Made by a program: the position numbers and the translations under genes
Shown here: in pieces, positions 1 to 64,000 of the stretch
How the letters are laid out: each line of letters begins with the position of its first letter
Position numbering within the stretch: position 1 is the first letter of the stretch
The notes under the pieces: model-generated
Database searches by the model: none
Told to the model about the DNA's origin: nothing
What the model saw: the letters and a program-made list of their open reading frames with translations, nothing else
NCBI RefSeq assembly: GCF_007827695.1
Contig: NZ_VITA01000009.1
Span: forward strand, 124,001-188,000
DNA length: 64,000 bases
Direction of reading: 5' to 3'
DNA from: Sinorhizobium medicae
GTDB lineage: Bacteria > Pseudomonadota > Alphaproteobacteria > Rhizobiales > Rhizobiaceae

Positions 1-587
1 ACGATGCGGTTGACGAGACCGAACTCCTTCGCTGTCCCGGCATCTATCGGCTCACCGGTCAGGAGCATTTCCATCGCCTGCTTGCGATGGGCCGCGCGTG
101 TCAGAGCGACCATCGGCGTCGAACAGAAAAGGCCAATGTTCACACCCGGGGTGCAGAAGGTGGACGTGTCGGTGCAGATCGCCAGGTCGCAACTTGCGAC
201 AAGCTGGCACCCAGCGGCCGTCGCGAGACCGTCGACTTCTGCAATGACCGCCTGCGGCAGCCTGGTAATGGTCAGCATCACTTCGGCCGCCAGGCGCATC
301 GTTCGCTCGAAGAAAGCCCGTCCGCCGTCCGCGTGGGCCCGATGGGAGGTCATTTCCTTGAGATCGTGGCCGGCGGAGAAAAGCTTGCCGGCCGCGGCGA
401 TCACGACAACCTTGATTTCCTTCGAGGCGGCCGCCTCCTCGAGCGCCGCCAGCAAGGCTTCCATCAAGGCGATCGAAAGCACGTTGGCAGGCGGATTGTT
501 GAGCGTCAAACGCAGGACCGGGCTGTTGACCTCACGTAGCAACGGTCCGCTCTGTTCTTCTTTCCTGAATGAAACGACATCCGCCAT
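1..587 (-). CDS. enoyl-CoA hydratase/isomerase family protein (C-terminus cut by window edge)
   Basis: The frame opens with ATG at 587 and stays open for about 195 codons to the left edge, so the C-terminus is missing. The protein is a crotonase-fold enzyme that would hydrate or isomerise acyl-CoA thioesters in the cytoplasm. Visible signatures are the N-terminal segment with NNPPANVLS (about residues 30-38), the oxyanion-hole stretch FSAGHDLKEM (about 70-79) and the second oxyanion loop around VDGLATAAGCQLVASCDLA. The second acidic catalytic residue of classical hydratases is not obvious near the SAGHDL or CDLAI loops, so the exact reaction is open. It is transcribed divergently from the thioesterase gene at 751, which also acts on CoA esters. 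Confidence 0.88.
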   Translation of the reverse strand, partial: MADVVSFRKEEQSGPLLREVNSPVLRLTLNNPPANVLSIALMEALLAALEEAAASKEIKVVVIAAAGKLFSAGHDLKEMTSHRAHADGGRAFFERTMRLAAEVMLTITRLPQAVIAEVDGLATAAGCQLVASCDLAICTDTSTFCTPGVNIGLFCSTPMVALTRAAHRKQAMEMLLTGEPIDAGTAKEFGLVNRI

Positions 588-750
588 GGTTCTCTCCCAT
601 ATCGACTGTGCTGCCGTGGTACGCCGCCGTCGCCGCTCTTTCAACCCCGCGCCGGACCGGCGAAATCGAGCTAAGACCAATTTCCGGCTTGCGCGGCGCT
701 TCCGGACGTCCTGTAACGGGCGCAGCCGCGAAAAACATGGAGAAGGCCCG

Positions 751-1194
751 ATGACCCTGCAACCGGTCATGACCGTCGAGGAGCTCAATCGCTTTCTCGA
801 TACCGATTTCCCGCAGGTCCACACGGATGGAAAGGTCTTTGCAGTGACGGATACCGGACCGGGCTTCGCCACGATGCGGCTCGACCCGAACGAGCGCCAT
901 ATTCGTCCGGGCGGCACGGTTTCGGGCCCGACGCTGTTCGCGCTGGCGGACGTGTCGGCCTATATTGCGCTCATCGCGCATATCGGCCCGGTCGCGCTTG
1001 CCGTGACCACCAGCCTCAACATCAACTTCCTGCGCAAGCCGGAACCCGAACCCCTCGAATGTACCTGCCGGATTCTCAAGCTCGGGAAGCGCCTCGCCGT
1101 ACTCGATGCCTCGATAAAGCCGGTCGCAGGCCCGGATCTGGTCGCTCATGCGACCGCCACCTATTCAATTCCACCGCGCCGAGATGCGGTATAA
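751..1194 (+). CDS. PaaI-family (hotdog fold) acyl-CoA thioesterase
   Basis: This 147-aa protein has the hotdog thioesterase signature RPGGTVSGPTLFALADVSAY (about residues 52-71), followed by AVTTSLNINFLRKP, the usual second strand of PaaI proteins. It should hydrolyse the thioester bond of acyl- or aryl-CoA, probably as a homotetramer in the cytosol. ATG at 751 is preceded by GGAGAAGG at good spacing, so the much longer upstream-open reading frame is not used. It is divergent from the enoyl-CoA hydratase, which suggests a shared role in acyl-CoA turnover. Confidence 0.85.
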   Translation: MTLQPVMTVEELNRFLDTDFPQVHTDGKVFAVTDTGPGFATMRLDPNERHIRPGGTVSGPTLFALADVSAYIALIAHIGPVALAVTTSLNINFLRKPEPEPLECTCRILKLGKRLAVLDASIKPVAGPDLVAHATATYSIPPRRDAV

Positions 1195-1259
1195 TAACAC
1201 CACATTGCTAAATTACTGATTTTACTTGCTCTTCTTTCCCGATGAACCAAAAGTCGGCC

Positions 1260-1288
1260 TTGACCTTGTTTTCCTGCTTGCGTATAAG
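1260..1288 (+). promoter_or_regulatory. sigma70-type promoter for rplM-rpsI
   Basis: A -35 box TTGACC (1260-1265) and a -10 box TATAAG (1283-1288) are separated by exactly 17 bases. The transcript would have a leader of about 105 nt before rplM, containing a small GC-rich hairpin (CCCGG...CCGGG, about 1364-1379). Both boxes are close to the consensus, as expected for a ribosomal protein operon. Confidence 0.7.
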
Positions 1289-1399
1289 CTGCCCCAGATC
1301 GCGGTCCGACTGGGCCGTCTTCTTTTTGTCCCATCGGGGTCAAAGCAAGCAACAAGAAACGCCCGGCTCCGTTTCCGGGTCCAACGAAAGAGTTTAGAT

Positions 1400-1864
1400 A
1401 TGGCAACCTTCGTTCAGAAGCCTGCAGAGGTGGAGAAGAAGTGGATCCTCATCGATGCCGAAGGCCTCGTTGTCGGTCGCCTCGCTTCCCTCATCGCAAA
1501 CCGCCTGCGCGGCAAGCATAAAGCCACCTATACGCCCCATGTCGACGACGGCGACAACGTCATCGTCATCAATGCCGAAAAAGCCGTCCTCACCGGCAAG
1601 AAGTACACCGACAAGAAGTACTATTGGCACACCGGCTACCCGGGCGGCATCAAGGAGCGCACCGCGCGCCAGATCATCGAAGGCCGCTTCCCGGAGCGCG
1701 TTATCGAGAAGGCCGTCGAACGCATGGTTCCGCGCGGCCCGCTCGGTCGCCGCCAGATGAAGAACCTGCGTGTATACGCCGGGTCGAACCACCCGCATGA
1801 AGCCCAGCAGCCGACCGTCCTCGACGTCGCCAAGCTGAACAACAAGAACACAAGGAGCGCCTGA
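1400..1864 (+). CDS. rplM: 50S ribosomal protein L13
   Basis: This 154-aa protein matches bacterial L13 throughout: [17 protein letters not shown] near the N-terminus, HTGYPGG in the middle and [24 protein letters not shown] as the family signature. L13 binds 23S rRNA early in 50S assembly. ATG at 1400 gives the expected alphaproteobacterial length; the frame is open further upstream, but that part is leader. rpsI follows after 2 bases, the standard rplM-rpsI operon. Confidence 0.98.
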
Positions 1865-1866
1865 TA

Positions 1867-2334
1867 ATGGCTGACCTTTCCGCACTCAAGGATATCGCCA
1901 CGACCGCGGAACCGGCTGCTCCGGTTCACGTCAAGAAGGTCGACGCGCAGGGCCGCTCCTACGCGACCGGCAAGCGCAAGGACGCCGTCGCCCGCGTTTG
2001 GATCAAGCCCGGCTCCGGCAAGATCACCGTCAACGGCAAGCCTTTCTCGGACTATTTCGCACGTCCGGTTCTGCAGATGATCCTGCAGCAGCCGGTCGTC
2101 GCAGCTGCCCGTGACGGCCAGTTCGATATCGACGCGACCGTTGCCGGCGGCGGCCTTTCCGGTCAGGCCGGTGCCGTTCGTCACGGCATTTCCAAGGCCC
2201 TCACCTACTTTGAGCCGGGCCTGCGCGCCGTTCTGAAGCGTGGCGGCTTCCTCACCCGCGACAGCCGCGTGGTCGAGCGCAAGAAGTACGGCCGTGCGAA
2301 GGCACGTCGTTCGTTCCAGTTCTCCAAGCGCTAA
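1867..2334 (+). CDS. rpsI: 30S ribosomal protein S9
   Basis: This 155-aa S9 has the alphaproteobacterial N-terminal extension (about 30 residues), followed by [36 protein letters not shown] and the basic tail ending QFSKR, which reaches the P-site tRNA in the 30S subunit. It is co-transcribed with rplM and followed by an intrinsic terminator at 2361. Confidence 0.98.
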
Positions 2335-2360
2335 TCGCGTTGGCAGACCGCACTTTCGAA

Positions 2361-2384
2361 GGCCGGGCTTGTCCCGGCCTTTTT
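2361..2384 (+). terminator. rho-independent terminator after rpsI
   Basis: A hairpin GGCCGGG-cttgt-CCCGGCC (2361-2379) is followed directly by five T residues (2380-2384). It lies 26 bases after the rpsI stop codon. Confidence 0.85.
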
Positions 2385-2461
2385 CATGCGCATGCGTAAC
2401 CGCTCCCGTGCACATGATTTTGTCGCCAGGCTATTGCCTTGCCCATACTGATTGGCCAACG

Positions 2462-2479
2462 TCCCGTCATCTGACGGGA
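2462..2479 (+). promoter_or_regulatory. perfect inverted repeat overlapping the speB ribosome binding site
   Basis: TCCCGTCA (2462-2469) and TGACGGGA (2472-2479) are perfect reverse complements separated by two bases. The right arm contains most of the GGGAG Shine-Dalgarno sequence of speB (ATG at 2487). It could be an operator, or an mRNA hairpin that hides the ribosome binding site; the sequence alone does not decide. Confidence 0.5.
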
Positions 2480-2486
2480 GAACAGC

Positions 2487-3443
2487 ATGGCAAACAAGTC
2501 GATCGACCACGCGATCACCGCGACATCACTGACTTCGGCGGCTTCCGATCCGACGCATGCCGGCATCCTTTCCTTCATGCGGCGGAAATACACGAAAAAC
2601 CTGAAGGGCGTGGATGCGGTCGTCTGGGGAGTGCCGTTTGATGCGGCCACGTCGAACCGCCCCGGGGCGCGCTTCGGGCCACAGGCGATCCGCCGTGCAT
2701 CGGCGATTTTCGACAACGATCCGCAATATCCCTTTCAGCGCGATCTCTTCTCCCAGATGGCGACGATCGACTACGGCGATTGCCTGCTCGACTACGGCAA
2801 CCATCAAAAGACGCCGCAAACCATCGAGCGCGAGGCGATGAAAATCCTGAAGTCGGGCGCCTATCTGCTGACGCTCGGCGGCGACCACTACGTTACCTAT
2901 CCCATCCTTAAGGCCCATGCGGCGCAGCATGGCCCCCTCGCCCTCGTCCAGTTCGACGCCCATCAGGACACATGGCCGGACGAGAAAGGCCGCATCGATC
3001 ATGGCTCCTTCGTCGGCCGCGCTGCCCGCGAAGGGCTCATCGACATCGAACGCTCGATCCAGATAGGCATCCGGACGCATGCGCCGGAGGATTGCGGCAT
3101 TCGGATCGTTCACGGCTATGAACTGGAGGAGATGCGCGCCGAGGAGATCGCCCAGGCCATCATCCGTCATGTCGGCAGTCGCCCCGCCTATCTGACCTTC
3201 GACATCGATTGCCTTGACCCTGCCTTTGCGCCCGGCACCGGCACCCCCGTCGCCGGCGGCCCGTCAAGTGCGAAAATCCTCTCGGTTCTGCGCAAGCTTG
3301 GAGCGCTTCATATCACCGGAAGCGACGTCGTCGAAGTCGCGCCCGCCTACGATCACGCTGATCTCACCGCCATTGCTGGTTCGACCATCGCCATGTATAT
3401 GCTAGGCCTGCGTGCCGGCTGGCTGGCCGAAAGGCGCGGCTGA
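2487..3443 (+). CDS. speB: agmatinase / ureohydrolase
   Basis: This 318-aa ureohydrolase would convert agmatine to putrescine and urea using two Mn2+ ions. The metal-binding motifs are all present: GGDHY (131-135), FDAHQDT (156-162) and FDIDCLDPAFAPGTGTP (about 239-255). Length and the N-terminal GVPFDAATSNRPGARFGP loop match agmatinases more than arginases, though related guanidino hydrolases cannot be excluded. It stands alone between the rpsI terminator and argC. The start is fixed by GGGAG six bases upstream, inside an inverted repeat. Confidence 0.85.
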   Translation: MANKSIDHAITATSLTSAASDPTHAGILSFMRRKYTKNLKGVDAVVWGVPFDAATSNRPGARFGPQAIRRASAIFDNDPQYPFQRDLFSQMATIDYGDCLLDYGNHQKTPQTIEREAMKILKSGAYLLTLGGDHYVTYPILKAHAAQHGPLALVQFDAHQDTWPDEKGRIDHGSFVGRAAREGLIDIERSIQIGIRTHAPEDCGIRIVHGYELEEMRAEEIAQAIIRHVGSRPAYLTFDIDCLDPAFAPGTGTPVAGGPSSAKILSVLRKLGALHITGSDVVEVAPAYDHADLTAIAGSTIAMYMLGLRAGWLAERRG

Positions 3444-3536
3444 TCGCAGCGGCCGCACGTTCTCAAGAAATCGATTCAATTCTATGCCAGACTGATTCCG
3501 TACGCGCCGGTAACAGTCTGCAGGAGCAGGAAAATC

Positions 3537-4469
3537 ATGAAACCGAAGATCTTTATCGATGGCGAACACGGCACGACGGGCCTGCAGATCCGTACGCGCA
3601 TGGCCGGGCGTACGGATCTCGAGCTTCTGTCCATTCCGGAAGCGGAGCGACGCAATGCGGCGATGCGCGAGGATCTGTTAAACAGTGCGGATATCGCAAT
3701 CCTCTGCCTGCCGGACGACGCCTCGCGGGAGGCCGTCGCCATGGTTGCCGGAAACAATCGCGTGCGCATAATCGACACCTCGACCGCGCATCGCGTTGCG
3801 CCCGACTGGGCCTATGGCTTTGCGGAAATGGACAAGGCGCAACCCCGCAAGATCCGCGATGCACGCCACGTCGCGAACCCGGGCTGCTACCCCACGGGCG
3901 CAATCGCCCTGATCCGCCCCCTCCGGCAGGCCGGCATTCTGCCTGATGGTTATCCGGTCACCGTCAATGCGGTCTCCGGCTATACCGGCGGCGGCAAGCA
4001 GATGATTGCGCAGATCGAGGACGACAAGAGTCCGGACCATATCAGAGCGCCGCACTTCCTTTACGGGCTTACGCTGAAACATAAACATGTGCCTGAAATG
4101 AAGATGCACGGGCTGCTCGAGCGCGCGCCCGTCTTCAGCCCTTCCGTCGGCAAATTCGCGCAGGGCATGATCGTGCAGGTACCGCTCTACGTCGACGATC
4201 TCGCAGCCGGCGCAACGATCGAAAGCATTCATCGGGCGCTTGTCGATCACTACGCGGGCCAGTCGATCGTCGAGGTCGTACCGCTTGAGGAGAGCGCAAA
4301 GCTCGCCCGGATCGATGCGACGGAACTCGCGGGCAAGGACACCATGAAACTCTTCGTCTTCGGCACCGATGGCGGGGCGCATGTCAACATGGTCGCGCTC
4401 CTCGACAATCTCGGCAAGGGGGCGTCGGGCGCCGCTGTTCAGAACATGGACCTGATGCTTTCCGCCTGA
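3537..4469 (+). CDS. argC: N-acetyl-gamma-glutamyl-phosphate reductase (type 2)
   Basis: This 310-aa short ArgC catalyses the NADPH-dependent reduction of N-acetylglutamyl phosphate in arginine synthesis. The catalytic cysteine is in [10 protein letters not shown] (Cys117), and the N-terminal nucleotide-binding segment contains [16 protein letters not shown]. The length and this motif place it in the short type found in rhizobia. AGGAGCAGG precedes the ATG. A strong 14-bp hairpin follows the stop. Confidence 0.95.
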
Positions 4470-4478
4470 GACCCGGCA

Positions 4479-4517
4479 GACAGAAGCCCCGGCAGCCTCC
4501 CTTCCGGGGCTTCTGTC
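4479..4517. terminator. bidirectional hairpin terminator between argC and ctaA
   Basis: The arms GACAGAAGCCCCGG (4479-4492) and CCGGGGCTTCTGTC (4504-4517) form a perfect 14-bp stem with an 11-base loop. It sits between two convergent genes and so could end both transcripts, though the T tracts are weak. Confidence 0.75.
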
Positions 4518-4541
4518 TATCTTAACCACAGAGCATCAAGA

Positions 4542-5645
4542 TCAAGCGCGAACTTCGATTGCCGTATCCTTCGGATAGGCGCCTACGAAACCGCGCCAGT
4601 GGGCAATCGCAAAACCGAGTACCACGAGCGCGCCGCCCTGATGCAGCACGCCCCAACCGATGGGGACCTGCAGAAGCAGCGTGGTGATGCCGATGGCCGC
4701 CTGCACGACCACCAGTGCAAACAGCAGCACCGAGCGGCGCGCGTGGGTGGTTTCCGGCGCGGAGCGCAAGGCCGCGATCATGTGCCAAAGCACCAATGCG
4801 AGCAGAAGATAGGCGCCGAGGCGGTGGACGAACTGCACCGTCTTCGGATTTTCGAAGAGATTGATCCAGGCGGGCTGCTGCACGAACAGGCCGCCCGGCA
4901 CGATCGCACCGTCCATCAGCGGCCAGGTGTTATAGCTCAGACCCGCGTCGAGACCTGCAACGATCGCTCCCAGATAGATCTGGAAGAGACTGAAGATCGC
5001 TATGACCGCCGCCATCTTTTGTGAGGCTTTGGTCGGAGGCGCGTCGTCGGAATGCGGACATAGCCCCCGATAGATCCACATGCAGGCGGCGAAGATCACG
5101 CAGGCGATGGTCAGATGGGTGGCGAGCCGGTACTGGCTGACGGCGGTCCGTTCCGCAAGACCCGAGGAAACCATCCACCAGCCGATAAAGCCCTGCAAGC
5201 CGCCGAGCGCCAGAATTGCAAGAAGCGGCAGCCGCAGGCGACGCTCCACCCGCCCGGTGACCCAGAAGAAGAAGAGCGGCAGAGCGAAGATCACGCCGAT
5301 GCCGCGCGCAAGCAGCCGGTGCGCCCATTCCCACCAGAAAATGGTCTTGAAATCGTCGACGGTCATGCCTTTGTTGATCTGCTCATATTGCGGAATGCGC
5401 TGATAGAGACGGAATTCCTCTTCCCACTCCTGCGCAGACAGGGGCGGGATGACGCCGTGCACCGGTTTCCACTCGGTGATGGAAAGGCCGGATTCGGTCA
5501 GGCGCGTCGCTCCGCCCACGAGCACAAGCGCAAACAAGGCAAAGAGAACGACGGCAAGCCAGCCGCGGATGTGCCGGCGGTTGCGCTCGGTTCTGCCGAT
5601 TTCTCTCAGCAGCGTCTGTTCTGTTGCCAACTCGGCATGAGCCAT
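4542..5645 (-). CDS. ctaA: heme A synthase (COX15/CtaA)
   Basis: This 367-aa inner-membrane protein has about eight hydrophobic segments and would oxidise the C8 methyl of heme O to give heme A for aa3-type cytochrome oxidase. Type-2 CtaA signatures are [18 protein letters not shown] in the first periplasmic loop and conserved heme-ligand histidines in [27 protein letters not shown] and VLHQGGAL. The start [10 protein letters not shown] is the only plausible ATG before the first membrane segment. Confidence 0.95.
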
Positions 5646-5823
5646 GGCACTTCCTCATCTGTCACCGCAAAACGGGTACCGCTTTGCCGGGTTTGCCGGC
5701 CGGGACGCCCTCAAAGCCGTTGATTTGCACCAGAGCGCCGTGCAAAACAAGGCCGAACCCTTTGCGGCATCCCGTCGCGGCCGCGCGAGGGCTTAAGCCG
5801 CCGCTATCCGAAAGAACGAAAAA

Positions 5824-6048
5824 ATGCCCGTACGCCTCAGAAAACTGATCGGCACCATCCTGCTCATCGTCCTTGTCGTCGTCTATGCACTTGCGGCCGT
5901 CACCTTCGCTTCCCTTCTGCTCGGCGCGTCACCCTGGTGGGTCCACCTGCTCTACTTCTTCTTCACAGGGCTGCTGTGGGTCCTGCCGGCCATGCTGATC
6001 ATCAAGTGGATGGAAAAGCCTGCAGCCGATCACCAGCAACGACCTTGA
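5824..6048 (+). CDS. small two-helix membrane protein, DUF2842-like
   Basis: This 74-aa protein has two hydrophobic helices (about residues 9-31 and 38-60) and a basic N-terminus MPVRLRKL. It resembles the DUF2842 family, which is common next to ctaA in rhizobia; its function is unknown. The metallophosphoesterase gene follows 19 bases later and may be in the same transcript. Confidence 0.7.
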   Translation: MPVRLRKLIGTILLIVLVVVYALAAVTFASLLLGASPWWVHLLYFFFTGLLWVLPAMLIIKWMEKPAADHQQRP

Positions 6049-6067
6049 TCTGCGGGAGGTTGGTCGT

Positions 6068-6808
6068 ATGAGAATAGCCGTCAGTTCCGATATTCACGGC
6101 AACGATCTCGCGCTGGAGGCCGTGCTCGCCGACGTCGATGCGCAAGGAATCGACGAAATCGTCAATCTTGGCGATCACGTGAGCGGTCCGCTGAATGCTG
6201 CCCGGACGGCTGAGATCCTGATCGGCCGCAATACTGCTGCAATACGCGGCAATCACGATCGCTACCTCCTGACGATCGATCCTTCCCGCATGGGATTGTC
6301 CGACCGTGCCGCCCATGGCGAACTCGATCGGCGACATCTTGACTGGTTAGCCGCCCTGCCGGACACCCTTGTCCATAGGGATGTACTCTTTCTCTGCCAT
6401 GGCACGCCGGCAAGCGACGAGGCCTATTGGATGGAAACGCTGACGGAGGATGGTGTCGTTCACATAGCTCAACGAGCGGCGATCGAGCGTATGGCAGAAG
6501 ACATCCTCTACCCGGTGATCCTCTGCGGCCACACGCATGTCCCCCGCGCGTTGCGGCTTTCGGACGGGCGCCTGCTGGTCAATCCGCGTAGTGTCGGCTG
6601 CCCCGCCTATGCTGACGACCAGCCGGTTGCACACAAAGTCGAAGCCGGCTCTCCACATGCCCGATACGCTGTCGTCGAACGGACATCCGGCGATTGGAAC
6701 GTCACTTTCCGCTGCGTAGCCTACGATCACATGGCCGCTTCTCTTCTCGCGGCCGAACGCAACCGCCCGGAATGGGCAAGGGCGCTTGCGACCGGGTTCG
6801 TCGATTGA
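6068..6808 (+). CDS. metallophosphoesterase (calcineurin-like)
   Basis: This 246-aa protein has all the motifs of the calcineurin-like phosphoesterase fold: SDIHGN (7-12), GDHVSGP, GNHDRY (about 60-65) and GHTHVP (about 157-162), which bind two metal ions. It resembles YfcE/serine-threonine-phosphatase-like proteins, but the substrate cannot be inferred. GGGAGG lies upstream of the ATG. Confidence 0.85.
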   Translation: MRIAVSSDIHGNDLALEAVLADVDAQGIDEIVNLGDHVSGPLNAARTAEILIGRNTAAIRGNHDRYLLTIDPSRMGLSDRAAHGELDRRHLDWLAALPDTLVHRDVLFLCHGTPASDEAYWMETLTEDGVVHIAQRAAIERMAEDILYPVILCGHTHVPRALRLSDGRLLVNPRSVGCPAYADDQPVAHKVEAGSPHARYAVVERTSGDWNVTFRCVAYDHMAASLLAAERNRPEWARALATGFVD

Positions 6809-6958
6809 GCCCTTTCCCGGAGGCCATCCGGCGATCGCCTCGCTTGGCATTCACATATCGCTAACCGAGTTCTTCGCCGGACAAGCGAGCGCCTTCGGAG
6901 TTAATCGGATCTACGGGGTTTCCCGCTTGACTGCCTGCATTACGCACGCGGATCGACG

Positions 6959-8209
6959 ATGATGGCCAATTCCGAGTTAACCCTTTCGCCGGAGTGCATT
7001 GCCGGGCGGTATCATGATGCCGCGATCACCCGCCCGGGAGGCCACGCAGCCGGCAGGATCACTTTCTCCATCCACACCGATATGGCCGAGCTCGAAGCAG
7101 AATGGCGCGTATTCGATGATTGCAGCCTCAATTCGCTGCATCAGAGCTTCGACTGGTGCGCGTCGTGGGTAAAGACGCATGGCAGCGAGCTGCTGATCGT
7201 GCGCGGCGCGGCTGGCAAGGAGCCGCTTTTCCTTCTCCCGTTCGAGATCGAACGCGGCCGGCTTTTCCGTACGGCCCGCCTGATCGGCTCGGAGCATAGC
7301 AACCTTAACACCGGCCTGTTTGACGGACGGGATGGCGCCTTCTGCGCCGAGTGCGTACTGGCGCTCGCCAGCGGCATTGGTCGCCAGCTCCGTCAGTTCG
7401 CGGACGTTCTCGTGCTCGAACGGACGCCACGGATCTGGCGCGGTGCGCCACACCCGCTCGCCGCTCTGGCCGGTATCGAACACCCGAACGCTTCGTTTCA
7501 ATTGCCTCTTCTCGGCACCATCGACCGCACGCTCACTCAGCTGAATGCCAAACGGCGGCGCAAGAAAATGCGCATTTCCGAACGGCGTCTCGCCGAGATC
7601 GGCGGTTATGATTATGTGATCGCGCGGGAAAAGCCCGAGGCCCATGCCCTGCTCGAAACATTCTTTAAGCAGAAGGCCGCCCGCTTCGAGGCAATCGGCC
7701 TGCCGGACGCTTTTCGGCAAGCCGAGACACGCGCATTTTTCCATGCGCTGATCGATTCCGGCGCTGACGAGCCGGACAGGCTCCTGGAGCTCAATGCGAT
7801 AAGGCTGAAGGGCGAGCATGCAGGCCGGATTTCTGCGATCGCCGGTCTTTCGCGCAAGGGCGACCACGTTATCTGTCAGTTCGGCTCCATCGACGAGGAA
7901 ATCGCCGCCGGTGCTAGCCCGGGCGAATTATTGTTCTACAGAATCATCGAGCGGCTGTGTCGAGAAGGCGTCGCCCTTTTCGACTTCGGCATCGGCGATC
8001 AAGCCTACAAGCGGTCGTGGTGCACGATTGAGACGCGGTTACGGGACATCTTCCTGCCAATCACGCTCCGCGGTCGGGCCGCTGCCGCCGTGTTCCGCGC
8101 AGTTGCCCGTGCGAAGCGGTGGATCAAAGCCAACGAAAAGTTTTACGCCTTCATACAAAGGAAACGACGGTTACGGCAGATGTCGGCTGCAAGCGCAGAT
8201 GAACCGTAG
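6959..8209 (+). CDS. GNAT-type acyltransferase of the CelD/BcsL kind, polysaccharide locus
   Basis: This 416-aa protein resembles the GNAT acetyltransferases associated with polysaccharide loci. It has an N-terminal domain with the segment SLHQSFDWCASWVKTH and a C-terminal acyltransferase domain with ASPGELLFYRIIERL and LFDFGIGDQAYKRSW. Such proteins probably add acyl groups to an exopolysaccharide or its lipid-linked precursor in the cytoplasm. It opens the polysaccharide cluster and is convergent with the Wzz/BY-kinase-like gene. The double ATG at 6959/6962 leaves the exact first residue open. Confidence 0.75.
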   Translation: MMANSELTLSPECIAGRYHDAAITRPGGHAAGRITFSIHTDMAELEAEWRVFDDCSLNSLHQSFDWCASWVKTHGSELLIVRGAAGKEPLFLLPFEIERGRLFRTARLIGSEHSNLNTGLFDGRDGAFCAECVLALASGIGRQLRQFADVLVLERTPRIWRGAPHPLAALAGIEHPNASFQLPLLGTIDRTLTQLNAKRRRKKMRISERRLAEIGGYDYVIAREKPEAHALLETFFKQKAARFEAIGLPDAFRQAETRAFFHALIDSGADEPDRLLELNAIRLKGEHAGRISAIAGLSRKGDHVICQFGSIDEEIAAGASPGELLFYRIIERLCREGVALFDFGIGDQAYKRSWCTIETRLRDIFLPITLRGRAAAAVFRAVARAKRWIKANEKFYAFIQRKRRLRQMSAASADEP

Positions 8210-8264
8210 ACCTGGCGCCAATGCCTCCTACTGGGAAGCCGCAGCACAGTTCCCGGAAAGCCCT

Positions 8265-10394
8265 CTACGCCGCGCGGCGGTCGGGAAAATCAGGACCTTT
8301 CTGCCCCTGCCCGGTCATAAGCACGACATCGCGATATCCCGCTTCGCCGAAACGCATCAACATCTCGACAATCTGATCGTTGCTGATCGACGGTGCCGAC
8401 AGGATGATCTCGGTACCCTCGTGTCGTAACTTGGCGACCGCGTCTGCGTCAGCCGAACCGCATTCAATCAAGACGAGGTCGTAGGCACTGGAGAGCGCAT
8501 CGACGATGATCCGCAGCCGGTCGATACCGCGCATCGCCGCATGCGGGTCGGCGTCGCCACAGGGTATTATATGTGCTTCTGACAAGCTGTCTGAGTGAAT
8601 CGCCTCGGAAAAGGCGACCTCCCCCATGAGCAAATTCGTGACTCCGGCAAGATCCTGCGAATGCGCCATGAGCCGCGTCGGGCAGGCTGAACCGGAAAGG
8701 TCGATCAGAACGACTTTCTGCCCCTCTTCGGCCAGAAAGCGCGCCAGCATTACGGTCGCAGTGGATCCTTCGTCGCCGCCCGGCGATACCGAGACGGCAA
8801 CCCGCACGCCTTTGGCTCGAATATGTTCGGCAACCGACTCCATTGAAAAATCATGGTTCGGTGCTTCGTTTTCGCTCCGGCCTTCTTCCTCATCCGCAGA
8901 TATCGCCGAAACGAGGATTGGCGCGGGAATCTGCTGGACCAGAACCGGAACTGGCGGTTCTCCTGCGGGCTGACCTGCGGTCGACGCTTCGGGTATGGAA
9001 ACAGGCCTCAGCGCGCGACCGCTGAAAAGCTCCCTTAGCATGATAACGACGCAACTGACGAGGAAGCTGGCAAAGGCTGCGACGATCGTTATCGGCAGCA
9101 CCTTGGGGAAGCTCTGGCTGGTGGGGATGACGGCGCGCGAAATCACGCGTGCATCGGCCGGAGTTGCATTCGCCACAGTGCGCGAGGTGGCCTCGCGATA
9201 ACGGGCAAGATAAGTTTCAAGCAACTGGCGCTGTGCCGCCGCCTCGCGCTCGAGCGCACGAAGTCCCACTTCCTCCTCGCCCGCCTGCGCCGATTGCGCC
9301 TTGAGCGTGTTCAGCTGCTGGACGAGCTGCTGTTCGCGCAATTGCCCGACCTTCGCTTCGTTTTCGAGGCTCGCGAGAATCTTCCGCGTCTCCGACCGGA
9401 TCTGCGCTTCGATCCCCTCCAGCTGCGACTTGAGCCCCTTCAAGCGCGGATGACCGTCGAGCAGCGCCGGCGACAGATCGGCGATCTGCGACTGAACATT
9501 GGAGCGGCTTTCCTTGAGACGCTGTATCATCGGCGAACCGACGATGTCGGCAAGGGTGTCGGCCGGACGACCGTCCGCGAGCGCCGTCCGCATACCCTCG
9601 GCGCGGGCAGCCGCATTGGCACGCTCCGCGCGCACCCGCGCGAGCTCCGTCGAAATGTCGGTCAGCTGGCGTGTAGCAAAATTCTGCGTCTCTCCGGTCG
9701 GAAGCAGACCCGATTCCGCGCGGTAAATGGCAACCTTGGCCTCCGCCTCGCGCACCTTCTCGCGCAGGTTGGCGATTTCCGGTTCCAACCACCGGCTTGC
9801 ATCGGAGTTGGAGTCGAGCTTGGCGCCGCTCTGCAGGGAGCGATAGACATCGGCCATTTCGTTCGGAATAGCGGCCGCAAGCTTCGGATCTTTCGAAGTG
9901 AAGGCGATGGCGATCACACGCGACTTTTCGACCTGGTAGACCTGCAGCTTCTCATTGAACTCTTTGAGGACCCGTTCCTCGGGCGGAAGATCGAGGGGAT
10001 TCTTCTTGAGACCCAGCATCACCAGGAGATCGGAGGCGGCGGAAGGCCGGGCGGAGGGATCGAATTCTTCGCGTTCGTGCAGTTTCATGTTGCGCGCGAC
10101 CTGCTTGATCAGGTCCGCCGAGCGCAGGACCTGCACCTGGCTGAGAATGCCCGATTCATCGAACATTCGGTCGGATCCGCTCTGCGAGACTTGGTTGCTG
10201 CCGCTGAACTCGGGCTCACGCGATTCGATCAAAACGCGGGTCTCGCCTTGATAGTCGGGAGCGACCATCCTGGCGGCGGCGAAGCTGACGGCAGCGGCCC
10301 CAACAGTGACGAGCAGGACGCGCACGCGCCGTTGCCAGATGGCGCGGAAGAGCCCGCCGAGGTCGATATCTACATCCTGCTGCCCGCCCGACAT
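8265..10394 (-). CDS. Wzz/BY-kinase-like exopolysaccharide co-polymerase with degenerate nucleotide site
   Basis: This 709-aa inner-membrane protein has the ExoP/Wzc layout: a short cytoplasmic N-terminus, a first membrane helix (about 27-45), a long periplasmic coiled-coil Wzz region rich in Leu/Glu/Arg, a second helix (about residues 440-465) and a cytoplasmic CpsD/CapB-like domain. In the latter the P-loop reads SPGGDEGSTAT instead of the usual GEGKST, so the Lys is missing. The Walker A' position reads LIDLSG instead of LIDAD, and the C-terminus has no tyrosine cluster. It is therefore probably a chain-length or export partner without kinase activity. TTG at 10418 is an alternative start; ATG at 10394 has GGGGT upstream and is preferred. 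Confidence 0.85.
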   Translation of the reverse strand: MSGGQQDVDIDLGGLFRAIWQRRVRVLLVTVGAAAVSFAAARMVAPDYQGETRVLIESREPEFSGSNQVSQSGSDRMFDESGILSQVQVLRSADLIKQVARNMKLHEREEFDPSARPSAASDLLVMLGLKKNPLDLPPEERVLKEFNEKLQVYQVEKSRVIAIAFTSKDPKLAAAIPNEMADVYRSLQSGAKLDSNSDASRWLEPEIANLREKVREAEAKVAIYRAESGLLPTGETQNFATRQLTDISTELARVRAERANAAARAEGMRTALADGRPADTLADIVGSPMIQRLKESRSNVQSQIADLSPALLDGHPRLKGLKSQLEGIEAQIRSETRKILASLENEAKVGQLREQQLVQQLNTLKAQSAQAGEEEVGLRALEREAAAQRQLLETYLARYREATSRTVANATPADARVISRAVIPTSQSFPKVLPITIVAAFASFLVSCVVIMLRELFSGRALRPVSIPEASTAGQPAGEPPVPVLVQQIPAPILVSAISADEEEGRSENEAPNHDFSMESVAEHIRAKGVRVAVSVSPGGDEGSTATVMLARFLAEEGQKVVLIDLSGSACPTRLMAHSQDLAGVTNLLMGEVAFSEAIHSDSLSEAHIIPCGDADPHAAMRGIDRLRIIVDALSSAYDLVLIECGSADADAVAKLRHEGTEIILSAPSISNDQIVEMLMRFGEAGYRDVVLMTGQGQKGPDFPDRRAA

Positions 10395-10594
10395 ACCCCT
10401 GCACCCCAAAGCTTTCAAAGTTGGCGAGAAGGTAAACGAACATGGTAACCCAACCGTTAATTTCCCTGGAACCGCACCGCGTCACGCACAAGGGCTTGAG
10501 GGCCCCCGTCGCCGGAATTTCTCGCCGCGAATTTACCGGCCATTAACCCTAACGGATCGATAACATCGGTGATCGTTTCCGGAGCCCTTCCCGC

Positions 10595-11170
10595 ATGTCG
10601 ACCCCAGCCAGCACGAAAATAAGCGTCTTCGCCGTGGCGATTTTGTCGGCGCTCGTCGTCGGCTGCACGAACCATCAGCGTGCCCCGAAGGGCTTCAGCG
10701 AGGCCACGGTTCAGCCCTACCGTCTGGACAGTGGCGACCGCCTGCGTATCAACGTCTTCGAACAGGCGAGCCTCAGCGGCAGCTATACGGTCGATCAGGC
10801 CGGCTATGTCGCCTTCCCTCTGATCGGAGCCGTGCCGTCGCGCGGCCATACGCTTCCGGAACTGGAGGGGATGATCGCGGCGAAGCTGCGTCAAGGCTTC
10901 CTCAAGGACCCGGACGTGACCATCGAGGTCGACCGCTACCGCTCCGTCTTCATCATGGGTGAGGTGGGCCAGGCCGGCCAATATGCCTACGTTCCGGGCA
11001 TGACCGTGCAGAATGCGATCGCCGTTGCCGGCGGCTTCACGCCACGAGCGAACCAGGCGAGCGCCGACATCACCCGCAAGATCAATGGCCGCGTCATGAC
11101 CGGGCGCGTTCCGATAACCGATCCGGTTCTCGCCGGCGACACGGTCTACGTTCGCGAGCGGCTGTTCTGA
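10595..11170 (+). CDS. polysaccharide export lipoprotein (Wza-like, Poly_export + SLBB)
   Basis: This 191-aa protein begins with a signal sequence ending in the lipobox LVVGC, with Cys at about residue 27. It then has the Poly_export domain (YRLDSGDRLRINVFEQASLSGSYTVDQAGY) and one SLBB domain (VFIMGEVGQAGQYAYVPGMTVQNAIAVAGGFT). It would be the outer-membrane exit channel for the polysaccharide made by this locus, working with the Wzz-like protein encoded divergently. The intergenic gap of 200 bases probably holds both promoters. Confidence 0.9.
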   Translation: MSTPASTKISVFAVAILSALVVGCTNHQRAPKGFSEATVQPYRLDSGDRLRINVFEQASLSGSYTVDQAGYVAFPLIGAVPSRGHTLPELEGMIAAKLRQGFLKDPDVTIEVDRYRSVFIMGEVGQAGQYAYVPGMTVQNAIAVAGGFTPRANQASADITRKINGRVMTGRVPITDPVLAGDTVYVRERLF

Positions 11171-11175
11171 TCGCC

Positions 11176-12345
11176 ATGAGCGAACGCCCCTTGCGTATAA
11201 TTCATTGCTTCAGGTCGCCGGTCGGCGGCATCTTCCGGCACGTGCGCGACCTTGCCGAAGCGCACGCGAAAGCCGGGCATCAGGTCGGTATTCTTTGTGA
11301 CAGCACCACGGGCGGTGCCCACGAGGATGCATTGTTCGAAGAGGTTCGTCCACATCTGGACCTCGGCATCGTCCGCGTGCCGATCCATCGCTCGGTCGGA
11401 GCCTCGGACGCGGCTGCGCTGTGGCGCAGCTACAAGGAAATCAGAAGCTTGCAACCGGATGTGCTGCACGGGCACGGCGCCAAGGGCGGCGTGTTGGCGC
11501 GCATCGCCGGTTCAGCCCTGCGGGTCAACAAGTATCGCGTAGCCCGCCTCTATTCGCCCCATGGGGGAAGCCTGCATTATGATCGGCGGTCCCTGGCAGG
11601 TTCGTTCATTCTTCGCATCGAGCGCCTGCAGGAACGCCTGACCGACGCACTCGTCTTCGTTTGCGAGTATGAGCGCGGCACCTACTGCGCCAAGGTGGGC
11701 CAACCAATTGCACGCAGCGAACTGATCTATAACGGCATCGAAGATGCGGAGTTCGAGCGAGTCGAAGCCGACCCTGGCGCCGCAGATTTCCTCTATATCG
11801 GGATGATGCGCGACCTGAAGGGCCCGGACTTCTTCATCGAAGGGTTTGCCGCAGCCGAAGAGATCGCCGGCCGAAGGCTTTCCGCCCTGATGGTCGGAGA
11901 TGGTCCCCAACAGCGGCAATACGAAGAGATGACGCTGCGAATGGGTCTAGGAGATCGGGTTCGGCTGCTACCGGCGATGAGGGCGCGCAAAGCTTTCGCT
12001 CTTGCCCATGTCGTCGTCATTCCCTCGCGTGCCGAATCCATGCCCTATATCGTTCTGGAAGCGCTCGCCGCAGGCAAGCCGGTCATCGCAACCCGCGTAG
12101 GCGGCATCCCGGAGGTTCTCGGGGCCGCTAGCGAGGCGCTCGTGCGTCCCGACGATGCAGAAGCACTTGCCCGGCTCATGGCCGAGGCAATTGCCGACGA
12201 TGGCTGGGCTGCCCGGACAATGCCCGACGCCGAAGGCTTCAAGTCCCGCTTCGCGGCGTCCGTGATGACCAGACACGTCATGCAGCTGTATCGGGAGCTT
12301 ACGGCAGAATCGCTCGTGCCGCATGGGCGGCTGCGTACAACGTAA
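11176..12345 (+). CDS. GT4-family glycosyltransferase
   Basis: This 389-aa GT-B enzyme would transfer a sugar from a nucleotide donor to the lipid-linked intermediate on the cytoplasmic face. It has the N-terminal HCFRSPVGGIFRHVRDLAEAH acceptor-side segment. The C-terminal GT4 donor site includes the typical EX7E region VVIPSRAESMPYIVLEALAAGKPVIAT. It starts 6 bases after the export gene, so the two are translated from one mRNA. Confidence 0.9.
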   Translation: MSERPLRIIHCFRSPVGGIFRHVRDLAEAHAKAGHQVGILCDSTTGGAHEDALFEEVRPHLDLGIVRVPIHRSVGASDAAALWRSYKEIRSLQPDVLHGHGAKGGVLARIAGSALRVNKYRVARLYSPHGGSLHYDRRSLAGSFILRIERLQERLTDALVFVCEYERGTYCAKVGQPIARSELIYNGIEDAEFERVEADPGAADFLYIGMMRDLKGPDFFIEGFAAAEEIAGRRLSALMVGDGPQQRQYEEMTLRMGLGDRVRLLPAMRARKAFALAHVVVIPSRAESMPYIVLEALAAGKPVIATRVGGIPEVLGAASEALVRPDDAEALARLMAEAIADDGWAARTMPDAEGFKSRFAASVMTRHVMQLYRELTAESLVPHGRLRTT

Positions 12346-12403
12346 GCGTTTCTTAGTGGCTTTCTGCTATCCGGACGGAGCAATTCAGCGCCGGAAAGCG
12401 ACC

Positions 12404-13966
12404 ATGAACCAGTTCGACAGGCCAGAGACCTTCGACCCCGAAGCGCTTCGAAAGAAGGTCTCGGAGATCCGGGAGACCACGACCGAACACAGGAACAGAG
12501 CAAGAGGGGATGCCGGGCTCAACCCGCTTGCCAGGCAGATCGCCCTTCAGTTCCGCGCGGACACCTATACGCCGGCGATGATCACCGGCCTGATCCGGCT
12601 TCTGGATTTCTGTGCGCTTTTCGCCATAGGCTACGGCATCAATGCCCAATATGTCGCGCCGACGTTGGAGCAACTGCCGGTCAACCTTCTTATCCTCGCC
12701 GGCGCGCCCGCGCTCTCCGTTGCCGTCATGCAGTTCGCCGACGCCTACCAGGTGCCGGCTCTGCGTGCCTGGCTCAGGATGGCGCCACGCATTCTGGGCG
12801 CCTGGACGGTGGCCTTCGGCATGATTGCGCTCGGCCTGTTCTTTCTCAAATCGGGCCACCTCTACTCGCGTTTCTGGATCGGCGCGTGGTACCTCGCCGG
12901 CGCGGTCTTTCTCATCGCAGAACGCGCGTTCATCGCCTATTCCATCCGCCACTGGTCGCGAGACGGCACCATGGAGCGGCGAGCCGTCGTCGTCGGCGGC
13001 GGCCAGTCTGCAAAGGATCTCATTCGAAAAATAGAACATCAGCCGGACAACGATATCCGGATTTGCGGAATTTTCGACGATCGCGACGAGCGCAGGTCAC
13101 CGAACGTGATCGCCGGTTATCCGAAGCTCGGAACGGTCGACGAACTGGTCGAGTTCGCCCGTCTAGCCCGGATCGACATGCTGATCATCTCGCTGCCGCT
13201 GACGGCGGAAAATCGCATCCTCGAGCTCCTCAGGAAGCTGTGGGTCCTTCCCGTCGATATTCGGCTAGCGGCGCATGCCAACAGCCTTCGCTTTCGGCCG
13301 CGCAGCTATTCGCATGTCGGACAGGTTCCGATGCTGGACATCTTCGACAAGCCGATCGCCGATTGGGATAATGTCGCAAAGCGCTGCTTCGACGTCTTTT
13401 TCAGTCTCGTCGCACTCGCCCTGCTCTGGCCGGTCATGCTCGCCGCCGCCATTGCCGTGAAAGTTACCTCGCCGGGTCCGATCATCTTCAAACAGCACCG
13501 GCACGGCTTCAACAATGAAACCGTCGAGGTCTATAAATTTCGCTCCATGTACACGCATATGAGCGACCCGAGCGCGCGTAACGCCGTAACCAAGAACGAC
13601 CCGCGAGTGACACCCGTCGGGCGCTTCCTGCGCAAATCTTCGATCGATGAGTTGCCACAATTCTTCAATGTGCTGAAAGGCGAGCTCTCACTCGTTGGGC
13701 CGCGTCCTCACGCGGTGCTCGCACAGAGCCAGGATCGAAGCTATTCCGATGTCGTCGAAGGCTATTTCGCCCGCCATCGCGTGAAGCCGGGCGTGACCGG
13801 CTGGGCACAGATCAACGGCTGGCGCGGTGAAATCGACAATGACGAAAAGATCCGGTTCCGGACGGCATTCGACCTCTATTATATCGAGAACTGGTCACTG
13901 CTCCTCGATCTGAAGATTCTCATCCTGACACCGTTCCGGCTGATCAATACGGAAAACGCCTATTGA
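12404..13966 (+). CDS. undecaprenyl-phosphate sugar phosphotransferase (WcaJ/ExoY type)
   Basis: This 520-aa protein is a polyprenyl-phosphate hexose-1-phosphate transferase, the first committed step of repeat-unit synthesis. It has four or five N-terminal membrane helices (about 60-190), a Rossmann-like segment VVVGGGQSAKDLIRKIEH (about residues 209-226) and the C-terminal catalytic domain with KFRSMY, RKSSIDELPQFFNVLKGELSLVGPRPH and VKPGVTGWAQINGWRGE. The ATG at 12404 is preferred over the longer open frame. The next gene overlaps it by 4 bases. Confidence 0.93.
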   Translation: MNQFDRPETFDPEALRKKVSEIRETTTEHRNRARGDAGLNPLARQIALQFRADTYTPAMITGLIRLLDFCALFAIGYGINAQYVAPTLEQLPVNLLILAGAPALSVAVMQFADAYQVPALRAWLRMAPRILGAWTVAFGMIALGLFFLKSGHLYSRFWIGAWYLAGAVFLIAERAFIAYSIRHWSRDGTMERRAVVVGGGQSAKDLIRKIEHQPDNDIRICGIFDDRDERRSPNVIAGYPKLGTVDELVEFARLARIDMLIISLPLTAENRILELLRKLWVLPVDIRLAAHANSLRFRPRSYSHVGQVPMLDIFDKPIADWDNVAKRCFDVFFSLVALALLWPVMLAAAIAVKVTSPGPIIFKQHRHGFNNETVEVYKFRSMYTHMSDPSARNAVTKNDPRVTPVGRFLRKSSIDELPQFFNVLKGELSLVGPRPHAVLAQSQDRSYSDVVEGYFARHRVKPGVTGWAQINGWRGEIDNDEKIRFRTAFDLYYIENWSLLLDLKILILTPFRLINTENAY

Positions 13967-15243
13967 GCGCCGTCATCGCATCCGGGCCGGTCATCCGTCG
14001 TCCTCAGTTGGCGGCGGTTACGCTTGTCGGCTCCGGCCTGGTGACAGTCGGCGTCTTCCTGTCCGGTTTCGTCATCGCCGAGCCCGCGCCCTACGAGGTG
14101 TTCATGGCCGGGCTCGTCGGCATCTGGGCGCTATTCGGCCTCAGGATCTCCCGTTTCACCGCCCCACTCACGGTGCTTTTGGTCCTGTTCATGATCGGCG
14201 GTATTCTGTCGCTGACGGTGATGGCCGATCTTGGGACCGCGCCGATGTACATGGCCGTAACCGGCTTCCTTTGTCTTACGGCCGTTTTTTTTGCAGCCAT
14301 AATAGAAGACCGTCACCAGCGCCTGCCGCTCATTCTCAATGCATGGGTGGCGGCTGCAGTCATTACGGCCCTCCTTGGTATTCTCGGCTATTTCGGCGCA
14401 ATACCGGGTGCGGCGCAGTTCACACTTTATGATCGCGCGAAGGGAGCGTTTCAGGACCCGAATGTTTTCGGACCGTTCCTCGTCGCCCCCACTCTCTACC
14501 TTCTCCACGGTCTTCTGACGCAGCCGATCGGCCGGGCACCCCTGAAGATCGCCGGCCTGCTCGTGCTCACGCTGGGCGTCTTTCTCTCCTTTTCCCGCGC
14601 CGCCTGGGCGCTCGACCTTTTTTGCGTGATTGCGCTCGTCTTCGTCATGTTGCTCAAGCAGCGTAGCGGCCTCTTCCGTTTACGGATCCTCGTGCTGACA
14701 TTGTCCGGGGGCCTGTTCGTCGTGGCAGCGCTTGTGACCGCTCTGCAGTCGGACCAGGTCGCACGCCTCTTTTCAAGCCGCACCCAGCTCGTGCAGGACT
14801 ATGACGGCGGGCATCTCGGGCGGTTCGACCGGCACCGGATCGGCTTTCTGATGTCGATGGAAAGGCCGCTCGGCATAGGCCCGTTGGTGTTCAGCACCAT
14901 GTTTCCGGAAGATGAGCACAACGTGCTTCTGAAAAGCCTGACATCCTATGGCTGGCTCGGCTTCGTGGCGTATGTCACGCTCATTCTCTGGACATTGTCG
15001 CTCGGTTTCCGTTTCCTGCTGCTCGACCGGCCATGGCAACCCTATCTGATGATCGGCTGGATCACGCTTGTCGGCCATGTCGGGATTGGCAACGTAATCG
15101 ACACGGATCATTGGCGCCATTTTTACCTGCTGCTCGGCATCGTCTGGGGGTGCGCCGCGCTCGAATGTCGATATCGGAGACAGGCTCGTGCCGAAACGCC
15201 CGCGCACACGGCAGTTGCCGTAACGCCCCCCACCCCTCCCTGA
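13963..15243 (+). CDS. O-antigen ligase/polymerase-like membrane protein (Wzy/ExoQ type)
   Basis: This 426-aa polytopic protein has about eleven hydrophobic helices. A large periplasmic loop contains DRAKGAFQDPNVFGPFLV and later GPLVFSTMFPEDEHNVLLKSLTSYGW, the pattern of the Wzy_C/O-antigen ligase family. It probably polymerises the lipid-linked repeat units. Translation starts at a TTG that overlaps the upstream stop (TTGA), so it is coupled to the sugar transferase gene. Confidence 0.85.
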   Translation: MSAVIASGPVIRRPQLAAVTLVGSGLVTVGVFLSGFVIAEPAPYEVFMAGLVGIWALFGLRISRFTAPLTVLLVLFMIGGILSLTVMADLGTAPMYMAVTGFLCLTAVFFAAIIEDRHQRLPLILNAWVAAAVITALLGILGYFGAIPGAAQFTLYDRAKGAFQDPNVFGPFLVAPTLYLLHGLLTQPIGRAPLKIAGLLVLTLGVFLSFSRAAWALDLFCVIALVFVMLLKQRSGLFRLRILVLTLSGGLFVVAALVTALQSDQVARLFSSRTQLVQDYDGGHLGRFDRHRIGFLMSMERPLGIGPLVFSTMFPEDEHNVLLKSLTSYGWLGFVAYVTLILWTLSLGFRFLLLDRPWQPYLMIGWITLVGHVGIGNVIDTDHWRHFYLLLGIVWGCAALECRYRRQARAETPAHTAVAVTPPTPP

Positions 15244-15302
15244 TCTCCGTCATTCCCGTGCTCGTCACAGGAACCAGCCAGACCAAGTCCTTGAGCTGAA
15301 GA

Positions 15303-15341
15303 AACTCCTCCCGCACCGAAAGACGCGTCACGGGAGGAGTT
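15303..15341. terminator. hairpin terminator between convergent genes
   Basis: AACTCCTCCCG (15303-15313) and CGGGAGGAGTT (15331-15341) form an 11-bp stem between the end of the polymerase gene and the end of the dehydrogenase gene, which converge here. Confidence 0.65.
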
Positions 15342-15350
15342 CCGTGAACC

Positions 15351-16385
15351 CTACAGCGTGATCTGCAGCTTCACATCACCCGGCCTACCCTCCGCCGCGC
15401 GATCGAAAGCCGCGACACTTTCTTCGAACGGAAACGTCTCGGTGATGAGCGGCTTCAGGTCGACGCGCCCAGATCCCATCAAAGCGATTGCGCGGTCATA
15501 TTGATGGGCATAGCGAAATACCGTCTCAAACCGGATTTCCTTCGTCGATGCGGTGGATATATCCAGACCAACCGGTTCGACCGGGAGTCCCACAGCAACG
15601 ACGGCACCGCCTGGCCGGGGAAGATCGAGCAATGTCTCCCATGCCTTCGGCGAACCTGAGCATTCGAACACCACATCGGCGCCCCAGCCCTCGGTGAGCT
15701 GCTTCACTTCCTCCGCGAGGTCGCGTTTGCCGATGTTGATCGGCAGGATGCCCTGGTATTGCGCCGCAATGTCTAGCTTCGGTTGCGCGAAATCGGCAAC
15801 AATCACCCGCGCGCACCCTCCGGCGAGCGCCGCGATCGCCACCATGATGCCGATCGGCCCGGCGCCGGTGACCACGGCAGTATCGCCGGGAGCAATCTTC
15901 GCCTTTTGCGCCGCCTGCATGCCGACGGCAAACGGCTCCACCATCGCCCCTTCTGCGAAACTGACTTTGTCCGGCAGCTTATAGGTGTAATTCGCCGAGT
16001 GGACGACGTGCGGAGTCAGGACGCCATGGACAGGAGGCGTCGCCCAAAACGTCACAGCCGGGTCGATATTGTAAAGGCCAAGACGACTGGCGCGCGAATT
16101 CGCGTCCGGAATTCCGGGCTCCATGCACACGCGATCCCCTGCCTTGAGATGCGTCACGTCCTTACCGGTTTCGACGACGACGCCAGCCGCCTCATGCCCG
16201 AGTACCATCGGCGCATTCACCACAAAAGGCCCTATCCGGCCGTGCGTGTAATAATGCACGTCCGACCCGCATATCCCGACCGTGTGAATCTTGATGCGGA
16301 CGTCGTGGGGTCCGACTTCCTGCGGCAGGTCGATATCGCGCAGCGAGAGTTTCCGGATTTGCTCTAGGACGAGTGCTCTGGGCAT
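15351..16385 (-). CDS. zinc-dependent polyol dehydrogenase (xylitol/sorbitol dehydrogenase-like)
   Basis: This 344-aa medium-chain dehydrogenase would oxidise a polyol with NAD+. Catalytic zinc motifs are [13 protein letters not shown] (Cys about residue 39) and [12 protein letters not shown]; the NAD-binding motif is GAGPIGIM (about 174-181). The structural-zinc cysteine cluster is absent and is replaced by the [17 protein letters not shown] loop, as in sorbitol/xylitol dehydrogenases. It stands alone, with no transporter beside it, so the physiological substrate is a guess. Confidence 0.88.
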
Positions 16386-16586
16386 GATTTCTCCTCGATG
16401 GCCGTCGGACTCCGCAAGGTTCGCCGTTGCGATCGACGATGGCCCCGCTGATTTTCTGCACTCTCCGCGGGTAGATGGTCAAGGCTCTTCGCCACCGCGC
16501 CGGCCAGGGATTGGGCGCTCTTGCTCCGAAATCCTACGAAAAAAGCCAGCCGGAGCGGCGACTAATTTCGTCATATTTTCAAGGGA

Positions 16587-16614
16587 AAAATGGTCGGAGC
16601 GGCGGGATTCGAAC
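16587..16614 (-). repeat. truncated tRNA-Pro 3' end, first copy of att-type direct repeat
   Basis: The 28 bases here are identical to 28663-28690. Read on the minus strand they are the T-arm 3' side and acceptor end of a tRNA-Pro (GTTCGAATCCCGCCGCTCC...), followed by the CCA end. The rest of a tRNA does not follow: the sequence diverges after GATTCGAAC. This marks the left boundary of the accessory region. Confidence 0.8.
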
Positions 16615-16986
16615 TCTTATATGGGGTCCTTTTGTCCAGACTGTGGTTCTTCATAGTTTTATGGATTCCCGTAGGAAGAAGCGGATTCTTCTGCTCGAGG
16701 AGGGTTCGCAATTTTGGCTCCTGCTTGGCAGGAAATGCTTTCCCCAATGCCGCTTTAGTAGCTTAATGACGGCATGATGATCGCCTGATTAATCTCGCCG
16801 CGGAACTTGGTGGTCAAAGCGTCGGAATACGCAAACGCACAGTGGATAACCGTTGACACCGATGGGTTACCGATGCCGCCCGGATCGACAACAAGATTGC
16901 TGTTGCAGGGGCGTCGTTAAGGAAACCGCGGGCTATCAGAAGTCGACCGCTGGCGAAGCGGCATCTTTCTTTTCGTGGATCCAATC
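16615..16986. other. non-coding stretch at island left end
   Basis: No open frame with recognisable protein character is visible on either strand in these 370 bases. The stretch lies directly inside the left direct repeat. No integrase or recombination directionality gene is seen next to it. Confidence 0.5.
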
Positions 16987-17244
16987 CTAACCACGCGCCT
17001 CTCCATCAAACGACATCACATCTTCAGGGCGCTTCCCGGAAATAACGATGGCTTCCTGCTTCACGCTCTGCCACCACGGATCATCGTCTTCGTCCAGCCG
17101 TCGAATATCATCGAAGTCCAGCCCGACCACGTTGGGGAGAAAAACTAGTCTTTCCGCCGCATCTCTCAGCCCCTCACGGAGTCCTTCGACCGCTTCAGGG
17201 GGCGGGCTGCTGCCAGACGCCTTGGCCCCCCTCCAACCAGAACA
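16987..17244 (-). pseudogene. 3' remnant of an unknown gene, possibly nucleotidyltransferase-like
   Basis: Between a TGA at about 17247 and the TAG at 16987 there is an 85-codon frame with strongly protein-like content but no ATG, GTG or TTG near its 5' end. The translation includes GLREGLRDAAERLVFLPNVV, LDFDDIRRLDEDDDPWWQSV and a tail around KQEAIVISGKRPEDVM. That tail looks like the end of small nucleotidyltransferase-type proteins, but I am not certain of the family. Its 5' part appears lost. The serine-rich frame on the opposite strand is a shadow. Confidence 0.45.
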
Positions 17245-17481
17245 TCACTGGCCGAAGTTCATCGTGTCCGTCGGCGGCGGGGTAGCTTATCTATCTTTTC
17301 GCCGCCTTCAGAGAACGATTCAGACCACATCTCTCCATCCCAGCCGGGGCCACAAGAACGAGATGAACGTTCCTGGTGCCGGCCGTTGTACGGCCGCGCA
17401 GATGCGATGAGTAAGGCGGGCGTACTCCGTGTCGTGGCGTCGCGGCAGTCTAGTTCCGCCCCGGTGCATTACAGCTTAGGG

Positions 17482-17943
17482 TCATTGTGCGAACTCTTGA
17501 TCAGTGACGAGCTTGCCCCATTCGACGTTCTTGCCGTCCTTCATGTAGGAAATCGCGATGTGGCCCATGCCGGTCTCGTCGGTTGCCCCGTGCCAATGGT
17601 TCACGCCGACCGGGATCCAGACGACATCGCCGGGGCTGATCTCCCGCTTTGCGCTGCCTTCCTGCTGCACCCATCCCTTGCCCGAGGTGACGATCAGGAT
17701 CTGGCCGGCGGGATGCGTGTGCCAGGCGGTGCGAGCCCCCGGAGCGAAGGTTACATGACCGCCTGTGCCGTGCGTAAACTCGTTCGCCGGAAACAGCGAA
17801 TCGACGACGACATGCCCACTGAACAACTTGGCGTCGCCTAGCGCGGATGGCGCTGATGCATTCGGTGTGATCTCGATGTTTTGCGCATGAGCTAATGCCG
17901 TCGACAGCGTGACAAGCGATGCGGCTGCGATCAGTTTCTTCAT
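17482..17943 (-). CDS. secreted cupin-domain protein
   Basis: This 153-aa protein has a clear signal peptide ([21 protein letters not shown]). A single cupin barrel follows, with metal-ligand histidines in [15 protein letters not shown] and in the second motif GVNHWHGAT. It resembles the small cupins found beside carboxymuconolactone decarboxylase-like proteins and aldo/keto reductases. It is the last gene of the minus-strand cluster 23.6-17.5 kb. The substrate is unknown; periplasmic location is inferred from the signal peptide. Confidence 0.82.
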
Positions 17944-18031
17944 CTCGTTTCCTTTCCGAAGCTCGGCAGGCCTATGATGGTCAAACACTTCGGCAGTTCG
18001 CCGAAACCTCAAGGTTAAGCGGAGCGGTCCG

Positions 18032-19099
18032 TCAGTTCTGCGCTGATAGTCTGACCAGTCGGTCCTTCGAAGGTCCTTGCCCTCGTGGTGATCGATTGCT
18101 GGTGATGAGCAGGAGGTCGTCGTCGATTGGAAGCACATGCCGGACACGCTCACCTAAGCTGACGACGGGCTCGAGCGTTCGGTCTTGCCGATCGAGCACA
18201 TAAAGTCCGCGCCCCTGGAGGGCCGTTACCAGGAGTTCGTTGCCGGCGAACGCTATTCCCGACGGCGCCCAGGTGTCGCCGCCCGAATGGACGAACGGCG
18301 GCTGCATACCCTCCTGGGCTTCATCGCCCGAGATGATTGGCCAGCCGTAATTGGCGCCGGGCGCAATCAGATTGATCTCATCGAGAGCGGCCTGGCCGTG
18401 TTCGGCGACGAACAGCTCACCCTCACCGTTCCAGGCCAGTCCTTGCGGATTGCGGTGGCCATAGGAGTACACGAACGAGCCCTGAAACGGATTGTCCTCG
18501 GGAACGCCACCGGCAAGCGTCAGGCGGAGAACTTTTCCGGCGAGACTTTGGAGATCCTGCGGGCGCTCGTAATTTTCGGTCCACCCCGTCGTGACATAGA
18601 GATGGTCGTCAGGACCGATGGCGATGCGGCCGCCATTGTATAGTCGATGGCCAGGGATGGCGTCGACGAGCACAGCGGTTTCACGCCACGTGTTCCCGTC
18701 AAATCTGGCGGCAACGACCCGGTTGGCTGGTTCCGAGCCGGATGAATAGGAATAATAGAAGAATGCCCGACCGCTATCGGCGAAGTCCGGCGCAAGCGCG
18801 ATGCCAAGCAGCCCCGCACCGCCTTCGGTTCTCAGCGGATCGGATGTTTGGAGGGTGGACCGCTGAACGTTCCCGCCCTCGATAATCACGACGGTACCAG
18901 CTTTTTCGGTGAGGATCAGCCGTTCGCCGTCGCGAACAATGTCCCAAGGGTAGTCAAGGCCGTGGGCCAGGACGCTGGAGCTCCATGCACCCTCACCACG
19001 GTCCAGGATAGGTGTGGAGTCCTGCGCCATCGATGTGCCAGATAGACAGCATCCCTCCACTAAGATCGACAGTGCGGTGCAAAACAATCGCTTTCTCAT
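18032..19099 (-). CDS. PQQ-dependent sugar dehydrogenase-like beta-propeller (Glucose/Sorbosone DH family)
   Basis: This 355-aa secreted protein has an N-terminal signal sequence ending about SGTSMAQ. The glucose/sorbosone dehydrogenase propeller signatures follow: LDYPWDIVRDGERLILTEK, EGGAGLLGIALAPDF, YGHRNPQGLAWNGEGELFVAEHG and GANYGWPIISG. It would oxidise an aldose or related alcohol in the periplasm with PQQ as cofactor. ATG at 19099 gives the cleanest signal peptide. It lies in the same direction as the aldo/keto reductase upstream. Confidence 0.85.
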   Translation of the reverse strand: MRKRLFCTALSILVEGCCLSGTSMAQDSTPILDRGEGAWSSSVLAHGLDYPWDIVRDGERLILTEKAGTVVIIEGGNVQRSTLQTSDPLRTEGGAGLLGIALAPDFADSGRAFFYYSYSSGSEPANRVVAARFDGNTWRETAVLVDAIPGHRLYNGGRIAIGPDDHLYVTTGWTENYERPQDLQSLAGKVLRLTLAGGVPEDNPFQGSFVYSYGHRNPQGLAWNGEGELFVAEHGQAALDEINLIAPGANYGWPIISGDEAQEGMQPPFVHSGGDTWAPSGIAFAGNELLVTALQGRGLYVLDRQDRTLEPVVSLGERVRHVLPIDDDLLLITSNRSPRGQGPSKDRLVRLSAQN

Positions 19100-19160
19100 G
19101 CCTGTGCTTCTCTTCTCCGGCAAAAAGGGCATGCGTAATCCTGTCCCGCCAAGGCGGTAG

Positions 19161-20561
<1,401 letters not shown>

Positions 20562-20642
20562 TGGGAGCGCTCCCTGATTATGGGCATAGCAGCGCCTTGC
20601 AGCGCGCCGGCGAAGAAGATCCTTCGAGCATCGGGCATGGCA

Positions 20643-20714
20643 TCACCCTGCATACTGCTCGTCTGACACATGCTCGAGCCAGTCCACGAGCTTGCCATCC
20701 TTGTCACCGCCAGA
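20643..20714 (-). pseudogene. C-terminal remnant of a cupin gene
   Basis: Directly after the TAA of the gene at 20715, and in the same frame, 23 codons read SGGDKDGKLVDWLEHVSDEQ plus YAG and a stop. The WLEHVSDEQYAG ending is typical of the C-terminus of cupin proteins in this kind of cluster. The rest of that gene is missing, so a deletion appears to have joined it to the end of the upstream gene. Confidence 0.5.
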
Positions 20715-21494
20715 TTAGCCGCGCCGCTTTTCAAAGACGGCCTTCGCCACCGGCAGCGCCGACATCGCGTTGGGCCAGCCTGCGTAGAAAGCCAGATGGG
20801 TGATGACTTCGGCGGCCTGCTCTTCGGTCAGCCCATTGTCCAGGGCTTTGTTCAGGTGAAAGGTGATCTGCTCGACCTGGCCAACCGAGATCAGTGCGGC
20901 GACCGTGACAAGGCTGCGATCGCGTGGCGCCAGGCCGGGGCGCAGCCATAGGTCGCGGAAAAGATAGTCCGTCGTGTACTGAACGAGGCCGGGGGCAACG
21001 CTGCCGAACTGGTTGCCGACGGTGGTTGCGCGTTGTGTTTCCGCCTCTTCGTCCAGCGGCAACGGCGTGGATTCGACGGCAGCGAGCTGATCCTGACTGA
21101 TGCCGCGCTTGGCGAAGGCTTCGCTCACGGGACCGATCGTGGCCATGGCTTTTCCCCAGCCGGAATAATAGGCAAGATGCGTGATCGTCTCCGAGATCTC
21201 GGAAGGCCTCACTCCGTTCTCAAGCGCTTGATCGGCGTAGTAGGTGAGAGCCGGGGCTTCTCCCCGCGCAATCAGCGCGGCGATCGTCACAAGGCTGCGA
21301 TCGCGCCGATTGAGGCCGGGGCGCTGCCAGACGTCGCCATACAAGCGTTGCTGCGTATACTGCTCGAGGGCGGGCGCCACCGAGCGAACCTGATCGGGCG
21401 AGAAACGGCGACCTTCAACATTGGGCTGTTGAGCCCCTGCGTTCGAGGCGGTCATCATCATAACTCCTATGAGCGGGGCGATTAGGCGTTTCAT
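20715..21494 (-). CDS. secreted carboxymuconolactone decarboxylase (AhpD-like) family protein, two domains
   Basis: This 259-aa protein starts with a signal peptide (MKRLIAPLIGVMMMTASNAGAQ) and has two copies of the CMD domain. Each has RPGLxxRDRSLVTxAALI and an ITHLAxYxGWxxAM helix (about residues 60-130 and 175-250). The cysteines of the AhpD CxxC redox motif are absent, so peroxidase activity is unlikely. The reaction is unknown. The gene belongs to the redox cluster controlled from the divergent LysR side. Confidence 0.85.
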   Translation of the reverse strand: MKRLIAPLIGVMMMTASNAGAQQPNVEGRRFSPDQVRSVAPALEQYTQQRLYGDVWQRPGLNRRDRSLVTIAALIARGEAPALTYYADQALENGVRPSEISETITHLAYYSGWGKAMATIGPVSEAFAKRGISQDQLAAVESTPLPLDEEAETQRATTVGNQFGSVAPGLVQYTTDYLFRDLWLRPGLAPRDRSLVTVAALISVGQVEQITFHLNKALDNGLTEEQAAEVITHLAFYAGWPNAMSALPVAKAVFEKRRG

Positions 21495-21568
21495 CGGGGT
21501 CTCCTGGAATTCGTGGCTGGTTGTCGAGAGGGCAATCAGGTGTTCAAATACGAGCGGGAGGAGACCTC

Positions 21569-23195
<1,627 letters not shown>

Positions 23196-23202
23196 CTGCT
23201 CA

Positions 23203-23592
23203 TCACCGCTTGGCGCTGAGCTGGAAGTTGTCCGTCTCGAAGAGCTTGCGCGACGTGATCATGTTCTTGGTGGTCTCGACGTATTTCCTGAAATGCGGCG
23301 ATTCCCGGTGGGCCTCGTAGGCGGCCTGGTCGGCATACATCTCGAAGAATCTGAGATGATTCGGCTGACCCTTGATCGACACCGCGTAAAGCGCCAGGAC
23401 GCCCGGCTCGACGCGGATGGATTCCTCCATCTCCTCTTTCACGGCGGCCGAGTAGGCGGCCATCTGCGCCGGGTCGATTTCTAGTTCCGCGATCCGGATC
23501 ACGGGACCCTTCGCCTCCTGTGCGGCGACCGGTTGGACGGCAAGCGGAGCGATGATCAAGGCTGCGACGATGAGAAGACTTTTCAAGCCCAT
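23203..23592 (-). CDS. secreted antibiotic-biosynthesis-monooxygenase (ABM/Dabb-like) protein
   Basis: This 129-aa protein has a signal peptide (about 25 residues, to VAAQ) and one ferredoxin-like ABM domain: VIRIAELEIDPAQMAAYSAA, EPGVLALYAV and MYADQAAYEAHRESPHFRKY. Such domains are small quinol or polyketide monooxygenases, or heme-degrading-like proteins; the substrate here is unknown. It is the promoter-proximal gene of the minus-strand cluster and lies 126 bases from the divergent LysR gene. Confidence 0.82.
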   Translation of the reverse strand: MGLKSLLIVAALIIAPLAVQPVAAQEAKGPVIRIAELEIDPAQMAAYSAAVKEEMEESIRVEPGVLALYAVSIKGQPNHLRFFEMYADQAAYEAHRESPHFRKYVETTKNMITSRKLFETDNFQLSAKR

Positions 23593-23718
23593 GACACGGC
23601 TCCGAACTGATTTTGGTTTCCGAAGACGCCAGTGCCTCCTGTACGATGAAATATAGACCTCGCCGTTTGTTTCGATTAGACGTCAATATGAGATTGCACT
23701 TATATCCAGGATCAATAA

Positions 23719-24611
23719 ATGCAACGCGATGAACTGGGTGACCTGCTGGCCTTTCTGGCCGTTGCCGAAGAGAAGAGCTTCACCAGGGCTGCTGCAAGGC
23801 TCGGTACTTCGCAATCCTCGCTCAGCCTCATTCTCAAGCGTCTGGAGGCCCGTCTGGGCGTCCGCCTGCTTACACGCACGACGCGAAGCCTGGCTCCGAC
23901 GAACGCAGGAGAACAACTGCTGGCCACGTTAGGTCCGGCGCTCGGTTCTATAGAAGCCCAGTTGTTGGCGCTCGGGGAATTCAGGGACAGGCCGGCAGGA
24001 AGTTTCAGGATTACTGCCGGCCAGCACGCGATCGATACGATCCTCTGGCCGAAGCTCGCGCCATTTCTTCTTGAGTACCCCGACATCAAGGTCGAGCTGG
24101 TTGCCGAGTCCGCTCTGACGGACATCGTGACTGAACGGTTCGACGCCGGCGTCCGACTGGGCGACCAGGTCGAAAAGGACATGATCGCGGTCAGGATTGG
24201 CCCGCTGGCAAGGATGATCGTCGTGGCGGCTCCATCCTGCTTCGTGGATCGTGCTCGACCGCAGGTACCGCAGGATCTGACGGGACACCGCTGCATTAAC
24301 CTTCGACTGCCAAGCTACGGCGGCTTCTACGCGTGGGAGTTCGAACGTGATGGACATGAGGTCCGCGTCAGGGTTGACGGCCAGGTGGCCTTCAACGGGG
24401 TACCGCAGCTCGTGAATGCAGCACTGGACGGTTTCGGACTCGCCTATGTCCACGAGGATGTCGTCCGGGAGCATCTCAGGACGGGCGGCTTGTGCAGATA
24501 CTCGGAGACTGGACTCCTCCGTTTCCGGGCTACCACCTCTACTACCCATCCCGCCGACATCCCGCGCCAGCGTTCACCCTGCTGGTGGAGGCGCTGAGAC
24601 ATCAAACATGA
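23719..24611 (+). pseudogene. LysR-type regulator with a frameshift in the last 40 codons
   Basis: The N-terminal winged helix-turn-helix is typical: LGDLLAFLAVAEEKSFTRAA, LGTSQSSLSLILKRLEARLG and LLTRTTRSLAPTNAGE. The inducer-binding domain follows normally to about residue 255. From about 24480 the frame becomes unlike a LysR protein and ends at 24597. The +1 frame reads LVQILGDWTPPFPGYHLYYP and AFTLLVEALRH, the normal C-terminus, to a TGA at 24611. One base is missing near 24483-24490. A shortened protein may still bind DNA. It is divergent from the redox cluster, which it probably controls. Confidence 0.8.
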
Positions 24612-24780
24612 CGACGAGCCGCCGGTCAGTATCCCGTAGCGGCCGCCTCAAGGCTCTCCCACGGCATGGAATAGCCCAGGCAAGCGATGGCGTCGCGCCA
24701 CTAGAACCACGTGGCCTCCGGTAGCCACTCGCTCCCTCAGTCGCGTCATGTCGCAGCCGCTGTAAATGAGGTCCGCGCAA

Positions 24781-25173
24781 TCAACTCACAAATCTGAACA
24801 TAAGGGCATGCAGCTTTGGGCTTCGGATTCCAGTCGTAGGTATGAAACCGCTTATCCGCGGTTCAACGATCGAACGCCGGTACACCACAGAGCGGGAACT
24901 CTCTAGGGATGCCCTATGGCGAGGCAGATACGTCGAAGCGAAAAATGTCTTGCCCGTTCCGGGAGGACCAACGAGAAGGGCTCCACGATCGACATCCTTC
25001 CAATTAAGCGTGCCTGCTTTCCAATCGTCCAGGTCCTGAGCCAGTGCCGAAACCCAAGGGCGCACCGTCGCAAAACCTGGCAGATCGCTAAGGTAGCCGA
25101 ACCGGGAACTTATCGGTCGCCGACCGGGCCGAATGGCAAACATGAGACCTTCGACGAGGCCCGCGCGCGGCAA
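24781..25173 (-). pseudogene. truncated AAA ATPase gene
   Basis: About residues 27-85 match an AAA-family ATPase: YLSDLPGFATVRPWVSALAQ, DLDDWKAGTLNWKDVDRGAL and an intact Walker A LVGPPGTGKT. Just after the P-loop (TFFAS) the sequence loses protein-like character, and no Walker B or sensor motifs follow. The 3' part of the ATPase is missing, so this is a remnant. Its 5' end overlaps, in antisense, the coiled-coil frame on the plus strand. Confidence 0.7.
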
Positions 25174-25536
25174 GTGGCCGAGGCGGCCGCACGCGAGGCA
25201 GCAGCGCAGGCGGTCGCGACCGATCAGCGCTTTGCAGCACTCGAACGGCGCTTCAAGGCTCGCCTCGACGAGGTCACCGAGGCCGTTACTTTGGCATTCG
25301 GCGACCTTCGCGGCGAAATGGACGACCGCTTCCGCGAGGCGCAGACGGACTTTTCCAGTTTCCTTAAGGAATCGCGCGCGCTGATCAGGCAGTCGCGATC
25401 AGAGGCGAGCGAGCGGCGGACGCAGATGGCGGCCATCCAACGCGATCACGAGCGGCTGGCGCTTGAGGTCGAGAAGCTGAAACTGGAATTCAGCGAGGAA
25501 CACGGCAAAGGCAAAAGTCTGAGGATCGCGAAATGA
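24916..25536 (+). CDS. coiled-coil protein of unknown function (start uncertain)
   Basis: From about codon 60 to the end the frame encodes a charged coiled coil (EARARQVAEAAAREAAAQAV, FAALERRFKARLDEVTEAVT, HERLALEVEKLKLEFSEE). The first 55 codons lie antisense to the AAA ATPase remnant and do not look like protein. The real gene has probably lost its 5' end in the same rearrangement, or starts at a GTG near 25174. It ends four bases inside the next gene (ATGA overlap), which suggests co-translation. Confidence 0.45.
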   Translation: MARQIRRSEKCLARSGRTNEKGSTIDILPIKRACFPIVQVLSQCRNPRAHRRKTWQIAKVAEPGTYRSPTGPNGKHETFDEARARQVAEAAAREAAAQAVATDQRFAALERRFKARLDEVTEAVTLAFGDLRGEMDDRFREAQTDFSSFLKESRALIRQSRSEASERRTQMAAIQRDHERLALEVEKLKLEFSEEHGKGKSLRIAK

Positions 25537-25754
25537 CCAAGCTCCAGCATGAACCACTTCCCGACGTCCTCGCGCGCCATCGCCATGGTTTCGGCGGCGG
25601 TTTCCTCGCTCTCGTAATCGCGCCCGATGGCTCAGGCCTTTCTTGTCGCCCGGTATCAGGTGAAACGACGGACTGTGAGCGTTTGAGCCGCGACGAGATG
25701 ATCGAAGCCATTGTCGAGCTTTACGGTGGACTGGCTTCGTTCCGAAGGAACTGA
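25533..25754 (+). CDS. small hypothetical protein
   Basis: This 73-aa protein starts at an ATG overlapping the upstream stop (ATGA) and contains FGGGFLALVIAPDGSGLSCR and LSRDEMIEAIVELYGGLA. I do not recognise the family. The overlap with the coiled-coil gene indicates a two-gene unit. Confidence 0.5.
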   Translation: MTKLQHEPLPDVLARHRHGFGGGFLALVIAPDGSGLSCRPVSGETTDCERLSRDEMIEAIVELYGGLASFRRN

Positions 25755-25770
25755 ATCCGCGACCTTCGCT

Positions 25771-26082
25771 TCAGAAGGGCCACTGACTTACACGTTTTTG
25801 ATTTTCACAGAGAAGGATGTCCGTCCAATCAATGGGCTCATGCTCCACTCGAAGAATTGGCGGCCTACCAGCGACGAAGTAGTTCTTACCTTTTTTTAGG
25901 TCCTTTTCTATGAGTTTATGATCAAGTATTAAGCACTCAGAAAAATCGCAGTTCTCAAACGCATATCCATAGTCGTTGTGGTCTTCGAGCGCGGTAACCG
26001 ATTCAACCATTTTTATTCCACAACTGTTGAATCGGCATCTATGAAATCTATCGTTTACTGAGACCGTGTCCCAGTTAGCCAA
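25771..26082 (-). CDS. pentapeptide-like C-terminal part of a split membrane protein
   Basis: This frame opens at a TTG (26082) and gives 103 residues with two short stretches resembling pentapeptide repeats: FHRCRFNSCGI and FENCDFSECLIL. It overlaps the 3' end of the gene at 26055-26789 in a different frame. That gene has the usual N-terminal half of pentapeptide-repeat membrane proteins, so the two are probably halves of one former gene, or are joined by a frameshift. I see no strong ribosome binding site for the TTG. Confidence 0.5.
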   Translation of the reverse strand: MANWDTVSVNDRFHRCRFNSCGIKMVESVTALEDHNDYGYAFENCDFSECLILDHKLIEKDLKKGKNYFVAGRPPILRVEHEPIDWTDILLCENQKRVSQWPF

Positions 26083-26789
26083 TCTAGTCGTGAGAAGCTA
26101 ACATTAATAATATTGTCAATATCGTAATGACTATCTTGGGCAAATACGCCGCCCACATAATGTATCTGCTTGAAACCCGGAATGAAGAACCAGTATGGTT
26201 CGGAATCGTCATCAGGATTGTCGGCATTCATAGTGCAGTCAAACCAGATGTGGCGTTCGGTGTTGAACCCTTTTTGATCGCCAGTGCGCATAACACCGGA
26301 GATTTCAGGCCTGTGCCGGTTTGCGTGGCTGGCGCTCATATGATCTTCTATGAAGTCCGCAAGCAGGTTCATACTTTGGAACGCATAAGTTCTGTCGTTG
26401 CCCGCAATTAGGACACCGAGCGTTGCGACGCCTGCCGACACGTGCGAGGCCTTCTCGTGCTCACTGAGCAATTTAGCCCCCTCCTGCAATAGCTTCGCAC
26501 GGCCCTCACTTTCCGCTTGGTTTGCCTGACGGCTGTTTATTGAACCGCGCCAACTTGCCGTGCAGAAGGTAACAACGGCAAATAGCGCTACTCCGAAAGG
26601 TGCAAGAGCTTGAGCTTTCTTCAGGTCGGGATCACCATCGAAGCCATCCACGAAAATCCAGAGGAATGCAGCAAAGATTGCGATAGCCGTGAAGATTGCG
26701 CTCGTGATCGCGAGTGCATACCACTGGTTTTCGGTAATGGACGGCCAGTCACTCGTGTCTTTTTGACCGAGTTGTTCTTTTGATATCAT
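26055..26789 (-). CDS. membrane protein, N-terminal part of pentapeptide-repeat-type protein
   Basis: This 244-aa protein has two membrane helices (about residues 25-48 and 64-82). A charged helical linker follows with SINSRQANQAESEGRAKLLQ, then ATLGVLIAGNDRTYAFQSMN and LADFIEDHM. This order, two helices, a Gln/Ala/Arg linker, then a helical block, is what usually precedes the pentapeptide repeats of a family of membrane proteins. The repeats themselves appear only in the overlapping frame downstream. The function of such proteins is unknown. Confidence 0.6.
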   Translation of the reverse strand: MISKEQLGQKDTSDWPSITENQWYALAITSAIFTAIAIFAAFLWIFVDGFDGDPDLKKAQALAPFGVALFAVVTFCTASWRGSINSRQANQAESEGRAKLLQEGAKLLSEHEKASHVSAGVATLGVLIAGNDRTYAFQSMNLLADFIEDHMSASHANRHRPEISGVMRTGDQKGFNTERHIWFDCTMNADNPDDDSEPYWFFIPGFKQIHYVGGVFAQDSHYDIDNIINVSFSRLDWLTGTRSQ

Positions 26790-26798
26790 ATCCGTCCT

Positions 26799-27422
26799 TC
26801 ACACATTTGCGCCGCCAAGATAGCTTTCGGGTGAGAGTTTGCGGAATGTTCTTTCAAAGGCGTCAGCAGCTTCCGCAACCTCGTCCGCGAGGCGATCTAC
26901 CTCCGCAATTTTCTGTGATGTTTCCTTGCTGTGCCAATCCGATATTCGTTCTTGTTCTGGTGCGAGAGACCACCATTCATCACGATGACTAATAGGATTG
27001 CCATACTGATCTATCCTCTCGCACAGTGCGGCGGCTTTTTGGGAAATCTCCGCAACAAGATTGTCTAGTGACGCATTCTCGAACTCATGTTCCGGGCCTT
27101 GCCGTTCCAGAAAGTCTCTGACGAAGTCTAACGATGCATAACGAAATGATGCTCCGAATGAGTTTTCCCGGAGATATCTCTTGTTGCGCTCAGTGAAGCA
27201 ATCACGGACCTTCTGGCCAAGCACTACATCGTGGGGGTGGAGCAAGGCTGTTCGCGGCTCAGGCGCAACGGCTTTGGTTTCGGCGAATGCCCAAGCGCCG
27301 AATAGGCCAAGGAATGCTAGGATGGGCTCAAACAAAGTGTCACCGGCTCGATACGAATAACCAATCCATCCAGCCGCGATCATGCAGGCAACGCCGCCTA
27401 GCAAACTTCCAACTCGCCACAT
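26799..27422 (-). CDS. hypothetical membrane-anchored protein
   Basis: This 207-aa protein has two N-terminal hydrophobic helices (about 5-22 and 31-48). A charged, mostly helical cytoplasmic part follows, containing FTERNKRYLRENSFGASFRY and a C-terminal coiled-coil-like stretch with IAEVDRLADEVAEAADAFER. I do not recognise the family. It lies 9 bases upstream of the split pentapeptide-type gene on the same strand, so the two are probably co-expressed. Confidence 0.6.
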   Translation of the reverse strand: MWRVGSLLGGVACMIAAGWIGYSYRAGDTLFEPILAFLGLFGAWAFAETKAVAPEPRTALLHPHDVVLGQKVRDCFTERNKRYLRENSFGASFRYASLDFVRDFLERQGPEHEFENASLDNLVAEISQKAAALCERIDQYGNPISHRDEWWSLAPEQERISDWHSKETSQKIAEVDRLADEVAEAADAFERTFRKLSPESYLGGANV

Positions 27423-27468
27423 TTGCCACCCTCGAATAAATATCAGACCTGTAGACAGACGCCGAAAA

Positions 27469-27496
27469 CCCGCCGGAAACTCATTATTCCGGCGGG
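27469..27496 (-). terminator. intrinsic terminator of the small HTH operon
   Basis: CCCGCCGGAA (27469-27478) pairs perfectly with TTCCGGCGGG (27487-27496). On the minus strand the hairpin is followed by TTTT. It lies 16 bases after the stop of the 45-aa gene. Confidence 0.8.
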
Positions 27497-27512
27497 CGGG
27501 TTACCTGGGTGG

Positions 27513-27650
27513 CTATTTGGCCTTTTTCTCGTCTTGAGACAGGACAGAAGCGGCGAGTTTCTTGGCGTCCGCGTGCGTGGGCTTCTTACTACCGTTCAAA
27601 ACCTTTGCAGCAAGCCTGGACGTAATGGAGCTTGATTGCTTCTTCGCCAT
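27513..27650 (-). CDS. 45-aa basic protein, partner of the HTH gene
   Basis: This short protein begins MAKKQSSSITSRLAAKVL and ends with SVLSQDEKKAK; it is rich in Lys, Ser and Ala. Its ATG overlaps the stop codon of the HTH gene (TGATG), and an intrinsic terminator follows. The pair therefore looks like a real two-gene operon, although the protein is too short to assign. Confidence 0.55.
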   Translation of the reverse strand: MAKKQSSSITSRLAAKVLNGSKKPTHADAKKLAASVLSQDEKKAK

Positions 27651-27826
27651 CACAGACCTGCCGCCGGCGCAACATCGCCGAATTTCTTACCGGTCTTGAT
27701 CTCGCTCACGCGTCCCTGATTGATTTTGAACATGGCCGCAATTTCGTGCTGCGCCATGTTGTTGAGCAGGTAGCGCTTGATCTTAGCTGCCATCTCCGGC
27801 GTTACGTCCGGGGAGACTCTTCGCAT
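27650..27826 (-). CDS. 58-aa HTH-domain protein
   Basis: This small protein has a helix-turn-helix, KIKRYLLNNMAQHEIAAMFK followed by NQGRVSEIKTGKKFGDV. The GRVSEI recognition helix resembles small HTH proteins common in rhizobial genomes. It is translationally coupled to the 45-aa gene downstream. ATG at 27826 starts the conserved part; the longer open frame upstream is not protein-like. Confidence 0.7.
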   Translation of the reverse strand: MRRVSPDVTPEMAAKIKRYLLNNMAQHEIAAMFKINQGRVSEIKTGKKFGDVAPAAGL

Positions 27827-28188
27827 GCGGGTAGGCCTCCTTGGGGCCCGCCCGGCTTGTTCAGCGTGGCAAATCACTATAGGGTCTTCTTGTTCAGGGA
27901 GAGACCTTACAGTCTTACCAGCCTGCCGCGCCGGGATTGCTTGTGTGCGGCTCCACGAGTTGTCCGACGGGCTGTCCCGTCGGGCGCTCGAATCATTTCG
28001 AGCACATCCCAATTTACGGCAAACTCTGGTTGTAGAAAAAGCTGTCAATCGACTTTTTCACAAGGATTTGCGCTCCGATTAATTTAGCTGTGCATGCGGT
28101 GTGGAAAACCAGACTGGCGCGGCTTTGTTATTGACTCTGGAATCGAATCAACTGCTCCCAACAATGCTCGCTTGCAGAGCCTGTTGCT
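27827..28188. other. intergenic region, no gene seen
   Basis: These 360 bases separate two minus-strand HTH genes. Open frames exist on both strands but they are low in protein character and mutually antisense. The region probably contains the promoter of the small HTH operon. Confidence 0.4.
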
Positions 28189-28452
28189 TCACCGGCCGGC
28201 GCGCGGCTGGCATCCCGGCGCAAAACGTTGCTCCAGATCGTACCGGCGAGTCGGATCGCCATTGGGAAAATGCTGCCGATAGAAACTGCGGATTGAGGAT
28301 ATCACCCGGAACGACGGGTTGCGGGCTTCGCCAGCCATGATCCGCGTAATCGCGCTCGCGCCGACATGCGATCCTTCGGCAATCTGTCGGCGCGTCATCC
28401 CGGTCTCTTCCAGTCGGGCGATCATTGCAGCGATATCGCGGATATCGTCCAT
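28189..28452 (-). CDS. XRE-like HTH protein
   Basis: This 87-aa protein has the helix-turn-helix ETGMTRRQIAEGSHVGASAI followed by TRIMAGEARNPSFRVISSI. It resembles a short Cro/CI-type DNA-binding protein with a basic tail. It is the last gene before the second tRNA-Pro repeat. It may regulate the island or serve as an excision/repression factor; neither is shown by the sequence. Confidence 0.65.
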   Translation of the reverse strand: MDDIRDIAAMIARLEETGMTRRQIAEGSHVGASAITRIMAGEARNPSFRVISSIRSFYRQHFPNGDPTRRYDLEQRFAPGCQPRAGR

Positions 28453-28662
28453 GGGGCTCACTCCTTCGGCGTGTGATTCGCAAAGGGCGTCAGTCGAGCC
28501 GCGCAACGATTCAGTTGATAACCCGCCCGACGCCTCGGCCTTAAAAGGCAAGAAGGATGATAGCATCGCCTGACCCAAAACTGACCCAATTTTTGGGTCA
28601 GGCGGAAAAATCCGTTAGCCGGCTCATCGCCGGCTTGGGTCAAGTATCTGATTTCCTTTTGG

Positions 28663-28711
28663 AAAATGGTCGGAGCGGCGGGATTCGAACCCACGACCCC
28701 TTGACCCCCAG
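28663..28711 (-). repeat. truncated tRNA-Pro(GGG) 3' half, second att-type direct repeat; prophage left boundary
   Basis: Positions 28667-28710 on the minus strand read as the 3' half of a tRNA-Pro: the anticodon loop CTGGGGG, the 3' side of the anticodon stem, a variable loop, an intact T-arm (GTGGGTTCGAATCCCGC) and the acceptor end with CCA. The 5' half is absent. The first 28 bases repeat 16587-16614 exactly. This is the expected structure of an attL left by integration into a tRNA 3' end. Confidence 0.85.
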
Positions 28712-28908
28712 GAGAGAGGTCTAGTTTGCTGGATGCCCTGATAGACAAGGGTTTGCGGCATGTCCAGAAGGTCTGTTCGGGAATTATTTCGGGACTCGGC
28801 GACTCGGTTTTGTGTTCTTGAGCTTTCCTTCCAACGCGGGCCCTAGAACCACGTCATTCCTCCATAGTACGATCGTCGGAGCTGTAAGCGTTCGGAGGAA
28901 TCCCCTAA

Positions 28909-29658
28909 ATGAATGTGAGTCCGGATTGGGGACTGGAGATAGTCGTCAATGAAGTTGAGAGGTCTGCTTGGACGGAAAATTTGAGGGCGCCATTTGAGCC
29001 CTTCGCTGACCTGTTCTACAGCCAGAACGGGCCCATTGTGATCCGCTCTGTCGAATTTGTTGGGCTGACAACCGCGGAAGATGTCTATTTCACGGGCAAG
29101 GACTTGCTCCTGCGCCTGAACGCGAGCATGGAAACCATTGCGGGTCTACAACCCGCCATGATCGGCGCTGTGGTCGATTTCAGAGGCCCTCACCCGAAAC
29201 GGACCAACATCATTGAAGCAAAGGGCATTGAGTCCAAGCCCTTCTTTGGGCGGGCCACGATTACCCAGGTCGATTTGCAAGGACGGCGTATCGAAGCTCC
29301 CGCGTCAGCGTCCCCGGCGCAAGAGCAGATGCAAGCTAGCCTTTTTGATCCCGCTATTGGGGCTGCCATAAAATTCCTGTCGGGCGAGCCCAGCTGGGCG
29401 GAAATATACAAGGCCATCGAGGCGCTCGACAAGACTGGTTTGGCAAGCAGCGCGATATCAGAGAACAAGAAGTCGCTCATGAGGAGAACAGCAAATTCTG
29501 AGGAACGGCATTGGAAAAAGGATCTCGGATTTACGCCTATGCAGCTGGCGGAAGCTCGAGTGCTTATGAAGCGGTGGCTCAGAATGGCCGTTAAGGAGCT
29601 AATCAAGGAGCGATCTACGTCAGCGCAAAAACCGCCGCATCGTCCGCCCGTTCTCTGA
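28909..29658 (+). CDS. hypothetical protein at prophage left end
   Basis: This 249-aa protein is not recognised. Residues 1-125 look like mixed alpha/beta (VRSVEFVGLTTAEDVYF-like segments, FRGPHPKRTNIIEAKGI). The C-terminal 100 residues are helical and basic (AIEALDKTGLASSAISENKK, MKRWLRMAVKELIKE). It is the first gene inside the tRNA-Pro repeat, a place where integrases often lie, but no tyrosine-recombinase R-H-R-Y motifs are visible. Its end overlaps the convergent DNA ligase by 44 bases. Confidence 0.55.
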   Translation: MNVSPDWGLEIVVNEVERSAWTENLRAPFEPFADLFYSQNGPIVIRSVEFVGLTTAEDVYFTGKDLLLRLNASMETIAGLQPAMIGAVVDFRGPHPKRTNIIEAKGIESKPFFGRATITQVDLQGRRIEAPASASPAQEQMQASLFDPAIGAAIKFLSGEPSWAEIYKAIEALDKTGLASSAISENKKSLMRRTANSEERHWKKDLGFTPMQLAEARVLMKRWLRMAVKELIKERSTSAQKPPHRPPVL

Positions 29659-30589
29659 TTCCCTTGAACGATGCGTGTCGCAGCTTGCCGTCATCGGTCC
29701 AAGCGCGATACTCGACTTCTGCGACGAGTACCGGCTCGGTGAAGACGGCATTCTTCCGCCTCAGGCTCACTGCCGGTTTTTTCGTAATGATGGATGCGAG
29801 GACATTGCGCAGTTCGCGCGATAGATCGTGTGACCAGCCAGTTCCGCAGCCGCCGACATAGACGAGCTCTCCGTCCTTGCGCGCGGCCAGCAGCAGCCGA
29901 CCCAGATGACCGGGCACGGTTGACGGCTCGAAGCCGACGATCACAAAGCTATCCCGGCGCTTGCAGGTGATCTTCTGCCACCACTCGCCTCGGCCCGAGC
30001 GGTATGGCTTCTCAATGTGCTTGGCGATGATGCCTTCGAGGCCATGCGCGCAGGCGACCCGGAAGAATTCGTCGCCGTCGGCCTGCACTTCTTCCGACAG
30101 TCGAATGGCCCCTTCCCGCCCGGCGACAAGAGGCTCGAGCAGTCGCCGGCGCTCGCGCAGCGGCAGCCGGCGCAGATCACGGCCGTCGAGGTAGAGGAGA
30201 TCAAAGGCATAGAAGACGATGGCGCCGGCTTCATACGGAGACGGCAAACGCCCGAGCGCCCGTTGCAGCATACCGAAATCCGAGCGGCCATGGTCGTTCA
30301 GAACGACCGCCTCCCCGTCGAGGATAGCGGTTTTCACGGCGAGCCGCCGCGCGTCGTCTGCGATCGAGGGAAACTTTCCGGTCCAATCGTAGCCGCCGCG
30401 CGTGAGTATCCGCACCCGGCCGGGCTCGATGTGGACGGCGATCCGATATCCGTCCCACTTCACCTCATAGGCCCAATCCGGTCCCTTCGGTGGCTTGTCG
30501 ACGAGCGTTGCAAGGGAGGGATCGACCCGCGCCGGCATGGGATCGATTGGCGCGATATCGCGAGGCTTCTTTGAGGATGCTCTGGCCAT
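29615..30589 (-). CDS. ATP-dependent DNA ligase (LigD/LigC-like)
   Basis: This 324-aa enzyme has the nucleotidyltransferase motif I KWDGYR with adenylated Lys44, DGEAVVLND (motif III), the motif IV-V region [20 protein letters not shown] and a C-terminal OB-fold domain with FVIVGFEPS and [10 protein letters not shown]-like strands. It is the ligase-only form; the polymerase and nuclease domains of LigD are absent. It would seal nicks with ATP. ATG at 30589 gives the family length. It belongs to the early or cargo part of the prophage. Confidence 0.9.
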
Positions 30590-30719
30590 AGCCCCATTAA
30601 CGCACAGCCCCGCGAAAAGCCGAATTGACTCTTTCGGCGTAGAGAACATAATGAGAACATTCATCGGCGATGCGGCGCGCCATCCATCAATCAGCGGCGA
30701 ATGCAGAAAGGCGCGCATC

Positions 30720-31172
30720 ATGCGAACACCTGAAGATGAAATAGGAACCGCAATTGAAGTTGATCTTGCGGTAATGCCCCCACACCAAAGGCGGGCATAT
30801 GCTGGCCTCGACCAGTTTCGCCGTCCTGTCGAGGTGCGCGGCGTCCAGGAACTCGCCAGGGGAATTGCCGAATCCTTCGGGGCCTTTGCCATCTTCGATG
30901 TCGAGACGGTATTGCGGTCTCCGGCGATTGCGCCATTCGTTACGCAGACGCTCTACGCGATCCCGCTCGAATTGAGGCGGGCCGCCTGCGACCGCGATCG
31001 ACTAAAAGCGGAAAGCGCGCGAAAGGAGATGGCGCGTATAATCTCGGCCGCACTTCTGGCGCGATACCATTTCGAACCCCTGAAACACGTCAGCGCCTCC
31101 TGCCATCCGAATTGGGAACAGGCATTCGAGCAGCAGTTTGGCGCCGGCCGAGGAGGCGATCGACATGAGTGA
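30720..31172 (+). CDS. hypothetical protein
   Basis: This 150-aa protein is mainly helical, with [20 protein letters not shown] and [21 protein letters not shown] do not recognise it. ATG 30720 has AAAGG upstream; an ATG at 30651 in the same frame is an alternative. The next gene starts 8 bases before its stop, so the two form a unit. Confidence 0.5.
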
Positions 31173-31398
31173 CGAACTGGGAGCCAAGCCCCACATTGGG
31201 GCCGGCCCGTATGTCCATTACTGCGAACACCTAGGCTGCACGAAATGGGGCAGCTTTGGCTTCGCAGTCGGCCGCGGCGAGCCGAACTGGTTCTGCACTG
31301 AGCATCAGCCCGAATGGAACAATCGGCCCGACTACCCAAGCGCCGTCGACGCCGCGCGGAATCGATACGGCCACGCAACCCACCCTAGTGCAGGCTAG
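31165..31398 (+). CDS. small Cys/His-rich hypothetical protein
   Basis: This 77-aa protein has the pattern [18 protein letters not shown] followed by [11 protein letters not shown]. The spacing of the cysteines and histidines suggests a small zinc-binding knuckle. Its start overlaps the end of the preceding gene. Similar short proteins are common in rhizobial genomes and prophages; their role is unknown. Confidence 0.55.
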
Positions 31399-31719
31399 CA
31401 CCGAGAGTATCCATAGATCGGCCGCGCACGGCGCTTGCACTCGATCTCTTCCTTGTATTCGTGGTCGCCACTTGCACTCGGGTTTCTCACCGAAGACCCA
31501 AGCACGTATCGGACCTTAGTCTGGCTCGTTGATGGCAAAGGTCCTAAGCCAGTGACCGAGCGGATCCCTTCGGCCCATGTTAGCGTTGTCACCCCGAGCG
31601 GCACCCTCGTCAGCCGCTCGTGTGAGTGATGGCCTCAGAGTTGCCTGCGTGTCCCTTCTTGGCAGCTCTGAGGCCGAGTTCTATGCCGGTGCTAGTTTGT
31701 TGTGCTGAAGGAATTGTTG
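31399..31719. other. region without a convincing gene
   Basis: A plus frame (31435-31629) and a minus frame (31395-31604) overlap each other. Neither has a good ribosome binding site. The minus frame ends in a basic ECKRRARPIYGYS stretch that could be a real short tail, but I cannot support it. Confidence 0.35.
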
Positions 31720-31905
31720 ATGCGTGACAAAGACGATTTTGGGCTGCCGGAGCGAAGAGCATCAACCGGTCTGCCCCTCAGCGTAATGCTCTTATCGATG
31801 TTGACGATCGTCGTTTATCTGCTCGTCGGCGGCGCCTTCTCGAACAACGGAAGCGGCGTGGTCGCGGTCTATGTTCCTCAGCAAACCGATGCCGAACATC
31901 GCTAA
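31720..31905 (+). CDS. small single-pass membrane protein
   Basis: This 61-aa protein has a charged N-terminus MRDKDDFGLPERRAS, one hydrophobic helix (about residues 19-38, MLLSMLTIVVYLLVGG) and a short outer tail. It has no similarity I recognise. A TTG/GTG start slightly upstream is possible. Confidence 0.45.
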   Translation: MRDKDDFGLPERRASTGLPLSVMLLSMLTIVVYLLVGGAFSNNGSGVVAVYVPQQTDAEHR

Positions 31906-31913
31906 GCTTCGAG

Positions 31914-32102
31914 CTAGCGATGGAATAGCCACCTTCTATCGAGATATTCGTCCGCCTTCGCCTGAGCAGGATTTGCTCGTCGGAGTGCTTCTTGCACGTC
32001 CTTCCGCCTCTGGGCGGCGGTACTTCCGCTTGCTTTGAATGTGTCTACTTCAGTAGAGATGGGGTCCTTGCCTTGGCCTCTCTTCTCTTGATCATCTGCC
32101 AT
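31914..32102 (-). CDS. small hypothetical protein
   Basis: This 62-aa, highly charged protein (MADDQEKRGQGKDPISTEVD, AAQRRKDVQEALRRANPAQA) is helical and hydrophilic. The start at 32102 is chosen because upstream codons are not protein-like. It follows the XRE regulator gene on the same strand. Confidence 0.45.
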   Translation of the reverse strand: MADDQEKRGQGKDPISTEVDTFKASGSTAAQRRKDVQEALRRANPAQAKADEYLDRRWLFHR

Positions 32103-32184
32103 GCATTTTCTCCCCCAGCATCGATGAAGGATAGGAGCCGACCGGCCACCGACAAGGGCTGGAACCTCATGCCCGGTGTTGGGA

Positions 32185-32574
32185 TCATTCTGCCGCCGGC
32201 TGGAGAGCGCCGCCGTCGGCGAGCGTGGCAATCAGATTTGCGATCGCGTCTCTGTGCGCTGGTGATGGTATCCTGTCGAAGTTCCTTGCTACCATCATGG
32301 CATCATCGCTTTGCTCTGGCAGGAGCACCGTGGGTTCGCCCGTGTCAATACCTCTCCAGAACTCGTCCATGCTGCAATTAAGCGCCCTGGCCACCGCAAA
32401 GAGGCTTCCTGCGGCGATCCTCCTCGCCCCATCCTCGCATTTTTTCAACTGTGACCAGGAGACGCCGACAGCCTTCGCCAGTCCCCTCCGGGACACTCCC
32501 GCCAGCTCCCGAACCCGACGTATGTTTGAGCCGATGACAACGTCGATCTCGCAAGTCGTGTTCGTGTTGTTCAT
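32185..32574 (-). CDS. XRE-family transcriptional regulator
   Basis: This 129-aa protein has a standard Cro/CI helix-turn-helix: IGSNIRRVRELAGVSRRGLA, VGVSWSQLKKCEDGARRI and LFAVARALNCSMDEFWRG. A C-terminal helical part may dimerise. It is divergent from the RTX gene, and two inverted repeats lie between them, so it probably regulates itself and perhaps that gene. Confidence 0.85.
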   Translation of the reverse strand: MNNTNTTCEIDVVIGSNIRRVRELAGVSRRGLAKAVGVSWSQLKKCEDGARRIAAGSLFAVARALNCSMDEFWRGIDTGEPTVLLPEQSDDAMMVARNFDRIPSPAHRDAIANLIATLADGGALQPAAE

Positions 32575-32633
32575 GCCTCTTTCCCCACGTCGTTCTATTC
32601 TTAACCTGCGCGCTGGTTATGTCGAGGCGTCTA

Positions 32634-32666
32634 CTCCATTGGAGGAATGCTCACCCGATTGGGTGA
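32634..32666. promoter_or_regulatory. two inverted repeats between XRE regulator and RTX gene, candidate operators
   Basis: CTCC-att-GGAG (32634-32644) and TCACCC-gatt-GGGTGA (32651-32666) lie 7 bases apart in the divergent promoter region. Both contain ATTGG at the centre. Their position is that expected for operators of the adjacent XRE protein. Confidence 0.5.
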
Positions 32667-32786
32667 TTCGACAGGAACAAGCTATTCTGATAATTGTGAC
32701 AACCTAAAATTGCCCGTAAGTGTCTATTTTTTTATTCATTCTGATATTCGTTTTGGCCGGAAACGTCCCGGCTCCCGGAGGAAACC

Positions 32787-34418
32787 ATGGCTACAATTAC
32801 GTATCATTTTCCAGCAGGACTTTACCCAAACCAATACAACCCACCGTTGAGTGGCGTCAGCGTTAACCCGTCTTTCGGCGAACTCGTAGACATGAGCACG
32901 GCGAGCCGTTCGACCACGACCAGTACTTCGGTGCTTTATCGGCTCGACAACGGACTAAAAGTGAAGTTGGTAGGCACCGGGTTCAGTTTTGACGCGAGTG
33001 GCGACGCTGTGGGAGGAACAATCACATCGATAGAAGTCCTTCTGAACAACGGCACAGGATTGATACAAACAATTAGCGGGCTGAATATTTCGCTTGAACT
33101 TTTCCAAGACGCATCGGCCGCGTTCGACAGTTCTGGACTCGAGAGCTGGCTCGCGAGCGGCAACGATACGATCAACGGCTCCCTCGGTAATGATGAAATT
33201 TGGGGACACCTTGGAAACGATGTCCTCAACGGCAATGCGGGCAGTGACCTCGTCACAGGCGGCGGAGGTGCAGACACCTACGATGGAGGAGCCGGGTATG
33301 ATGTTCTGAACTTCCAGGACGCTTATGACTCCCCAACAGCGATAAGAGGCATCAACCTCAACGCCACGGCTGGGACCGTCATTGATCAGTTCGGGTTTTC
33401 GGAAACCTTCCAGAATTTCGAGGAGTTCAGAGGAACCCAGTTCTCGGACACGATGGTGGGATCCTCGGTCGATGAGACGTTTTTTGGATTTGGCGGCCGC
33501 GACACTATTAACGGTGGCGCTGGAATCGACACCGTTCGATACGACCGCGATTTCCAGCGAGGCGCCACAAAGGGTGTCAGCATCGATCTCAGCACCGGTA
33601 TTGCGACGGATGGCTTTGGATCTCGGGACACTCTCACCAGCATCGAGAATATCCGAGCTACTGAATTCAAGGATACCATCGTCGGCAGTTCAGCCGCCAA
33701 CTTCCTCCGCACGTTCGCGGGCAATGATTCAATCAATGGCGGAGGCGGCGCAGACAACATGCGCGGCGGCCTAGGCAATGATACGTATTTCGTGGACAAC
33801 ACCGGTGACATCGTTGACGAAGCGGCCGACTCGGGCGCGGGTACAGATGCCGTTCACTCCACAATCTCGTTCGCTCTCGGTAACACCGCGGTAGTCAAAG
33901 GGGGCGTGGAGAACCTGGTCCTACTTGGCACCGGCAACATAAATGGCACGGGCAATGCCTTGAACAACACCCTGAGCGGCAATACCGGGAATAACATTTT
34001 CAGTGGCTTTGCCGGCAACGATACAATAGACGGGGGCCTCGGCAACGATCTGATAAATGGTGGCCTCGGCAATGATATCCTGACCGGCGGAGCCGGTTTG
34101 GACACTTTCAACTTCAGCTATGCTCTGGATGCCACGAACAACGTCGACACGATCAACGGGTTCGTTGTCGCGGACGATACGATCCGACTGGAGAATGCGA
34201 TCTTTACGGGGATCGTCGGCACCGGCACGTTGACTGCGGCGCAGTTCGTAACCAATACCACGGGCCTCGCTGCTGACGCCGACGACCGAATTATTTATGA
34301 TAGCGACACCGGAAGGCTGCTCTACGACAGCGATGGGGATGGAGCGGGCGGTTCTGTTCATTTCGCCGCAGTCGGAACGAACCTCGGCATCACTGCAAGC
34401 GATTTTTTTGTAGTGTAG
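32787..34418 (+). CDS. RTX calcium-binding protein, probably type I secreted
   Basis: This 543-aa protein carries several blocks of the RTX nonapeptide GGxGxDxLx: about residues 125-172 ([12 protein letters not shown]...), 234-250, 310-335 and 405-445 ([20 protein letters not shown]). Each binds Ca2+ in a parallel beta-roll. The tail ([20 protein letters not shown] ... ITASDFFVV) is the common C-terminal secretion-type ending. No catalytic domain is recognised in the N-terminal 120 residues. GGAGGAAACC precedes the ATG. No type I secretion genes are adjacent, so a host exporter would be needed. An intrinsic terminator follows. Confidence 0.88.
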
Positions 34419-34437
34419 TTTTGCATCTCACGCAAAA

Positions 34438-34463
34438 GGCCCTCTTCATTCTTGGGGAGGGCC
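34438..34463. terminator. hairpin terminator after RTX gene
   Basis: GGCCCTC (34438-34444) pairs with GAGGGCC (34457-34463). A-rich sequence precedes it, so on the minus strand it is followed by T residues. It lies between the RTX gene and the lysis region, which converge. Confidence 0.6.
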
Positions 34464-34491
34464 AGAGCGACGACTGTGGCGGCACATGGCG

Positions 34492-34881
34492 TTAACGAAG
34501 CCGACCCGATCGACTCCCACCATCCTCGAGCCGCTGCAGGATCTCACGCACTAGACGCATGTCTGAACTGAGATTGTTCAGTGTGCTCTCGACGGCCCGC
34601 ATCGATGTCGCCGCTTCGGCCGCCTGCTTCTCGACGGCCGATATTCGGAGCTCGTGATTGTCGATCTGCCGGAGGGAGACTTCGGCCGCTGTAAGGCGCT
34701 TGTCGAGACGATCGATGGAATTCGCCTGCGAGTCCTGATTGGCGTTCACCCTCTCCCAGGTCGCGCCCCACGCTGTAAGGCCGCCGGCAAAGCCGAACAG
34801 GATCACCAGGGTGTTGAGGTTATATTCAAACCTCCATTTCGGAGTTGCGACCATCTTTTCGGTTTCCTGTGTTTCAGACAA
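34492..34881 (-). CDS. membrane-anchored coiled-coil phage protein
   Basis: This protein has one N-terminal hydrophobic helix (LVILFGFAGGLTAWGATW). A coiled coil then covers the rest (ANSIDRLDKRLTAAEVSLRQ, ISAVEKQAAEAATSMRAVES). It resembles small phage proteins next to lysis genes. TTG at 34881 has GAGGG seven bases upstream; ATG 34854 is an alternative start. Its position downstream of endolysin and spanins suggests a place in the lysis transcript. Confidence 0.55.
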   Translation of the reverse strand: MSETQETEKMVATPKWRFEYNLNTLVILFGFAGGLTAWGATWERVNANQDSQANSIDRLDKRLTAAEVSLRQIDNHELRISAVEKQAAEAATSMRAVESTLNNLSSDMRLVREILQRLEDGGSRSGRLR

Positions 34882-34934
34882 TCCCCTGCCCTCGTAGTGT
34901 GATGCGATTACTGCTGCGCTTCGCCGTGGCGGGC

Positions 34935-35150
34935 TCATTCCGCTTTCGTCCAGACAGCCGCGGCACAGATGCCAACGACGGTCCGATCTATCTTCCGCTG
35001 GTCCGCCGGCGTCGCGCCGCGCGTGCCGATCAGATCAGTGCCCACCACCCGGCGCAGTCCGTCGGCACTTGCCGGCGCCGAAGTCCCACATCCCTGGAGG
35101 GCAAAGGTCAAAGCGAGAGCGGACATCGTCCGCAGTGCGGCCAGCTTCAT
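34935..35150 (-). CDS. o-spanin-like lipoprotein (Rz1-like), overlapping the Rz-like gene
   Basis: This 71-aa protein has a signal sequence with lipobox LQGC (MKLAALRTMSALALTFALQG-C), then a short, proline/alanine-rich mature part. Its first 116 bases lie in a different frame inside the i-spanin-like gene at 35035-35271. A small lipoprotein frame overlapping a small frame with an N-terminal membrane anchor, next to an endolysin, is the classical Rz/Rz1 arrangement. The two would connect inner and outer membranes and disrupt the outer membrane at lysis. Confidence 0.65.
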   Translation of the reverse strand: MKLAALRTMSALALTFALQGCGTSAPASADGLRRVVGTDLIGTRGATPADQRKIDRTVVGICAAAVWTKAE

Positions 35151-35271
35151 TGTTCTGCCTTTCGATGGATTGACGAACGTCGTCACCGCCCTGCCGGTAG
35201 ATCCAGGCAACGACGGCAACGACGATGGCGACAGCGGCCGCAGCCGCGACGAGGCGAGGAGTGGAAAACAT
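35035..35271 (-). CDS. i-spanin-like protein (Rz-like)
   Basis: This 78-aa protein has an N-terminal membrane helix (VAAAAAVAIVVAVVAWIY), then a charged helix (GGDDVRQSIERQNNEAGRTA) and a C-terminal part with two cysteines. It is short for an Rz protein. The ATG at 35271 overlaps the endolysin stop (TGATG), showing coupling to the endolysin. The lipoprotein frame at 34935-35150 overlaps its 3' half. Confidence 0.6.
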   Translation of the reverse strand: MFSTPRLVAAAAAVAIVVAVVAWIYRQGGDDVRQSIERQNNEAGRTADDVRSRFDLCPPGMWDFGAGKCRRTAPGGGH

Positions 35272-36116
35272 CACCCAGCCTCACGAACCCGGCGCACGAA
35301 ATACCAGAGCCCGACGAGCACCGCCGCGACCATTGCGGCGGCAAGCGCCCACTGCACCGGGCCATTCCCCGCAAACAGCGCACCTGCGGCCGAAAGCAGA
35401 CCGCCGAGCGGCCCCCAAGCCTCTGGCTTCTTCAGCACCTCTCCCAGTCCAGTGTCGCGGCTATCCGCCTTGGCTCCGGCTTCTGGCGGGGTCTCGACCT
35501 TTTCCACACTCCTGCCGCTGGCGTCAGCCGCCAATCGCAGCGCATTGCCGCGCACGCCGGGTTGATCCTTCCACTGGCCCTTCGGGTCCTTGCCTGTGAC
35601 GCGGATCGTCCAGCCACGACCGTTGACCGGAAAGCCGGTCCTGCCGTTCGTGAGCGAGCGAAGGAAGCGCATGCGGGCGTCGCAGTAGTCCCGAATGAGC
35701 GTGCTGACGCCGCCGGGGTATTTGCGCACGGCCGCAAGCGTCTGCTCGCCGACCTGGCCGTCCTCGCGGATACCGAGGACCTTCTGCAGGGTCTTCACTG
35801 CTCGGTACGGCCCGGAGTTCACCCCGAAGTCGAAAGCGGCATAGTCGAGCCCGGGCGGCAGCAGATCGCCCCCGCTCTGCCCCCAGTAGGAGCGCCGGTA
35901 GATGTCCTCGGCCTCTTCCCGGCTCACTGCTTTGACCTGGTTGGCCGTGACCGACTTGACGCCGCGGTGCGCTGCCAGAGTGGCGCCAGTCACACCGTAC
36001 TTCGTGCCGACCAGAACGCCGTGGAGCCAGTTGCCCCGGTCGCCTTTGTGATTCGAATAGCCGCCCTCATCTCCGAACATGAGTTCGAGGGCGACGGGAA
36101 GAGTTTCCCGAGCCAT
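35271..36116 (-). CDS. endolysin, GH108-type muramidase with C-terminal membrane helix
   Basis: This 281-aa protein has an N-terminal glycosyl hydrolase 108-like domain: FGDEGGYSNHKGDRGN with the likely catalytic Glu17, then a peptidoglycan-binding-type region (YAAFDFGVNSGPYRAVKTLQ, LGIREDGQVGEQTLAAV). Near the C-terminus is a hydrophobic helix (about 248-270, WALAAAMVAAVLVGLWYFV), which could anchor it or help release. It would cut the glycan strand of murein at lysis. AGGAG six bases upstream selects the ATG at 36116. Confidence 0.88.
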   Translation of the reverse strand: MARETLPVALELMFGDEGGYSNHKGDRGNWLHGVLVGTKYGVTGATLAAHRGVKSVTANQVKAVSREEAEDIYRRSYWGQSGGDLLPPGLDYAAFDFGVNSGPYRAVKTLQKVLGIREDGQVGEQTLAAVRKYPGGVSTLIRDYCDARMRFLRSLTNGRTGFPVNGRGWTIRVTGKDPKGQWKDQPGVRGNALRLAADASGRSVEKVETPPEAGAKADSRDTGLGEVLKKPEAWGPLGGLLSAAGALFAGNGPVQWALAAAMVAAVLVGLWYFVRRVREAG

Positions 36117-36385
36117 GTGATCTCCTGGTTTCATTTTTTGGTGGTTAGTTGCGCGCTCACCGCGTCGCCACACCGCGATGGAAGAGCGGTAGCCATCCTG
36201 AGAGCGCCGAAGAGATCGCGCCCGTATTGGCGGACGGTGAATCTGACACGTACAGAGTGAACGACAGCGATCGCCATCATTAGGGTTCCAAGTATTCGGC
36301 GTGCGCCAATCTCGCTTGGATACATTGACTTTGAGATGAGCCCACCTAATAGTTCGCCCGCTTTCAATGGGGGAACTAAAGCCAA
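36117..36385. other. intergenic region between endolysin and methyltransferase
   Basis: These 269 bases separate divergent genes and probably hold both promoters. A minus-strand frame (36131-36517) crosses the region but overlaps the start of the methyltransferase gene and lacks a convincing start, so I do not call it. Confidence 0.4.
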
Positions 36386-37237
36386 ATGTCGTACACAACC
36401 GCGGAACGATTTACCGCGTTTCTTCTCACGTACTTGCCAAGATTTTCCGCAGTCGCAAGCTTTATGGAGCACGAAACGGAGACGGGCTCGCGATACGTGC
36501 CGCTTCTCGCGGCGCACGAAGCCGTCATTGGAAAGCCAGGCGTCTGCCTGGAGTTCGGCGTATTCAGAGGAGCGTCGATCAACTACACCGGCAAGAAATA
36601 CTCGAAGCGCAAGTTCTATGGTTTCGATAGCTTCGAAGGATTTCCTGACGACGGGCGAACGGATTGGAATCAGGATTTTTCAACTGGTGGAAAGCTCCCA
36701 GAAGTTCCCGCAAACGTCACCCTCATCAAGGGATTCTTTTCCGATACACTGCCCGGATTTCTGACCAACCTGAGGGATGAGGTATGTGTCGTCAATATTG
36801 ATTGCGATATCTACTCCTCGACCAAAGACGTGTTCGACGCGTTGCAGAAAAATAGGCTCCTCAAGCCTGGGGTTGCGATCGCCTTCGATGAGCTGATCAA
36901 CTACAGAGAGTTCATCTGGAATGAAGCATTTGCGCTGTTCGAGATGCTCGAAGCCACCGGTCTTGGAATTCGCTGCCTCAGTGTGCACCAAAGGGTACGC
37001 GGACTTGAGGAAACCCTTTCCATGCTTTGGAATGGAGCGTATCCGAGCTGGGCAAAGCAAACGGAAGAAGGATACCGCCAACAGGCGTCTCTGATACTTA
37101 CCGAGGGTGGTCTGGATATGAGCATTCTTGGCCAGCCGTACAGTAGACGAAGGGTCGTAGAGGTCTCAAAACGGCTCTCGGCGATGGTTATGGCGCACGC
37201 TCCCGATTTGGCCGGCAGGTTTAAAATTTCTGCATGA
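36386..37237 (+). CDS. TylF/macrocin-type O-methyltransferase
   Basis: This 283-aa SAM-dependent enzyme has the TylF-family pattern: motif I VCLEFGVFRGASINYTGKKY, then FYGFDSFEGFPDDGRTDW, the metal-binding-type NIDCDIYSSTKDVFDAL and the FDELINYREF loop. It would methylate a hydroxyl on a sugar, possibly on surface polysaccharide. It lies in the prophage, upstream of a glycosyltransferase on the same strand and against the direction of the virion genes, so it is probably a cargo gene. A terminator follows. Confidence 0.85.
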   Translation: MSYTTAERFTAFLLTYLPRFSAVASFMEHETETGSRYVPLLAAHEAVIGKPGVCLEFGVFRGASINYTGKKYSKRKFYGFDSFEGFPDDGRTDWNQDFSTGGKLPEVPANVTLIKGFFSDTLPGFLTNLRDEVCVVNIDCDIYSSTKDVFDALQKNRLLKPGVAIAFDELINYREFIWNEAFALFEMLEATGLGIRCLSVHQRVRGLEETLSMLWNGAYPSWAKQTEEGYRQQASLILTEGGLDMSILGQPYSRRRVVEVSKRLSAMVMAHAPDLAGRFKISA

Positions 37238-37298
37238 GCCTTCTCTCTCGCCGCCGCATTCCTGCCCAATTGGCCTGATCCACGATATTGCGTTGATT

Positions 37299-37330
37299 TG
37301 CGGCGGCCCCTGCCCTAGAGAGCCGCCGCA
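37299..37330 (+). terminator. intrinsic terminator after the methyltransferase gene
   Basis: TGCGGCGGC (37299-37307) pairs perfectly with GCCGCCGCA (37322-37330), followed by TTTGCAATTTTT. Confidence 0.75.
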
Positions 37331-37418
37331 TTTGCAATTTTTGGGTGTCCTGTCACTTGCATGTGTCAGGACTGCGTTTTAACAACGCCAGGCATCGAAA
37401 CTGGATGGATACTCCGCA

Positions 37419-39728
37419 ATGAGTAAACTCACGCTGATCATCGCCGTCAGAACATCAGATTTTTCCGATTATGCGAAAAGGCTGCAACTCAGAGACGCGC
37501 TCGATCTGGCTGATGTTGATACGATCCTCGTGGACGACGGCAGCCCAGCCAGCGTCTCGTCGGAAGTCGAAGGTTTCTGCCGCGAACGCGGTTACAACTA
37601 CATCCGCTTACAGACCGAGGAATTTCCGTTCTCGCTTTCCCGCGCCCGCAATGCAGGGATAGATGCTTCGTCCACCGAGTGGATTTGTTTCGAAGATATA
37701 GACCTCGCCTATAGGTCGGACTTCTACCAACGTCTAATGCGCGAGCTCGACCTCCTTGAGGAAACTCCGTTCAATTTCCTGACGGTTCCCGCAGTCTATC
37801 TCTCCGCCGCCCAGTCGGACCGCGTATTTGCTAATGGTATGGATGCGGAATACGAGCGGGCCCTGACTGCTGCTCTGCTCGAAGATCCACGCGGACACGA
37901 TATCAACTCGTCTTTGCAACATTACGCGCCTGCTAGTTCAGTCGTGGCGGTCAGGCGCAAAACCGCTCTTTACGTCGGCGCCTTCGATGAGAACTTCGCG
38001 GGCTGGGGCGGAGAAGACCGGGATTTCGTCTTTCGCCTTCTGCTGGTCAATGATCGGATCGAGAAGCCATCCGAATTTCAGGTCACCAAGACCTGGAACC
38101 TGAACGACACCACGCAATTTGACGGCTGGCGCGCGCTCTATCGGATGCACGGCGATTATCTCGCCCGCAAGGGCATGTATGCGTTCCACCTCTTTCATGA
38201 GATCCTGTCTTGGCGGAGCGGCCAATCGAACATCAAGCTGGCCTCCGAGAAGGCCGAACGGTATCACACGACTAGGAAGGTACCGGCGCGCCGAGATCCG
38301 AACCAGCCGCCCGACATTATCATGGGCTTCAACCCGCATATTGCGAACGAAGCGGTTCTCCAAGCTCTGGCAAACCCGACAATCATCGACGAGAACGGTC
38401 GAGCAGACCCGGAACGATACGCCGCAGACATTGCGGAGCAGAAACCCAGATCTGTTCTGATGTGGAACCCCTACGGCCTCCCCTGGCGCAAGAAGGTCTA
38501 CGACGCGCTCCGTAAACTCGGCATTGATCCGATCGTTGGCGAGCGCGGAGCGTTGCCCCGGTCCCTCTATTTCGACAAAGGCGGCCTGTGCGTCGAAAGC
38601 CCCAGCTACCGCGAGGAACGTTGGGCCAAGCCGCTGACGGAAGAGCAGGAGCAATCCGTAAAAGCCTACATCGCAGATATGCGCTTCGGCGAGCACGCTC
38701 TTGAAAAGCAGTCCGGCCGCGTTGGGGCCGCTCTGCTCCGCCACCGTCTGAATATCCCCGATGGGGCGAAGATTCTCTTCGTTCCGCTTCAGCTTGCCGA
38801 CGATACGGTAACGACGCTATTTTCGGAGAAGCGCCGGGAATATGATGCCTACCTCTTGGAGATCAAACGCCTGTCGCTGTCGCTGCAGAGCGATTGGGTT
38901 ATGGTGTACAAAAACCACCCTCTGGCGGTTCAGAAGTTCGAACTGTCCTCGGCGATATGCGCGGACGCCTACCATGTGCATGACCTGCTCGAGGCGGCCG
39001 GAGCCGTTGCCCTGTTTAACTCCGGCGTCGGCGTGATCTCGATGGCCTTCAACAAGCGTGTCTTCTACTACGGCCCTTGCTTCTATGCGATCGACGGGAT
39101 CAACGAACGATTTGAAGACGCAGAGCAGATGAGGGTATCTCTGAGAAACGTTGCCCCTGTCGACAAAAACAAGGTTCACCAGTTCTTCTACTATCTGCTC
39201 AAGGAGCTTTACAGCTTCGCCGATTGGAAGGCGGACATAGCGACTTTCAGCAACCTTTCGAACCGGACCAAAGTCAAGGACATTAAGTTCACAGAAGTTC
39301 GTATCCCAGGCTACGCGCCGGCGATCTACCAATACCCGGCCTTCGATCTTCGCCGGTCGGTTCTGTTCGACCCGTACCGCCACCATGCGAACCTGAATGG
39401 TAAAGGCGCAGTAATAATGCCGGCGACCAAAAGCGCAGCAAAAGCGGCGGTAAGCTCAATCGCAAACTTCGTGACCTCCGGAAACTTCACCAAAGCCGCA
39501 GCCCATTTCGAGACCGAGTACGAGAAGAACAAATCTCGGCCCAATCTGCTGCGATCGGCGGCTGAGATGCATATTCGGGCAGGCAATAGGAAGAGGGCGA
39601 TAGTGCATCTCAAGACGGCCTCCAAGCAATTGCCTGGAAACCGAAGCGTGCGCAGACGACTACTTGTGGTAAAGTACCCTTTCTTAAAGCGCGTAATCGG
39701 CGAGAACGAGTTCCCCGTAAACTTCTGA
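37419..39728 (+). CDS. two-part glycosyltransferase: GT2 domain fused to capsule-synthesis-like domain
   Basis: This 769-aa protein has an N-terminal GT2 (GT-A) domain of about 260 residues with VDDGSP, FEDIDLAY and GWGGEDRDFVFRLLL, typical of galactosyl/N-acetylgalactosaminyl transferases. The middle part (about 300-640) resembles capsular polysaccharide transferases: FVPLQLADDTVTTLFSE, VMVYKNHPLAVQKFEL and FNSGVGVISMAFNKRVFYYG. The last 90 residues are helical and repeat-like (SAAEMHIRAGNRKRAIVHLK). A phage-borne two-activity enzyme like this could decorate host lipopolysaccharide or capsule. There is no signal peptide, so it is cytoplasmic. Confidence 0.82.
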   Translation: MSKLTLIIAVRTSDFSDYAKRLQLRDALDLADVDTILVDDGSPASVSSEVEGFCRERGYNYIRLQTEEFPFSLSRARNAGIDASSTEWICFEDIDLAYRSDFYQRLMRELDLLEETPFNFLTVPAVYLSAAQSDRVFANGMDAEYERALTAALLEDPRGHDINSSLQHYAPASSVVAVRRKTALYVGAFDENFAGWGGEDRDFVFRLLLVNDRIEKPSEFQVTKTWNLNDTTQFDGWRALYRMHGDYLARKGMYAFHLFHEILSWRSGQSNIKLASEKAERYHTTRKVPARRDPNQPPDIIMGFNPHIANEAVLQALANPTIIDENGRADPERYAADIAEQKPRSVLMWNPYGLPWRKKVYDALRKLGIDPIVGERGALPRSLYFDKGGLCVESPSYREERWAKPLTEEQEQSVKAYIADMRFGEHALEKQSGRVGAALLRHRLNIPDGAKILFVPLQLADDTVTTLFSEKRREYDAYLLEIKRLSLSLQSDWVMVYKNHPLAVQKFELSSAICADAYHVHDLLEAAGAVALFNSGVGVISMAFNKRVFYYGPCFYAIDGINERFEDAEQMRVSLRNVAPVDKNKVHQFFYYLLKELYSFADWKADIATFSNLSNRTKVKDIKFTEVRIPGYAPAIYQYPAFDLRRSVLFDPYRHHANLNGKGAVIMPATKSAAKAAVSSIANFVTSGNFTKAAAHFETEYEKNKSRPNLLRSAAEMHIRAGNRKRAIVHLKTASKQLPGNRSVRRRLLVVKYPFLKRVIGENEFPVNF

Positions 39729-39753
39729 AGATTGGGTGAGGAGAACACCGCGT

Positions 39754-40098
39754 ATGAAATCAGGCACCGACGAGATGGACGATGACGAGTTTCTTAAGTA
39801 TCTCGTCCGCACTCGGTGGAAGGATCGCGCCTGGCAAGCGGGCGCGGGCCTCCTTGCCGGAGCCTCCATCGGGTATATTTTGTCCCTTCCGTTGTCTGCC
39901 TGCCTTTTAGCCGTAGCGGCAGGAATTTGCGCTTTACTGGCGGCCTCATACCTGCATTTCACGGAACCAAGGTTTGTCCCGACCGTCACATCCCCCGATG
40001 ATGAAGACGACCAGGACATATACCCATTGAATCCTGACGCCATGACAGACGAAGAACTTGCGAGAGAGATCTTCCTGTCCAGAGGCGGGCGCCACTAA
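39754..40098 (+). CDS. small membrane protein
   Basis: This 114-aa protein has two hydrophobic stretches (about residues 33-50 and 52-68) between acidic ends; the C-terminus is DEDDQDIYPLNPDAMTDEEL. The GT gene ends 25 bases upstream, so they may share a transcript. Its function is unknown. It converges with the tail spike gene, overlapping it by 4 bases. Confidence 0.6.
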   Translation: MKSGTDEMDDDEFLKYLVRTRWKDRAWQAGAGLLAGASIGYILSLPLSACLLAVAAGICALLAASYLHFTEPRFVPTVTSPDDEDDQDIYPLNPDAMTDEELAREIFLSRGGRH

Positions 40099-42572
40099 GC
40101 GCCCATCACGGTGAGGCTCATATTCTGCGAACTGCCAACACGGTTCTCGACGTACAAGACACCATCCTGAACACCGAGAGTAATATTGCCATCTGTGCCC
40201 GTTGTGCCCGTAAGGGCTGTGGTTACGGCGACAACGTTTGCGTCGGTGATCCGGTTTCCTGATGCGGCTGGAGACGATGCGGCACGAATGCCAAAAATAC
40301 CCATCTCCAAACTGCCAGCAGTCACTATGGCCAGGCCTGAGAAGATTTGCCGACCGAGAACAATTTGAAATGCTGTATCATCGGCCACAGTACCTCTGAA
40401 ATACACTTCAGCAACGTTCCCGCCGACCATCGCCCTAGGGTCGATGCGGATGCCGGTATTACTGCCCGAGAAGAAGAACGGACTTGCGCGCGAACGCGTG
40501 TTAACAGTCGCCCCTATAACGATATCCGACAGCAAGCCAGCCGTTCTAATGAACTCGATTCCGTTGCCGGTCGCGCCGGAACTGAACACATTGTCGACGG
40601 TGATCTGCTTCAGGTCGCCGCTGCCGTTGCATTGGAACGTAATGTCTGCAGTGGCGGTGCCGTTGATAGTGACATCGTCAACCGAAAAGCCAAAAACGCC
40701 GCCGGATCCAGAGGTTAGGAATTTTACTGCCTGCGGTGCATTACCTGTTGCGCCACGATAATTGATATCATTGATCTGCCCGCGAGAAACAATGATGCTG
40801 TCGCCATGCACCAAAACTCCTGTCGAGGCGCAGATATAGCTCACATTATTGATGCGTGGGGCGGATACGTTCCCGCTGGCGCCCTTTCCTACAGCGATCA
40901 GTGACTCTGGGCCGCCTCCAGACGAGTAGTTGGAATACACTCCGCTAATGTTGCAGCCAGAGCCACGCACGAGAATACCGGCCGAGCCAGCAGTGAACGG
41001 GTACGTCCGCCACACCATGTTGAGTTCGCGGATGGCGCAGTTATTCCCACCCTCGCCCACGATGATCTGATTGAACGCCTCCTGCGCAAAAACGTTCTCG
41101 ATCACGCAGAAGTCGTGCTCGATGCGGATGAAGGGGCTTGTCCTGGCGGAAACGTTGTCGGGGTGGTTCTCGAACTGAATATCGGAGAAACGGCAGGCTG
41201 TGTGTCCGCTCGCGAACACATCGAAACCGTCACCTTTCACGAGGAAGACAGTTCGGCGATTGCCGCTGCCCATAACCCATCCGCCACGCGTTAGCGTGAC
41301 ACCAGTCATCATGGTGTAGTTGCCGATATCGAACTCCACTTTGCTTTCGCGGGAGTTCCCCATCGCCGTGAAAGCCTTCTGGATGGCCGGCGCTTGGTCA
41401 ACGGTATTGCTTCCAGGGAACGCACCAAACCACGACGCATGGACCTGCCTTGCGGGTTCGCCACTGTCGCTGTCATGCGCCAGGATGAAGCTTCCATCCC
41501 CCCTGAAGATGTGCTGCTTCGGGCTGTCGATGACTTCGGTGATGGTCACCGTTCTTGTCGCTGCAGCGGTGACGTAGGCTCCATCAGCGAAGTAGACCGG
41601 CGCGTCTATCGTAAGGTTCGCATCAATGAGCGTGTTACCGGCCGGGAAGCGAACGTAGCCAAGAAGCGCTGCCATTGCCGTAATGGCCGGGGAACTGTCT
41701 GAAGTAGGCGATGAGCCGAACGCGCTTACATCACTGCAGGAAATGCGCACCCAGGCACCCGAGGTTGCGGCGGTATCGTCGGCTTTAATGTAAACGGCCT
41801 CGGCAGTGTCGGCCGCGATCTGCGCGGAAAAGTCGCCTGCGGTCCATTCATACAGACCGTTGCGACCTGCTTCCCCGAGGAAGGCCAGAGTCGTCACGTT
41901 GGTGTTGTACGCCTTGAGCGCTGCACGAGTGGCGGCGTACCGGATGTTGGCACTTGCAGCAGCCGCCTCGGCAGCCGCTTGAGCAGCCTCAGAAGCCGCG
42001 ACAATCGCTGCGCTCGCTTGATCGCTCACCAGTCGGAACGTCGAGCCGGACACAATGCCCATGACGATCATGCCGGCAGTCAGGCCACCGACCGCGACGT
42101 CGTTGCCGCTGTTCGTCTTGATCGTCAGCGTAGCGCCGCCGTTGAATGCTACGGTTACGGGGCTACCGGTGTTCGTCTCGGCGACTTCCATCCAAACCAG
42201 CGCAGATCCAGAAACCGGAATGGCGGTGGTCGCTTGAATTCCGACAGGTGTGCCGGCTCCGGCATCGTTCGCCACGATGAACGAAAATGGCAGATCCGAC
42301 TTCCGCTCCCACGTGTCGGTGTCAGGGTCGAACCCGTATACGCCGATATACTCAACGTTCGGGTCGTCAATAACCCAGGCCATTCGCTTCTCATTAAAAG
42401 AGACGTCCGCGAACAACTCTGCGCGCGCGTCGTAAATCAGGCCGCCACTCGAGGTGAAGGCCGTGATTATGCCTTCAACCCAGCTGCCCCACGCACGGAT
42501 CTGCGCCTTGTCAGGCTCATACGGATCAGAGGAAGGACCATCAGCCCAGATATTTGCGGCGAGTTCGACCAT
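40095..42572 (-). CDS. tail spike / receptor-binding protein with right-handed beta-helix
   Basis: This 825-aa protein has an N-terminal virion-attachment part with FDPDTDTWERKSDLPFSFIV, an alanine-rich helical linker (SEAAQAAAEAAAASANIRYA) and a long beta-helix. The latter begins with a pectate-lyase-like entry (AFTAMGNSRESKVEFDIGNY) and then has many short parallel-strand repeats (ISGVYSNYSSGG, INNVSYICASTG). It would bind, and perhaps cut, the rhizobial surface polysaccharide. ATG 42572 has GGGA six bases upstream; an ATG at 42584 is also in frame. Confidence 0.8.
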   Translation of the reverse strand: MVELAANIWADGPSSDPYEPDKAQIRAWGSWVEGIITAFTSSGGLIYDARAELFADVSFNEKRMAWVIDDPNVEYIGVYGFDPDTDTWERKSDLPFSFIVANDAGAGTPVGIQATTAIPVSGSALVWMEVAETNTGSPVTVAFNGGATLTIKTNSGNDVAVGGLTAGMIVMGIVSGSTFRLVSDQASAAIVAASEAAQAAAEAAAASANIRYAATRAALKAYNTNVTTLAFLGEAGRNGLYEWTAGDFSAQIAADTAEAVYIKADDTAATSGAWVRISCSDVSAFGSSPTSDSSPAITAMAALLGYVRFPAGNTLIDANLTIDAPVYFADGAYVTAAATRTVTITEVIDSPKQHIFRGDGSFILAHDSDSGEPARQVHASWFGAFPGSNTVDQAPAIQKAFTAMGNSRESKVEFDIGNYTMMTGVTLTRGGWVMGSGNRRTVFLVKGDGFDVFASGHTACRFSDIQFENHPDNVSARTSPFIRIEHDFCVIENVFAQEAFNQIIVGEGGNNCAIRELNMVWRTYPFTAGSAGILVRGSGCNISGVYSNYSSGGGPESLIAVGKGASGNVSAPRINNVSYICASTGVLVHGDSIIVSRGQINDINYRGATGNAPQAVKFLTSGSGGVFGFSVDDVTINGTATADITFQCNGSGDLKQITVDNVFSSGATGNGIEFIRTAGLLSDIVIGATVNTRSRASPFFFSGSNTGIRIDPRAMVGGNVAEVYFRGTVADDTAFQIVLGRQIFSGLAIVTAGSLEMGIFGIRAASSPAASGNRITDANVVAVTTALTGTTGTDGNITLGVQDGVLYVENRVGSSQNMSLTVMGA

Positions 42573-42636
42573 GATGTTTCCCATGCGAAAGCGCCCCGGC
42601 GATGCGCCAGGGCCTAGGAGGAGATGAAAGAGAGCG

Positions 42637-44838
42637 TCAGGAGACGGTGAAGGAGCCCGTTGCTACCGGCGAACCTTCGATGCCGGAGCGGTTGATAGAG
42701 ACAATCCAGCCGTAATAGGTGCCAGGGGCAAACGACCGGACCGTCGAGTCCGCGCTGCTGGGAGCGCCGTACTCGGGTGGGCCGGCGTAGCTCGCGGTTC
42801 CGAAGTTATCGACGGCGTTCCAGTATATCTTGGCGCCCGCATAATTACTGCTATTGGGCGCGGTCCAGTTGAAGGTTGCCTGGCCAAGTCCACCTGTCAC
42901 ACTTGGCGAGGTGACAATACCCGGAGGCGTCGGATCAGCAGTTGATGTGACAGTTTCGGTTACCGACCAATTCGAATACCTCCGGTTGGACACTATGAAG
43001 GCCACCTGAATTTCAAGAACCTTGTCCGCTGGAACATTCCCGGTCGACAGGTCAATGTATCCGCCGGATGGGTCCGCACTTGGGTTCTGTTGTTCTACCC
43101 AGGCACCCGGGGTCCCGAGACCGTCTGCATCGGCTACCCTGTAGCGAACGACCGGCGTGAAGCTGCCATCCTCCGGATCGATAATGACGACGCGGATATA
43201 GACGCTCCCGCCGTTTGCCTTCGCCTGTATGAGGTTGATGACCGGTGTTGGAATGTCGGAGGCGTTCACTGCCGGCGGTACCGGCGGCTGCTGCCCCTCC
43301 TCTGTGGCGGGGTTCCAATCGTCAATCCCTTCGGGATGCGCGATGAAGTCCATCGTGAAGCCGCCCTTTGTGAGGGCAACGATGGAGCGCCGGTTCTCGA
43401 CCAGTTTCCCGTCGAGCTTAGGCAGCCTCTTGGGCGTCTCCAGACGAACCCACCGCGCATAGACCGCATTGATCCCGGAAAGTCGAACATCAAGGCTTCC
43501 CTTGACCTCCTGGCGCTGGCGCAGCCAGTCACGCTTGCCGAGGCGCCGGGCTTGCCGCCACTGGTGGCACCACTCGTAACTCCCTTCCATGGTGAGGACG
43601 CGGCCGGCGGCGATCTGCGCGTCTGTGTCCTCGAAGAAGTCGGTGTCGCAGCTCGTATAATTCGTCGCCGGATAGGTGAACTTCGGCACGAGCCGGTTGC
43701 ACTCGTCCTCGAAAAGAACTCCGTACTGGACGTTGTGGCCGACGATATCGGCGTCGGTCAGCGTGGCCGTCCTGCTTTCGCGGAATTTGCCGACGGTCAG
43801 GATGCGGGCGCCGTCACCGCGAGCGACGAGGTGACCGTCGCACGTTGCCAAGATCGCGTTCAGGCCGGATTTAGGACCGTTCTCGGTCGTATCCCAGCCG
43901 TTGCACTCGTAACGCTTCTCAGTGCCGCCGCCATTGAGCGCCACGAGCTCGTCGCAGATGTCGGCCTCCTCCTTCCAGAGGTCGATAACCGGCAAGAGAG
44001 CCTTCTGGTAATCGAGGCCGAATCCGAACTCGTTGAAGCAGAGATGCCAAGCCAAGATGACGGCCGAGTTGCGCGTCCACGTCCAAGTGCTCTGATCTGA
44101 CGGATCCTGAGCCGGGTCGCGGAAATCCCAACAGTAGGCGCCGTCGATCTCCACCGAAGGAGATGGGGCGCCATACGGGAAAGCCGTCTGCTGATCCTGC
44201 GCGTCTGCATTATGCGCCCGCATCGCGAGCGAGGCCTGTCCGTCTCCGCGATGATCGTTGGTCCAGATGCCGTCCGCGCCGAGTGCGGAGACGAGCTCGG
44301 CATAGGGCGTTTCAGGGTTCGCGCCGAGGCGCGTGTACAGCCTGACGTTCGCGGAACCCGCGCCGTACCTGCCACCCGTCGTTAAAGGCGTGACGACATT
44401 ATCGACGACCGTCACCTCGTCATCGTTCAGGTAGAACCGGTTGAAGGACTTAATTCGGTGGCCGGCGATGGCCTGCACCGAATAGAGGTTGGAACCCTTC
44501 GCCTCCCACATCATGCGGGCGCCGGCGACGCGGGTGCGGCCGACAGCATAGATGCGGAACGGTATCGCCTGGTTGAGCGGCGCCCTGCCATCTTCCGGCT
44601 TCGGGGGCTTCGGTGCTTGCGCGAGGAGCGCCTGCAGACCGATAGAGATGGCGGTGGTCGCAATCGCCGACGCGATCGACGCGTAAGTAATCGTGGTGGC
44701 GCCGATGGCGAAACCGCCGGTACCAAGGACGGCAGTGAAGATCGGCGTGAAGATCGGATCAAACAGAACTTCGCTGTAGAGCGACGTCGTGCAACCCAGA
44801 CCATAGCGCTGCAGCATCATGCGGTGATGGAAACTCAT
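42637..44838 (-). CDS. tail tip / central fibre protein (J-like)
   Basis: This 733-aa protein starts with a hydrophobic glycine/alanine-rich helix region (TAVLGTGGFAIGATTITYAS). The large tip domain follows, with INRF-type strands, ETPYAELVSAL, WHLCFNEFGFGLDYQKALLP and CNGWDTTENGPKSGLNAILA, typical of J-like tail proteins of siphoviruses. The C-terminus has fibronectin-like domains (TWAPN-like repeats near FNWTAPNSSNYAGAKIYW). It overlaps the NlpC-like gene by 4 bases, as in many lambdoid-order tails. Confidence 0.8.
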   Translation of the reverse strand: MSFHHRMMLQRYGLGCTTSLYSEVLFDPIFTPIFTAVLGTGGFAIGATTITYASIASAIATTAISIGLQALLAQAPKPPKPEDGRAPLNQAIPFRIYAVGRTRVAGARMMWEAKGSNLYSVQAIAGHRIKSFNRFYLNDDEVTVVDNVVTPLTTGGRYGAGSANVRLYTRLGANPETPYAELVSALGADGIWTNDHRGDGQASLAMRAHNADAQDQQTAFPYGAPSPSVEIDGAYCWDFRDPAQDPSDQSTWTWTRNSAVILAWHLCFNEFGFGLDYQKALLPVIDLWKEEADICDELVALNGGGTEKRYECNGWDTTENGPKSGLNAILATCDGHLVARGDGARILTVGKFRESRTATLTDADIVGHNVQYGVLFEDECNRLVPKFTYPATNYTSCDTDFFEDTDAQIAAGRVLTMEGSYEWCHQWRQARRLGKRDWLRQRQEVKGSLDVRLSGINAVYARWVRLETPKRLPKLDGKLVENRRSIVALTKGGFTMDFIAHPEGIDDWNPATEEGQQPPVPPAVNASDIPTPVINLIQAKANGGSVYIRVVIIDPEDGSFTPVVRYRVADADGLGTPGAWVEQQNPSADPSGGYIDLSTGNVPADKVLEIQVAFIVSNRRYSNWSVTETVTSTADPTPPGIVTSPSVTGGLGQATFNWTAPNSSNYAGAKIYWNAVDNFGTASYAGPPEYGAPSSADSTVRSFAPGTYYGWIVSINRSGIEGSPVATGSFTVS

Positions 44839-45254
44839 ACGCTCAGGTCTCCATCCGGCGCGCGCCAGGCTGCAACGTGATCAAGTTTCTTGGCGATGAC
44901 ACCGGACGGCGCCAGCAGAGCCCAGAGCGGTCCGAAACGGATCGCGCAGACTTCCTTGACCCCAGCCATGCCGGCAGGAGCGAGCACAACGCCGACATCA
45001 CCGTCTTGCAGACACACGGTGCGTACAAAGCCGAGCGGCTCAAGTGCGTGCGCAGCGAAGGATACGAGGCCGCCGGCCTGCGCCAGGATGTCGTGAGCGC
45101 CTTCCGCCGTGCTGTATGTGCCGCGATAGGCCTCCGCAGGATCGACGCCGACGCTCTCGCACAGCCAAGTCCCGCAGAAGGTCGTGCAATCATCGCCAGC
45201 AACCCCGCCCCACCGGAACTGGTGTGGCAGGGCAAGAAATTCTTGCAAGGTCAT
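44835..45254 (-). CDS. tail-associated NlpC/P60-like (DUF6950-type) protein
   Basis: This 139-aa protein has HQFRWGGVAGDDCTTFCGTW, with the Cys that matches the nucleophile position of NlpC/P60-type folds, and a His later in KKLDHVAAWRAPDG. In siphophage tails this position is occupied by a small peptidase or its relative, which opens murein during DNA injection. The ATG at 45254 directly follows the stop of the upstream gene. Confidence 0.7.
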   Translation of the reverse strand: MTLQEFLALPHQFRWGGVAGDDCTTFCGTWLCESVGVDPAEAYRGTYSTAEGAHDILAQAGGLVSFAAHALEPLGFVRTVCLQDGDVGVVLAPAGMAGVKEVCAIRFGPLWALLAPSGVIAKKLDHVAAWRAPDGDLSV

Positions 45255-45256
45255 GG

Positions 45257-45862
45257 CTATCCTTGGAAATTCGGCCAGACCGGCTGAACGCCCCTGGCAA
45301 GCCGGCTGACGCCGTCGCAAAACTTGTCGGTCAGCGATATCGCCTTCTGATGAGGTGTTGACCAGACAGAGCGGGCGCCCCGGGACCGGGTTGCCTCGCC
45401 GGTCACCACGGCGAGCGAAAGCGTGATGCTTGGGCTATCACCCTCCTCAACTGGCGGGCTCACCTCTCCCGTATGTGACGCGGTCCCGGTCCAGATCGGG
45501 ATAATGCTGCTCATCGGCTGGAAATACCGATCGAGCGTAGTCAACCCCATTTGGACGGCGGCGCCGCGCACCGGCGGCAAGCTGTCGAGCATCTTTGCCG
45601 ATGTCGTCGGGTCGAGTCCGGAGAGAGTGAACTCGACGCTGTCGGCTGTGCCGTTGACCAGTATCTCGAGCGTTGGCACGCCGATTAGACGCCCGCCGCC
45701 GAGATAGACGGTTCCTGTTGGGTCGATGCTGTCGAAATTGGCCGGGATGTCGTTGATCCCGAACCAGAGATGCAAAGCAGGATCCGTATCGACCCTGAGG
45801 AAGATGCCTAACTGATGGCTGCCGCGCATCTCCGCGACGATGCTCGAGGGTACGAATTCCAT
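45257..45862 (-). CDS. minor tail protein
   Basis: This 201-aa protein is mostly beta (HLWFGINDIPANFDSIDPTG, DRYFQPMSSIIPIWTGTASH). I recognise it only by position, between the distal tail protein and the NlpC-like protein. It resembles baseplate hub components of siphoviruses. Its ATG overlaps the stop of the gene upstream by one base. Confidence 0.6.
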   Translation of the reverse strand: MEFVPSSIVAEMRGSHQLGIFLRVDTDPALHLWFGINDIPANFDSIDPTGTVYLGGGRLIGVPTLEILVNGTADSVEFTLSGLDPTTSAKMLDSLPPVRGAAVQMGLTTLDRYFQPMSSIIPIWTGTASHTGEVSPPVEEGDSPSITLSLAVVTGEATRSRGARSVWSTPHQKAISLTDKFCDGVSRLARGVQPVWPNFQG

Positions 45863-46596
45863 CAGAACGCCTCCGTAAACTGAAGCGTCGGCCGCGAATG
45901 ATACCAGCCCTCATAATCCCAGGGCAGCGTGAAGCCGCGAGGGAACTTCATGACGCACATCGGCCGCGCCAGCTCGACACGCGTCCCGGCGGTCACCGCC
46001 TCTCGCAACGGAGGAGCGATAGCAAGCGTGTAGACCGGGTTGGTTTCGTTAGTCTTAGAGATGACCTCCCAGTACCGATAGGCACGCCACCCTTTGGTCG
46101 GGTGATAGATCGAGAACCAATCGGACCAGCGCAGCGGCCGGGCAGCGCCATAGACGCGCATTTTCAGGATGCTGGCGCCGAGTGCCGCCGCTTCTGTCAC
46201 TTCGCCGTAGACGGTCGCCTGACTGTATCCGGAGCCATCAGAGAAAAACGAACCGTCAGAATGTGGAATGCCCTTGATGCTCGGGCGCTTCTTGCCGTCG
46301 ATGACCGGAAACGGTCCGATGCCGTCATTGATGATGGGGACGTTGAAGAAGCGATAGCCGCCGTTCCCACGTGCCCCGAGCCAGTTGATGACCTCGTGCC
46401 GCTCTGTGTCTTCAGCCTGCAGGACGCACCGCTCATAGACGGCAGTGACGATACCGCCGCCGCTGGTCTCGATGCTAATCGACTCCCCGATACCATTGAC
46501 GCCGCCGTCGATCGCCGACCCGGGATTGTCGAAACTCGCCCGGGTCGGCCGTAGATACATGATCGGCACAGTCGGCTGGTTGATGTAGACTGCCAT
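45862..46596 (-). CDS. minor tail protein (distal tail type)
   Basis: This 244-aa beta-rich protein (YLRPTRASFDNPGSAIDGGV, LRWSDWFSIYHPTKGWRAYR, FPRGFTLPWDYEGWYHSRPT) follows the tape measure gene by 3 bases. This is the place of the distal tail protein in siphovirus order. No enzyme motif is visible. Confidence 0.6.
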   Translation of the reverse strand: MAVYINQPTVPIMYLRPTRASFDNPGSAIDGGVNGIGESISIETSGGGIVTAVYERCVLQAEDTERHEVINWLGARGNGGYRFFNVPIINDGIGPFPVIDGKKRPSIKGIPHSDGSFFSDGSGYSQATVYGEVTEAAALGASILKMRVYGAARPLRWSDWFSIYHPTKGWRAYRYWEVISKTNETNPVYTLAIAPPLREAVTAGTRVELARPMCVMKFPRGFTLPWDYEGWYHSRPTLQFTEAF

Positions 46597-46599
46597 CCA

Positions 46600-49485
46600 T
46601 CAGCCTTTCTGCGCTACAAATCGCTTCTGCGTTTCCCCGAAGCCGACGCGGCGCTGCTGCTCGTTATACTGAGACAGAGCCTGCCCAACGCCCTGCCGCA
46701 CAAGGGCGCGGACGTGCTCATCACCGTTTGCACCGATGACGTTGACATTGAGGTTCGCCGGAGCGTTGGAACGCTGGTTGTTGTTGTCGTTCAAGGATTG
46801 CATGAGCTTGTGATTGCTCATGACGCCCGATCCCTGCGGCAGGTTTACGAGCTCCGGACCGCGCTCGCCGACGACCGACAAGCCACCGGGGGCATAGTTC
46901 GTGCCGTTGGCGAAAAGGCCGATCCCGCCGCTGAGCATCGCCGAGGCGAATTGGCCCGAACCGGAGAATAGACCCATACCGTACTTGGTCAGGCTGCTCA
47001 GGATGCCCGAACCGCCGCCGTTGCCCATGAGGGCTTGCGGAATGCTGGCGAGTGTCTGACCGAGACCGCCGGCACCCTGCCCTAGCTCGCTCAGCCCCTT
47101 GACCGTTTCCCTTGATGCTTCGCCGAGCTTGGTGATCGCATCCACGGCACTGTCGCCTCCGGAATAGGTCCCGATACCCTCGAAGTTGCCGATGCCAGCC
47201 TTCTTGGCGCCATACCATGCTCCCCAGCCACTCTTCCTGGCTTCGTCAAGCGCGAAGTCGATGCCCGCCGGGCCAGCCGACGCATCGGCCGGATCAAGGC
47301 CCGTCTGGGCCATAAACTTGTTGCCGAGACCGCCGCCCTTGTAGAGCTGGAATGGCCCGAACGACGGCTCACGAACTCCGTTCTTGACGTAGTTCGACTG
47401 TAGGTTCCAACTGTTGAGACCACCTTCAGACTTGGCAACTCGCAGCGCGATGTCCGGGTCAATGCCCCGAGCGGCTGCCGCCTTTGCAATATAGCTTGCG
47501 ATCTCGGTCGTCGGAGGCAGAGCGCCTCGGGTGACGGCACCTACCGGAGCGGCAAAGGTCTTGTTATCGTTCGCGCCAAGAAATGATCCGAACGTTGTGG
47601 TCGCGTTGAACCCCGAAGACAAGGCTCCGGCACCCGCCTTAGAGCCGCCGGTCAACCAGTTGGCCGCAGCGGTACCAAGTTGATCAAAGATTGCGCCCCA
47701 AGCCTTCTCGCTCGCCTTCTGCGCTGCACTCAGCGCCGACTTGACGATCGCGTCCCCGATCTTGCCGCCGTTCGCCCATGCCTCCTGGTGGATGCCGTCG
47801 AAGAACCCCTTGAAGGCGTCCTTCGCTTCATCCCGGCGCAGGCCTTGGCGGATTGCGTTCGCCTCAGGCGAATTCAGATCCTCGTTGAAGCCGTAGCGCG
47901 TGAGCGTGGCCGCTACCTGCCGGTCGATGGCGCTGCGCTCGGCCTGGCGCTCCTGAAACGAGATGTCGAGCCAGAAGTCAGCCTTTGCCTCAGCGGCCTG
48001 CCGATAGGCCTTCGTGACGTCGTCGACCTTCTCCTTCTGCGTTTCGAGCTCGAAGAAGTTCGGCTTCTGCCCCGGTACCGGAACGGCCGTCAGCCGGCCA
48101 TCAGAGTTTAAGATGGTCGTGGCGTCCGGGTCGCCGCTCAACTCGATGTTCGGTCGGCTGGTCGGAACACCCGGATTGCGCGGCATGAAATCCGCGGTGC
48201 GCATCGTCCTGCCGTTTTCCGTGAAGAACGATCCTGAGATGATGTCCTGAACGTTGTCGGCCCCGGCAATGCCCGCAATCCAAGCAGCGCGCGCTTCCCG
48301 CGAAGCCTCGATGCTGTCTCGGATCGATTTGGTAATGAGGTCGAAGGCGTCCCGGAACCCGAGAACGGACTTAATGCCATACCGGTCCACCGCTTCAGAC
48401 AAGAAGCGCTGGGCGTTGTTGATGTCCGCTATCGATGCGGTACCCTCGTCGAGGCGCTCGCGCAGGTCACCGAAGGCCTGCGAGAAATCCCGGATGAATG
48501 CGGGATCAGCATCGATGCTGCGGAGGCCGCGAACCGCCTCGGAGAACTGCCGGTTGACACCCTGCAACTCCTCGCCGAGACCCTCTAGCTCTCGGCCGGC
48601 CAGAATTTCTCCTGCTTCCCGACCCTGGGTGATCTTATCGGCGCGGTCGAGCTCGTCGACGTAAGCTTTCAGCTGCGGCGCAGCGTCGCCCCACAGGGCG
48701 GCCGCGCGCCGGATCAGATCGTTCTGCTCTTCGAAGAGCTTGCTCGTCTTGTCCGTGCCGCTTTCGGCCGTCATGAAATACTGGACGAGCGCGGCGGTAC
48801 CGGCGGTCAAGCCGATAGTGACCAGCGAAACAGGGCTGATCAGCGACGCGAAGGCCGATGCCAGACCGGAGACCGGCCGCTCCATCGAACCGAGAACGGA
48901 CGCAAGCTGCGTGCCCTGCTGCAGACCGATCATGAGCGGGTTCATGCCCATGGCGGCCGTGACGGCGATATCCTGAAACTGGAACGCAGCATTGCCAGAG
49001 TTGAAGCCCTGCGCGCCCGGCCGGTTCGTGTTCGCAGCCTTTACCGCAGCGCCGGCGGCCGTCGCCGACGTCTTCAGCCTCTCATATGCCTGGCGCTCAC
49101 GATCGAGAGCCTGCGTCATTTCCTGCGCCGTGATGGCGCCGAGCTTGTGCGCCCGCTGGATTTCGCCAATGGACGCCTCGTAATCGCGCGTGGCTTTCGC
49201 CAACGGCTGATACTTCAGCGTGAGCCGCTCGACTTCCATTCGGAAGGCGCGCACATGCTCATCCTGCGCTCCGAACGAGCGGCCGAGATCGTCGATCGGA
49301 GGCTTGAGCCTGCCGGCGCCCTGTCCTGCCTTCCCAAGCGCGCCGCCAAGCTGATCGACCTCGTTCTCGAGCTTCCCAACAGCCTGTTGAGTGCGGCCAG
49401 CGGCTGCCGTCAGGTGATCGAGGTCAGCGGCGCCTTTGACGGCCGGCGAACTGTCGATCTTGAAACCAAGGGTAGCTTCAGACAT
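46600..49485 (-). CDS. tail tape measure protein with lysozyme-like domain
   Basis: This 961-aa protein starts with the coiled-coil region of tape measure proteins and has hydrophobic segments at about residues 175-250 (VTAAMGMNPLMIGLQQGTQL, LVTIGLTAGTAALVQYF). At about 690-800 is a lysozyme/transglycosylase-like domain (AAARGIDPDIALRVAKSEGG, SFGPFQLYKGGGLGNKFMAQ). It sets tail length and probably helps penetrate murein. The C-terminus contains VIGANGDEHVRALVRQGVGQ, a motif shared with the small protein at 53172. Confidence 0.92.
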   Translation of the reverse strand: MSEATLGFKIDSSPAVKGAADLDHLTAAAGRTQQAVGKLENEVDQLGGALGKAGQGAGRLKPPIDDLGRSFGAQDEHVRAFRMEVERLTLKYQPLAKATRDYEASIGEIQRAHKLGAITAQEMTQALDRERQAYERLKTSATAAGAAVKAANTNRPGAQGFNSGNAAFQFQDIAVTAAMGMNPLMIGLQQGTQLASVLGSMERPVSGLASAFASLISPVSLVTIGLTAGTAALVQYFMTAESGTDKTSKLFEEQNDLIRRAAALWGDAAPQLKAYVDELDRADKITQGREAGEILAGRELEGLGEELQGVNRQFSEAVRGLRSIDADPAFIRDFSQAFGDLRERLDEGTASIADINNAQRFLSEAVDRYGIKSVLGFRDAFDLITKSIRDSIEASREARAAWIAGIAGADNVQDIISGSFFTENGRTMRTADFMPRNPGVPTSRPNIELSGDPDATTILNSDGRLTAVPVPGQKPNFFELETQKEKVDDVTKAYRQAAEAKADFWLDISFQERQAERSAIDRQVAATLTRYGFNEDLNSPEANAIRQGLRRDEAKDAFKGFFDGIHQEAWANGGKIGDAIVKSALSAAQKASEKAWGAIFDQLGTAAANWLTGGSKAGAGALSSGFNATTTFGSFLGANDNKTFAAPVGAVTRGALPPTTEIASYIAKAAAARGIDPDIALRVAKSEGGLNSWNLQSNYVKNGVREPSFGPFQLYKGGGLGNKFMAQTGLDPADASAGPAGIDFALDEARKSGWGAWYGAKKAGIGNFEGIGTYSGGDSAVDAITKLGEASRETVKGLSELGQGAGGLGQTLASIPQALMGNGGGSGILSSLTKYGMGLFSGSGQFASAMLSGGIGLFANGTNYAPGGLSVVGERGPELVNLPQGSGVMSNHKLMQSLNDNNNQRSNAPANLNVNVIGANGDEHVRALVRQGVGQALSQYNEQQRRVGFGETQKRFVAQKG

Positions 49486-49491
49486 CGGCTA

Positions 49492-49845
49492 TCACTTCTT
49501 GCTTGGGAAAAGCGCATCGAAGAGACGCGCGGAGAGCGGACGCTCTGAGACTTTCGGCTTCTCTGGCTCCGGCTCGTCCTTCGGCGCCATGATCTCGCGG
49601 CGCTTCAGGTCCATTGCCAGAATGGCATCGAGCTGCCACTGCTTGAGAACGAGGCCGCGAAGCCTCGCCCATTCTCCAATTGCCTGAAACCCGAGAGCGT
49701 TGGGCCCGTAGCCGTTCCCGGTGCGCTGGCTGTCCAGCTCTCGGAACCACCACCAGACCTGCTGGCCGGCAGCGGGGATAGCGAGCTTCTTACCTTCGTG
49801 CTGATCGACAATAAGCTTACAGAGCCGGTCGATCAGCCTTTGGTA
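49492..49845 (-). CDS. tail assembly chaperone, -1 frameshift extension (GT-like)
   Basis: After the end of the gene at 49833-50240, the -1 frame is open for 117 codons to a TGA at 49492. It encodes LIDRLCKLIVDQHEGKKLAI, QQVWWWFRELDSQRTGNGYG and LGFQAIGEWARLRGLVLKQW, clearly protein-like. This frame has no ATG, GTG or TTG before that region; upstream it is closed by a TGA inside the previous gene. It overlaps the previous gene across the stretch TCT TTT ACC AAA, where the UUUU at 49845-49848 allows a -1 slip. A G/GT-type fusion is therefore the likely product. Confidence 0.8.
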   Translation of the reverse strand, partial: YQRLIDRLCKLIVDQHEGKKLAIPAAGQQVWWWFRELDSQRTGNGYGPNALGFQAIGEWARLRGLVLKQWQLDAILAMDLKRREIMAPKDEPEPEKPKVSERPLSARLFDALFPSKK

Positions 49846-50240
49846 AAAGAGCCGCGGCGAACCGCGCGGACCTCGACCTGTTCACGGATGATCCGGAACT
49901 TGGTGTAGAGGTTGCGAACATTCTCCTCAGAGAAGGGCACAACACTGCCCCCAATCTTCGGATTTGGCGACCAGCTCATGGTTGCCTTTGCGAGGATGGC
50001 GACCATGCGGGCGTCGCTGTCATCATCCCGGCCAAGGCTTTCGCGCTCGGCCGCAGCCTTGGCGAACTCCGCGGCAACATCGCGGACCGCTTTCTGCATG
50101 CGGTCGCTGTCTGGGCCGACGACTCGGATCTTGAGACCGATCGGCTTGGCCTGTTCATTCAGGAGATCGATCTCGATACCCTCCTCCTGTGATTGGACGA
50201 GGGCTTCGAGACCGGAAAGGTCGACAAACTCTTCAGCCAT
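49833..50240 (-). CDS. tail assembly chaperone, upstream frame (G-like)
   Basis: This 135-aa protein contains LSGLEALVQSQEEGIEIDLL, RMQKAVRDVAAEFAKAAAER and FSEENVRNLYTKFRIIREQV. Its position between tail tube and tape measure is that of lambda gene G. A -1 slip near its 3' end would make the longer G-T protein. Its ATG overlaps the stop of the tail tube gene (1 base). Confidence 0.8.
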   Translation of the reverse strand: MAEEFVDLSGLEALVQSQEEGIEIDLLNEQAKPIGLKIRVVGPDSDRMQKAVRDVAAEFAKAAAERESLGRDDDSDARMVAILAKATMSWSPNPKIGGSVVPFSEENVRNLYTKFRIIREQVEVRAVRRGSFTKG

Positions 50241-50977
50241 TACGCACCACCGACAGGAGCGACCGTCAGAACGGCGCTGTTGATTTCGACATTGCCCTGA
50301 AGCAGGCGAGCGGTGTTGGCGCCCCCGCCGTTTTCCTGGGCGGTCATAACGATCCCGTAGAAATACTTGATCGTGCCCGTCGGTACGGTCGTGGCGGTGT
50401 GAGTGCCCGACTGCGTGCCGCTGGTGGCAATAGCCGAGCCACCCGGAGTCGCCGCGACACTGAAATCATTCGCGGTGGGGTTGACGACATAATAGGTCGT
50501 TCCGGCAGTGAGGCCCGTCGGCAGCGCGCCTGTCGTCGAGAATTTCACAGCCCCACCGGCGACAAGACCGTGCGCGTTCCAGGATATGACGCCTGGAGTG
50601 GCTACGGTGATCGTCACAGTCGACGTTTCCGCAGGCGGGGCATCATCGAAGGCGAGCTTGAAGGGATAGTTGTAGTCGGTCGCCTCCGCCGCGATCAGCG
50701 CAATCTGGCCGGCGTCGTTCGGCAGGATGATGAAGTTGTTCTGCATCGAGCCGGCGTTGCGGGTGCCCTTTGCCTTCAGATCGCGCCCAGAAGAGATGAT
50801 GGATTCGGTGATCAGCGCGGCGGCGTCGCCGATGGCGCCCATCGTCTGCCACCCCTTGATTTCGGTGAAGGTGACCGAGGTGAAGAGGGATTCGACGATG
50901 TCGGCATCGTCCGGGACGTCATTGACGGCCGCGCCGATATAGATTTTCGCACCGGCGACCGGGTAAAGCTGAGCCAT
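50240..50977 (-). CDS. major tail tube protein with Ig-like insertion
   Basis: This 245-aa protein has a tail-tube core: GAKIYIGAAVNDVPDDADIV, FTSVTFTEIKGWQTMGAIGD and DYNYPFKLAFDDAP. After about residue 110 it has a Thr/Gly-rich beta insertion (FSTTGALPTGLTAGTTYYVV) like the surface immunoglobulin-like decorations of siphovirus tails. The core resumes at GTIKYFYGIVMTAQENGGG. It stacks in rings around the tape measure. Confidence 0.85.
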   Translation of the reverse strand: MAQLYPVAGAKIYIGAAVNDVPDDADIVESLFTSVTFTEIKGWQTMGAIGDAAALITESIISSGRDLKAKGTRNAGSMQNNFIILPNDAGQIALIAAEATDYNYPFKLAFDDAPPAETSTVTITVATPGVISWNAHGLVAGGAVKFSTTGALPTGLTAGTTYYVVNPTANDFSVAATPGGSAIATSGTQSGTHTATTVPTGTIKYFYGIVMTAQENGGGANTARLLQGNVEINSAVLTVAPVGGA

Positions 50978-51033
50978 AGCTCATTCCTTTCTGTCTGATT
51001 GCGCTTGCCGAAGGCGCAGGAACGGCAGGCCAA

Positions 51034-51465
51034 TCAGGCCGGAACTTGCGGGTAGCAACGCCACCGGGTGGTGACGGGTATGTTGTGGTGGGTATCCCCT
51101 GTCACGAGGACGCCGATTTCCGGATCAACGTCGATGCGGACTTGCGTGTCGGTCCGGAACAGCTTTGTTCCGCGGCGAAAATGCGCGCGAAGCTGGCCGG
51201 CGAGATTGTATCCGTCGACGATCGCGGAGCCTTTCGGCCACATGACGTTGGTGCGCACAAAGCCTTGTCGGATCGGGTCCATGACAAGCGAAAGGTCTGT
51301 TTCGATCGAGCGGTTGAAGTGGACCTCGACAGAAACGAACTTGCTCTGTGCAGTCGGCGCGAAAGGCACTCCTGGAAGGACGATGGTTACACCGGCCGGC
51401 GGGACAAAGGCCTGCGCTCGAAGCAGCAGCGCCTGATAGATTTTCATTTCCACCGTATCAGCCAT
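51034..51465 (-). CDS. tail terminator / tail completion protein
   Basis: This 143-aa alpha/beta protein (MKIYQALLLRAQAFVPPAGV, SVEVHFNRSIETDLSLVMDP, DTHHNIPVTTRWRCYPQVPA) lies just before the tail tube in transcription order. This is where siphoviruses encode the tail terminator (DUF4128-like). The 56-base gap to the tube gene holds its ribosome binding site. Confidence 0.7.
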   Translation of the reverse strand: MADTVEMKIYQALLLRAQAFVPPAGVTIVLPGVPFAPTAQSKFVSVEVHFNRSIETDLSLVMDPIRQGFVRTNVMWPKGSAIVDGYNLAGQLRAHFRRGTKLFRTDTQVRIDVDPEIGVLVTGDTHHNIPVTTRWRCYPQVPA

Positions 51466-51482
51466 CTGTTACCTCTAGGCCC

Positions 51483-51698
51483 ATGGCCGACAAAGCACTC
51501 AGCGATACCGAGGTGTATGACCTCTTGCACGAAGCGTTGTCGCTGCTTCTCAATAAGACGGTTGAGACCGAGAACGGCCGGCAGGTGCTTTCCGCTGCGA
51601 TCCGCGATTTAGACATCCTTCAGCGCGCGCTGCTCATTATGTCCGAGGGCTCGGACCCGCTTCAAAGCAACCGCGAACCTTCGCCTCAGCTTCCTTGA
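51483..51698 (+). CDS. small hypothetical protein on the opposite strand within the tail block
   Basis: This 71-aa frame reads MADKALSDTEVYDLLHEALS, then NKTVETENGRQVLSAAIRDL and LLIMSEGSDPLQSN. Its amphipathic, balanced composition looks like real protein. It fills the only 170-base gap between minus-strand genes in this part of the block and runs 62 bases into the next gene in antisense. No close relative is recognised. Confidence 0.45.
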   Translation: MADKALSDTEVYDLLHEALSLLLNKTVETENGRQVLSAAIRDLDILQRALLIMSEGSDPLQSNREPSPQLP

Positions 51699-52116
51699 CC
51701 GTTTGCGGCCAGGTCTGAGCCTCGGCATCAACAAAGCCGAACCCCTGCTGATTGTAGACACGCCCGAGGCTGTCCTGCCCGACGAAGCCGTAATTCATGC
51801 GCGGGCCATAGGCGGCCTGAAATCCAAGATAGAGCGTCTCGCCGATATCGAGGTTGGAGATGATGAGCTCGATCTCCCCACTCTGATTCGGATATTCCCT
51901 CTCGCCCTCAACGCGCGGCATTGTGGAAGTCGATGCCATTAGCGAGTTCTTGAGGTTGCCGGTATCGACCGGGATGCGCCCACCCTCCGCAACCGATGTC
52001 CGAACGTTGTTCGCGACCATCTGCGCCGCGGTGCGCAAGACGGCCGCCTCCCGTTCCTTCTCCGCCTGTACCCATTCCGACACCTGGGCGGCAAAGCTCA
52101 GATTGTTCTCAGCCAT
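51637..52116 (-). CDS. HK97 gp10-like head-tail connector
   Basis: This 159-aa protein has the gp10-like pattern: RTAAQMVANNVRTSVAEGGR, IPVDTGNLKNSLMAS and LYLGFQAAYGPRMNYGFVG. Proteins of this type lie at the neck between head and tail. Its start overlaps the stop of the head morphogenesis gene by one base. Confidence 0.8.
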   Translation of the reverse strand: MAENNLSFAAQVSEWVQAEKEREAAVLRTAAQMVANNVRTSVAEGGRIPVDTGNLKNSLMASTSTMPRVEGEREYPNQSGEIELIISNLDIGETLYLGFQAAYGPRMNYGFVGQDSLGRVYNQQGFGFVDAEAQTWPQTVKEAEAKVRGCFEAGPSPRT

Positions 52117-53168
52117 TATCGGCCTCGCGATCTCGCGTATTCCTCGGGAAAGTCGAAGTTATATTCGACGTGGCAGCGGCAACCGATGATCTCTGCTGCA
52201 CCAGCGCCGAGACTGGTATCGCCTGGGAAGCGCATCATAGCGCCCGATGGCGACTGGAACGGCAAATCCATGCCTGTCACCTCTTCGGCATTCAGGACCA
52301 GATGCGTGTGGCGAACACGGCCGTCACCGACCGAGCGCCAACGGCGAGTGACAATACTGGCGTCGCGGCCGGCGCGGTCCAGTCCCTGCTGATAGGCTTC
52401 ATGCTTCGCAGCGTGGGCGGATGACTGCGTTTCCGTGCGCGCGATCGTCTGGGCCCGGAGCTGCACATAGCGGTCCGCCAGACGGCCGGTGATCTTCTGG
52501 ACGGCGTCGGCCGGAAGCGACCTGCCCTCGCGAATGGCCTTGGCGACCTGCCGGTCGAAGCGCTTATCCCGGCGCGTCAGCGTCAGGTAGTGCTTCATGC
52601 CCTCTACGTCGCCCGAGAGGAGCGCCGTGCGCGCGTTCTCGACGGCGCGGGCAAGCTGCGACGTCATGCCGAGCAAGCCACCTTCACGGCGCCCGGTGAC
52701 CCGGTTGAAGCGGCCGGCGATGTCGAGTGCAATCGTGTTCGGCCCCTGCCCCTTGGCATAGCCTGCTTCGATACGCTCCCGGGCCATCTGCTTCGTGTCT
52801 TCGGTGACGTGCGTGATCAGCGTCGACGAGGCTTCGCGGATGATCTGCTCGGCACGCTGGTTCTGGACGTCCCACCTGAAGACGACACGGCCGCCCGCCG
52901 GATCCGACAGGCGGGGCATGTTCTTGACGACCAGGAGGCCACCTGAATTGAAGGCGGTCCGGATCGCCTCGGAGAGCGGCCGGAAGGCTGCCGGGTCGAC
53001 GTGAAGTGCCGCAATGGCACCCTCAACGTCTCGGCGTTCCAGCCGCTCGACAACCTCTTTCAACACGATCTCGGATTTGATGTCCTCGATCGCTTCGCGG
53101 AAGGCCTTCTCCATTGCTGGGGAAAGCTCCTCGATGAGCGCGTCGAGCTGCTGCCGAAGAGAGGCCAA
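52116..53168 (-). CDS. minor head protein / head morphogenesis (SPP1 gp7-Mu F-like)
   Basis: This 350-aa protein has a helical N-terminal half. The C-terminal Phage_Mu_F domain contains AQTIARTETQSSAHAAKHEA, RRWRSVGDGRVRHTHLVLNA and the closing GAAEIIGCRCHVEYN. These proteins bind the portal and help head assembly or DNA ejection. Usually the gene is next to portal; here it lies among neck genes. Confidence 0.82.
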   Translation of the reverse strand: MASLRQQLDALIEELSPAMEKAFREAIEDIKSEIVLKEVVERLERRDVEGAIAALHVDPAAFRPLSEAIRTAFNSGGLLVVKNMPRLSDPAGGRVVFRWDVQNQRAEQIIREASSTLITHVTEDTKQMARERIEAGYAKGQGPNTIALDIAGRFNRVTGRREGGLLGMTSQLARAVENARTALLSGDVEGMKHYLTLTRRDKRFDRQVAKAIREGRSLPADAVQKITGRLADRYVQLRAQTIARTETQSSAHAAKHEAYQQGLDRAGRDASIVTRRWRSVGDGRVRHTHLVLNAEEVTGMDLPFQSPSGAMMRFPGDTSLGAGAAEIIGCRCHVEYNFDFPEEYARSRGR

Positions 53169-53171
53169 GGC

Positions 53172-53432
53172 TTATCGCCCCTTACGATGGGCAAAGGTCC
53201 GCTGCTCGGAAAGCGCCTTCTGGACACCTTCCTGCACAAGCCGACGAATACGCGCGTCACCATCAGCGCCCGTGACCATGACGCTGACCTGTTGGGCTTG
53301 ACTGCGAGCGACGTCTGTTGCGGGCATGGCTGAGGGCTTCGGAAAGCCCTCCACGCGCTCACCGACGAGAATGGCGGCAGGAGCGGCTACGGCGCCGCCG
53401 ACGGCAAAGCCGAGAAATGAGCGCCGGTTCAT
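53172..53432 (-). CDS. small protein with Tat-like signal and tape-measure-like C-terminus
   Basis: This 86-aa protein begins with a twin-arginine-type signal (MNRRSFLGFAVGGAVAAPAA). It ends with VSVMVTGADGDARIRRLVQE, GVQKALSEQR. The end closely parallels the C-terminus of the tape measure protein (VIGANGDEHVRALVRQGVGQ, ALSQ). The function is unknown. It overlaps the preceding small gene by 4 bases. Confidence 0.6.
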   Translation of the reverse strand: MNRRSFLGFAVGGAVAAPAAILVGERVEGFPKPSAMPATDVARSQAQQVSVMVTGADGDARIRRLVQEGVQKALSEQRTFAHRKGR

Positions 53433-53590
53433 TCCTTGTCGCCCTTCTTCGCCGCAACCTTCTCTTCGGGCATCTTCTCGGCGATGCCGAGATTGATCAG
53501 CCCTTGGGCGAGGCCGCCAGAGAGTTCGGAGGCATCGACGACATCGCCGACGGCATAACCTTGATAGTCCTTCACAAAGCGGATTTTCAT
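53429..53590 (-). CDS. small head-tail region protein
   Basis: This 53-aa protein (MKIRFVKDYQGYAVGDVVDA, SELSGGLAQGLINLGIAEKM, Lys/Glu tail) resembles small beta-barrel proteins often encoded among head genes of tailed phages. GAAA and AGGAAACGCC precede the ATG. Its start resembles that of the 115-aa protein at 54840. Confidence 0.6.
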   Translation of the reverse strand: MKIRFVKDYQGYAVGDVVDASELSGGLAQGLINLGIAEKMPEEKVAAKKGDKE

Positions 53591-53970
53591 GGCGTTTCCT
53601 TTCACCAAGTTAGGCCAGTCGACCTTCGGGCCGACACCGGGTTTAATCACTTCCTTGGCGACCTTGTCGGCGCGATCTCACGTCCGTAGAGGTCGACCAG
53701 GACGGCGAATATCTTCGCAGGCGGAGTAATGGCCGCTTCTTGCCTCCCGAAATCGCTCAGGGAGACGTGCCAGCCATGCTATAGAAGGCTCCGCTAATAC
53801 ACTGAGGCTGGCTCAATGAAGAAGTACTCGGCTCCGATCATCGTCGGTACCGCGTTACTCATCCTGGTCTGCGTCTACGTCTACATGTTTGTTGCCTACC
53901 AGCCGTGAGATCAGGTTGTGCATCGCGGGGTGGTCCTTCGAGAAGGACCAGGCGCTGGCAAAACGCATAC
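53591..53970. other. gap in the minus-strand structural block
   Basis: No minus-strand gene of convincing quality occupies these 380 bases. The only gene seen is the 30-aa plus-strand membrane peptide at 53816-53908. Confidence 0.45.
53816..53908 (+). CDS. 30-aa single-pass membrane peptide
   Basis: The frame reads MKKYSAPIIVGTALLILVCV and ends YVYMFVAYQP. It is a basic start, a membrane helix of about 20 residues and a short tail. GAGG lies nine bases before the ATG. It is on the strand opposite to the virion genes, so it is probably expressed in the lysogen. Confidence 0.5.
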   Translation: MKKYSAPIIVGTALLILVCVYVYMFVAYQP

Positions 53971-54336
53971 TCACTGTGCCAGTCTCCCATGCACGATGAA
54001 AACCACCGGCGTGATGCCGTCGTATTTGTTCGGGTCGCCGGCAACGATGGCGTAATCTTTGCCATTGGCGGTGACGACGTCCCCCAGGGTCGGCTCGATC
54101 GGTAGGCCGACAGCGGAGATGTAAATCTGCATGTCTCCGGTCTGGATGACCGTGCCGTCAACGTAGCGGGCCTCGTAGGCCATTGGCACGAGCGTTGCCG
54201 GGTAAGGCGTCGGCACAGGATCGCCACCATAGATCGGGTCCGGTGGCTCAAGGCGCGTGACGACGCCGGCCTGCCCGAACTCCTCGATGAGATCGTGCGC
54301 GGTCGCCTGCATGTCTGCATAGTCGAACGTAGCCAT
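53971..54336 (-). CDS. head-tail joining protein
   Basis: This 121-aa beta-rich protein (FGQAGVVTRLEPPDPIYGGD, VIQTGDMQIYISAVGLPIEP, YDGITPVVFIVHGRLAQ) resembles neck proteins of the HK97-like head completion group, recognised mainly by position and length. It overlaps the upstream gene by one base. Confidence 0.65.
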   Translation of the reverse strand: MATFDYADMQATAHDLIEEFGQAGVVTRLEPPDPIYGGDPVPTPYPATLVPMAYEARYVDGTVIQTGDMQIYISAVGLPIEPTLGDVVTANGKDYAIVAGDPNKYDGITPVVFIVHGRLAQ

Positions 54337-54830
54337 CAGCAGCCAACCGAGAGAATGCCGAGGCAGACAAGGCTGTCGTCGCGCAGGAAAGGCGCCAACA
54401 TGCCGTCCACGACTGAGATGATGGGTGTGAGATCGGCGCCGGTCTCGCTCTCACTGGACGTGCTCTGATACTCGACCTCGAGCTGTCCTACCTTCTTCCG
54501 CTTCACGCGGGTAGCGCCGGATCCAACAACCGAAAGGCTGCCGGGTTTCGTCGCTTCCTGGTAGGCAGCATAGAACGATGCATGAATGACCGCGGTCGGG
54601 ACGACGTCGGACGGGATCAACTTGCCGTTGACAATCGCGCCCTCGCGCGGCCACTGCCGCTCTTGAACCGGATCAACGACACTGCCCACGAAGCGAGAGC
54701 CGTACACCGCGTCGATGTACTGGCTCCCACGATTGCGGAGCACGGCAGGCGACGGCGCGCCAGATGGCAGCATGTAGCCGTTCTCTGTCAGCCACGCCTG
54801 AAACGTGCTGTCTTCACCATAGCCTGCCAT
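54336..54830 (-). CDS. head-tail adaptor (DnaT-like/gp6-like) protein
   Basis: This 164-aa protein is largely helical in the part RNRGSQYIDAVYGSRFVGSV, VPTAVIHASFYAAYQEATKP. It has a Ser/Thr-rich linker and closes with ISVVDGMLAPFLRDD. The pattern fits the connector proteins that bind under the portal (gp6-like, often named putative DnaT-like). No replication function is implied. Confidence 0.65.
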   Translation of the reverse strand: MAGYGEDSTFQAWLTENGYMLPSGAPSPAVLRNRGSQYIDAVYGSRFVGSVVDPVQERQWPREGAIVNGKLIPSDVVPTAVIHASFYAAYQEATKPGSLSVVGSGATRVKRKKVGQLEVEYQSTSSESETGADLTPIISVVDGMLAPFLRDDSLVCLGILSVGC

Positions 54831-54839
54831 GATCGTTCC

Positions 54840-55187
54840 TTACGGCTGGGTTGCCAGGTCTTCGAGCGCGGCGACGATGTCCGCCTTGCTGGCCGGCGTC
54901 TTCTCGCCGAGCAGCTTCGTCGCTGCCGACTTGAAGGTCATGAACGGGACGCTGGTGTCGTTGGCCATTGCGAGTACTTCGGCCGCCGTCTTGGCTTCGC
55001 CGCCACCATCGCCGGTCACAGCTACCTTGCCCCTACTGTCACCGCCCGAAAGAATATCATAACGGCCAGCCCATCCCTTGGGCTCATCGGCAACATCCAT
55101 TTCATGGCCCACCGGCATTTCCTTGCCGTCCTTGCCATAGATGCCGGTGGAATCCAGACCAGCCGGCGCTTTCAAACGGATCTTCAT
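54840..55187 (-). CDS. hypothetical head-region protein
   Basis: This 115-aa protein has a beta N-terminus (MKIRLKAPAGLDSTGIYGKD, MPVGHEMDVADEPKGWAGRY) and a C-terminal part rich in Ala and Lys (GEKTPASKADIVAALEDLA), like an SAP/HeH-type helix pair that could bind DNA. It lies just after the major capsid gene in transcription order. Confidence 0.55.
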   Translation of the reverse strand: MKIRLKAPAGLDSTGIYGKDGKEMPVGHEMDVADEPKGWAGRYDILSGGDSRGKVAVTGDGGGEAKTAAEVLAMANDTSVPFMTFKSAATKLLGEKTPASKADIVAALEDLATQP

Positions 55188-55249
55188 AGGATCTGTCTCC
55201 TGTTGCGGTGGAAGACACCCCGCTCGATTAGGAACGAGGCATCAAATCA

Positions 55250-56293
55250 TCAGGTGTTGGTGGAGTAGAAGACGCCGGACTTGCCGTTGTAGTCTGCCCG
55301 GATTTCGAGGCCCATCGCACCCATCTTCAGGAACTGATAGTTCGCTGTCGGGTAGAGACGCGGCATTGCCGTCGTGTTCACGGCCATCCCGATCAGGGGA
55401 CGGATGAACTCAGCCGACGGGACAAAGCCGAAGAACTCATTGCCCGAGAGCTTGAAGGTCACTTCGATCTTGCCGATGCGGCGGTTAGTCAGCAGGTACT
55501 GCAGCAGAGTGCCGCCCTTGAACCCATTCGCCCCGGAGTAAGAGCGGTCTAGGTTGCGGCCGATCTCGGGCGAGATGTAGATGTTCACCTTGCCAGTGAT
55601 CAGGTTGGCATCGAGCATCGCGCCGAACGTCTGGGTGAAGAACGTGTCGATCGCGTCCGAGGTCGTCGAGGGGGACGTGAGATCGATATTCGCACCGGAA
55701 GCACCGATGTTGATCGTCTTCGCCAGCGGGTTGCTGCGGATGCCAGTGCCAGAGTAGCCCTGGAAGACAATCGAGGTGTCGCCGTTCAGGACGTAGTCAG
55801 CCTGATCCTTGCGGATCTTGGCGTTTGCAGCCTCCTCGTCGTCAGCCAGAGCGTCGAAGTTCTCGGACTGCAGCGTGTTCCACTCGCGCCACTCGCGACC
55901 ATAGCCGTCCTGGAAGATCGGAACCGGCGTGCCGCGGTAAGTGTAGACGACCTTATCCATCGGGACCGGCGTCTGGCCCGACATGGACCGGATAACCGGG
56001 TTCGCAGAGTCCGACGCAACGCGGGTCATGCTGACGAGCTTGCCGATGTTGATCGGGCGAGCGAGCGCCATCAGGTCGCGCATGTAGACTTCACCCTCGT
56101 CGTCACGCAGGACGCGGCGGGTGATGCTGTCGATATCCATCCACGCATCACGCGGCAGGACAGCGGCAGAGTTGGCGAGCGAGGCCATGTGATCTTCGAC
56201 CTGATGGAAATGCTCGCGGTTAATCGAAACGTCGGCCCACCATTCCGCATGCGGACGGGAATTGGCGACGAGTTGTTCGTCAAAATAGCGCAT
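55250..56293 (-). CDS. major capsid protein
   Basis: This 347-aa protein is identified by its place after the decoration protein and before the connectors, and by capsid-like features: a helical N-arm (EDHMASLANSAAVLPRDAWM), SVMT-type strands, FQGYSGTGIRSNPLAKTINI and the closing RPLIGMAVNTTAMPRLYP. No separate protease cleavage site can be read from sequence. The family is probably one of the HK97-fold groups annotated as DUF2184/DUF6260; I cannot decide which. Confidence 0.8.
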   Translation of the reverse strand: MRYFDEQLVANSRPHAEWWADVSINREHFHQVEDHMASLANSAAVLPRDAWMDIDSITRRVLRDDEGEVYMRDLMALARPINIGKLVSMTRVASDSANPVIRSMSGQTPVPMDKVVYTYRGTPVPIFQDGYGREWREWNTLQSENFDALADDEEAANAKIRKDQADYVLNGDTSIVFQGYSGTGIRSNPLAKTINIGASGANIDLTSPSTTSDAIDTFFTQTFGAMLDANLITGKVNIYISPEIGRNLDRSYSGANGFKGGTLLQYLLTNRRIGKIEVTFKLSGNEFFGFVPSAEFIRPLIGMAVNTTAMPRLYPTANYQFLKMGAMGLEIRADYNGKSGVFYSTNT

Positions 56294-56306
56294 CTGGTTT
56301 CGCTCC

Positions 56307-56756
56307 TTAGGCCGATGCCAGGGCGCTCTTCGCCGCGCGGACGCGAACGAGCTGATCAGCCCCCGTTGTGTTGTTGTAAGCCTCCTCGGCGAACGCGATG
56401 ATGCGGTTGCCGGTGGCGGCGAGGACGAACTTTCCAGAGGCGTTGGTTGTCAGCGCAGCGCCGCGGGCGACGTTGGTGCCGGTGGGCACACGAACGTTGA
56501 AGAACTGCTCATCGAGCATCTCCATGCCGATGATGCGGTCGTTGGCTGCCCATGCATCGTCAACACCCTTCATCGCGAGGTAGTTGTCCTGCGCTATGTA
56601 GATCTTGGCGTTGGATGCAGCGCCCGCCTGAGCGAAGCTGGAACCAGATTCGATGAGCGCGGTACCGGGCAGGATGGCGGCAGCGCAAAGACGCTCCTGC
56701 ACCTGCGGCAGGACCTCGGAAACGGGACCGGCGTAAATCTTGTTATAGCGAGCCAT
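56307..56756 (-). CDS. capsid decoration-like protein (DUF2190-type)
   Basis: This 149-aa beta-rich protein (VPTGTNVARGAALTTNASGK, IIAFAEEAYNNTTGADQLVR) resembles the DUF2190/head-decoration type, in which a small beta protein sits on the capsid surface. It lies between the DUF2213 protein and the major capsid protein, the usual place. Confidence 0.72.
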   Translation of the reverse strand: MARYNKIYAGPVSEVLPQVQERLCAAAILPGTALIESGSSFAQAGAASNAKIYIAQDNYLAMKGVDDAWAANDRIIGMEMLDEQFFNVRVPTGTNVARGAALTTNASGKFVLAATGNRIIAFAEEAYNNTTGADQLVRVRAAKSALASA

Positions 56757-56759
56757 GGG

Positions 56760-57878
56760 TTAGTCTCCCTTCGGCAGCTTGAAGGCCGGCTTTTCGCTGG
56801 CGTTACCCTTGAATGCAGGGTTCAGCGGAGCTGCCTTGCCCGGCTCCGCCGTCTTGGCGAGAGCGCGCAGCGTGTTGAGCGGGGTTGCCTTGGCCGTTTC
56901 CTCATCGAGGACGTTGGCTTTGACGATCTTGGTGACCAGGTCGGCGTGTTCGGCGTCGTCCTTGGCCTTCTGGTTGGCGACCATCTCCGCATGGGAGTCG
57001 GTGATCGGCTTCACCGCAGCCATGACGGCGTTAGTGACGGTCTCCCCGATCTTGTTGAAGCCTTCCGAGAGGGCATCGACCTTCGCGGAAAGCGCAGTGA
57101 ACTGCTCGTCAGTGACAGGCATCTCAGTGTCCTTCGTGTTCGTGGTGGGTTCCCGCTCGGAAATGCCAAGGGCTTCCAGGATCGCGGCTTTCAGTTTGTC
57201 CAAGAGACCCGCCCTCTGGCGCTTCTCAAGGGCTCGGGCGAGTGAATCCATCGCCCAATCGATGTCACGCTCTGCCTCTTGAATGGCGGAGTTGATGACC
57301 TCGATTTCCGTTTGCTCGCCTTGGGCGTTCACCAGCATGCCGACGCCCTGGTCAGGCGTGGCCGCGCCAACCTCACCGAGGAGGATGGCGTCATGGTCGA
57401 ACTCGATATTGCGAGCGATGTGTTTGTGGTCTGAGGCGTTGGCAACGGCCTCAAGGTTGGCAAGCAGGCCGGTGGAGGTGTGGACCGGCTCGCCCTTCTC
57501 GATCGCGGCAAGGACTTCCTTGCCGCCTGGCGACCGGTTGGCGACCTCGATGTCGATGACCTTGTCGAGGAAGACGCGGCCGTTCTCGCGACGGACGTTC
57601 TCATTCCATGCGCCGATGTAGCCGACGTTGATCCCCTCTGGATCGCGGGCCGAGACGAACTTGCCGTTGATCATCGGGTGACCGAGCGGCGCCGGCGTAC
57701 GATTGAGGCCGGCGAAGCTCTTCCCAATCTCGTCGGCCGGGTAGCGAATACCATTCATAATGATGTCGTCGGGCAGCGTGGCGCTGGGGACGATAACGAC
57801 ATCGCGACCGTTACGCTTTTCCTTCCGGACAGCCTTCGTGTTCGCAACGCTGCGAACGTTGACGCGGACGTGCTTCAT
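56760..57878 (-). CDS. DUF2213 protein, probable prohead protease with scaffold-like tail
   Basis: This 372-aa protein has the DUF2213 N-terminus: PSATLPDDIIMNGIRYPADE, APLGHPMINGKFVSARDPEG and EKGEPVHTSTGLLANLEAV. The C-terminal half is charged and helical (KVDALSEGFNKIGETVTNAV, AKDDAEHADLVTKIVKA), as in proteins that combine capsid protease and scaffold. It overlaps the portal gene by 4 bases. Confidence 0.8.
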   Translation of the reverse strand: MKHVRVNVRSVANTKAVRKEKRNGRDVVIVPSATLPDDIIMNGIRYPADEIGKSFAGLNRTPAPLGHPMINGKFVSARDPEGINVGYIGAWNENVRRENGRVFLDKVIDIEVANRSPGGKEVLAAIEKGEPVHTSTGLLANLEAVANASDHKHIARNIEFDHDAILLGEVGAATPDQGVGMLVNAQGEQTEIEVINSAIQEAERDIDWAMDSLARALEKRQRAGLLDKLKAAILEALGISEREPTTNTKDTEMPVTDEQFTALSAKVDALSEGFNKIGETVTNAVMAAVKPITDSHAEMVANQKAKDDAEHADLVTKIVKANVLDEETAKATPLNTLRALAKTAEPGKAAPLNPAFKGNASEKPAFKLPKGD

Positions 57879-59245
57879 TCTACGGTGTCCTTTGGTTTGG
57901 TGCCGAGAGCATCGCGGGTTTCATCGTCCGTCGGCTCGTTTGCGAACTTTTCCGCATCCGACAACGGCTCGTAACCAACGACGGCGCGGATCTCCTCGTC
58001 GGTGAAGACGATGACGCCGGTGCCCATTTTCTGGTTGGTCTCGGCCATCTTGCTGGCGCGATCGATCTTCTCCGACATCGAGCTTTCGGTCAGATCGGTC
58101 CAATCGACGAACCAGTCACGCTCGGGCAGGATGCCGACGCGCACCAGGCGCTGCACGAGTGCTCGGATATTCGGGATGACGTAGTTCGTCCGACGCGACA
58201 TGTTCGTCAGCGCCCATTCGTCAGCGTCTTCTTTGCTGGCCCGTTCGCCGGTCTGCATGCCGACGAGGATCTTCACGGGCATGTTGATCGAGGCGGCAAA
58301 AGCCTGCAGGGCGATTGCGAAGAAGTGCTCAGGCGACGGCAACGTGATGCCGAGGGTCTTGGCTTCCATGCCCTGGACCATCAGCAGCTTGTCGAAGCCC
58401 TTCTGCCAGTCCTCGACCTGGTCGTTCATCTTGTCGACGAGCTCTTCGACCGGCACGCCCATCATGCGGGCCATCTCGGTCAGCTTCGCTTCGGGGTCGA
58501 CTTCGAGCACCGGTGCGGACTTGGCGTTCTTCCAGAACCCCTCCCCGCCGGCGCCGCTGACCTTCTCCATCGTTAGCAGGTCGTTGAAACCCGCCTCGAG
58601 GATCGACTTGCCGTGCACCGTGCCATTCTTCGACCAGATGACGACACGATCGGGATGGACGATAAAATTCCGCGGTTGCTGCTTGTCGTCGACTGCGGCC
58701 TCGTTGAACTGGTACATCTTCGGATGGCCGTAACCATCTGAAGTTTCGTCTGTGTCCCACTGGGAGACGGTAAGCTGGCCTTCCCATGCCGGAATGATCT
58801 CGACGAGGCCATTGAGTCCGCCGGTCACTCGATCGACAGGCTGATCGAGCCGCTTGCTGTCGGCAAAACGAAGGATGACGCCCGCATAGGCGCCGACCAT
58901 CGACATGCTGTCGGCTTCTGCCAGCTTCTGCCAGAGACGCAGGTCGTCGAAGCGCTGGCGGATCTGCTTTTCAAGCGTGGTTTCGTCTGCCTCGCCGACT
59001 TCTGAACCGTCACGCTCTTCTTCGAGCAGGAACGGGTTGTCCTGCCAGGTCTTTAGGACGGTCTTGTTCACACCAGCCTGGGCAATACCGTTGCGGGAGT
59101 ACATCCCGTAGAGCTGGGAGAACGTCAGCGCGGCCGGATAGCCGAAATCCTTGTAGTGATCGTGCTTGGCGTCCGGGAAAAAGCCCGGGAACATGGCTCC
59201 GAGCCGACGCGTGGCATTGTTCACCACCAATCGCATACGGTTCAT
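57875..59245 (-). CDS. portal protein (DUF1073 family)
   Basis: This 456-aa protein matches DUF1073 portals: KDFGYPAALTFSQLYGMYSR, AQAGVNKTVLKTWQDNPFLL, a middle KSILEAGFNDLLTMEKVSGA and the late INMPVKILVGMQTGERASKE with VIPNIRALVQRLVRVG. It forms the dodecameric DNA entry channel. It overlaps both the terminase and the DUF2213 genes by 4 bases each. Confidence 0.88.
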   Translation of the reverse strand: MNRMRLVVNNATRRLGAMFPGFFPDAKHDHYKDFGYPAALTFSQLYGMYSRNGIAQAGVNKTVLKTWQDNPFLLEEERDGSEVGEADETTLEKQIRQRFDDLRLWQKLAEADSMSMVGAYAGVILRFADSKRLDQPVDRVTGGLNGLVEIIPAWEGQLTVSQWDTDETSDGYGHPKMYQFNEAAVDDKQQPRNFIVHPDRVVIWSKNGTVHGKSILEAGFNDLLTMEKVSGAGGEGFWKNAKSAPVLEVDPEAKLTEMARMMGVPVEELVDKMNDQVEDWQKGFDKLLMVQGMEAKTLGITLPSPEHFFAIALQAFAASINMPVKILVGMQTGERASKEDADEWALTNMSRRTNYVIPNIRALVQRLVRVGILPERDWFVDWTDLTESSMSEKIDRASKMAETNQKMGTGVIVFTDEEIRAVVGYEPLSDAEKFANEPTDDETRDALGTKPKDTVE

Positions 59246-60654
59246 CGGTGCCTCTTCGATAGGAACATTGCCGCTTGGACAGGCTCGTTCAGCAGTGCGT
59301 TGAAGGCTCTGCTGGTGCTATCCGCGTCGTCATCGTGGGTTGCTTCGGGGAAGCCCTCCAGAGAGGAGAACCATGCTTCGTTCCACGGTCCCTTGAGGAC
59401 CAAGACATTGCCCGCCTCGGCCTGCGCAGAGAACGGGCTAAAGCGTGTAACTTTGTCGCCAGATTCTGGCGTTGCCCTAACTGGATAACCTGCGAGCATT
59501 TTGGTCATGCTCGCTACCTGAGACTTGCCAGCCTGCCCGGGGTCTTGGGGCAGCGAGATATGAACATCCTCGCCGTCGCTGGATGCCGTGTTCTTGATCA
59601 GCCTTTCCACGCCTGAAGGGGACAAGAAGTCCGACGTGTGATGCGCGACGATGTATCGCCCGTCCGATAGCTTTCCGATCTTCGTGCCTGCCGTGGCATC
59701 TGGATCGTTGCTTTCCGTCTTTGGCGTGGCAGCGATATCCCAGCCGCGCATCCATCGGACAACGCCGGCCGGCACAGTAGAGACGACCTCGCACCAATCA
59801 CGCCGAAACATGAGCCCAGCGGCCGGCCGGATCTTCCAGTTACCGCCGAGGAGGCGCTCGCGCTCGACCGTCGGCAAGGCCATGAGGCTGGCCAGATAGC
59901 TCGGATCCGCTGCCATTAGCGCGCGGTTGTCACTGAGCTTCGCCGGAACGAACGTCACCGACTTGGGCGGGATCGGCGAATCAATGCCGTCTTCGTTCGG
60001 CGCCGTGTAGTGCGCCAGGTCTTGCGGGCTATCGCCCCAGATGATCGCATCGCCAATGCGGACAAACCACCGAAGGACGCCTGCCCGCTCTGGGATCGGC
60101 AATCCGGTGTCCTGGTCAATCCACCAGCTGATGAACTCTGCTACCCAGCTATCTGCATCAGGGTTGCAGGTTGCTCGGATGTAAGGCCGCACGCCGCTCA
60201 TGGAACGGTTACGCGAAACCATGTACCAGAACTGCTTGGCGCTGAAATGCGTCAGCTCGTCGAAGCAGATGAGCGGGATCTGCGAGCCCTGCCAGTTCAG
60301 GACGGTCTTGTCATGCTCGAGGTGAGCGAATGAAACCGAAGCCCCGGACGGGAAGCTCCATTGCAGTACATGTTCCTTGGGCGTGGCGCCGATTGCCGGA
60401 TAGAGCTTCTCGCTCTCGTCCCAGAGGCCGCCCTCGTTTCGGACCTGGACGGTGGACCGGCGGAAGAAGACGGCGCCGAACTGCGGGTTGGCGATATGGC
60501 GAAGTGGCTCCATAAGGAGCGCCCACGTCTTGCCGCCGCCTGCCGAGCCTCCATAGATGGCGATATCTGCCGGCGAGGCGAGGAATGCTGTCTGCGGGCC
60601 CGGCTGCGGCCGGATGATGGTCTGGGCGCCCTGCCCTTGCTCAGCTCCTGCCAT
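59242..60654 (-). CDS. terminase large subunit
   Basis: This 470-aa protein has an ATPase domain with Walker A YGGSAGGGKTWAL (about 34-46), Walker B IPLICFDELTHF (about 126-137) and a downstream motif with TCNPDAD. The nuclease domain has RGWDIAATPKTES-type Asp (written RGWDIAA in sequence), DGRYIVAHH and LPQDPGQAG with acidic residues in RNase-H-like arrangement. It cuts and packages phage DNA. ATG 60654 lies inside the small terminase gene (14-base overlap). Confidence 0.93.
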   Translation of the reverse strand: MAGAEQGQGAQTIIRPQPGPQTAFLASPADIAIYGGSAGGGKTWALLMEPLRHIANPQFGAVFFRRSTVQVRNEGGLWDESEKLYPAIGATPKEHVLQWSFPSGASVSFAHLEHDKTVLNWQGSQIPLICFDELTHFSAKQFWYMVSRNRSMSGVRPYIRATCNPDADSWVAEFISWWIDQDTGLPIPERAGVLRWFVRIGDAIIWGDSPQDLAHYTAPNEDGIDSPIPPKSVTFVPAKLSDNRALMAADPSYLASLMALPTVERERLLGGNWKIRPAAGLMFRRDWCEVVSTVPAGVVRWMRGWDIAATPKTESNDPDATAGTKIGKLSDGRYIVAHHTSDFLSPSGVERLIKNTASSDGEDVHISLPQDPGQAGKSQVASMTKMLAGYPVRATPESGDKVTRFSPFSAQAEAGNVLVLKGPWNEAWFSSLEGFPEATHDDDADSTSRAFNALLNEPVQAAMFLSKRHR

Positions 60655-61105
60655 TGTCGGGTAACTGGAAGATCGTGACCGGCGATACGGGTACCGGCAG
60701 GTCCTTCCCATCCTTTCCCGTTAGCTCGCGCCGGTTGGTGTAGGCGTTGCCCACTTCCTCGGCGGCCTGCTTCATCAACGATGCCGCCAGCACCATGTTG
60801 CCTTGGGTCTCTGCCTTCTCTGCCATGCGCTGGAGAGCGCGAAGGCGAACGGCGCGATGGCTGATGGCGATGGTCGCCGTATCCTCTAGGAAGGTCTTGC
60901 GGGTCTCCTCGAAGAGCAGCTTCCACTTCTCTGCGAGGTTGGTGCCGGCCTTCTTGGTCGGGTCGTAGCCTTCCACCGATTGGCGCGTGATCGTCTTGCC
61001 GAATTCCTTCCTGACTGCCTCGACGACTATCGAAGGTGTGTCGAAGCATGCGAGGCTCTGGACGATGAAGGTTTTCACGTCGTCTTTGAGTTTGCCCTTG
61101 GCCAT
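60641..61105 (-). CDS. terminase small subunit (DUF2280-type)
   Basis: This 154-aa protein starts with a DNA-binding domain VKTFIVQSLACFDTPSIVVE, KEFGKTITRQSVEGYDPTKK. A helical middle follows (AISHRAVRLRALQRMAEKAE) with a C-terminal tail. It fits DUF2280/small terminase, which recognises the packaging site. A damaged copy of its N-terminus lies just upstream at 61190-61339. Confidence 0.82.
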   Translation of the reverse strand: MAKGKLKDDVKTFIVQSLACFDTPSIVVEAVRKEFGKTITRQSVEGYDPTKKAGTNLAEKWKLLFEETRKTFLEDTATIAISHRAVRLRALQRMAEKAETQGNMVLAASLMKQAAEEVGNAYTNRRELTGKDGKDLPVPVSPVTIFQLPDNGRS

Positions 61106-61189
61106 TTCTCTGTCAGGCTCCGGTCAGGTATGTACGCAACTTTGATTTCAGTTTTGATTATGTTCAACCAGACGTGATACTGTGTAGAG

Positions 61190-61339
61190 GCTCGCAGCGA
61201 GAGGGGCGCAACATGGCGAAGCAGCTGTCGATCCACCTCCTGCCCGAACCTTGATTGGGGCGACGATCGGGCTCTCGGAACACGCCAGAGCTCGCAGGAT
61301 GTAAGTCTTCACCTCATCGGAGCGTTTTGCTCTCGCCAT
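61190..61339 (-). pseudogene. decayed duplicate of the small terminase N-terminus
   Basis: An ATG at 61339 opens MARAKRSDEVKTYILRALAC followed by SESPIVA, parallel to the small terminase start MAKGKLKDDVKTFIVQSLAC. After about 28 codons the match continues only in another frame (RFGQEVDRQLL, parallel to KEFGKTITRQ) and then fades. It is a broken, partial paralogue. Confidence 0.65.
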
Positions 61340-61375
61340 GGCTGTGTCAAAGTCCCAAGAGCGCTGGAGGGGGAA

Positions 61376-61846
61376 ATGGGCCAAGTAGTAGGTAACGTCG
61401 GCAAGTTTCTAAATTACGGGCCGCTGGGCTTCTCAGCGCTGATATTCGTGATCGTCGTTATTGCGCTTCTAGCCGGCCGCACAAATGAGGGGCGCAACCG
61501 GATGCTACGGCTCATAATATGGGTCGGCTTATTCGTTTACTGCATCGCAGCAGCTCTGGCCTTCGTTTCCGAATACGCGAATGGCTCAAAGAAAACGATG
61601 ACGACCGCTCAGGCAGCGGAACTCTTCCAGGCAGCACAACAAACAGAATTAGCCATCGGAAAAGTGAAGGGAATTCCTGGCATGGTCTCGGGCAGCTGCA
61701 GCGGCGGCCCGGCAGGGATCAACCCTGACAATTATTCAAAGGTCGTCAAGATTGCCAATGAGGCCGCGACAGCGATGATCAGCGTTTACGGAACTTTGCG
61801 TAGTTCTCTTGCCCTCGCTCCGCCCACCACTGAGACAGCTAACTGA
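61376..61846 (+). CDS. hypothetical membrane protein
   Basis: This 156-aa protein has two hydrophobic helices (LGFSALIFVIVVIALLAG and LIIWVGLFVYCIAAALAFV). A periplasmic or cytoplasmic helical part follows (AQAAELFQAAQQTELAIGKV, VVKIANEAATAMISVYGTL). GGAGGGGG precedes the ATG at 61376. I do not recognise the family. It is convergent with the metallopeptidase gene. Confidence 0.55.
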   Translation: MGQVVGNVGKFLNYGPLGFSALIFVIVVIALLAGRTNEGRNRMLRLIIWVGLFVYCIAAALAFVSEYANGSKKTMTTAQAAELFQAAQQTELAIGKVKGIPGMVSGSCSGGPAGINPDNYSKVVKIANEAATAMISVYGTLRSSLALAPPTTETAN

Positions 61847-62192
61847 CGATCCTCAGTCGACAGGTGCCGCATGCGTGCGAGATCTGCGCTTTCGCGATTT
61901 CTGGGGGCCCGTTGGCTGCATCGACGAGTGCGCGGACACCAGCAGCATCTGCGCCATAGCGTCGGACGACGCCGACGAACTCTTCCACATCATGCCCGCG
62001 GATGGTGAAGACTGGGCGCCCTGTCGATCGGCTGAACTTCGGCGCGCCGAACGCATCCGTGTCTTGGGCGGCGTGATAGAGCTCGTGCTCGACGAGCGCC
62101 ATGAATTCTGCATCACCGCAGTGCCGGCAGTATTCGGCGTCCAGCGTGATGATGAAATCAGGGACGAAGCCGAACCATTGCTTGATCTGCAT
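61839..62192 (-). CDS. putative phage metallopeptidase, C-terminal part of a split gene
   Basis: This frame gives 117 residues with PDFIITLDAEYCRHCGDAEF, then the zinc motif VEHELYHAAQ (His36, Glu37, His40) and GRPVFTIRGHDVEEFVGVVR with a third candidate ligand. In related phage proteins this is continuous with the part encoded by 62158-62454. A GGGCAGAG sequence precedes an ATG here, so separate translation is possible. Confidence 0.7.
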   Translation of the reverse strand: MQIKQWFGFVPDFIITLDAEYCRHCGDAEFMALVEHELYHAAQDTDAFGAPKFSRSTGRPVFTIRGHDVEEFVGVVRRYGADAAGVRALVDAANGPPEIAKAQISHACGTCRLRIVS

Positions 62193-62454
62193 CTCTGCCC
62201 GAGCGCTGGCCCATGGCGCCCTGAGGCTTTCCCTCTTCGCACTGACCGATGATGCGGCGCCCTTTGCGGCTGTTCTCGACGAAGGTCCAGAGGAAGCCGA
62301 TCTCAGCGTGCGCCAGGTGCGCGTGCTCCGGATTGTGGAGCGGCGATGACGGATCGAGGAAGGTCGCCTCTATCCATTCCAGCATATCTTCGGCCGGGAC
62401 GAAGGCTGGGGAGCTGATGTCGTCGAAAAGCGAGGATGGAGGCTGCGGTCTCAT
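62158..62454 (-). CDS. putative phage metallopeptidase, N-terminal part of a split gene
   Basis: This 98-aa frame contains AEDMLEWIEATFLDPSSPLH, NPEHAHLAHAEIGFLWTFVE and IGQCEEGKPQGAMG. After that the sequence is unlike the family; the overlapping +1 frame reads WASARAEMQIKQWFGFVPDF, which is the expected continuation. The break lies at about 62213-62220. GGGGAT upstream fits the ATG at 62454. Confidence 0.65.
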   Translation of the reverse strand: MRPQPPSSLFDDISSPAFVPAEDMLEWIEATFLDPSSPLHNPEHAHLAHAEIGFLWTFVENSRKGRRIIGQCEEGKPQGAMGQRSGRDADQAMVRLRP

Positions 62455-62567
62455 GGTTATCCCCAAGCCCCTGTGATTTTCGGGTGTAAGTTCCTGGCAT
62501 GTCTCCTTGAGGTTGCGAATCGCCCACATTCATCGTTTCCTTCTTATGCAACCAGAAAGGAACAGTA

Positions 62568-62849
62568 ATGACTTCATACGTGGTTACTTACGACCTAAAC
62601 GGCGACGAGGATTCTTCGGCTTACAAGCCGCTGATCAACGAGATCAAACGTCTCGGTGGTCACAAGTACCAGTTCTCAGCGTGGCTCATCAACGTGAGCA
62701 ACACTGCCGAAGAGCTGCACGACCATCTGAAAAAGCTCATGGACAAGGACGATTCGCTCTGGGTCAGTGAGATGGTCAAGAACCGGCATTACTCTGGCGC
62801 AAAGGCCGGGACGAACAACTGGATAAAAGAGAATCCAGCGTCTCGCTGA
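62568..62849 (+). CDS. Cas2/SinR-like ferredoxin-fold protein
   Basis: This 93-aa protein reads MTSYVVTYDLNGDEDSSAYK, then INEIKRLGGHKYQFSAWLIN and AEELHDHLKKLMDKDDSLWV. The YVVTYDL first strand and the QFSAWLI second strand fit the ferredoxin-like fold of Cas2, VapD and SinR-type proteins. There is no CRISPR array, cas1 or partner toxin in this window. It stands alone on the plus strand between minus-strand genes. GAAAGGAACAGTA precedes the ATG. Confidence 0.65.
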   Translation: MTSYVVTYDLNGDEDSSAYKPLINEIKRLGGHKYQFSAWLINVSNTAEELHDHLKKLMDKDDSLWVSEMVKNRHYSGAKAGTNNWIKENPASR

Positions 62850-62941
62850 TGTTCCAACCTCTACCCTATCCTGAGGGCACAAATTGAGACATCGGGAAGC
62901 CGGACCTTTGGCCCGGTTCCCTATTCAGGCATGCGCGGCTG

Positions 62942-63241
62942 TCAGGCCCGATCGGCCTCGCGCTTGAAGATCAGCACCCACTGGTACGTGCTGCGCTCGA
63001 TTACCTGTTGGAGCTCATATTTTTCTGCTGTCTTCTCGTTGATGAAGGCCTGCATGCTCTTGAGGCCGCCTGGGCCGGTATCGAAGGGCTCGACGAGGTA
63101 TTCGGGCATCCTCACTGCGCTCTCAGTGGGCTCTTTGCCGTCGCTCCTGTCCTTCAGCGGATAGGTATACATGATGTATTCTTTTGTCCTACCTTGCGCT
63201 TCGAACGCTGCTTGGGCGGCCAGGTTGTTGACGTGCGTCAT
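62942..63241 (-). CDS. C-terminal part of a split GNAT-like protein
   Basis: This 99-aa frame starts MTHVNNLAAQAAFEAQGRTK, which is the typical C-terminal motif of GNAT acetyltransferases (N-x-A-x-x-x-(Y/F)-E-x-x-G). It continues with EYIMYTYPLKDRSDG and a tail of unknown role. Its ATG overlaps the stop of the upstream frame (ATGA), which encodes the N-terminal GNAT half. Confidence 0.6.
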   Translation of the reverse strand: MTHVNNLAAQAAFEAQGRTKEYIMYTYPLKDRSDGKEPTESAVRMPEYLVEPFDTGPGGLKSMQAFINEKTAEKYELQQVIERSTYQWVLIFKREADRA

Positions 63242-63624
63242 GGAGTTGATTGAAACATATTCCCTTGCTGGAGGCCCTTGTCGCGAAGAGCTTCGAAAAG
63301 ATCGGTGTGGATATGTTTCCGTCGATGCTCGGGAACCACGTAGGAGAGAAAGATATTCCAGATCTCCTCGCCGCGGTAGTTGATCATAGCGATTGCCTTG
63401 CCGTCTTTACCGATGGCTGCCACGCAGGGCTCCGCGAAAATCGGCGGAGTGCGCATCCGGCCGTGGAGCCCTCTCTTTTCGATCACTTCGATCTCAATCA
63501 TTGCCTGCGGCACCAGCCACGACGCTGGTGATTGGCTGCAGTTCTCATAGAAGTGGATACGGTATGGGACCTCGGCGGTGTGCTGGTCGCTCTCGCTGTC
63601 TGCGATTTGGGAAGGGGACTTCAT
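63238..63624 (-). CDS. N-terminal part of a split GNAT-like protein
   Basis: This 128-aa frame contains VAAIGKDGKAIAMINYRGEE and the acetyl-CoA binding motif A: IFLSYVVPEHRRKHIHTDLF, EALRDKG. It stops just before the last strand-helix of the GNAT fold, which is encoded in the overlapping -1 frame. Together they give a complete GNAT domain. Confidence 0.6.
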   Translation of the reverse strand: MKSPSQIADSESDQHTAEVPYRIHFYENCSQSPASWLVPQAMIEIEVIEKRGLHGRMRTPPIFAEPCVAAIGKDGKAIAMINYRGEEIWNIFLSYVVPEHRRKHIHTDLFEALRDKGLQQGNMFQSTP

Positions 63625-63643
63625 TTTGACGCTCCTGAAGACG

Positions 63644-63670
63644 AAAAAACCGCCACCGATGGGGTGGCGG
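63644..63670 (-). terminator. intrinsic terminator upstream of the GNAT genes
   Basis: CCGCCACC (63650-63657) pairs with GGTGGCGG (63663-63670). On the minus strand the hairpin is followed by TTTTTT. It would end transcripts arriving from the right, isolating the structural block from the next region. Confidence 0.8.
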
Positions 63671-63769
63671 CGGGCGCTGTCTGAGCGCTAACCTCTAATC
63701 GCCTTGTACAATACGCCACTCGCGCTGGCCACCTTGATTGAAGGCTTTTCTCAACCATTACAGTTATTT

Positions 63770-63830
63770 AATGTAGCTCGCCGGGAATTGAACCCGGTCT
63801 TTCGTGGCTAGCCACGCGGTTTACCAGTTG
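63770..63830 (-). other. tRNA-like structure with T-arm
   Basis: On the minus strand a perfect T-arm is present (CCGGG-TTCAATT-CCCGG). A hairpin CGTGG-CTAG-CCACG lies where an anticodon arm would be, and a D-loop-like GGTAA stretch lies before it. But the anticodon loop has only four bases, and no 5' strand pairs with the acceptor CGAGCTA, so a normal cloverleaf cannot be drawn. It could be a degraded phage tRNA. Confidence 0.35.
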
Positions 63831-63932
63831 CCCTGCCTGCGACGGTGCGAGAGTATTGGAATAAGGAAAAGCGATGATTATGATTGCGTGACGGTCGCCT
63901 AACCAGTGAGAGCCGTTTGAGGGAGCGCATCG

Positions 63933-64000
63933 GTGGAAAACTCCAGCGCGGACGCCGCTAGCCGTGCAAGAGCAATAATCATCGAGCAGTTGGGCATCGA
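63933..64000 (+). CDS. start of a gene running off the right edge
   Basis: A GTG at 63933 with GAGGGAG upstream opens VENSSADAASRARAIIIEQL and then GI at the edge. The RARAIIIEQLGI pattern resembles the start of several small helical proteins, including acyl carrier proteins, but 22 codons are too few to decide. Confidence 0.4.
   Translation, partial: MENSSADAASRARAIIIEQLGI

Follow-up and report, generated by a model that had tools for sequence, protein, structure and literature searches.

Two unlike tRNA-Pro fragments beside a phiLM21-family prophage of Sinorhizobium medicae suggest at least three integrations at one tRNA gene

We analysed a 64-kb stretch of DNA from the soil bacterium S. 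medicae (the window; C9:124001-188000 of its assembly) in which two fragments of a proline-tRNA gene lie in series to the left of a prophage. The most probable reading, in our judgement, is that the tRNA-Pro(GGG) gene of this locus took up at least three mobile elements, namely E1, E2 and a phage of the phiLM21 family, and that about 7.9 kb of megaplasmid-like DNA replaced part of the older ones. The first-pass annotation had proposed two successive integrations, an island followed by a prophage, whereas at least three appear to be needed. Read this way, one proline-tRNA gene keeps a record of its own invasions: a prophage, remnants of two older elements and plasmid-like DNA.

Results

Two tRNA-Pro fragments with different break points

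The left part of the locus comprises the following features.
12325-15203, plus strand: conserved chromosomal left flank, matched in all 33 genomes of the genus (including the own genome)
15351-16385, minus strand: zinc-type alcohol dehydrogenase gene (PF08240, PF00107), between the left flank and copy 1
16587-16614, minus strand: copy 1, the last 24 nt of tRNA-Pro (16591-16614) and 4 bp of 3' flank, broken in the T-loop
28661-28711, minus strand: copy 2, the prophage attL with a 51-bp core, identical to C9:204463-204513 at the intact tRNA

The exact 28-bp direct repeat on which the first-pass annotation was built (16587-16614 and 28663-28690, same orientation, minus-strand tRNA-Pro) is present and is the longest of the window, exceeding the 15-19 bp reached in 20 first-order Markov simulations of it. 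Both fragments of the proposed series are real, but they break at different points: copy 1 ends in the T-loop, whereas copy 2 reaches the anticodon loop. The two do not relate to each other as the short and the long form of one fragment. Compared with the intact tRNA gene, copy 2 is identical over 51 bp, 45 nt of which lie within the tRNA, and copy 1 over 28 bp (or 34 bp at 97%), its 24 nt being those of this genome's own intact gene. ARAGORN called no complete tRNA in the 64-kb window or in the 20 kb to its left, and the intact tRNA-Pro left of 16.5 kb that would have spoken against a truncated series is missing from the approximately 36 kb left of copy 1.

The outer flank of copy 1 scored 12, 11 and 10 against three relatives without a phage piece at the site (G016, G004 and G021, respectively) and 6 against phiLM21, with 200 shuffles against phiLM21 reaching 10; it may hence be native, although this weak fit to phage-free relatives counts against the three-element model. 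Among the matches listed, the relatives' copies of the alcohol dehydrogenase gene are 67-69% identical and lie at other places.

Intact tRNA and phiLM21-family prophage

28712-64000, continuing to 80513 outside the window: phiLM21-family prophage, with its integrase gene at 79197-80339 (plus strand) and the intact tRNA-Pro(GGG) at 80469-80545 (minus strand)

An intact tRNA-Pro(GGG) to the right of the window, with a tyrosine integrase beside it, had been predicted, and both were found: the tRNA lies at C9:204469-204545 on the minus strand, and a search of this genome with the anticodon-arm pattern, allowing up to three mismatches, matched nowhere else. The tyrosine recombinase gene stops about 130 bp short of the tRNA. 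Within the prophage interval of about 51.8 kb, PHROGs searches with ten proteins returned, among others, terminase large subunit, portal, head morphogenesis, virion structural protein, head-tail adaptor, tape measure, tail fibre and integrase, while the protein at 60641-61105 matched families of unknown function alone. Four phage records matched, the best being phiLM21 (81.9% over 41% of the 24.9 kb tested), whose integrase is 82% identical over 370 aa and whose attP is 98.4% identical to the right att region over 64 bp. Integration at a tRNA 3' end with an intact tRNA and a 51-bp direct repeat, a related tyrosine integrase and attP, and related structural genes were thus all found, and judged by sequence this complete-looking prophage can securely be placed in the phiLM21 family as the ordinary part of the locus. 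phiLM21 itself is reported to integrate into tRNA-Pro(GGG) (PMC5537653), a 64-bp attP containing 45 bp of the tRNA is described (PMC12429752), and the same source gives one of 25 phiLM21-like prophages at tRNA-Pro(GGG), a frequency of 0.04.

Of the 33 genomes of the genus, counting the own genome, 32 matched the tRNA-Pro gene with its flank, and 29 of the 33 were scored for flank and phage pieces (G005, G026, G018 and G030 were left out, since the locus was not in the set or the pattern or the tRNA gave no match). Parts of a phiLM21-type integrase occur at most 1.5 kb from the tRNA 3' end in six of the 29 (G000, G003, G013, G014, G017 and G023); these six and G001, which has no integrase piece at the tRNA, score at least 10 against the phiLM21 3' flank, and the other 22 score at most 9. 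From the integrase pieces and flank scores across the 29 genomes we conclude that tRNA-Pro(GGG) is a recurrent target of phiLM21-type phages in the genus.

The stretch between the fragments is absent from the tRNA locus of relatives

The region 16.7-28.6 kb is absent from the tRNA region of all 12 relatives read, as expected if 16.6-28.7 kb is not ancestral chromosome, a point on which the first-pass annotation holds. S. saheli (G018), alone among the 12, shares about 100 bp at copy 1 (16585-16685). Where relatives match 16615-24700 (among the matches listed) or 24650-28660 (whole-genome searches), the matches are short or moderately similar and lie at other places.

Copy 1 borders the stub of an element seen in S. 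saheli

16615-16685: left-end stub of element E1, 86% identical to S. saheli over 101 bp including copy 1

The 71 bp directly inside copy 1 are common to S. saheli LMG 7837 and there form the left junction of an insertion of about 3.4 kb, which splits tRNA-Pro(GGG) at the same T-loop point as copy 1. This insertion encodes a 448-aa tyrosine recombinase (PF00589, 1.7e-8), contains an IS3 fragment and an HTH ORF, and has, close to its right end, a whole tRNA-Pro(GGG) of divergent sequence, beyond which the rest of the host tRNA follows. Joining the flanks over a 5-bp overlap (CGAAC) yields a 77-nt tRNA-Pro(GGG) that ARAGORN accepts and that differs from the gene of G004 at one of 77 positions. 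S. saheli has two copies of the anticodon arm, one belonging to the split gene and one to the inserted tRNA (a control with the pattern read backwards also gave one match there). The S. saheli insertion thus broke a tRNA gene and brings a possible substitute, which may be expressed.

The T-arms of the S. saheli tRNA parts differ from that of the window's genome. As copy 1 carries the T-arm of its own intact gene and the 24 nt of S. saheli agree with their own 5' part (and nearly with G004), the sequences suggest two independent insertions at the same T-loop point. The left end and the T-loop junction are what the window has of E1, at most a stub; a related recombinase and an own tRNA-Pro were not found in the window, and tblastn with the S. 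saheli recombinase gave no match at E 0.01 in the C9 stretches read, the window included.

A search of genome contigs for E1 returned a single locus, S. saheli itself, and 150 genomes of the order gave none at E 1e-30, in a search run without a positive control. The left-end pattern, allowing up to two mismatches, occurs in two of 394 genomes of the family (a set to which S. saheli does not belong), the own genome and G375; the latter match lies within unrelated sequence and was set aside as chance. In viral contigs the exact pattern was not found. At the protein level (tblastn), 35 plasmid records matched at 30% identity at best; the best match lies on a Methylomonas plasmid beside conjugation genes. 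At the DNA level, the S. saheli element had matches in 797 plasmid records; the 12 listed all cover one stretch of about 240 bp, which 7 of them annotate as IS3 transposase, and the element therefore contains an IS fragment.

A megaplasmid-like segment follows the stub

16695-24592 (16695-16814 and 17462-24592): megaplasmid-like segment of about 7.9 kb, similar to S. medicae WSM1115
24934-25092: AAA ATPase gene fragment, 98% identical to G026 over 159 bp

Megaplasmid-like DNA starts about 10 bp or less from the E1 stub and carries metabolic genes for a cupin, a sorbosone dehydrogenase, aldo/keto reductases, a DUF2255 protein, a carboxymuconolactone decarboxylase and a LysR regulator. Its two pieces match S. 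medicae WSM1115 at 88.5% over 122 bp (16695-16814) and 93.7% over 7.1 kb (17462-24592); their counterparts adjoin there, and the 0.65 kb between them here (16815-17461) is an insert that has no match. Plasmid searches with window positions 16810-17470 and 24590-25095 gave no match. The psymA of S. meliloti M162 matches the first piece at 90.7% and is missing part of the second; altogether 31 plasmid records match 16560-24650, two of them over at least 80% of it, and contig C27 of the own genome carries a shorter relative of the segment (97% over 1.3 kb). The counterpart of the ATPase fragment in G026 lies inside a 676-aa AAA-type ORF, as read by eye.

A stub so short, meeting megaplasmid-like DNA so closely, could also have arrived together with copy 1 by homologous exchange with another strain instead of by insertion in this lineage, and such exchange is common in rhizobia. 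Copy 1 has the T-arm of this lineage, however, and not that of S. saheli, which would restrict the donor to close relatives; we regard this origin as improbable and retain an insertion of E1 in this lineage.

The right part resembles a satellite-like element

25093-25536, plus strand: E2 gene 1, 57.6% identical over 158 positions to G002 and 87% identical in DNA over 333 bp to Sinorhizobium sp. C101
26055-27422, minus strand: two ORFs of 244 and 207 aa, no function assigned by profile searches
28189-28578, minus strand: E2 HTH regulator gene (PF01381, 3.3e-5), 56-59% identical to G002 and G008 and 80.6% identical in DNA over 381 bp to C101

By its sequence relationships, 25093-28578 would be the relic of a satellite-like element, E2. 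Gene 1 and the HTH gene occur in the same order in G002, G008 and C101, and the 244- and 207-aa ORFs gave no Pfam, PHROG or NCBIfam match above chance level. The open frame of gene 1 starts at 24916, in the foreign fragment.

The complete relative in G002 spans about 9.6-9.7 kb between 55-bp tRNA-Leu(UAA) direct repeats and encodes a tyrosine integrase, an AAA protein, an HK97-type capsid, a protein with tape-measure and VanY domains and HTH proteins. In G008, a 50-bp tRNA-Lys(CUU) repeat lies 10.5 kb from the tRNA, and ARAGORN calls this second copy tRNA-Lys too; C101 has no long direct repeat in the 18.4 kb examined. A tRNA 3' end lies 90-141 bp from the HTH region in three of five E2 loci (G002, the tRNA-Lys locus of G008 and C101); of the other two, both in G008, one has a tRNA-Glu in the other orientation and one (L070) no tRNA in 15 kb. 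The window's HTH gene stands 83 bp from copy 2, a spacing that, by analogy, would fit a model in which the 3' half in copy 2 came from E2. The flank of copy 2 matches no E2 relative because their tRNA targets differ.

The integrase and HK97-type capsid of the G002 relative, which mark a satellite with its own capsid, are absent from the window; tblastn with the G002 integrase in 14.9-31.9 kb gave E 0.96 at best, and blastn-short did not find a left att of E2. It is possible that E2 is a reduced prophage. That it is the decayed remainder of an ordinary prophage, and not a satellite-like element, we consider doubtful: the relatives' tape-measure/VanY protein (found in four of 33 genomes, partial and 29% in G028) is 27% identical to the tape measure of phage 16-3, as such an origin would lead one to expect, yet the G002 relative has just about 9.7 kb between its repeats and still its own integrase and capsid. 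We therefore keep to the satellite-like reading.

Discussion

Proposed history of the locus

We propose the following order of events. An E1-type element would first have entered the T-loop, severing the last 24 nt and the 3' flank that are now copy 1. A satellite-like E2 would then have entered the tRNA, presumably at the anticodon loop like its relatives, and its 3' half would be the source of that of copy 2. Finally, the attP of a phiLM21-family phage recombined with the anticodon-loop region through the tyrosine integrase; copy 2 stayed behind on the left, and on the right an intact tRNA was rebuilt, its 3' half coming from the phage. The approximately 7.9 kb of megaplasmid-like DNA would have taken the place of most of E1 and of the left half of E2. 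The junctions, the relatives and the prophage with its att sites are seen directly, whereas the sequence of E1 before E2 is suggested by their position, the replacement by the junctions, and the source of the 3' flank of copy 2 is likewise deduced. The prophage, already taken as the younger event in the first-pass annotation, is the youngest, since its att core separates E2 from the rebuilt tRNA. Besides the weak fit of copy 1's outer flank, several results count against this model: no E1 or E2 recombinase was recognised in the stretch, a left att of E2 was not found, the flank of copy 2 matches no E2 relative, and two of the five E2 loci have their tRNA in the other orientation or no tRNA within 15 kb.

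A simpler account, one genomic island at tRNA-Pro with copy 1 as its attL and then one prophage, would explain two fragments in series and in the same orientation, and the published KH46 case has the same form (PMC11476347). Against it stand the different tRNA positions at which the copies break, the three separate sources to which the parts can be matched and the fact that searches of the stretch recognised no integrase; we give it little probability. As a single island, the form in which it was first proposed, 16.6-28.7 kb was rejected: its ends derive from different elements and lack matching att repeats, its middle is megaplasmid-like, and no recombinase of its own, of E1 or of E2 was recognised (Pfam on the ORFs given, tblastn with two integrases), even though, apart from the approximately 100 bp of S. 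saheli, the stretch is absent from the locus in the 12 relatives.

Returning to at least three elements, an E1 that behaved here as in S. saheli would have left the tRNA split, so that a later restoration is required. We tentatively propose, as a possibility that falls well short of even odds, that E1 splits tRNA-Pro(GGG) in the T-loop without restoring it while supplying a whole substitute, and that the gene here was later healed by a 3' half from the att of E2 or of a phage. Healing predicts an anticodon-side remnant left of E2; blastn-short found copies 1 and 2, the others among the 15 matches listed being 9-10 bp long, which neither helps nor excludes the model because this stretch was probably replaced. 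If true, one parasite repaired a host gene that another, unrelated one had broken.

Comparison with known systems

tRNA 3' ends are described as standard integration sites at which the element usually restores the gene it enters (PMC4383910). S. saheli looks like an exception to this rule, and copy 1 has the look of a scar left by an event of this type. With the break point and flank of a tRNA fragment, it is possible to count and order old integrations, which a plain search for direct repeats would merge into one island.

Like phiLM21 (NC_029046) and phiLM21-like prophages, the prophage uses the same tRNA-Pro(GGG) with the same 45 nt of tRNA in its att site, and it shares related integrase and structural genes with phiLM21, while at megablast level the match is confined to the 41% given above. 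The E2 relic has gene 1 and the HTH gene in the same order beside a tRNA as in G002, G008 and C101, but unlike those elements it is without recognisable capsid, tape-measure/VanY, ATPase or integrase genes. With the 3.4-kb T-loop element of S. saheli LMG 7837 the window shares the left end and the break point, but not the recombinase, the right end or the tRNA-Pro; this tRNA-splitting element is the unusual part, and the window holds only its stub. At the level of titles and abstract openings we found no published elements that split and replace a tRNA, which is not a claim that none is published.

The closest published arrangement is that of S. meliloti KH46, in which an island and a phiLM21-like prophage are reported as serially integrated at tRNA-Lys(CUU) (PMC11476347). 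It shares with the present locus two consecutive integrations into a single tRNA and an att copy between them; its 49-bp and 46-bp repeats agree, as reported, whereas the window's fragments break differently and enclose a composite stretch. What sets the locus apart from the known cases is that its break points are mixed and that it is linked to an element that enters the T-loop and carries a tRNA of its own.

Layout of the tRNA-Pro(GGG) locus

Orientations at the tRNA-Pro(GGG) locus were inferred from match strands, relative to the left flank (the conserved chromosomal stretch at window 12325-15203), in 32 genomes of the genus, and the tRNA gene and its adjoining small gene occurred in three layouts. 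The arrangement of the window was found in eight genomes, both genes were inverted relative to the left flank in 13, and in the other layout (11 genomes) the small gene was inverted while the tRNA gene was oriented as in the window. Directly past the conserved flank gene lies a short repeat (window 15239-15327) with many matching sites in genomes of the genus.

Elements at tRNA genes in relatives

L038, about 2598-6024: ~3.4-kb insertion splitting the T-loop of tRNA-Pro(GGG), S. saheli LMG 7837
L067, 9507-19205: small tRNA-associated element, G002
L068, L069 and L070: small tRNA-associated elements, G008
L092: small tRNA-associated element, Sinorhizobium sp. C101

The S. saheli insertion, which represents the element type E1, carries its own tRNA-Pro(GGG), and its joined ends read TATAA-CGAACTC-TTATA, a symmetric, core-like junction. 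An HTH ORF of the relative G026 (L071 8660-8968) adjoins an AAA gene, a fragment of which is present at window 24934-25092 and may stem from E1 cargo. Compared by eye, this HTH ORF and that of the S. saheli insertion (L038 3066-3374) are nearly identical.

The genes of the small tRNA-associated elements, relatives of the E2 relic, include those for an HK97-type capsid and for a tape-measure/VanY protein, and the elements are possibly phage satellites.

Fragments of a phiLM21-type integrase were found outside the prophage att in G013 (L042) and adjoining the intact tRNA in G014 (L039), a second case of older phage remnants adjoining this tRNA.

Prophage genes

Window 29615-30892: NHEJ-type ATP-dependent DNA ligase (TIGR02779)
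Window 32787-34418: 543-aa product containing calcium-binding RTX repeats (PF00353, 2.2e-33)

Like the window prophage, phiLM21 has a gene annotated as an NHEJ-type ATP-dependent DNA ligase.
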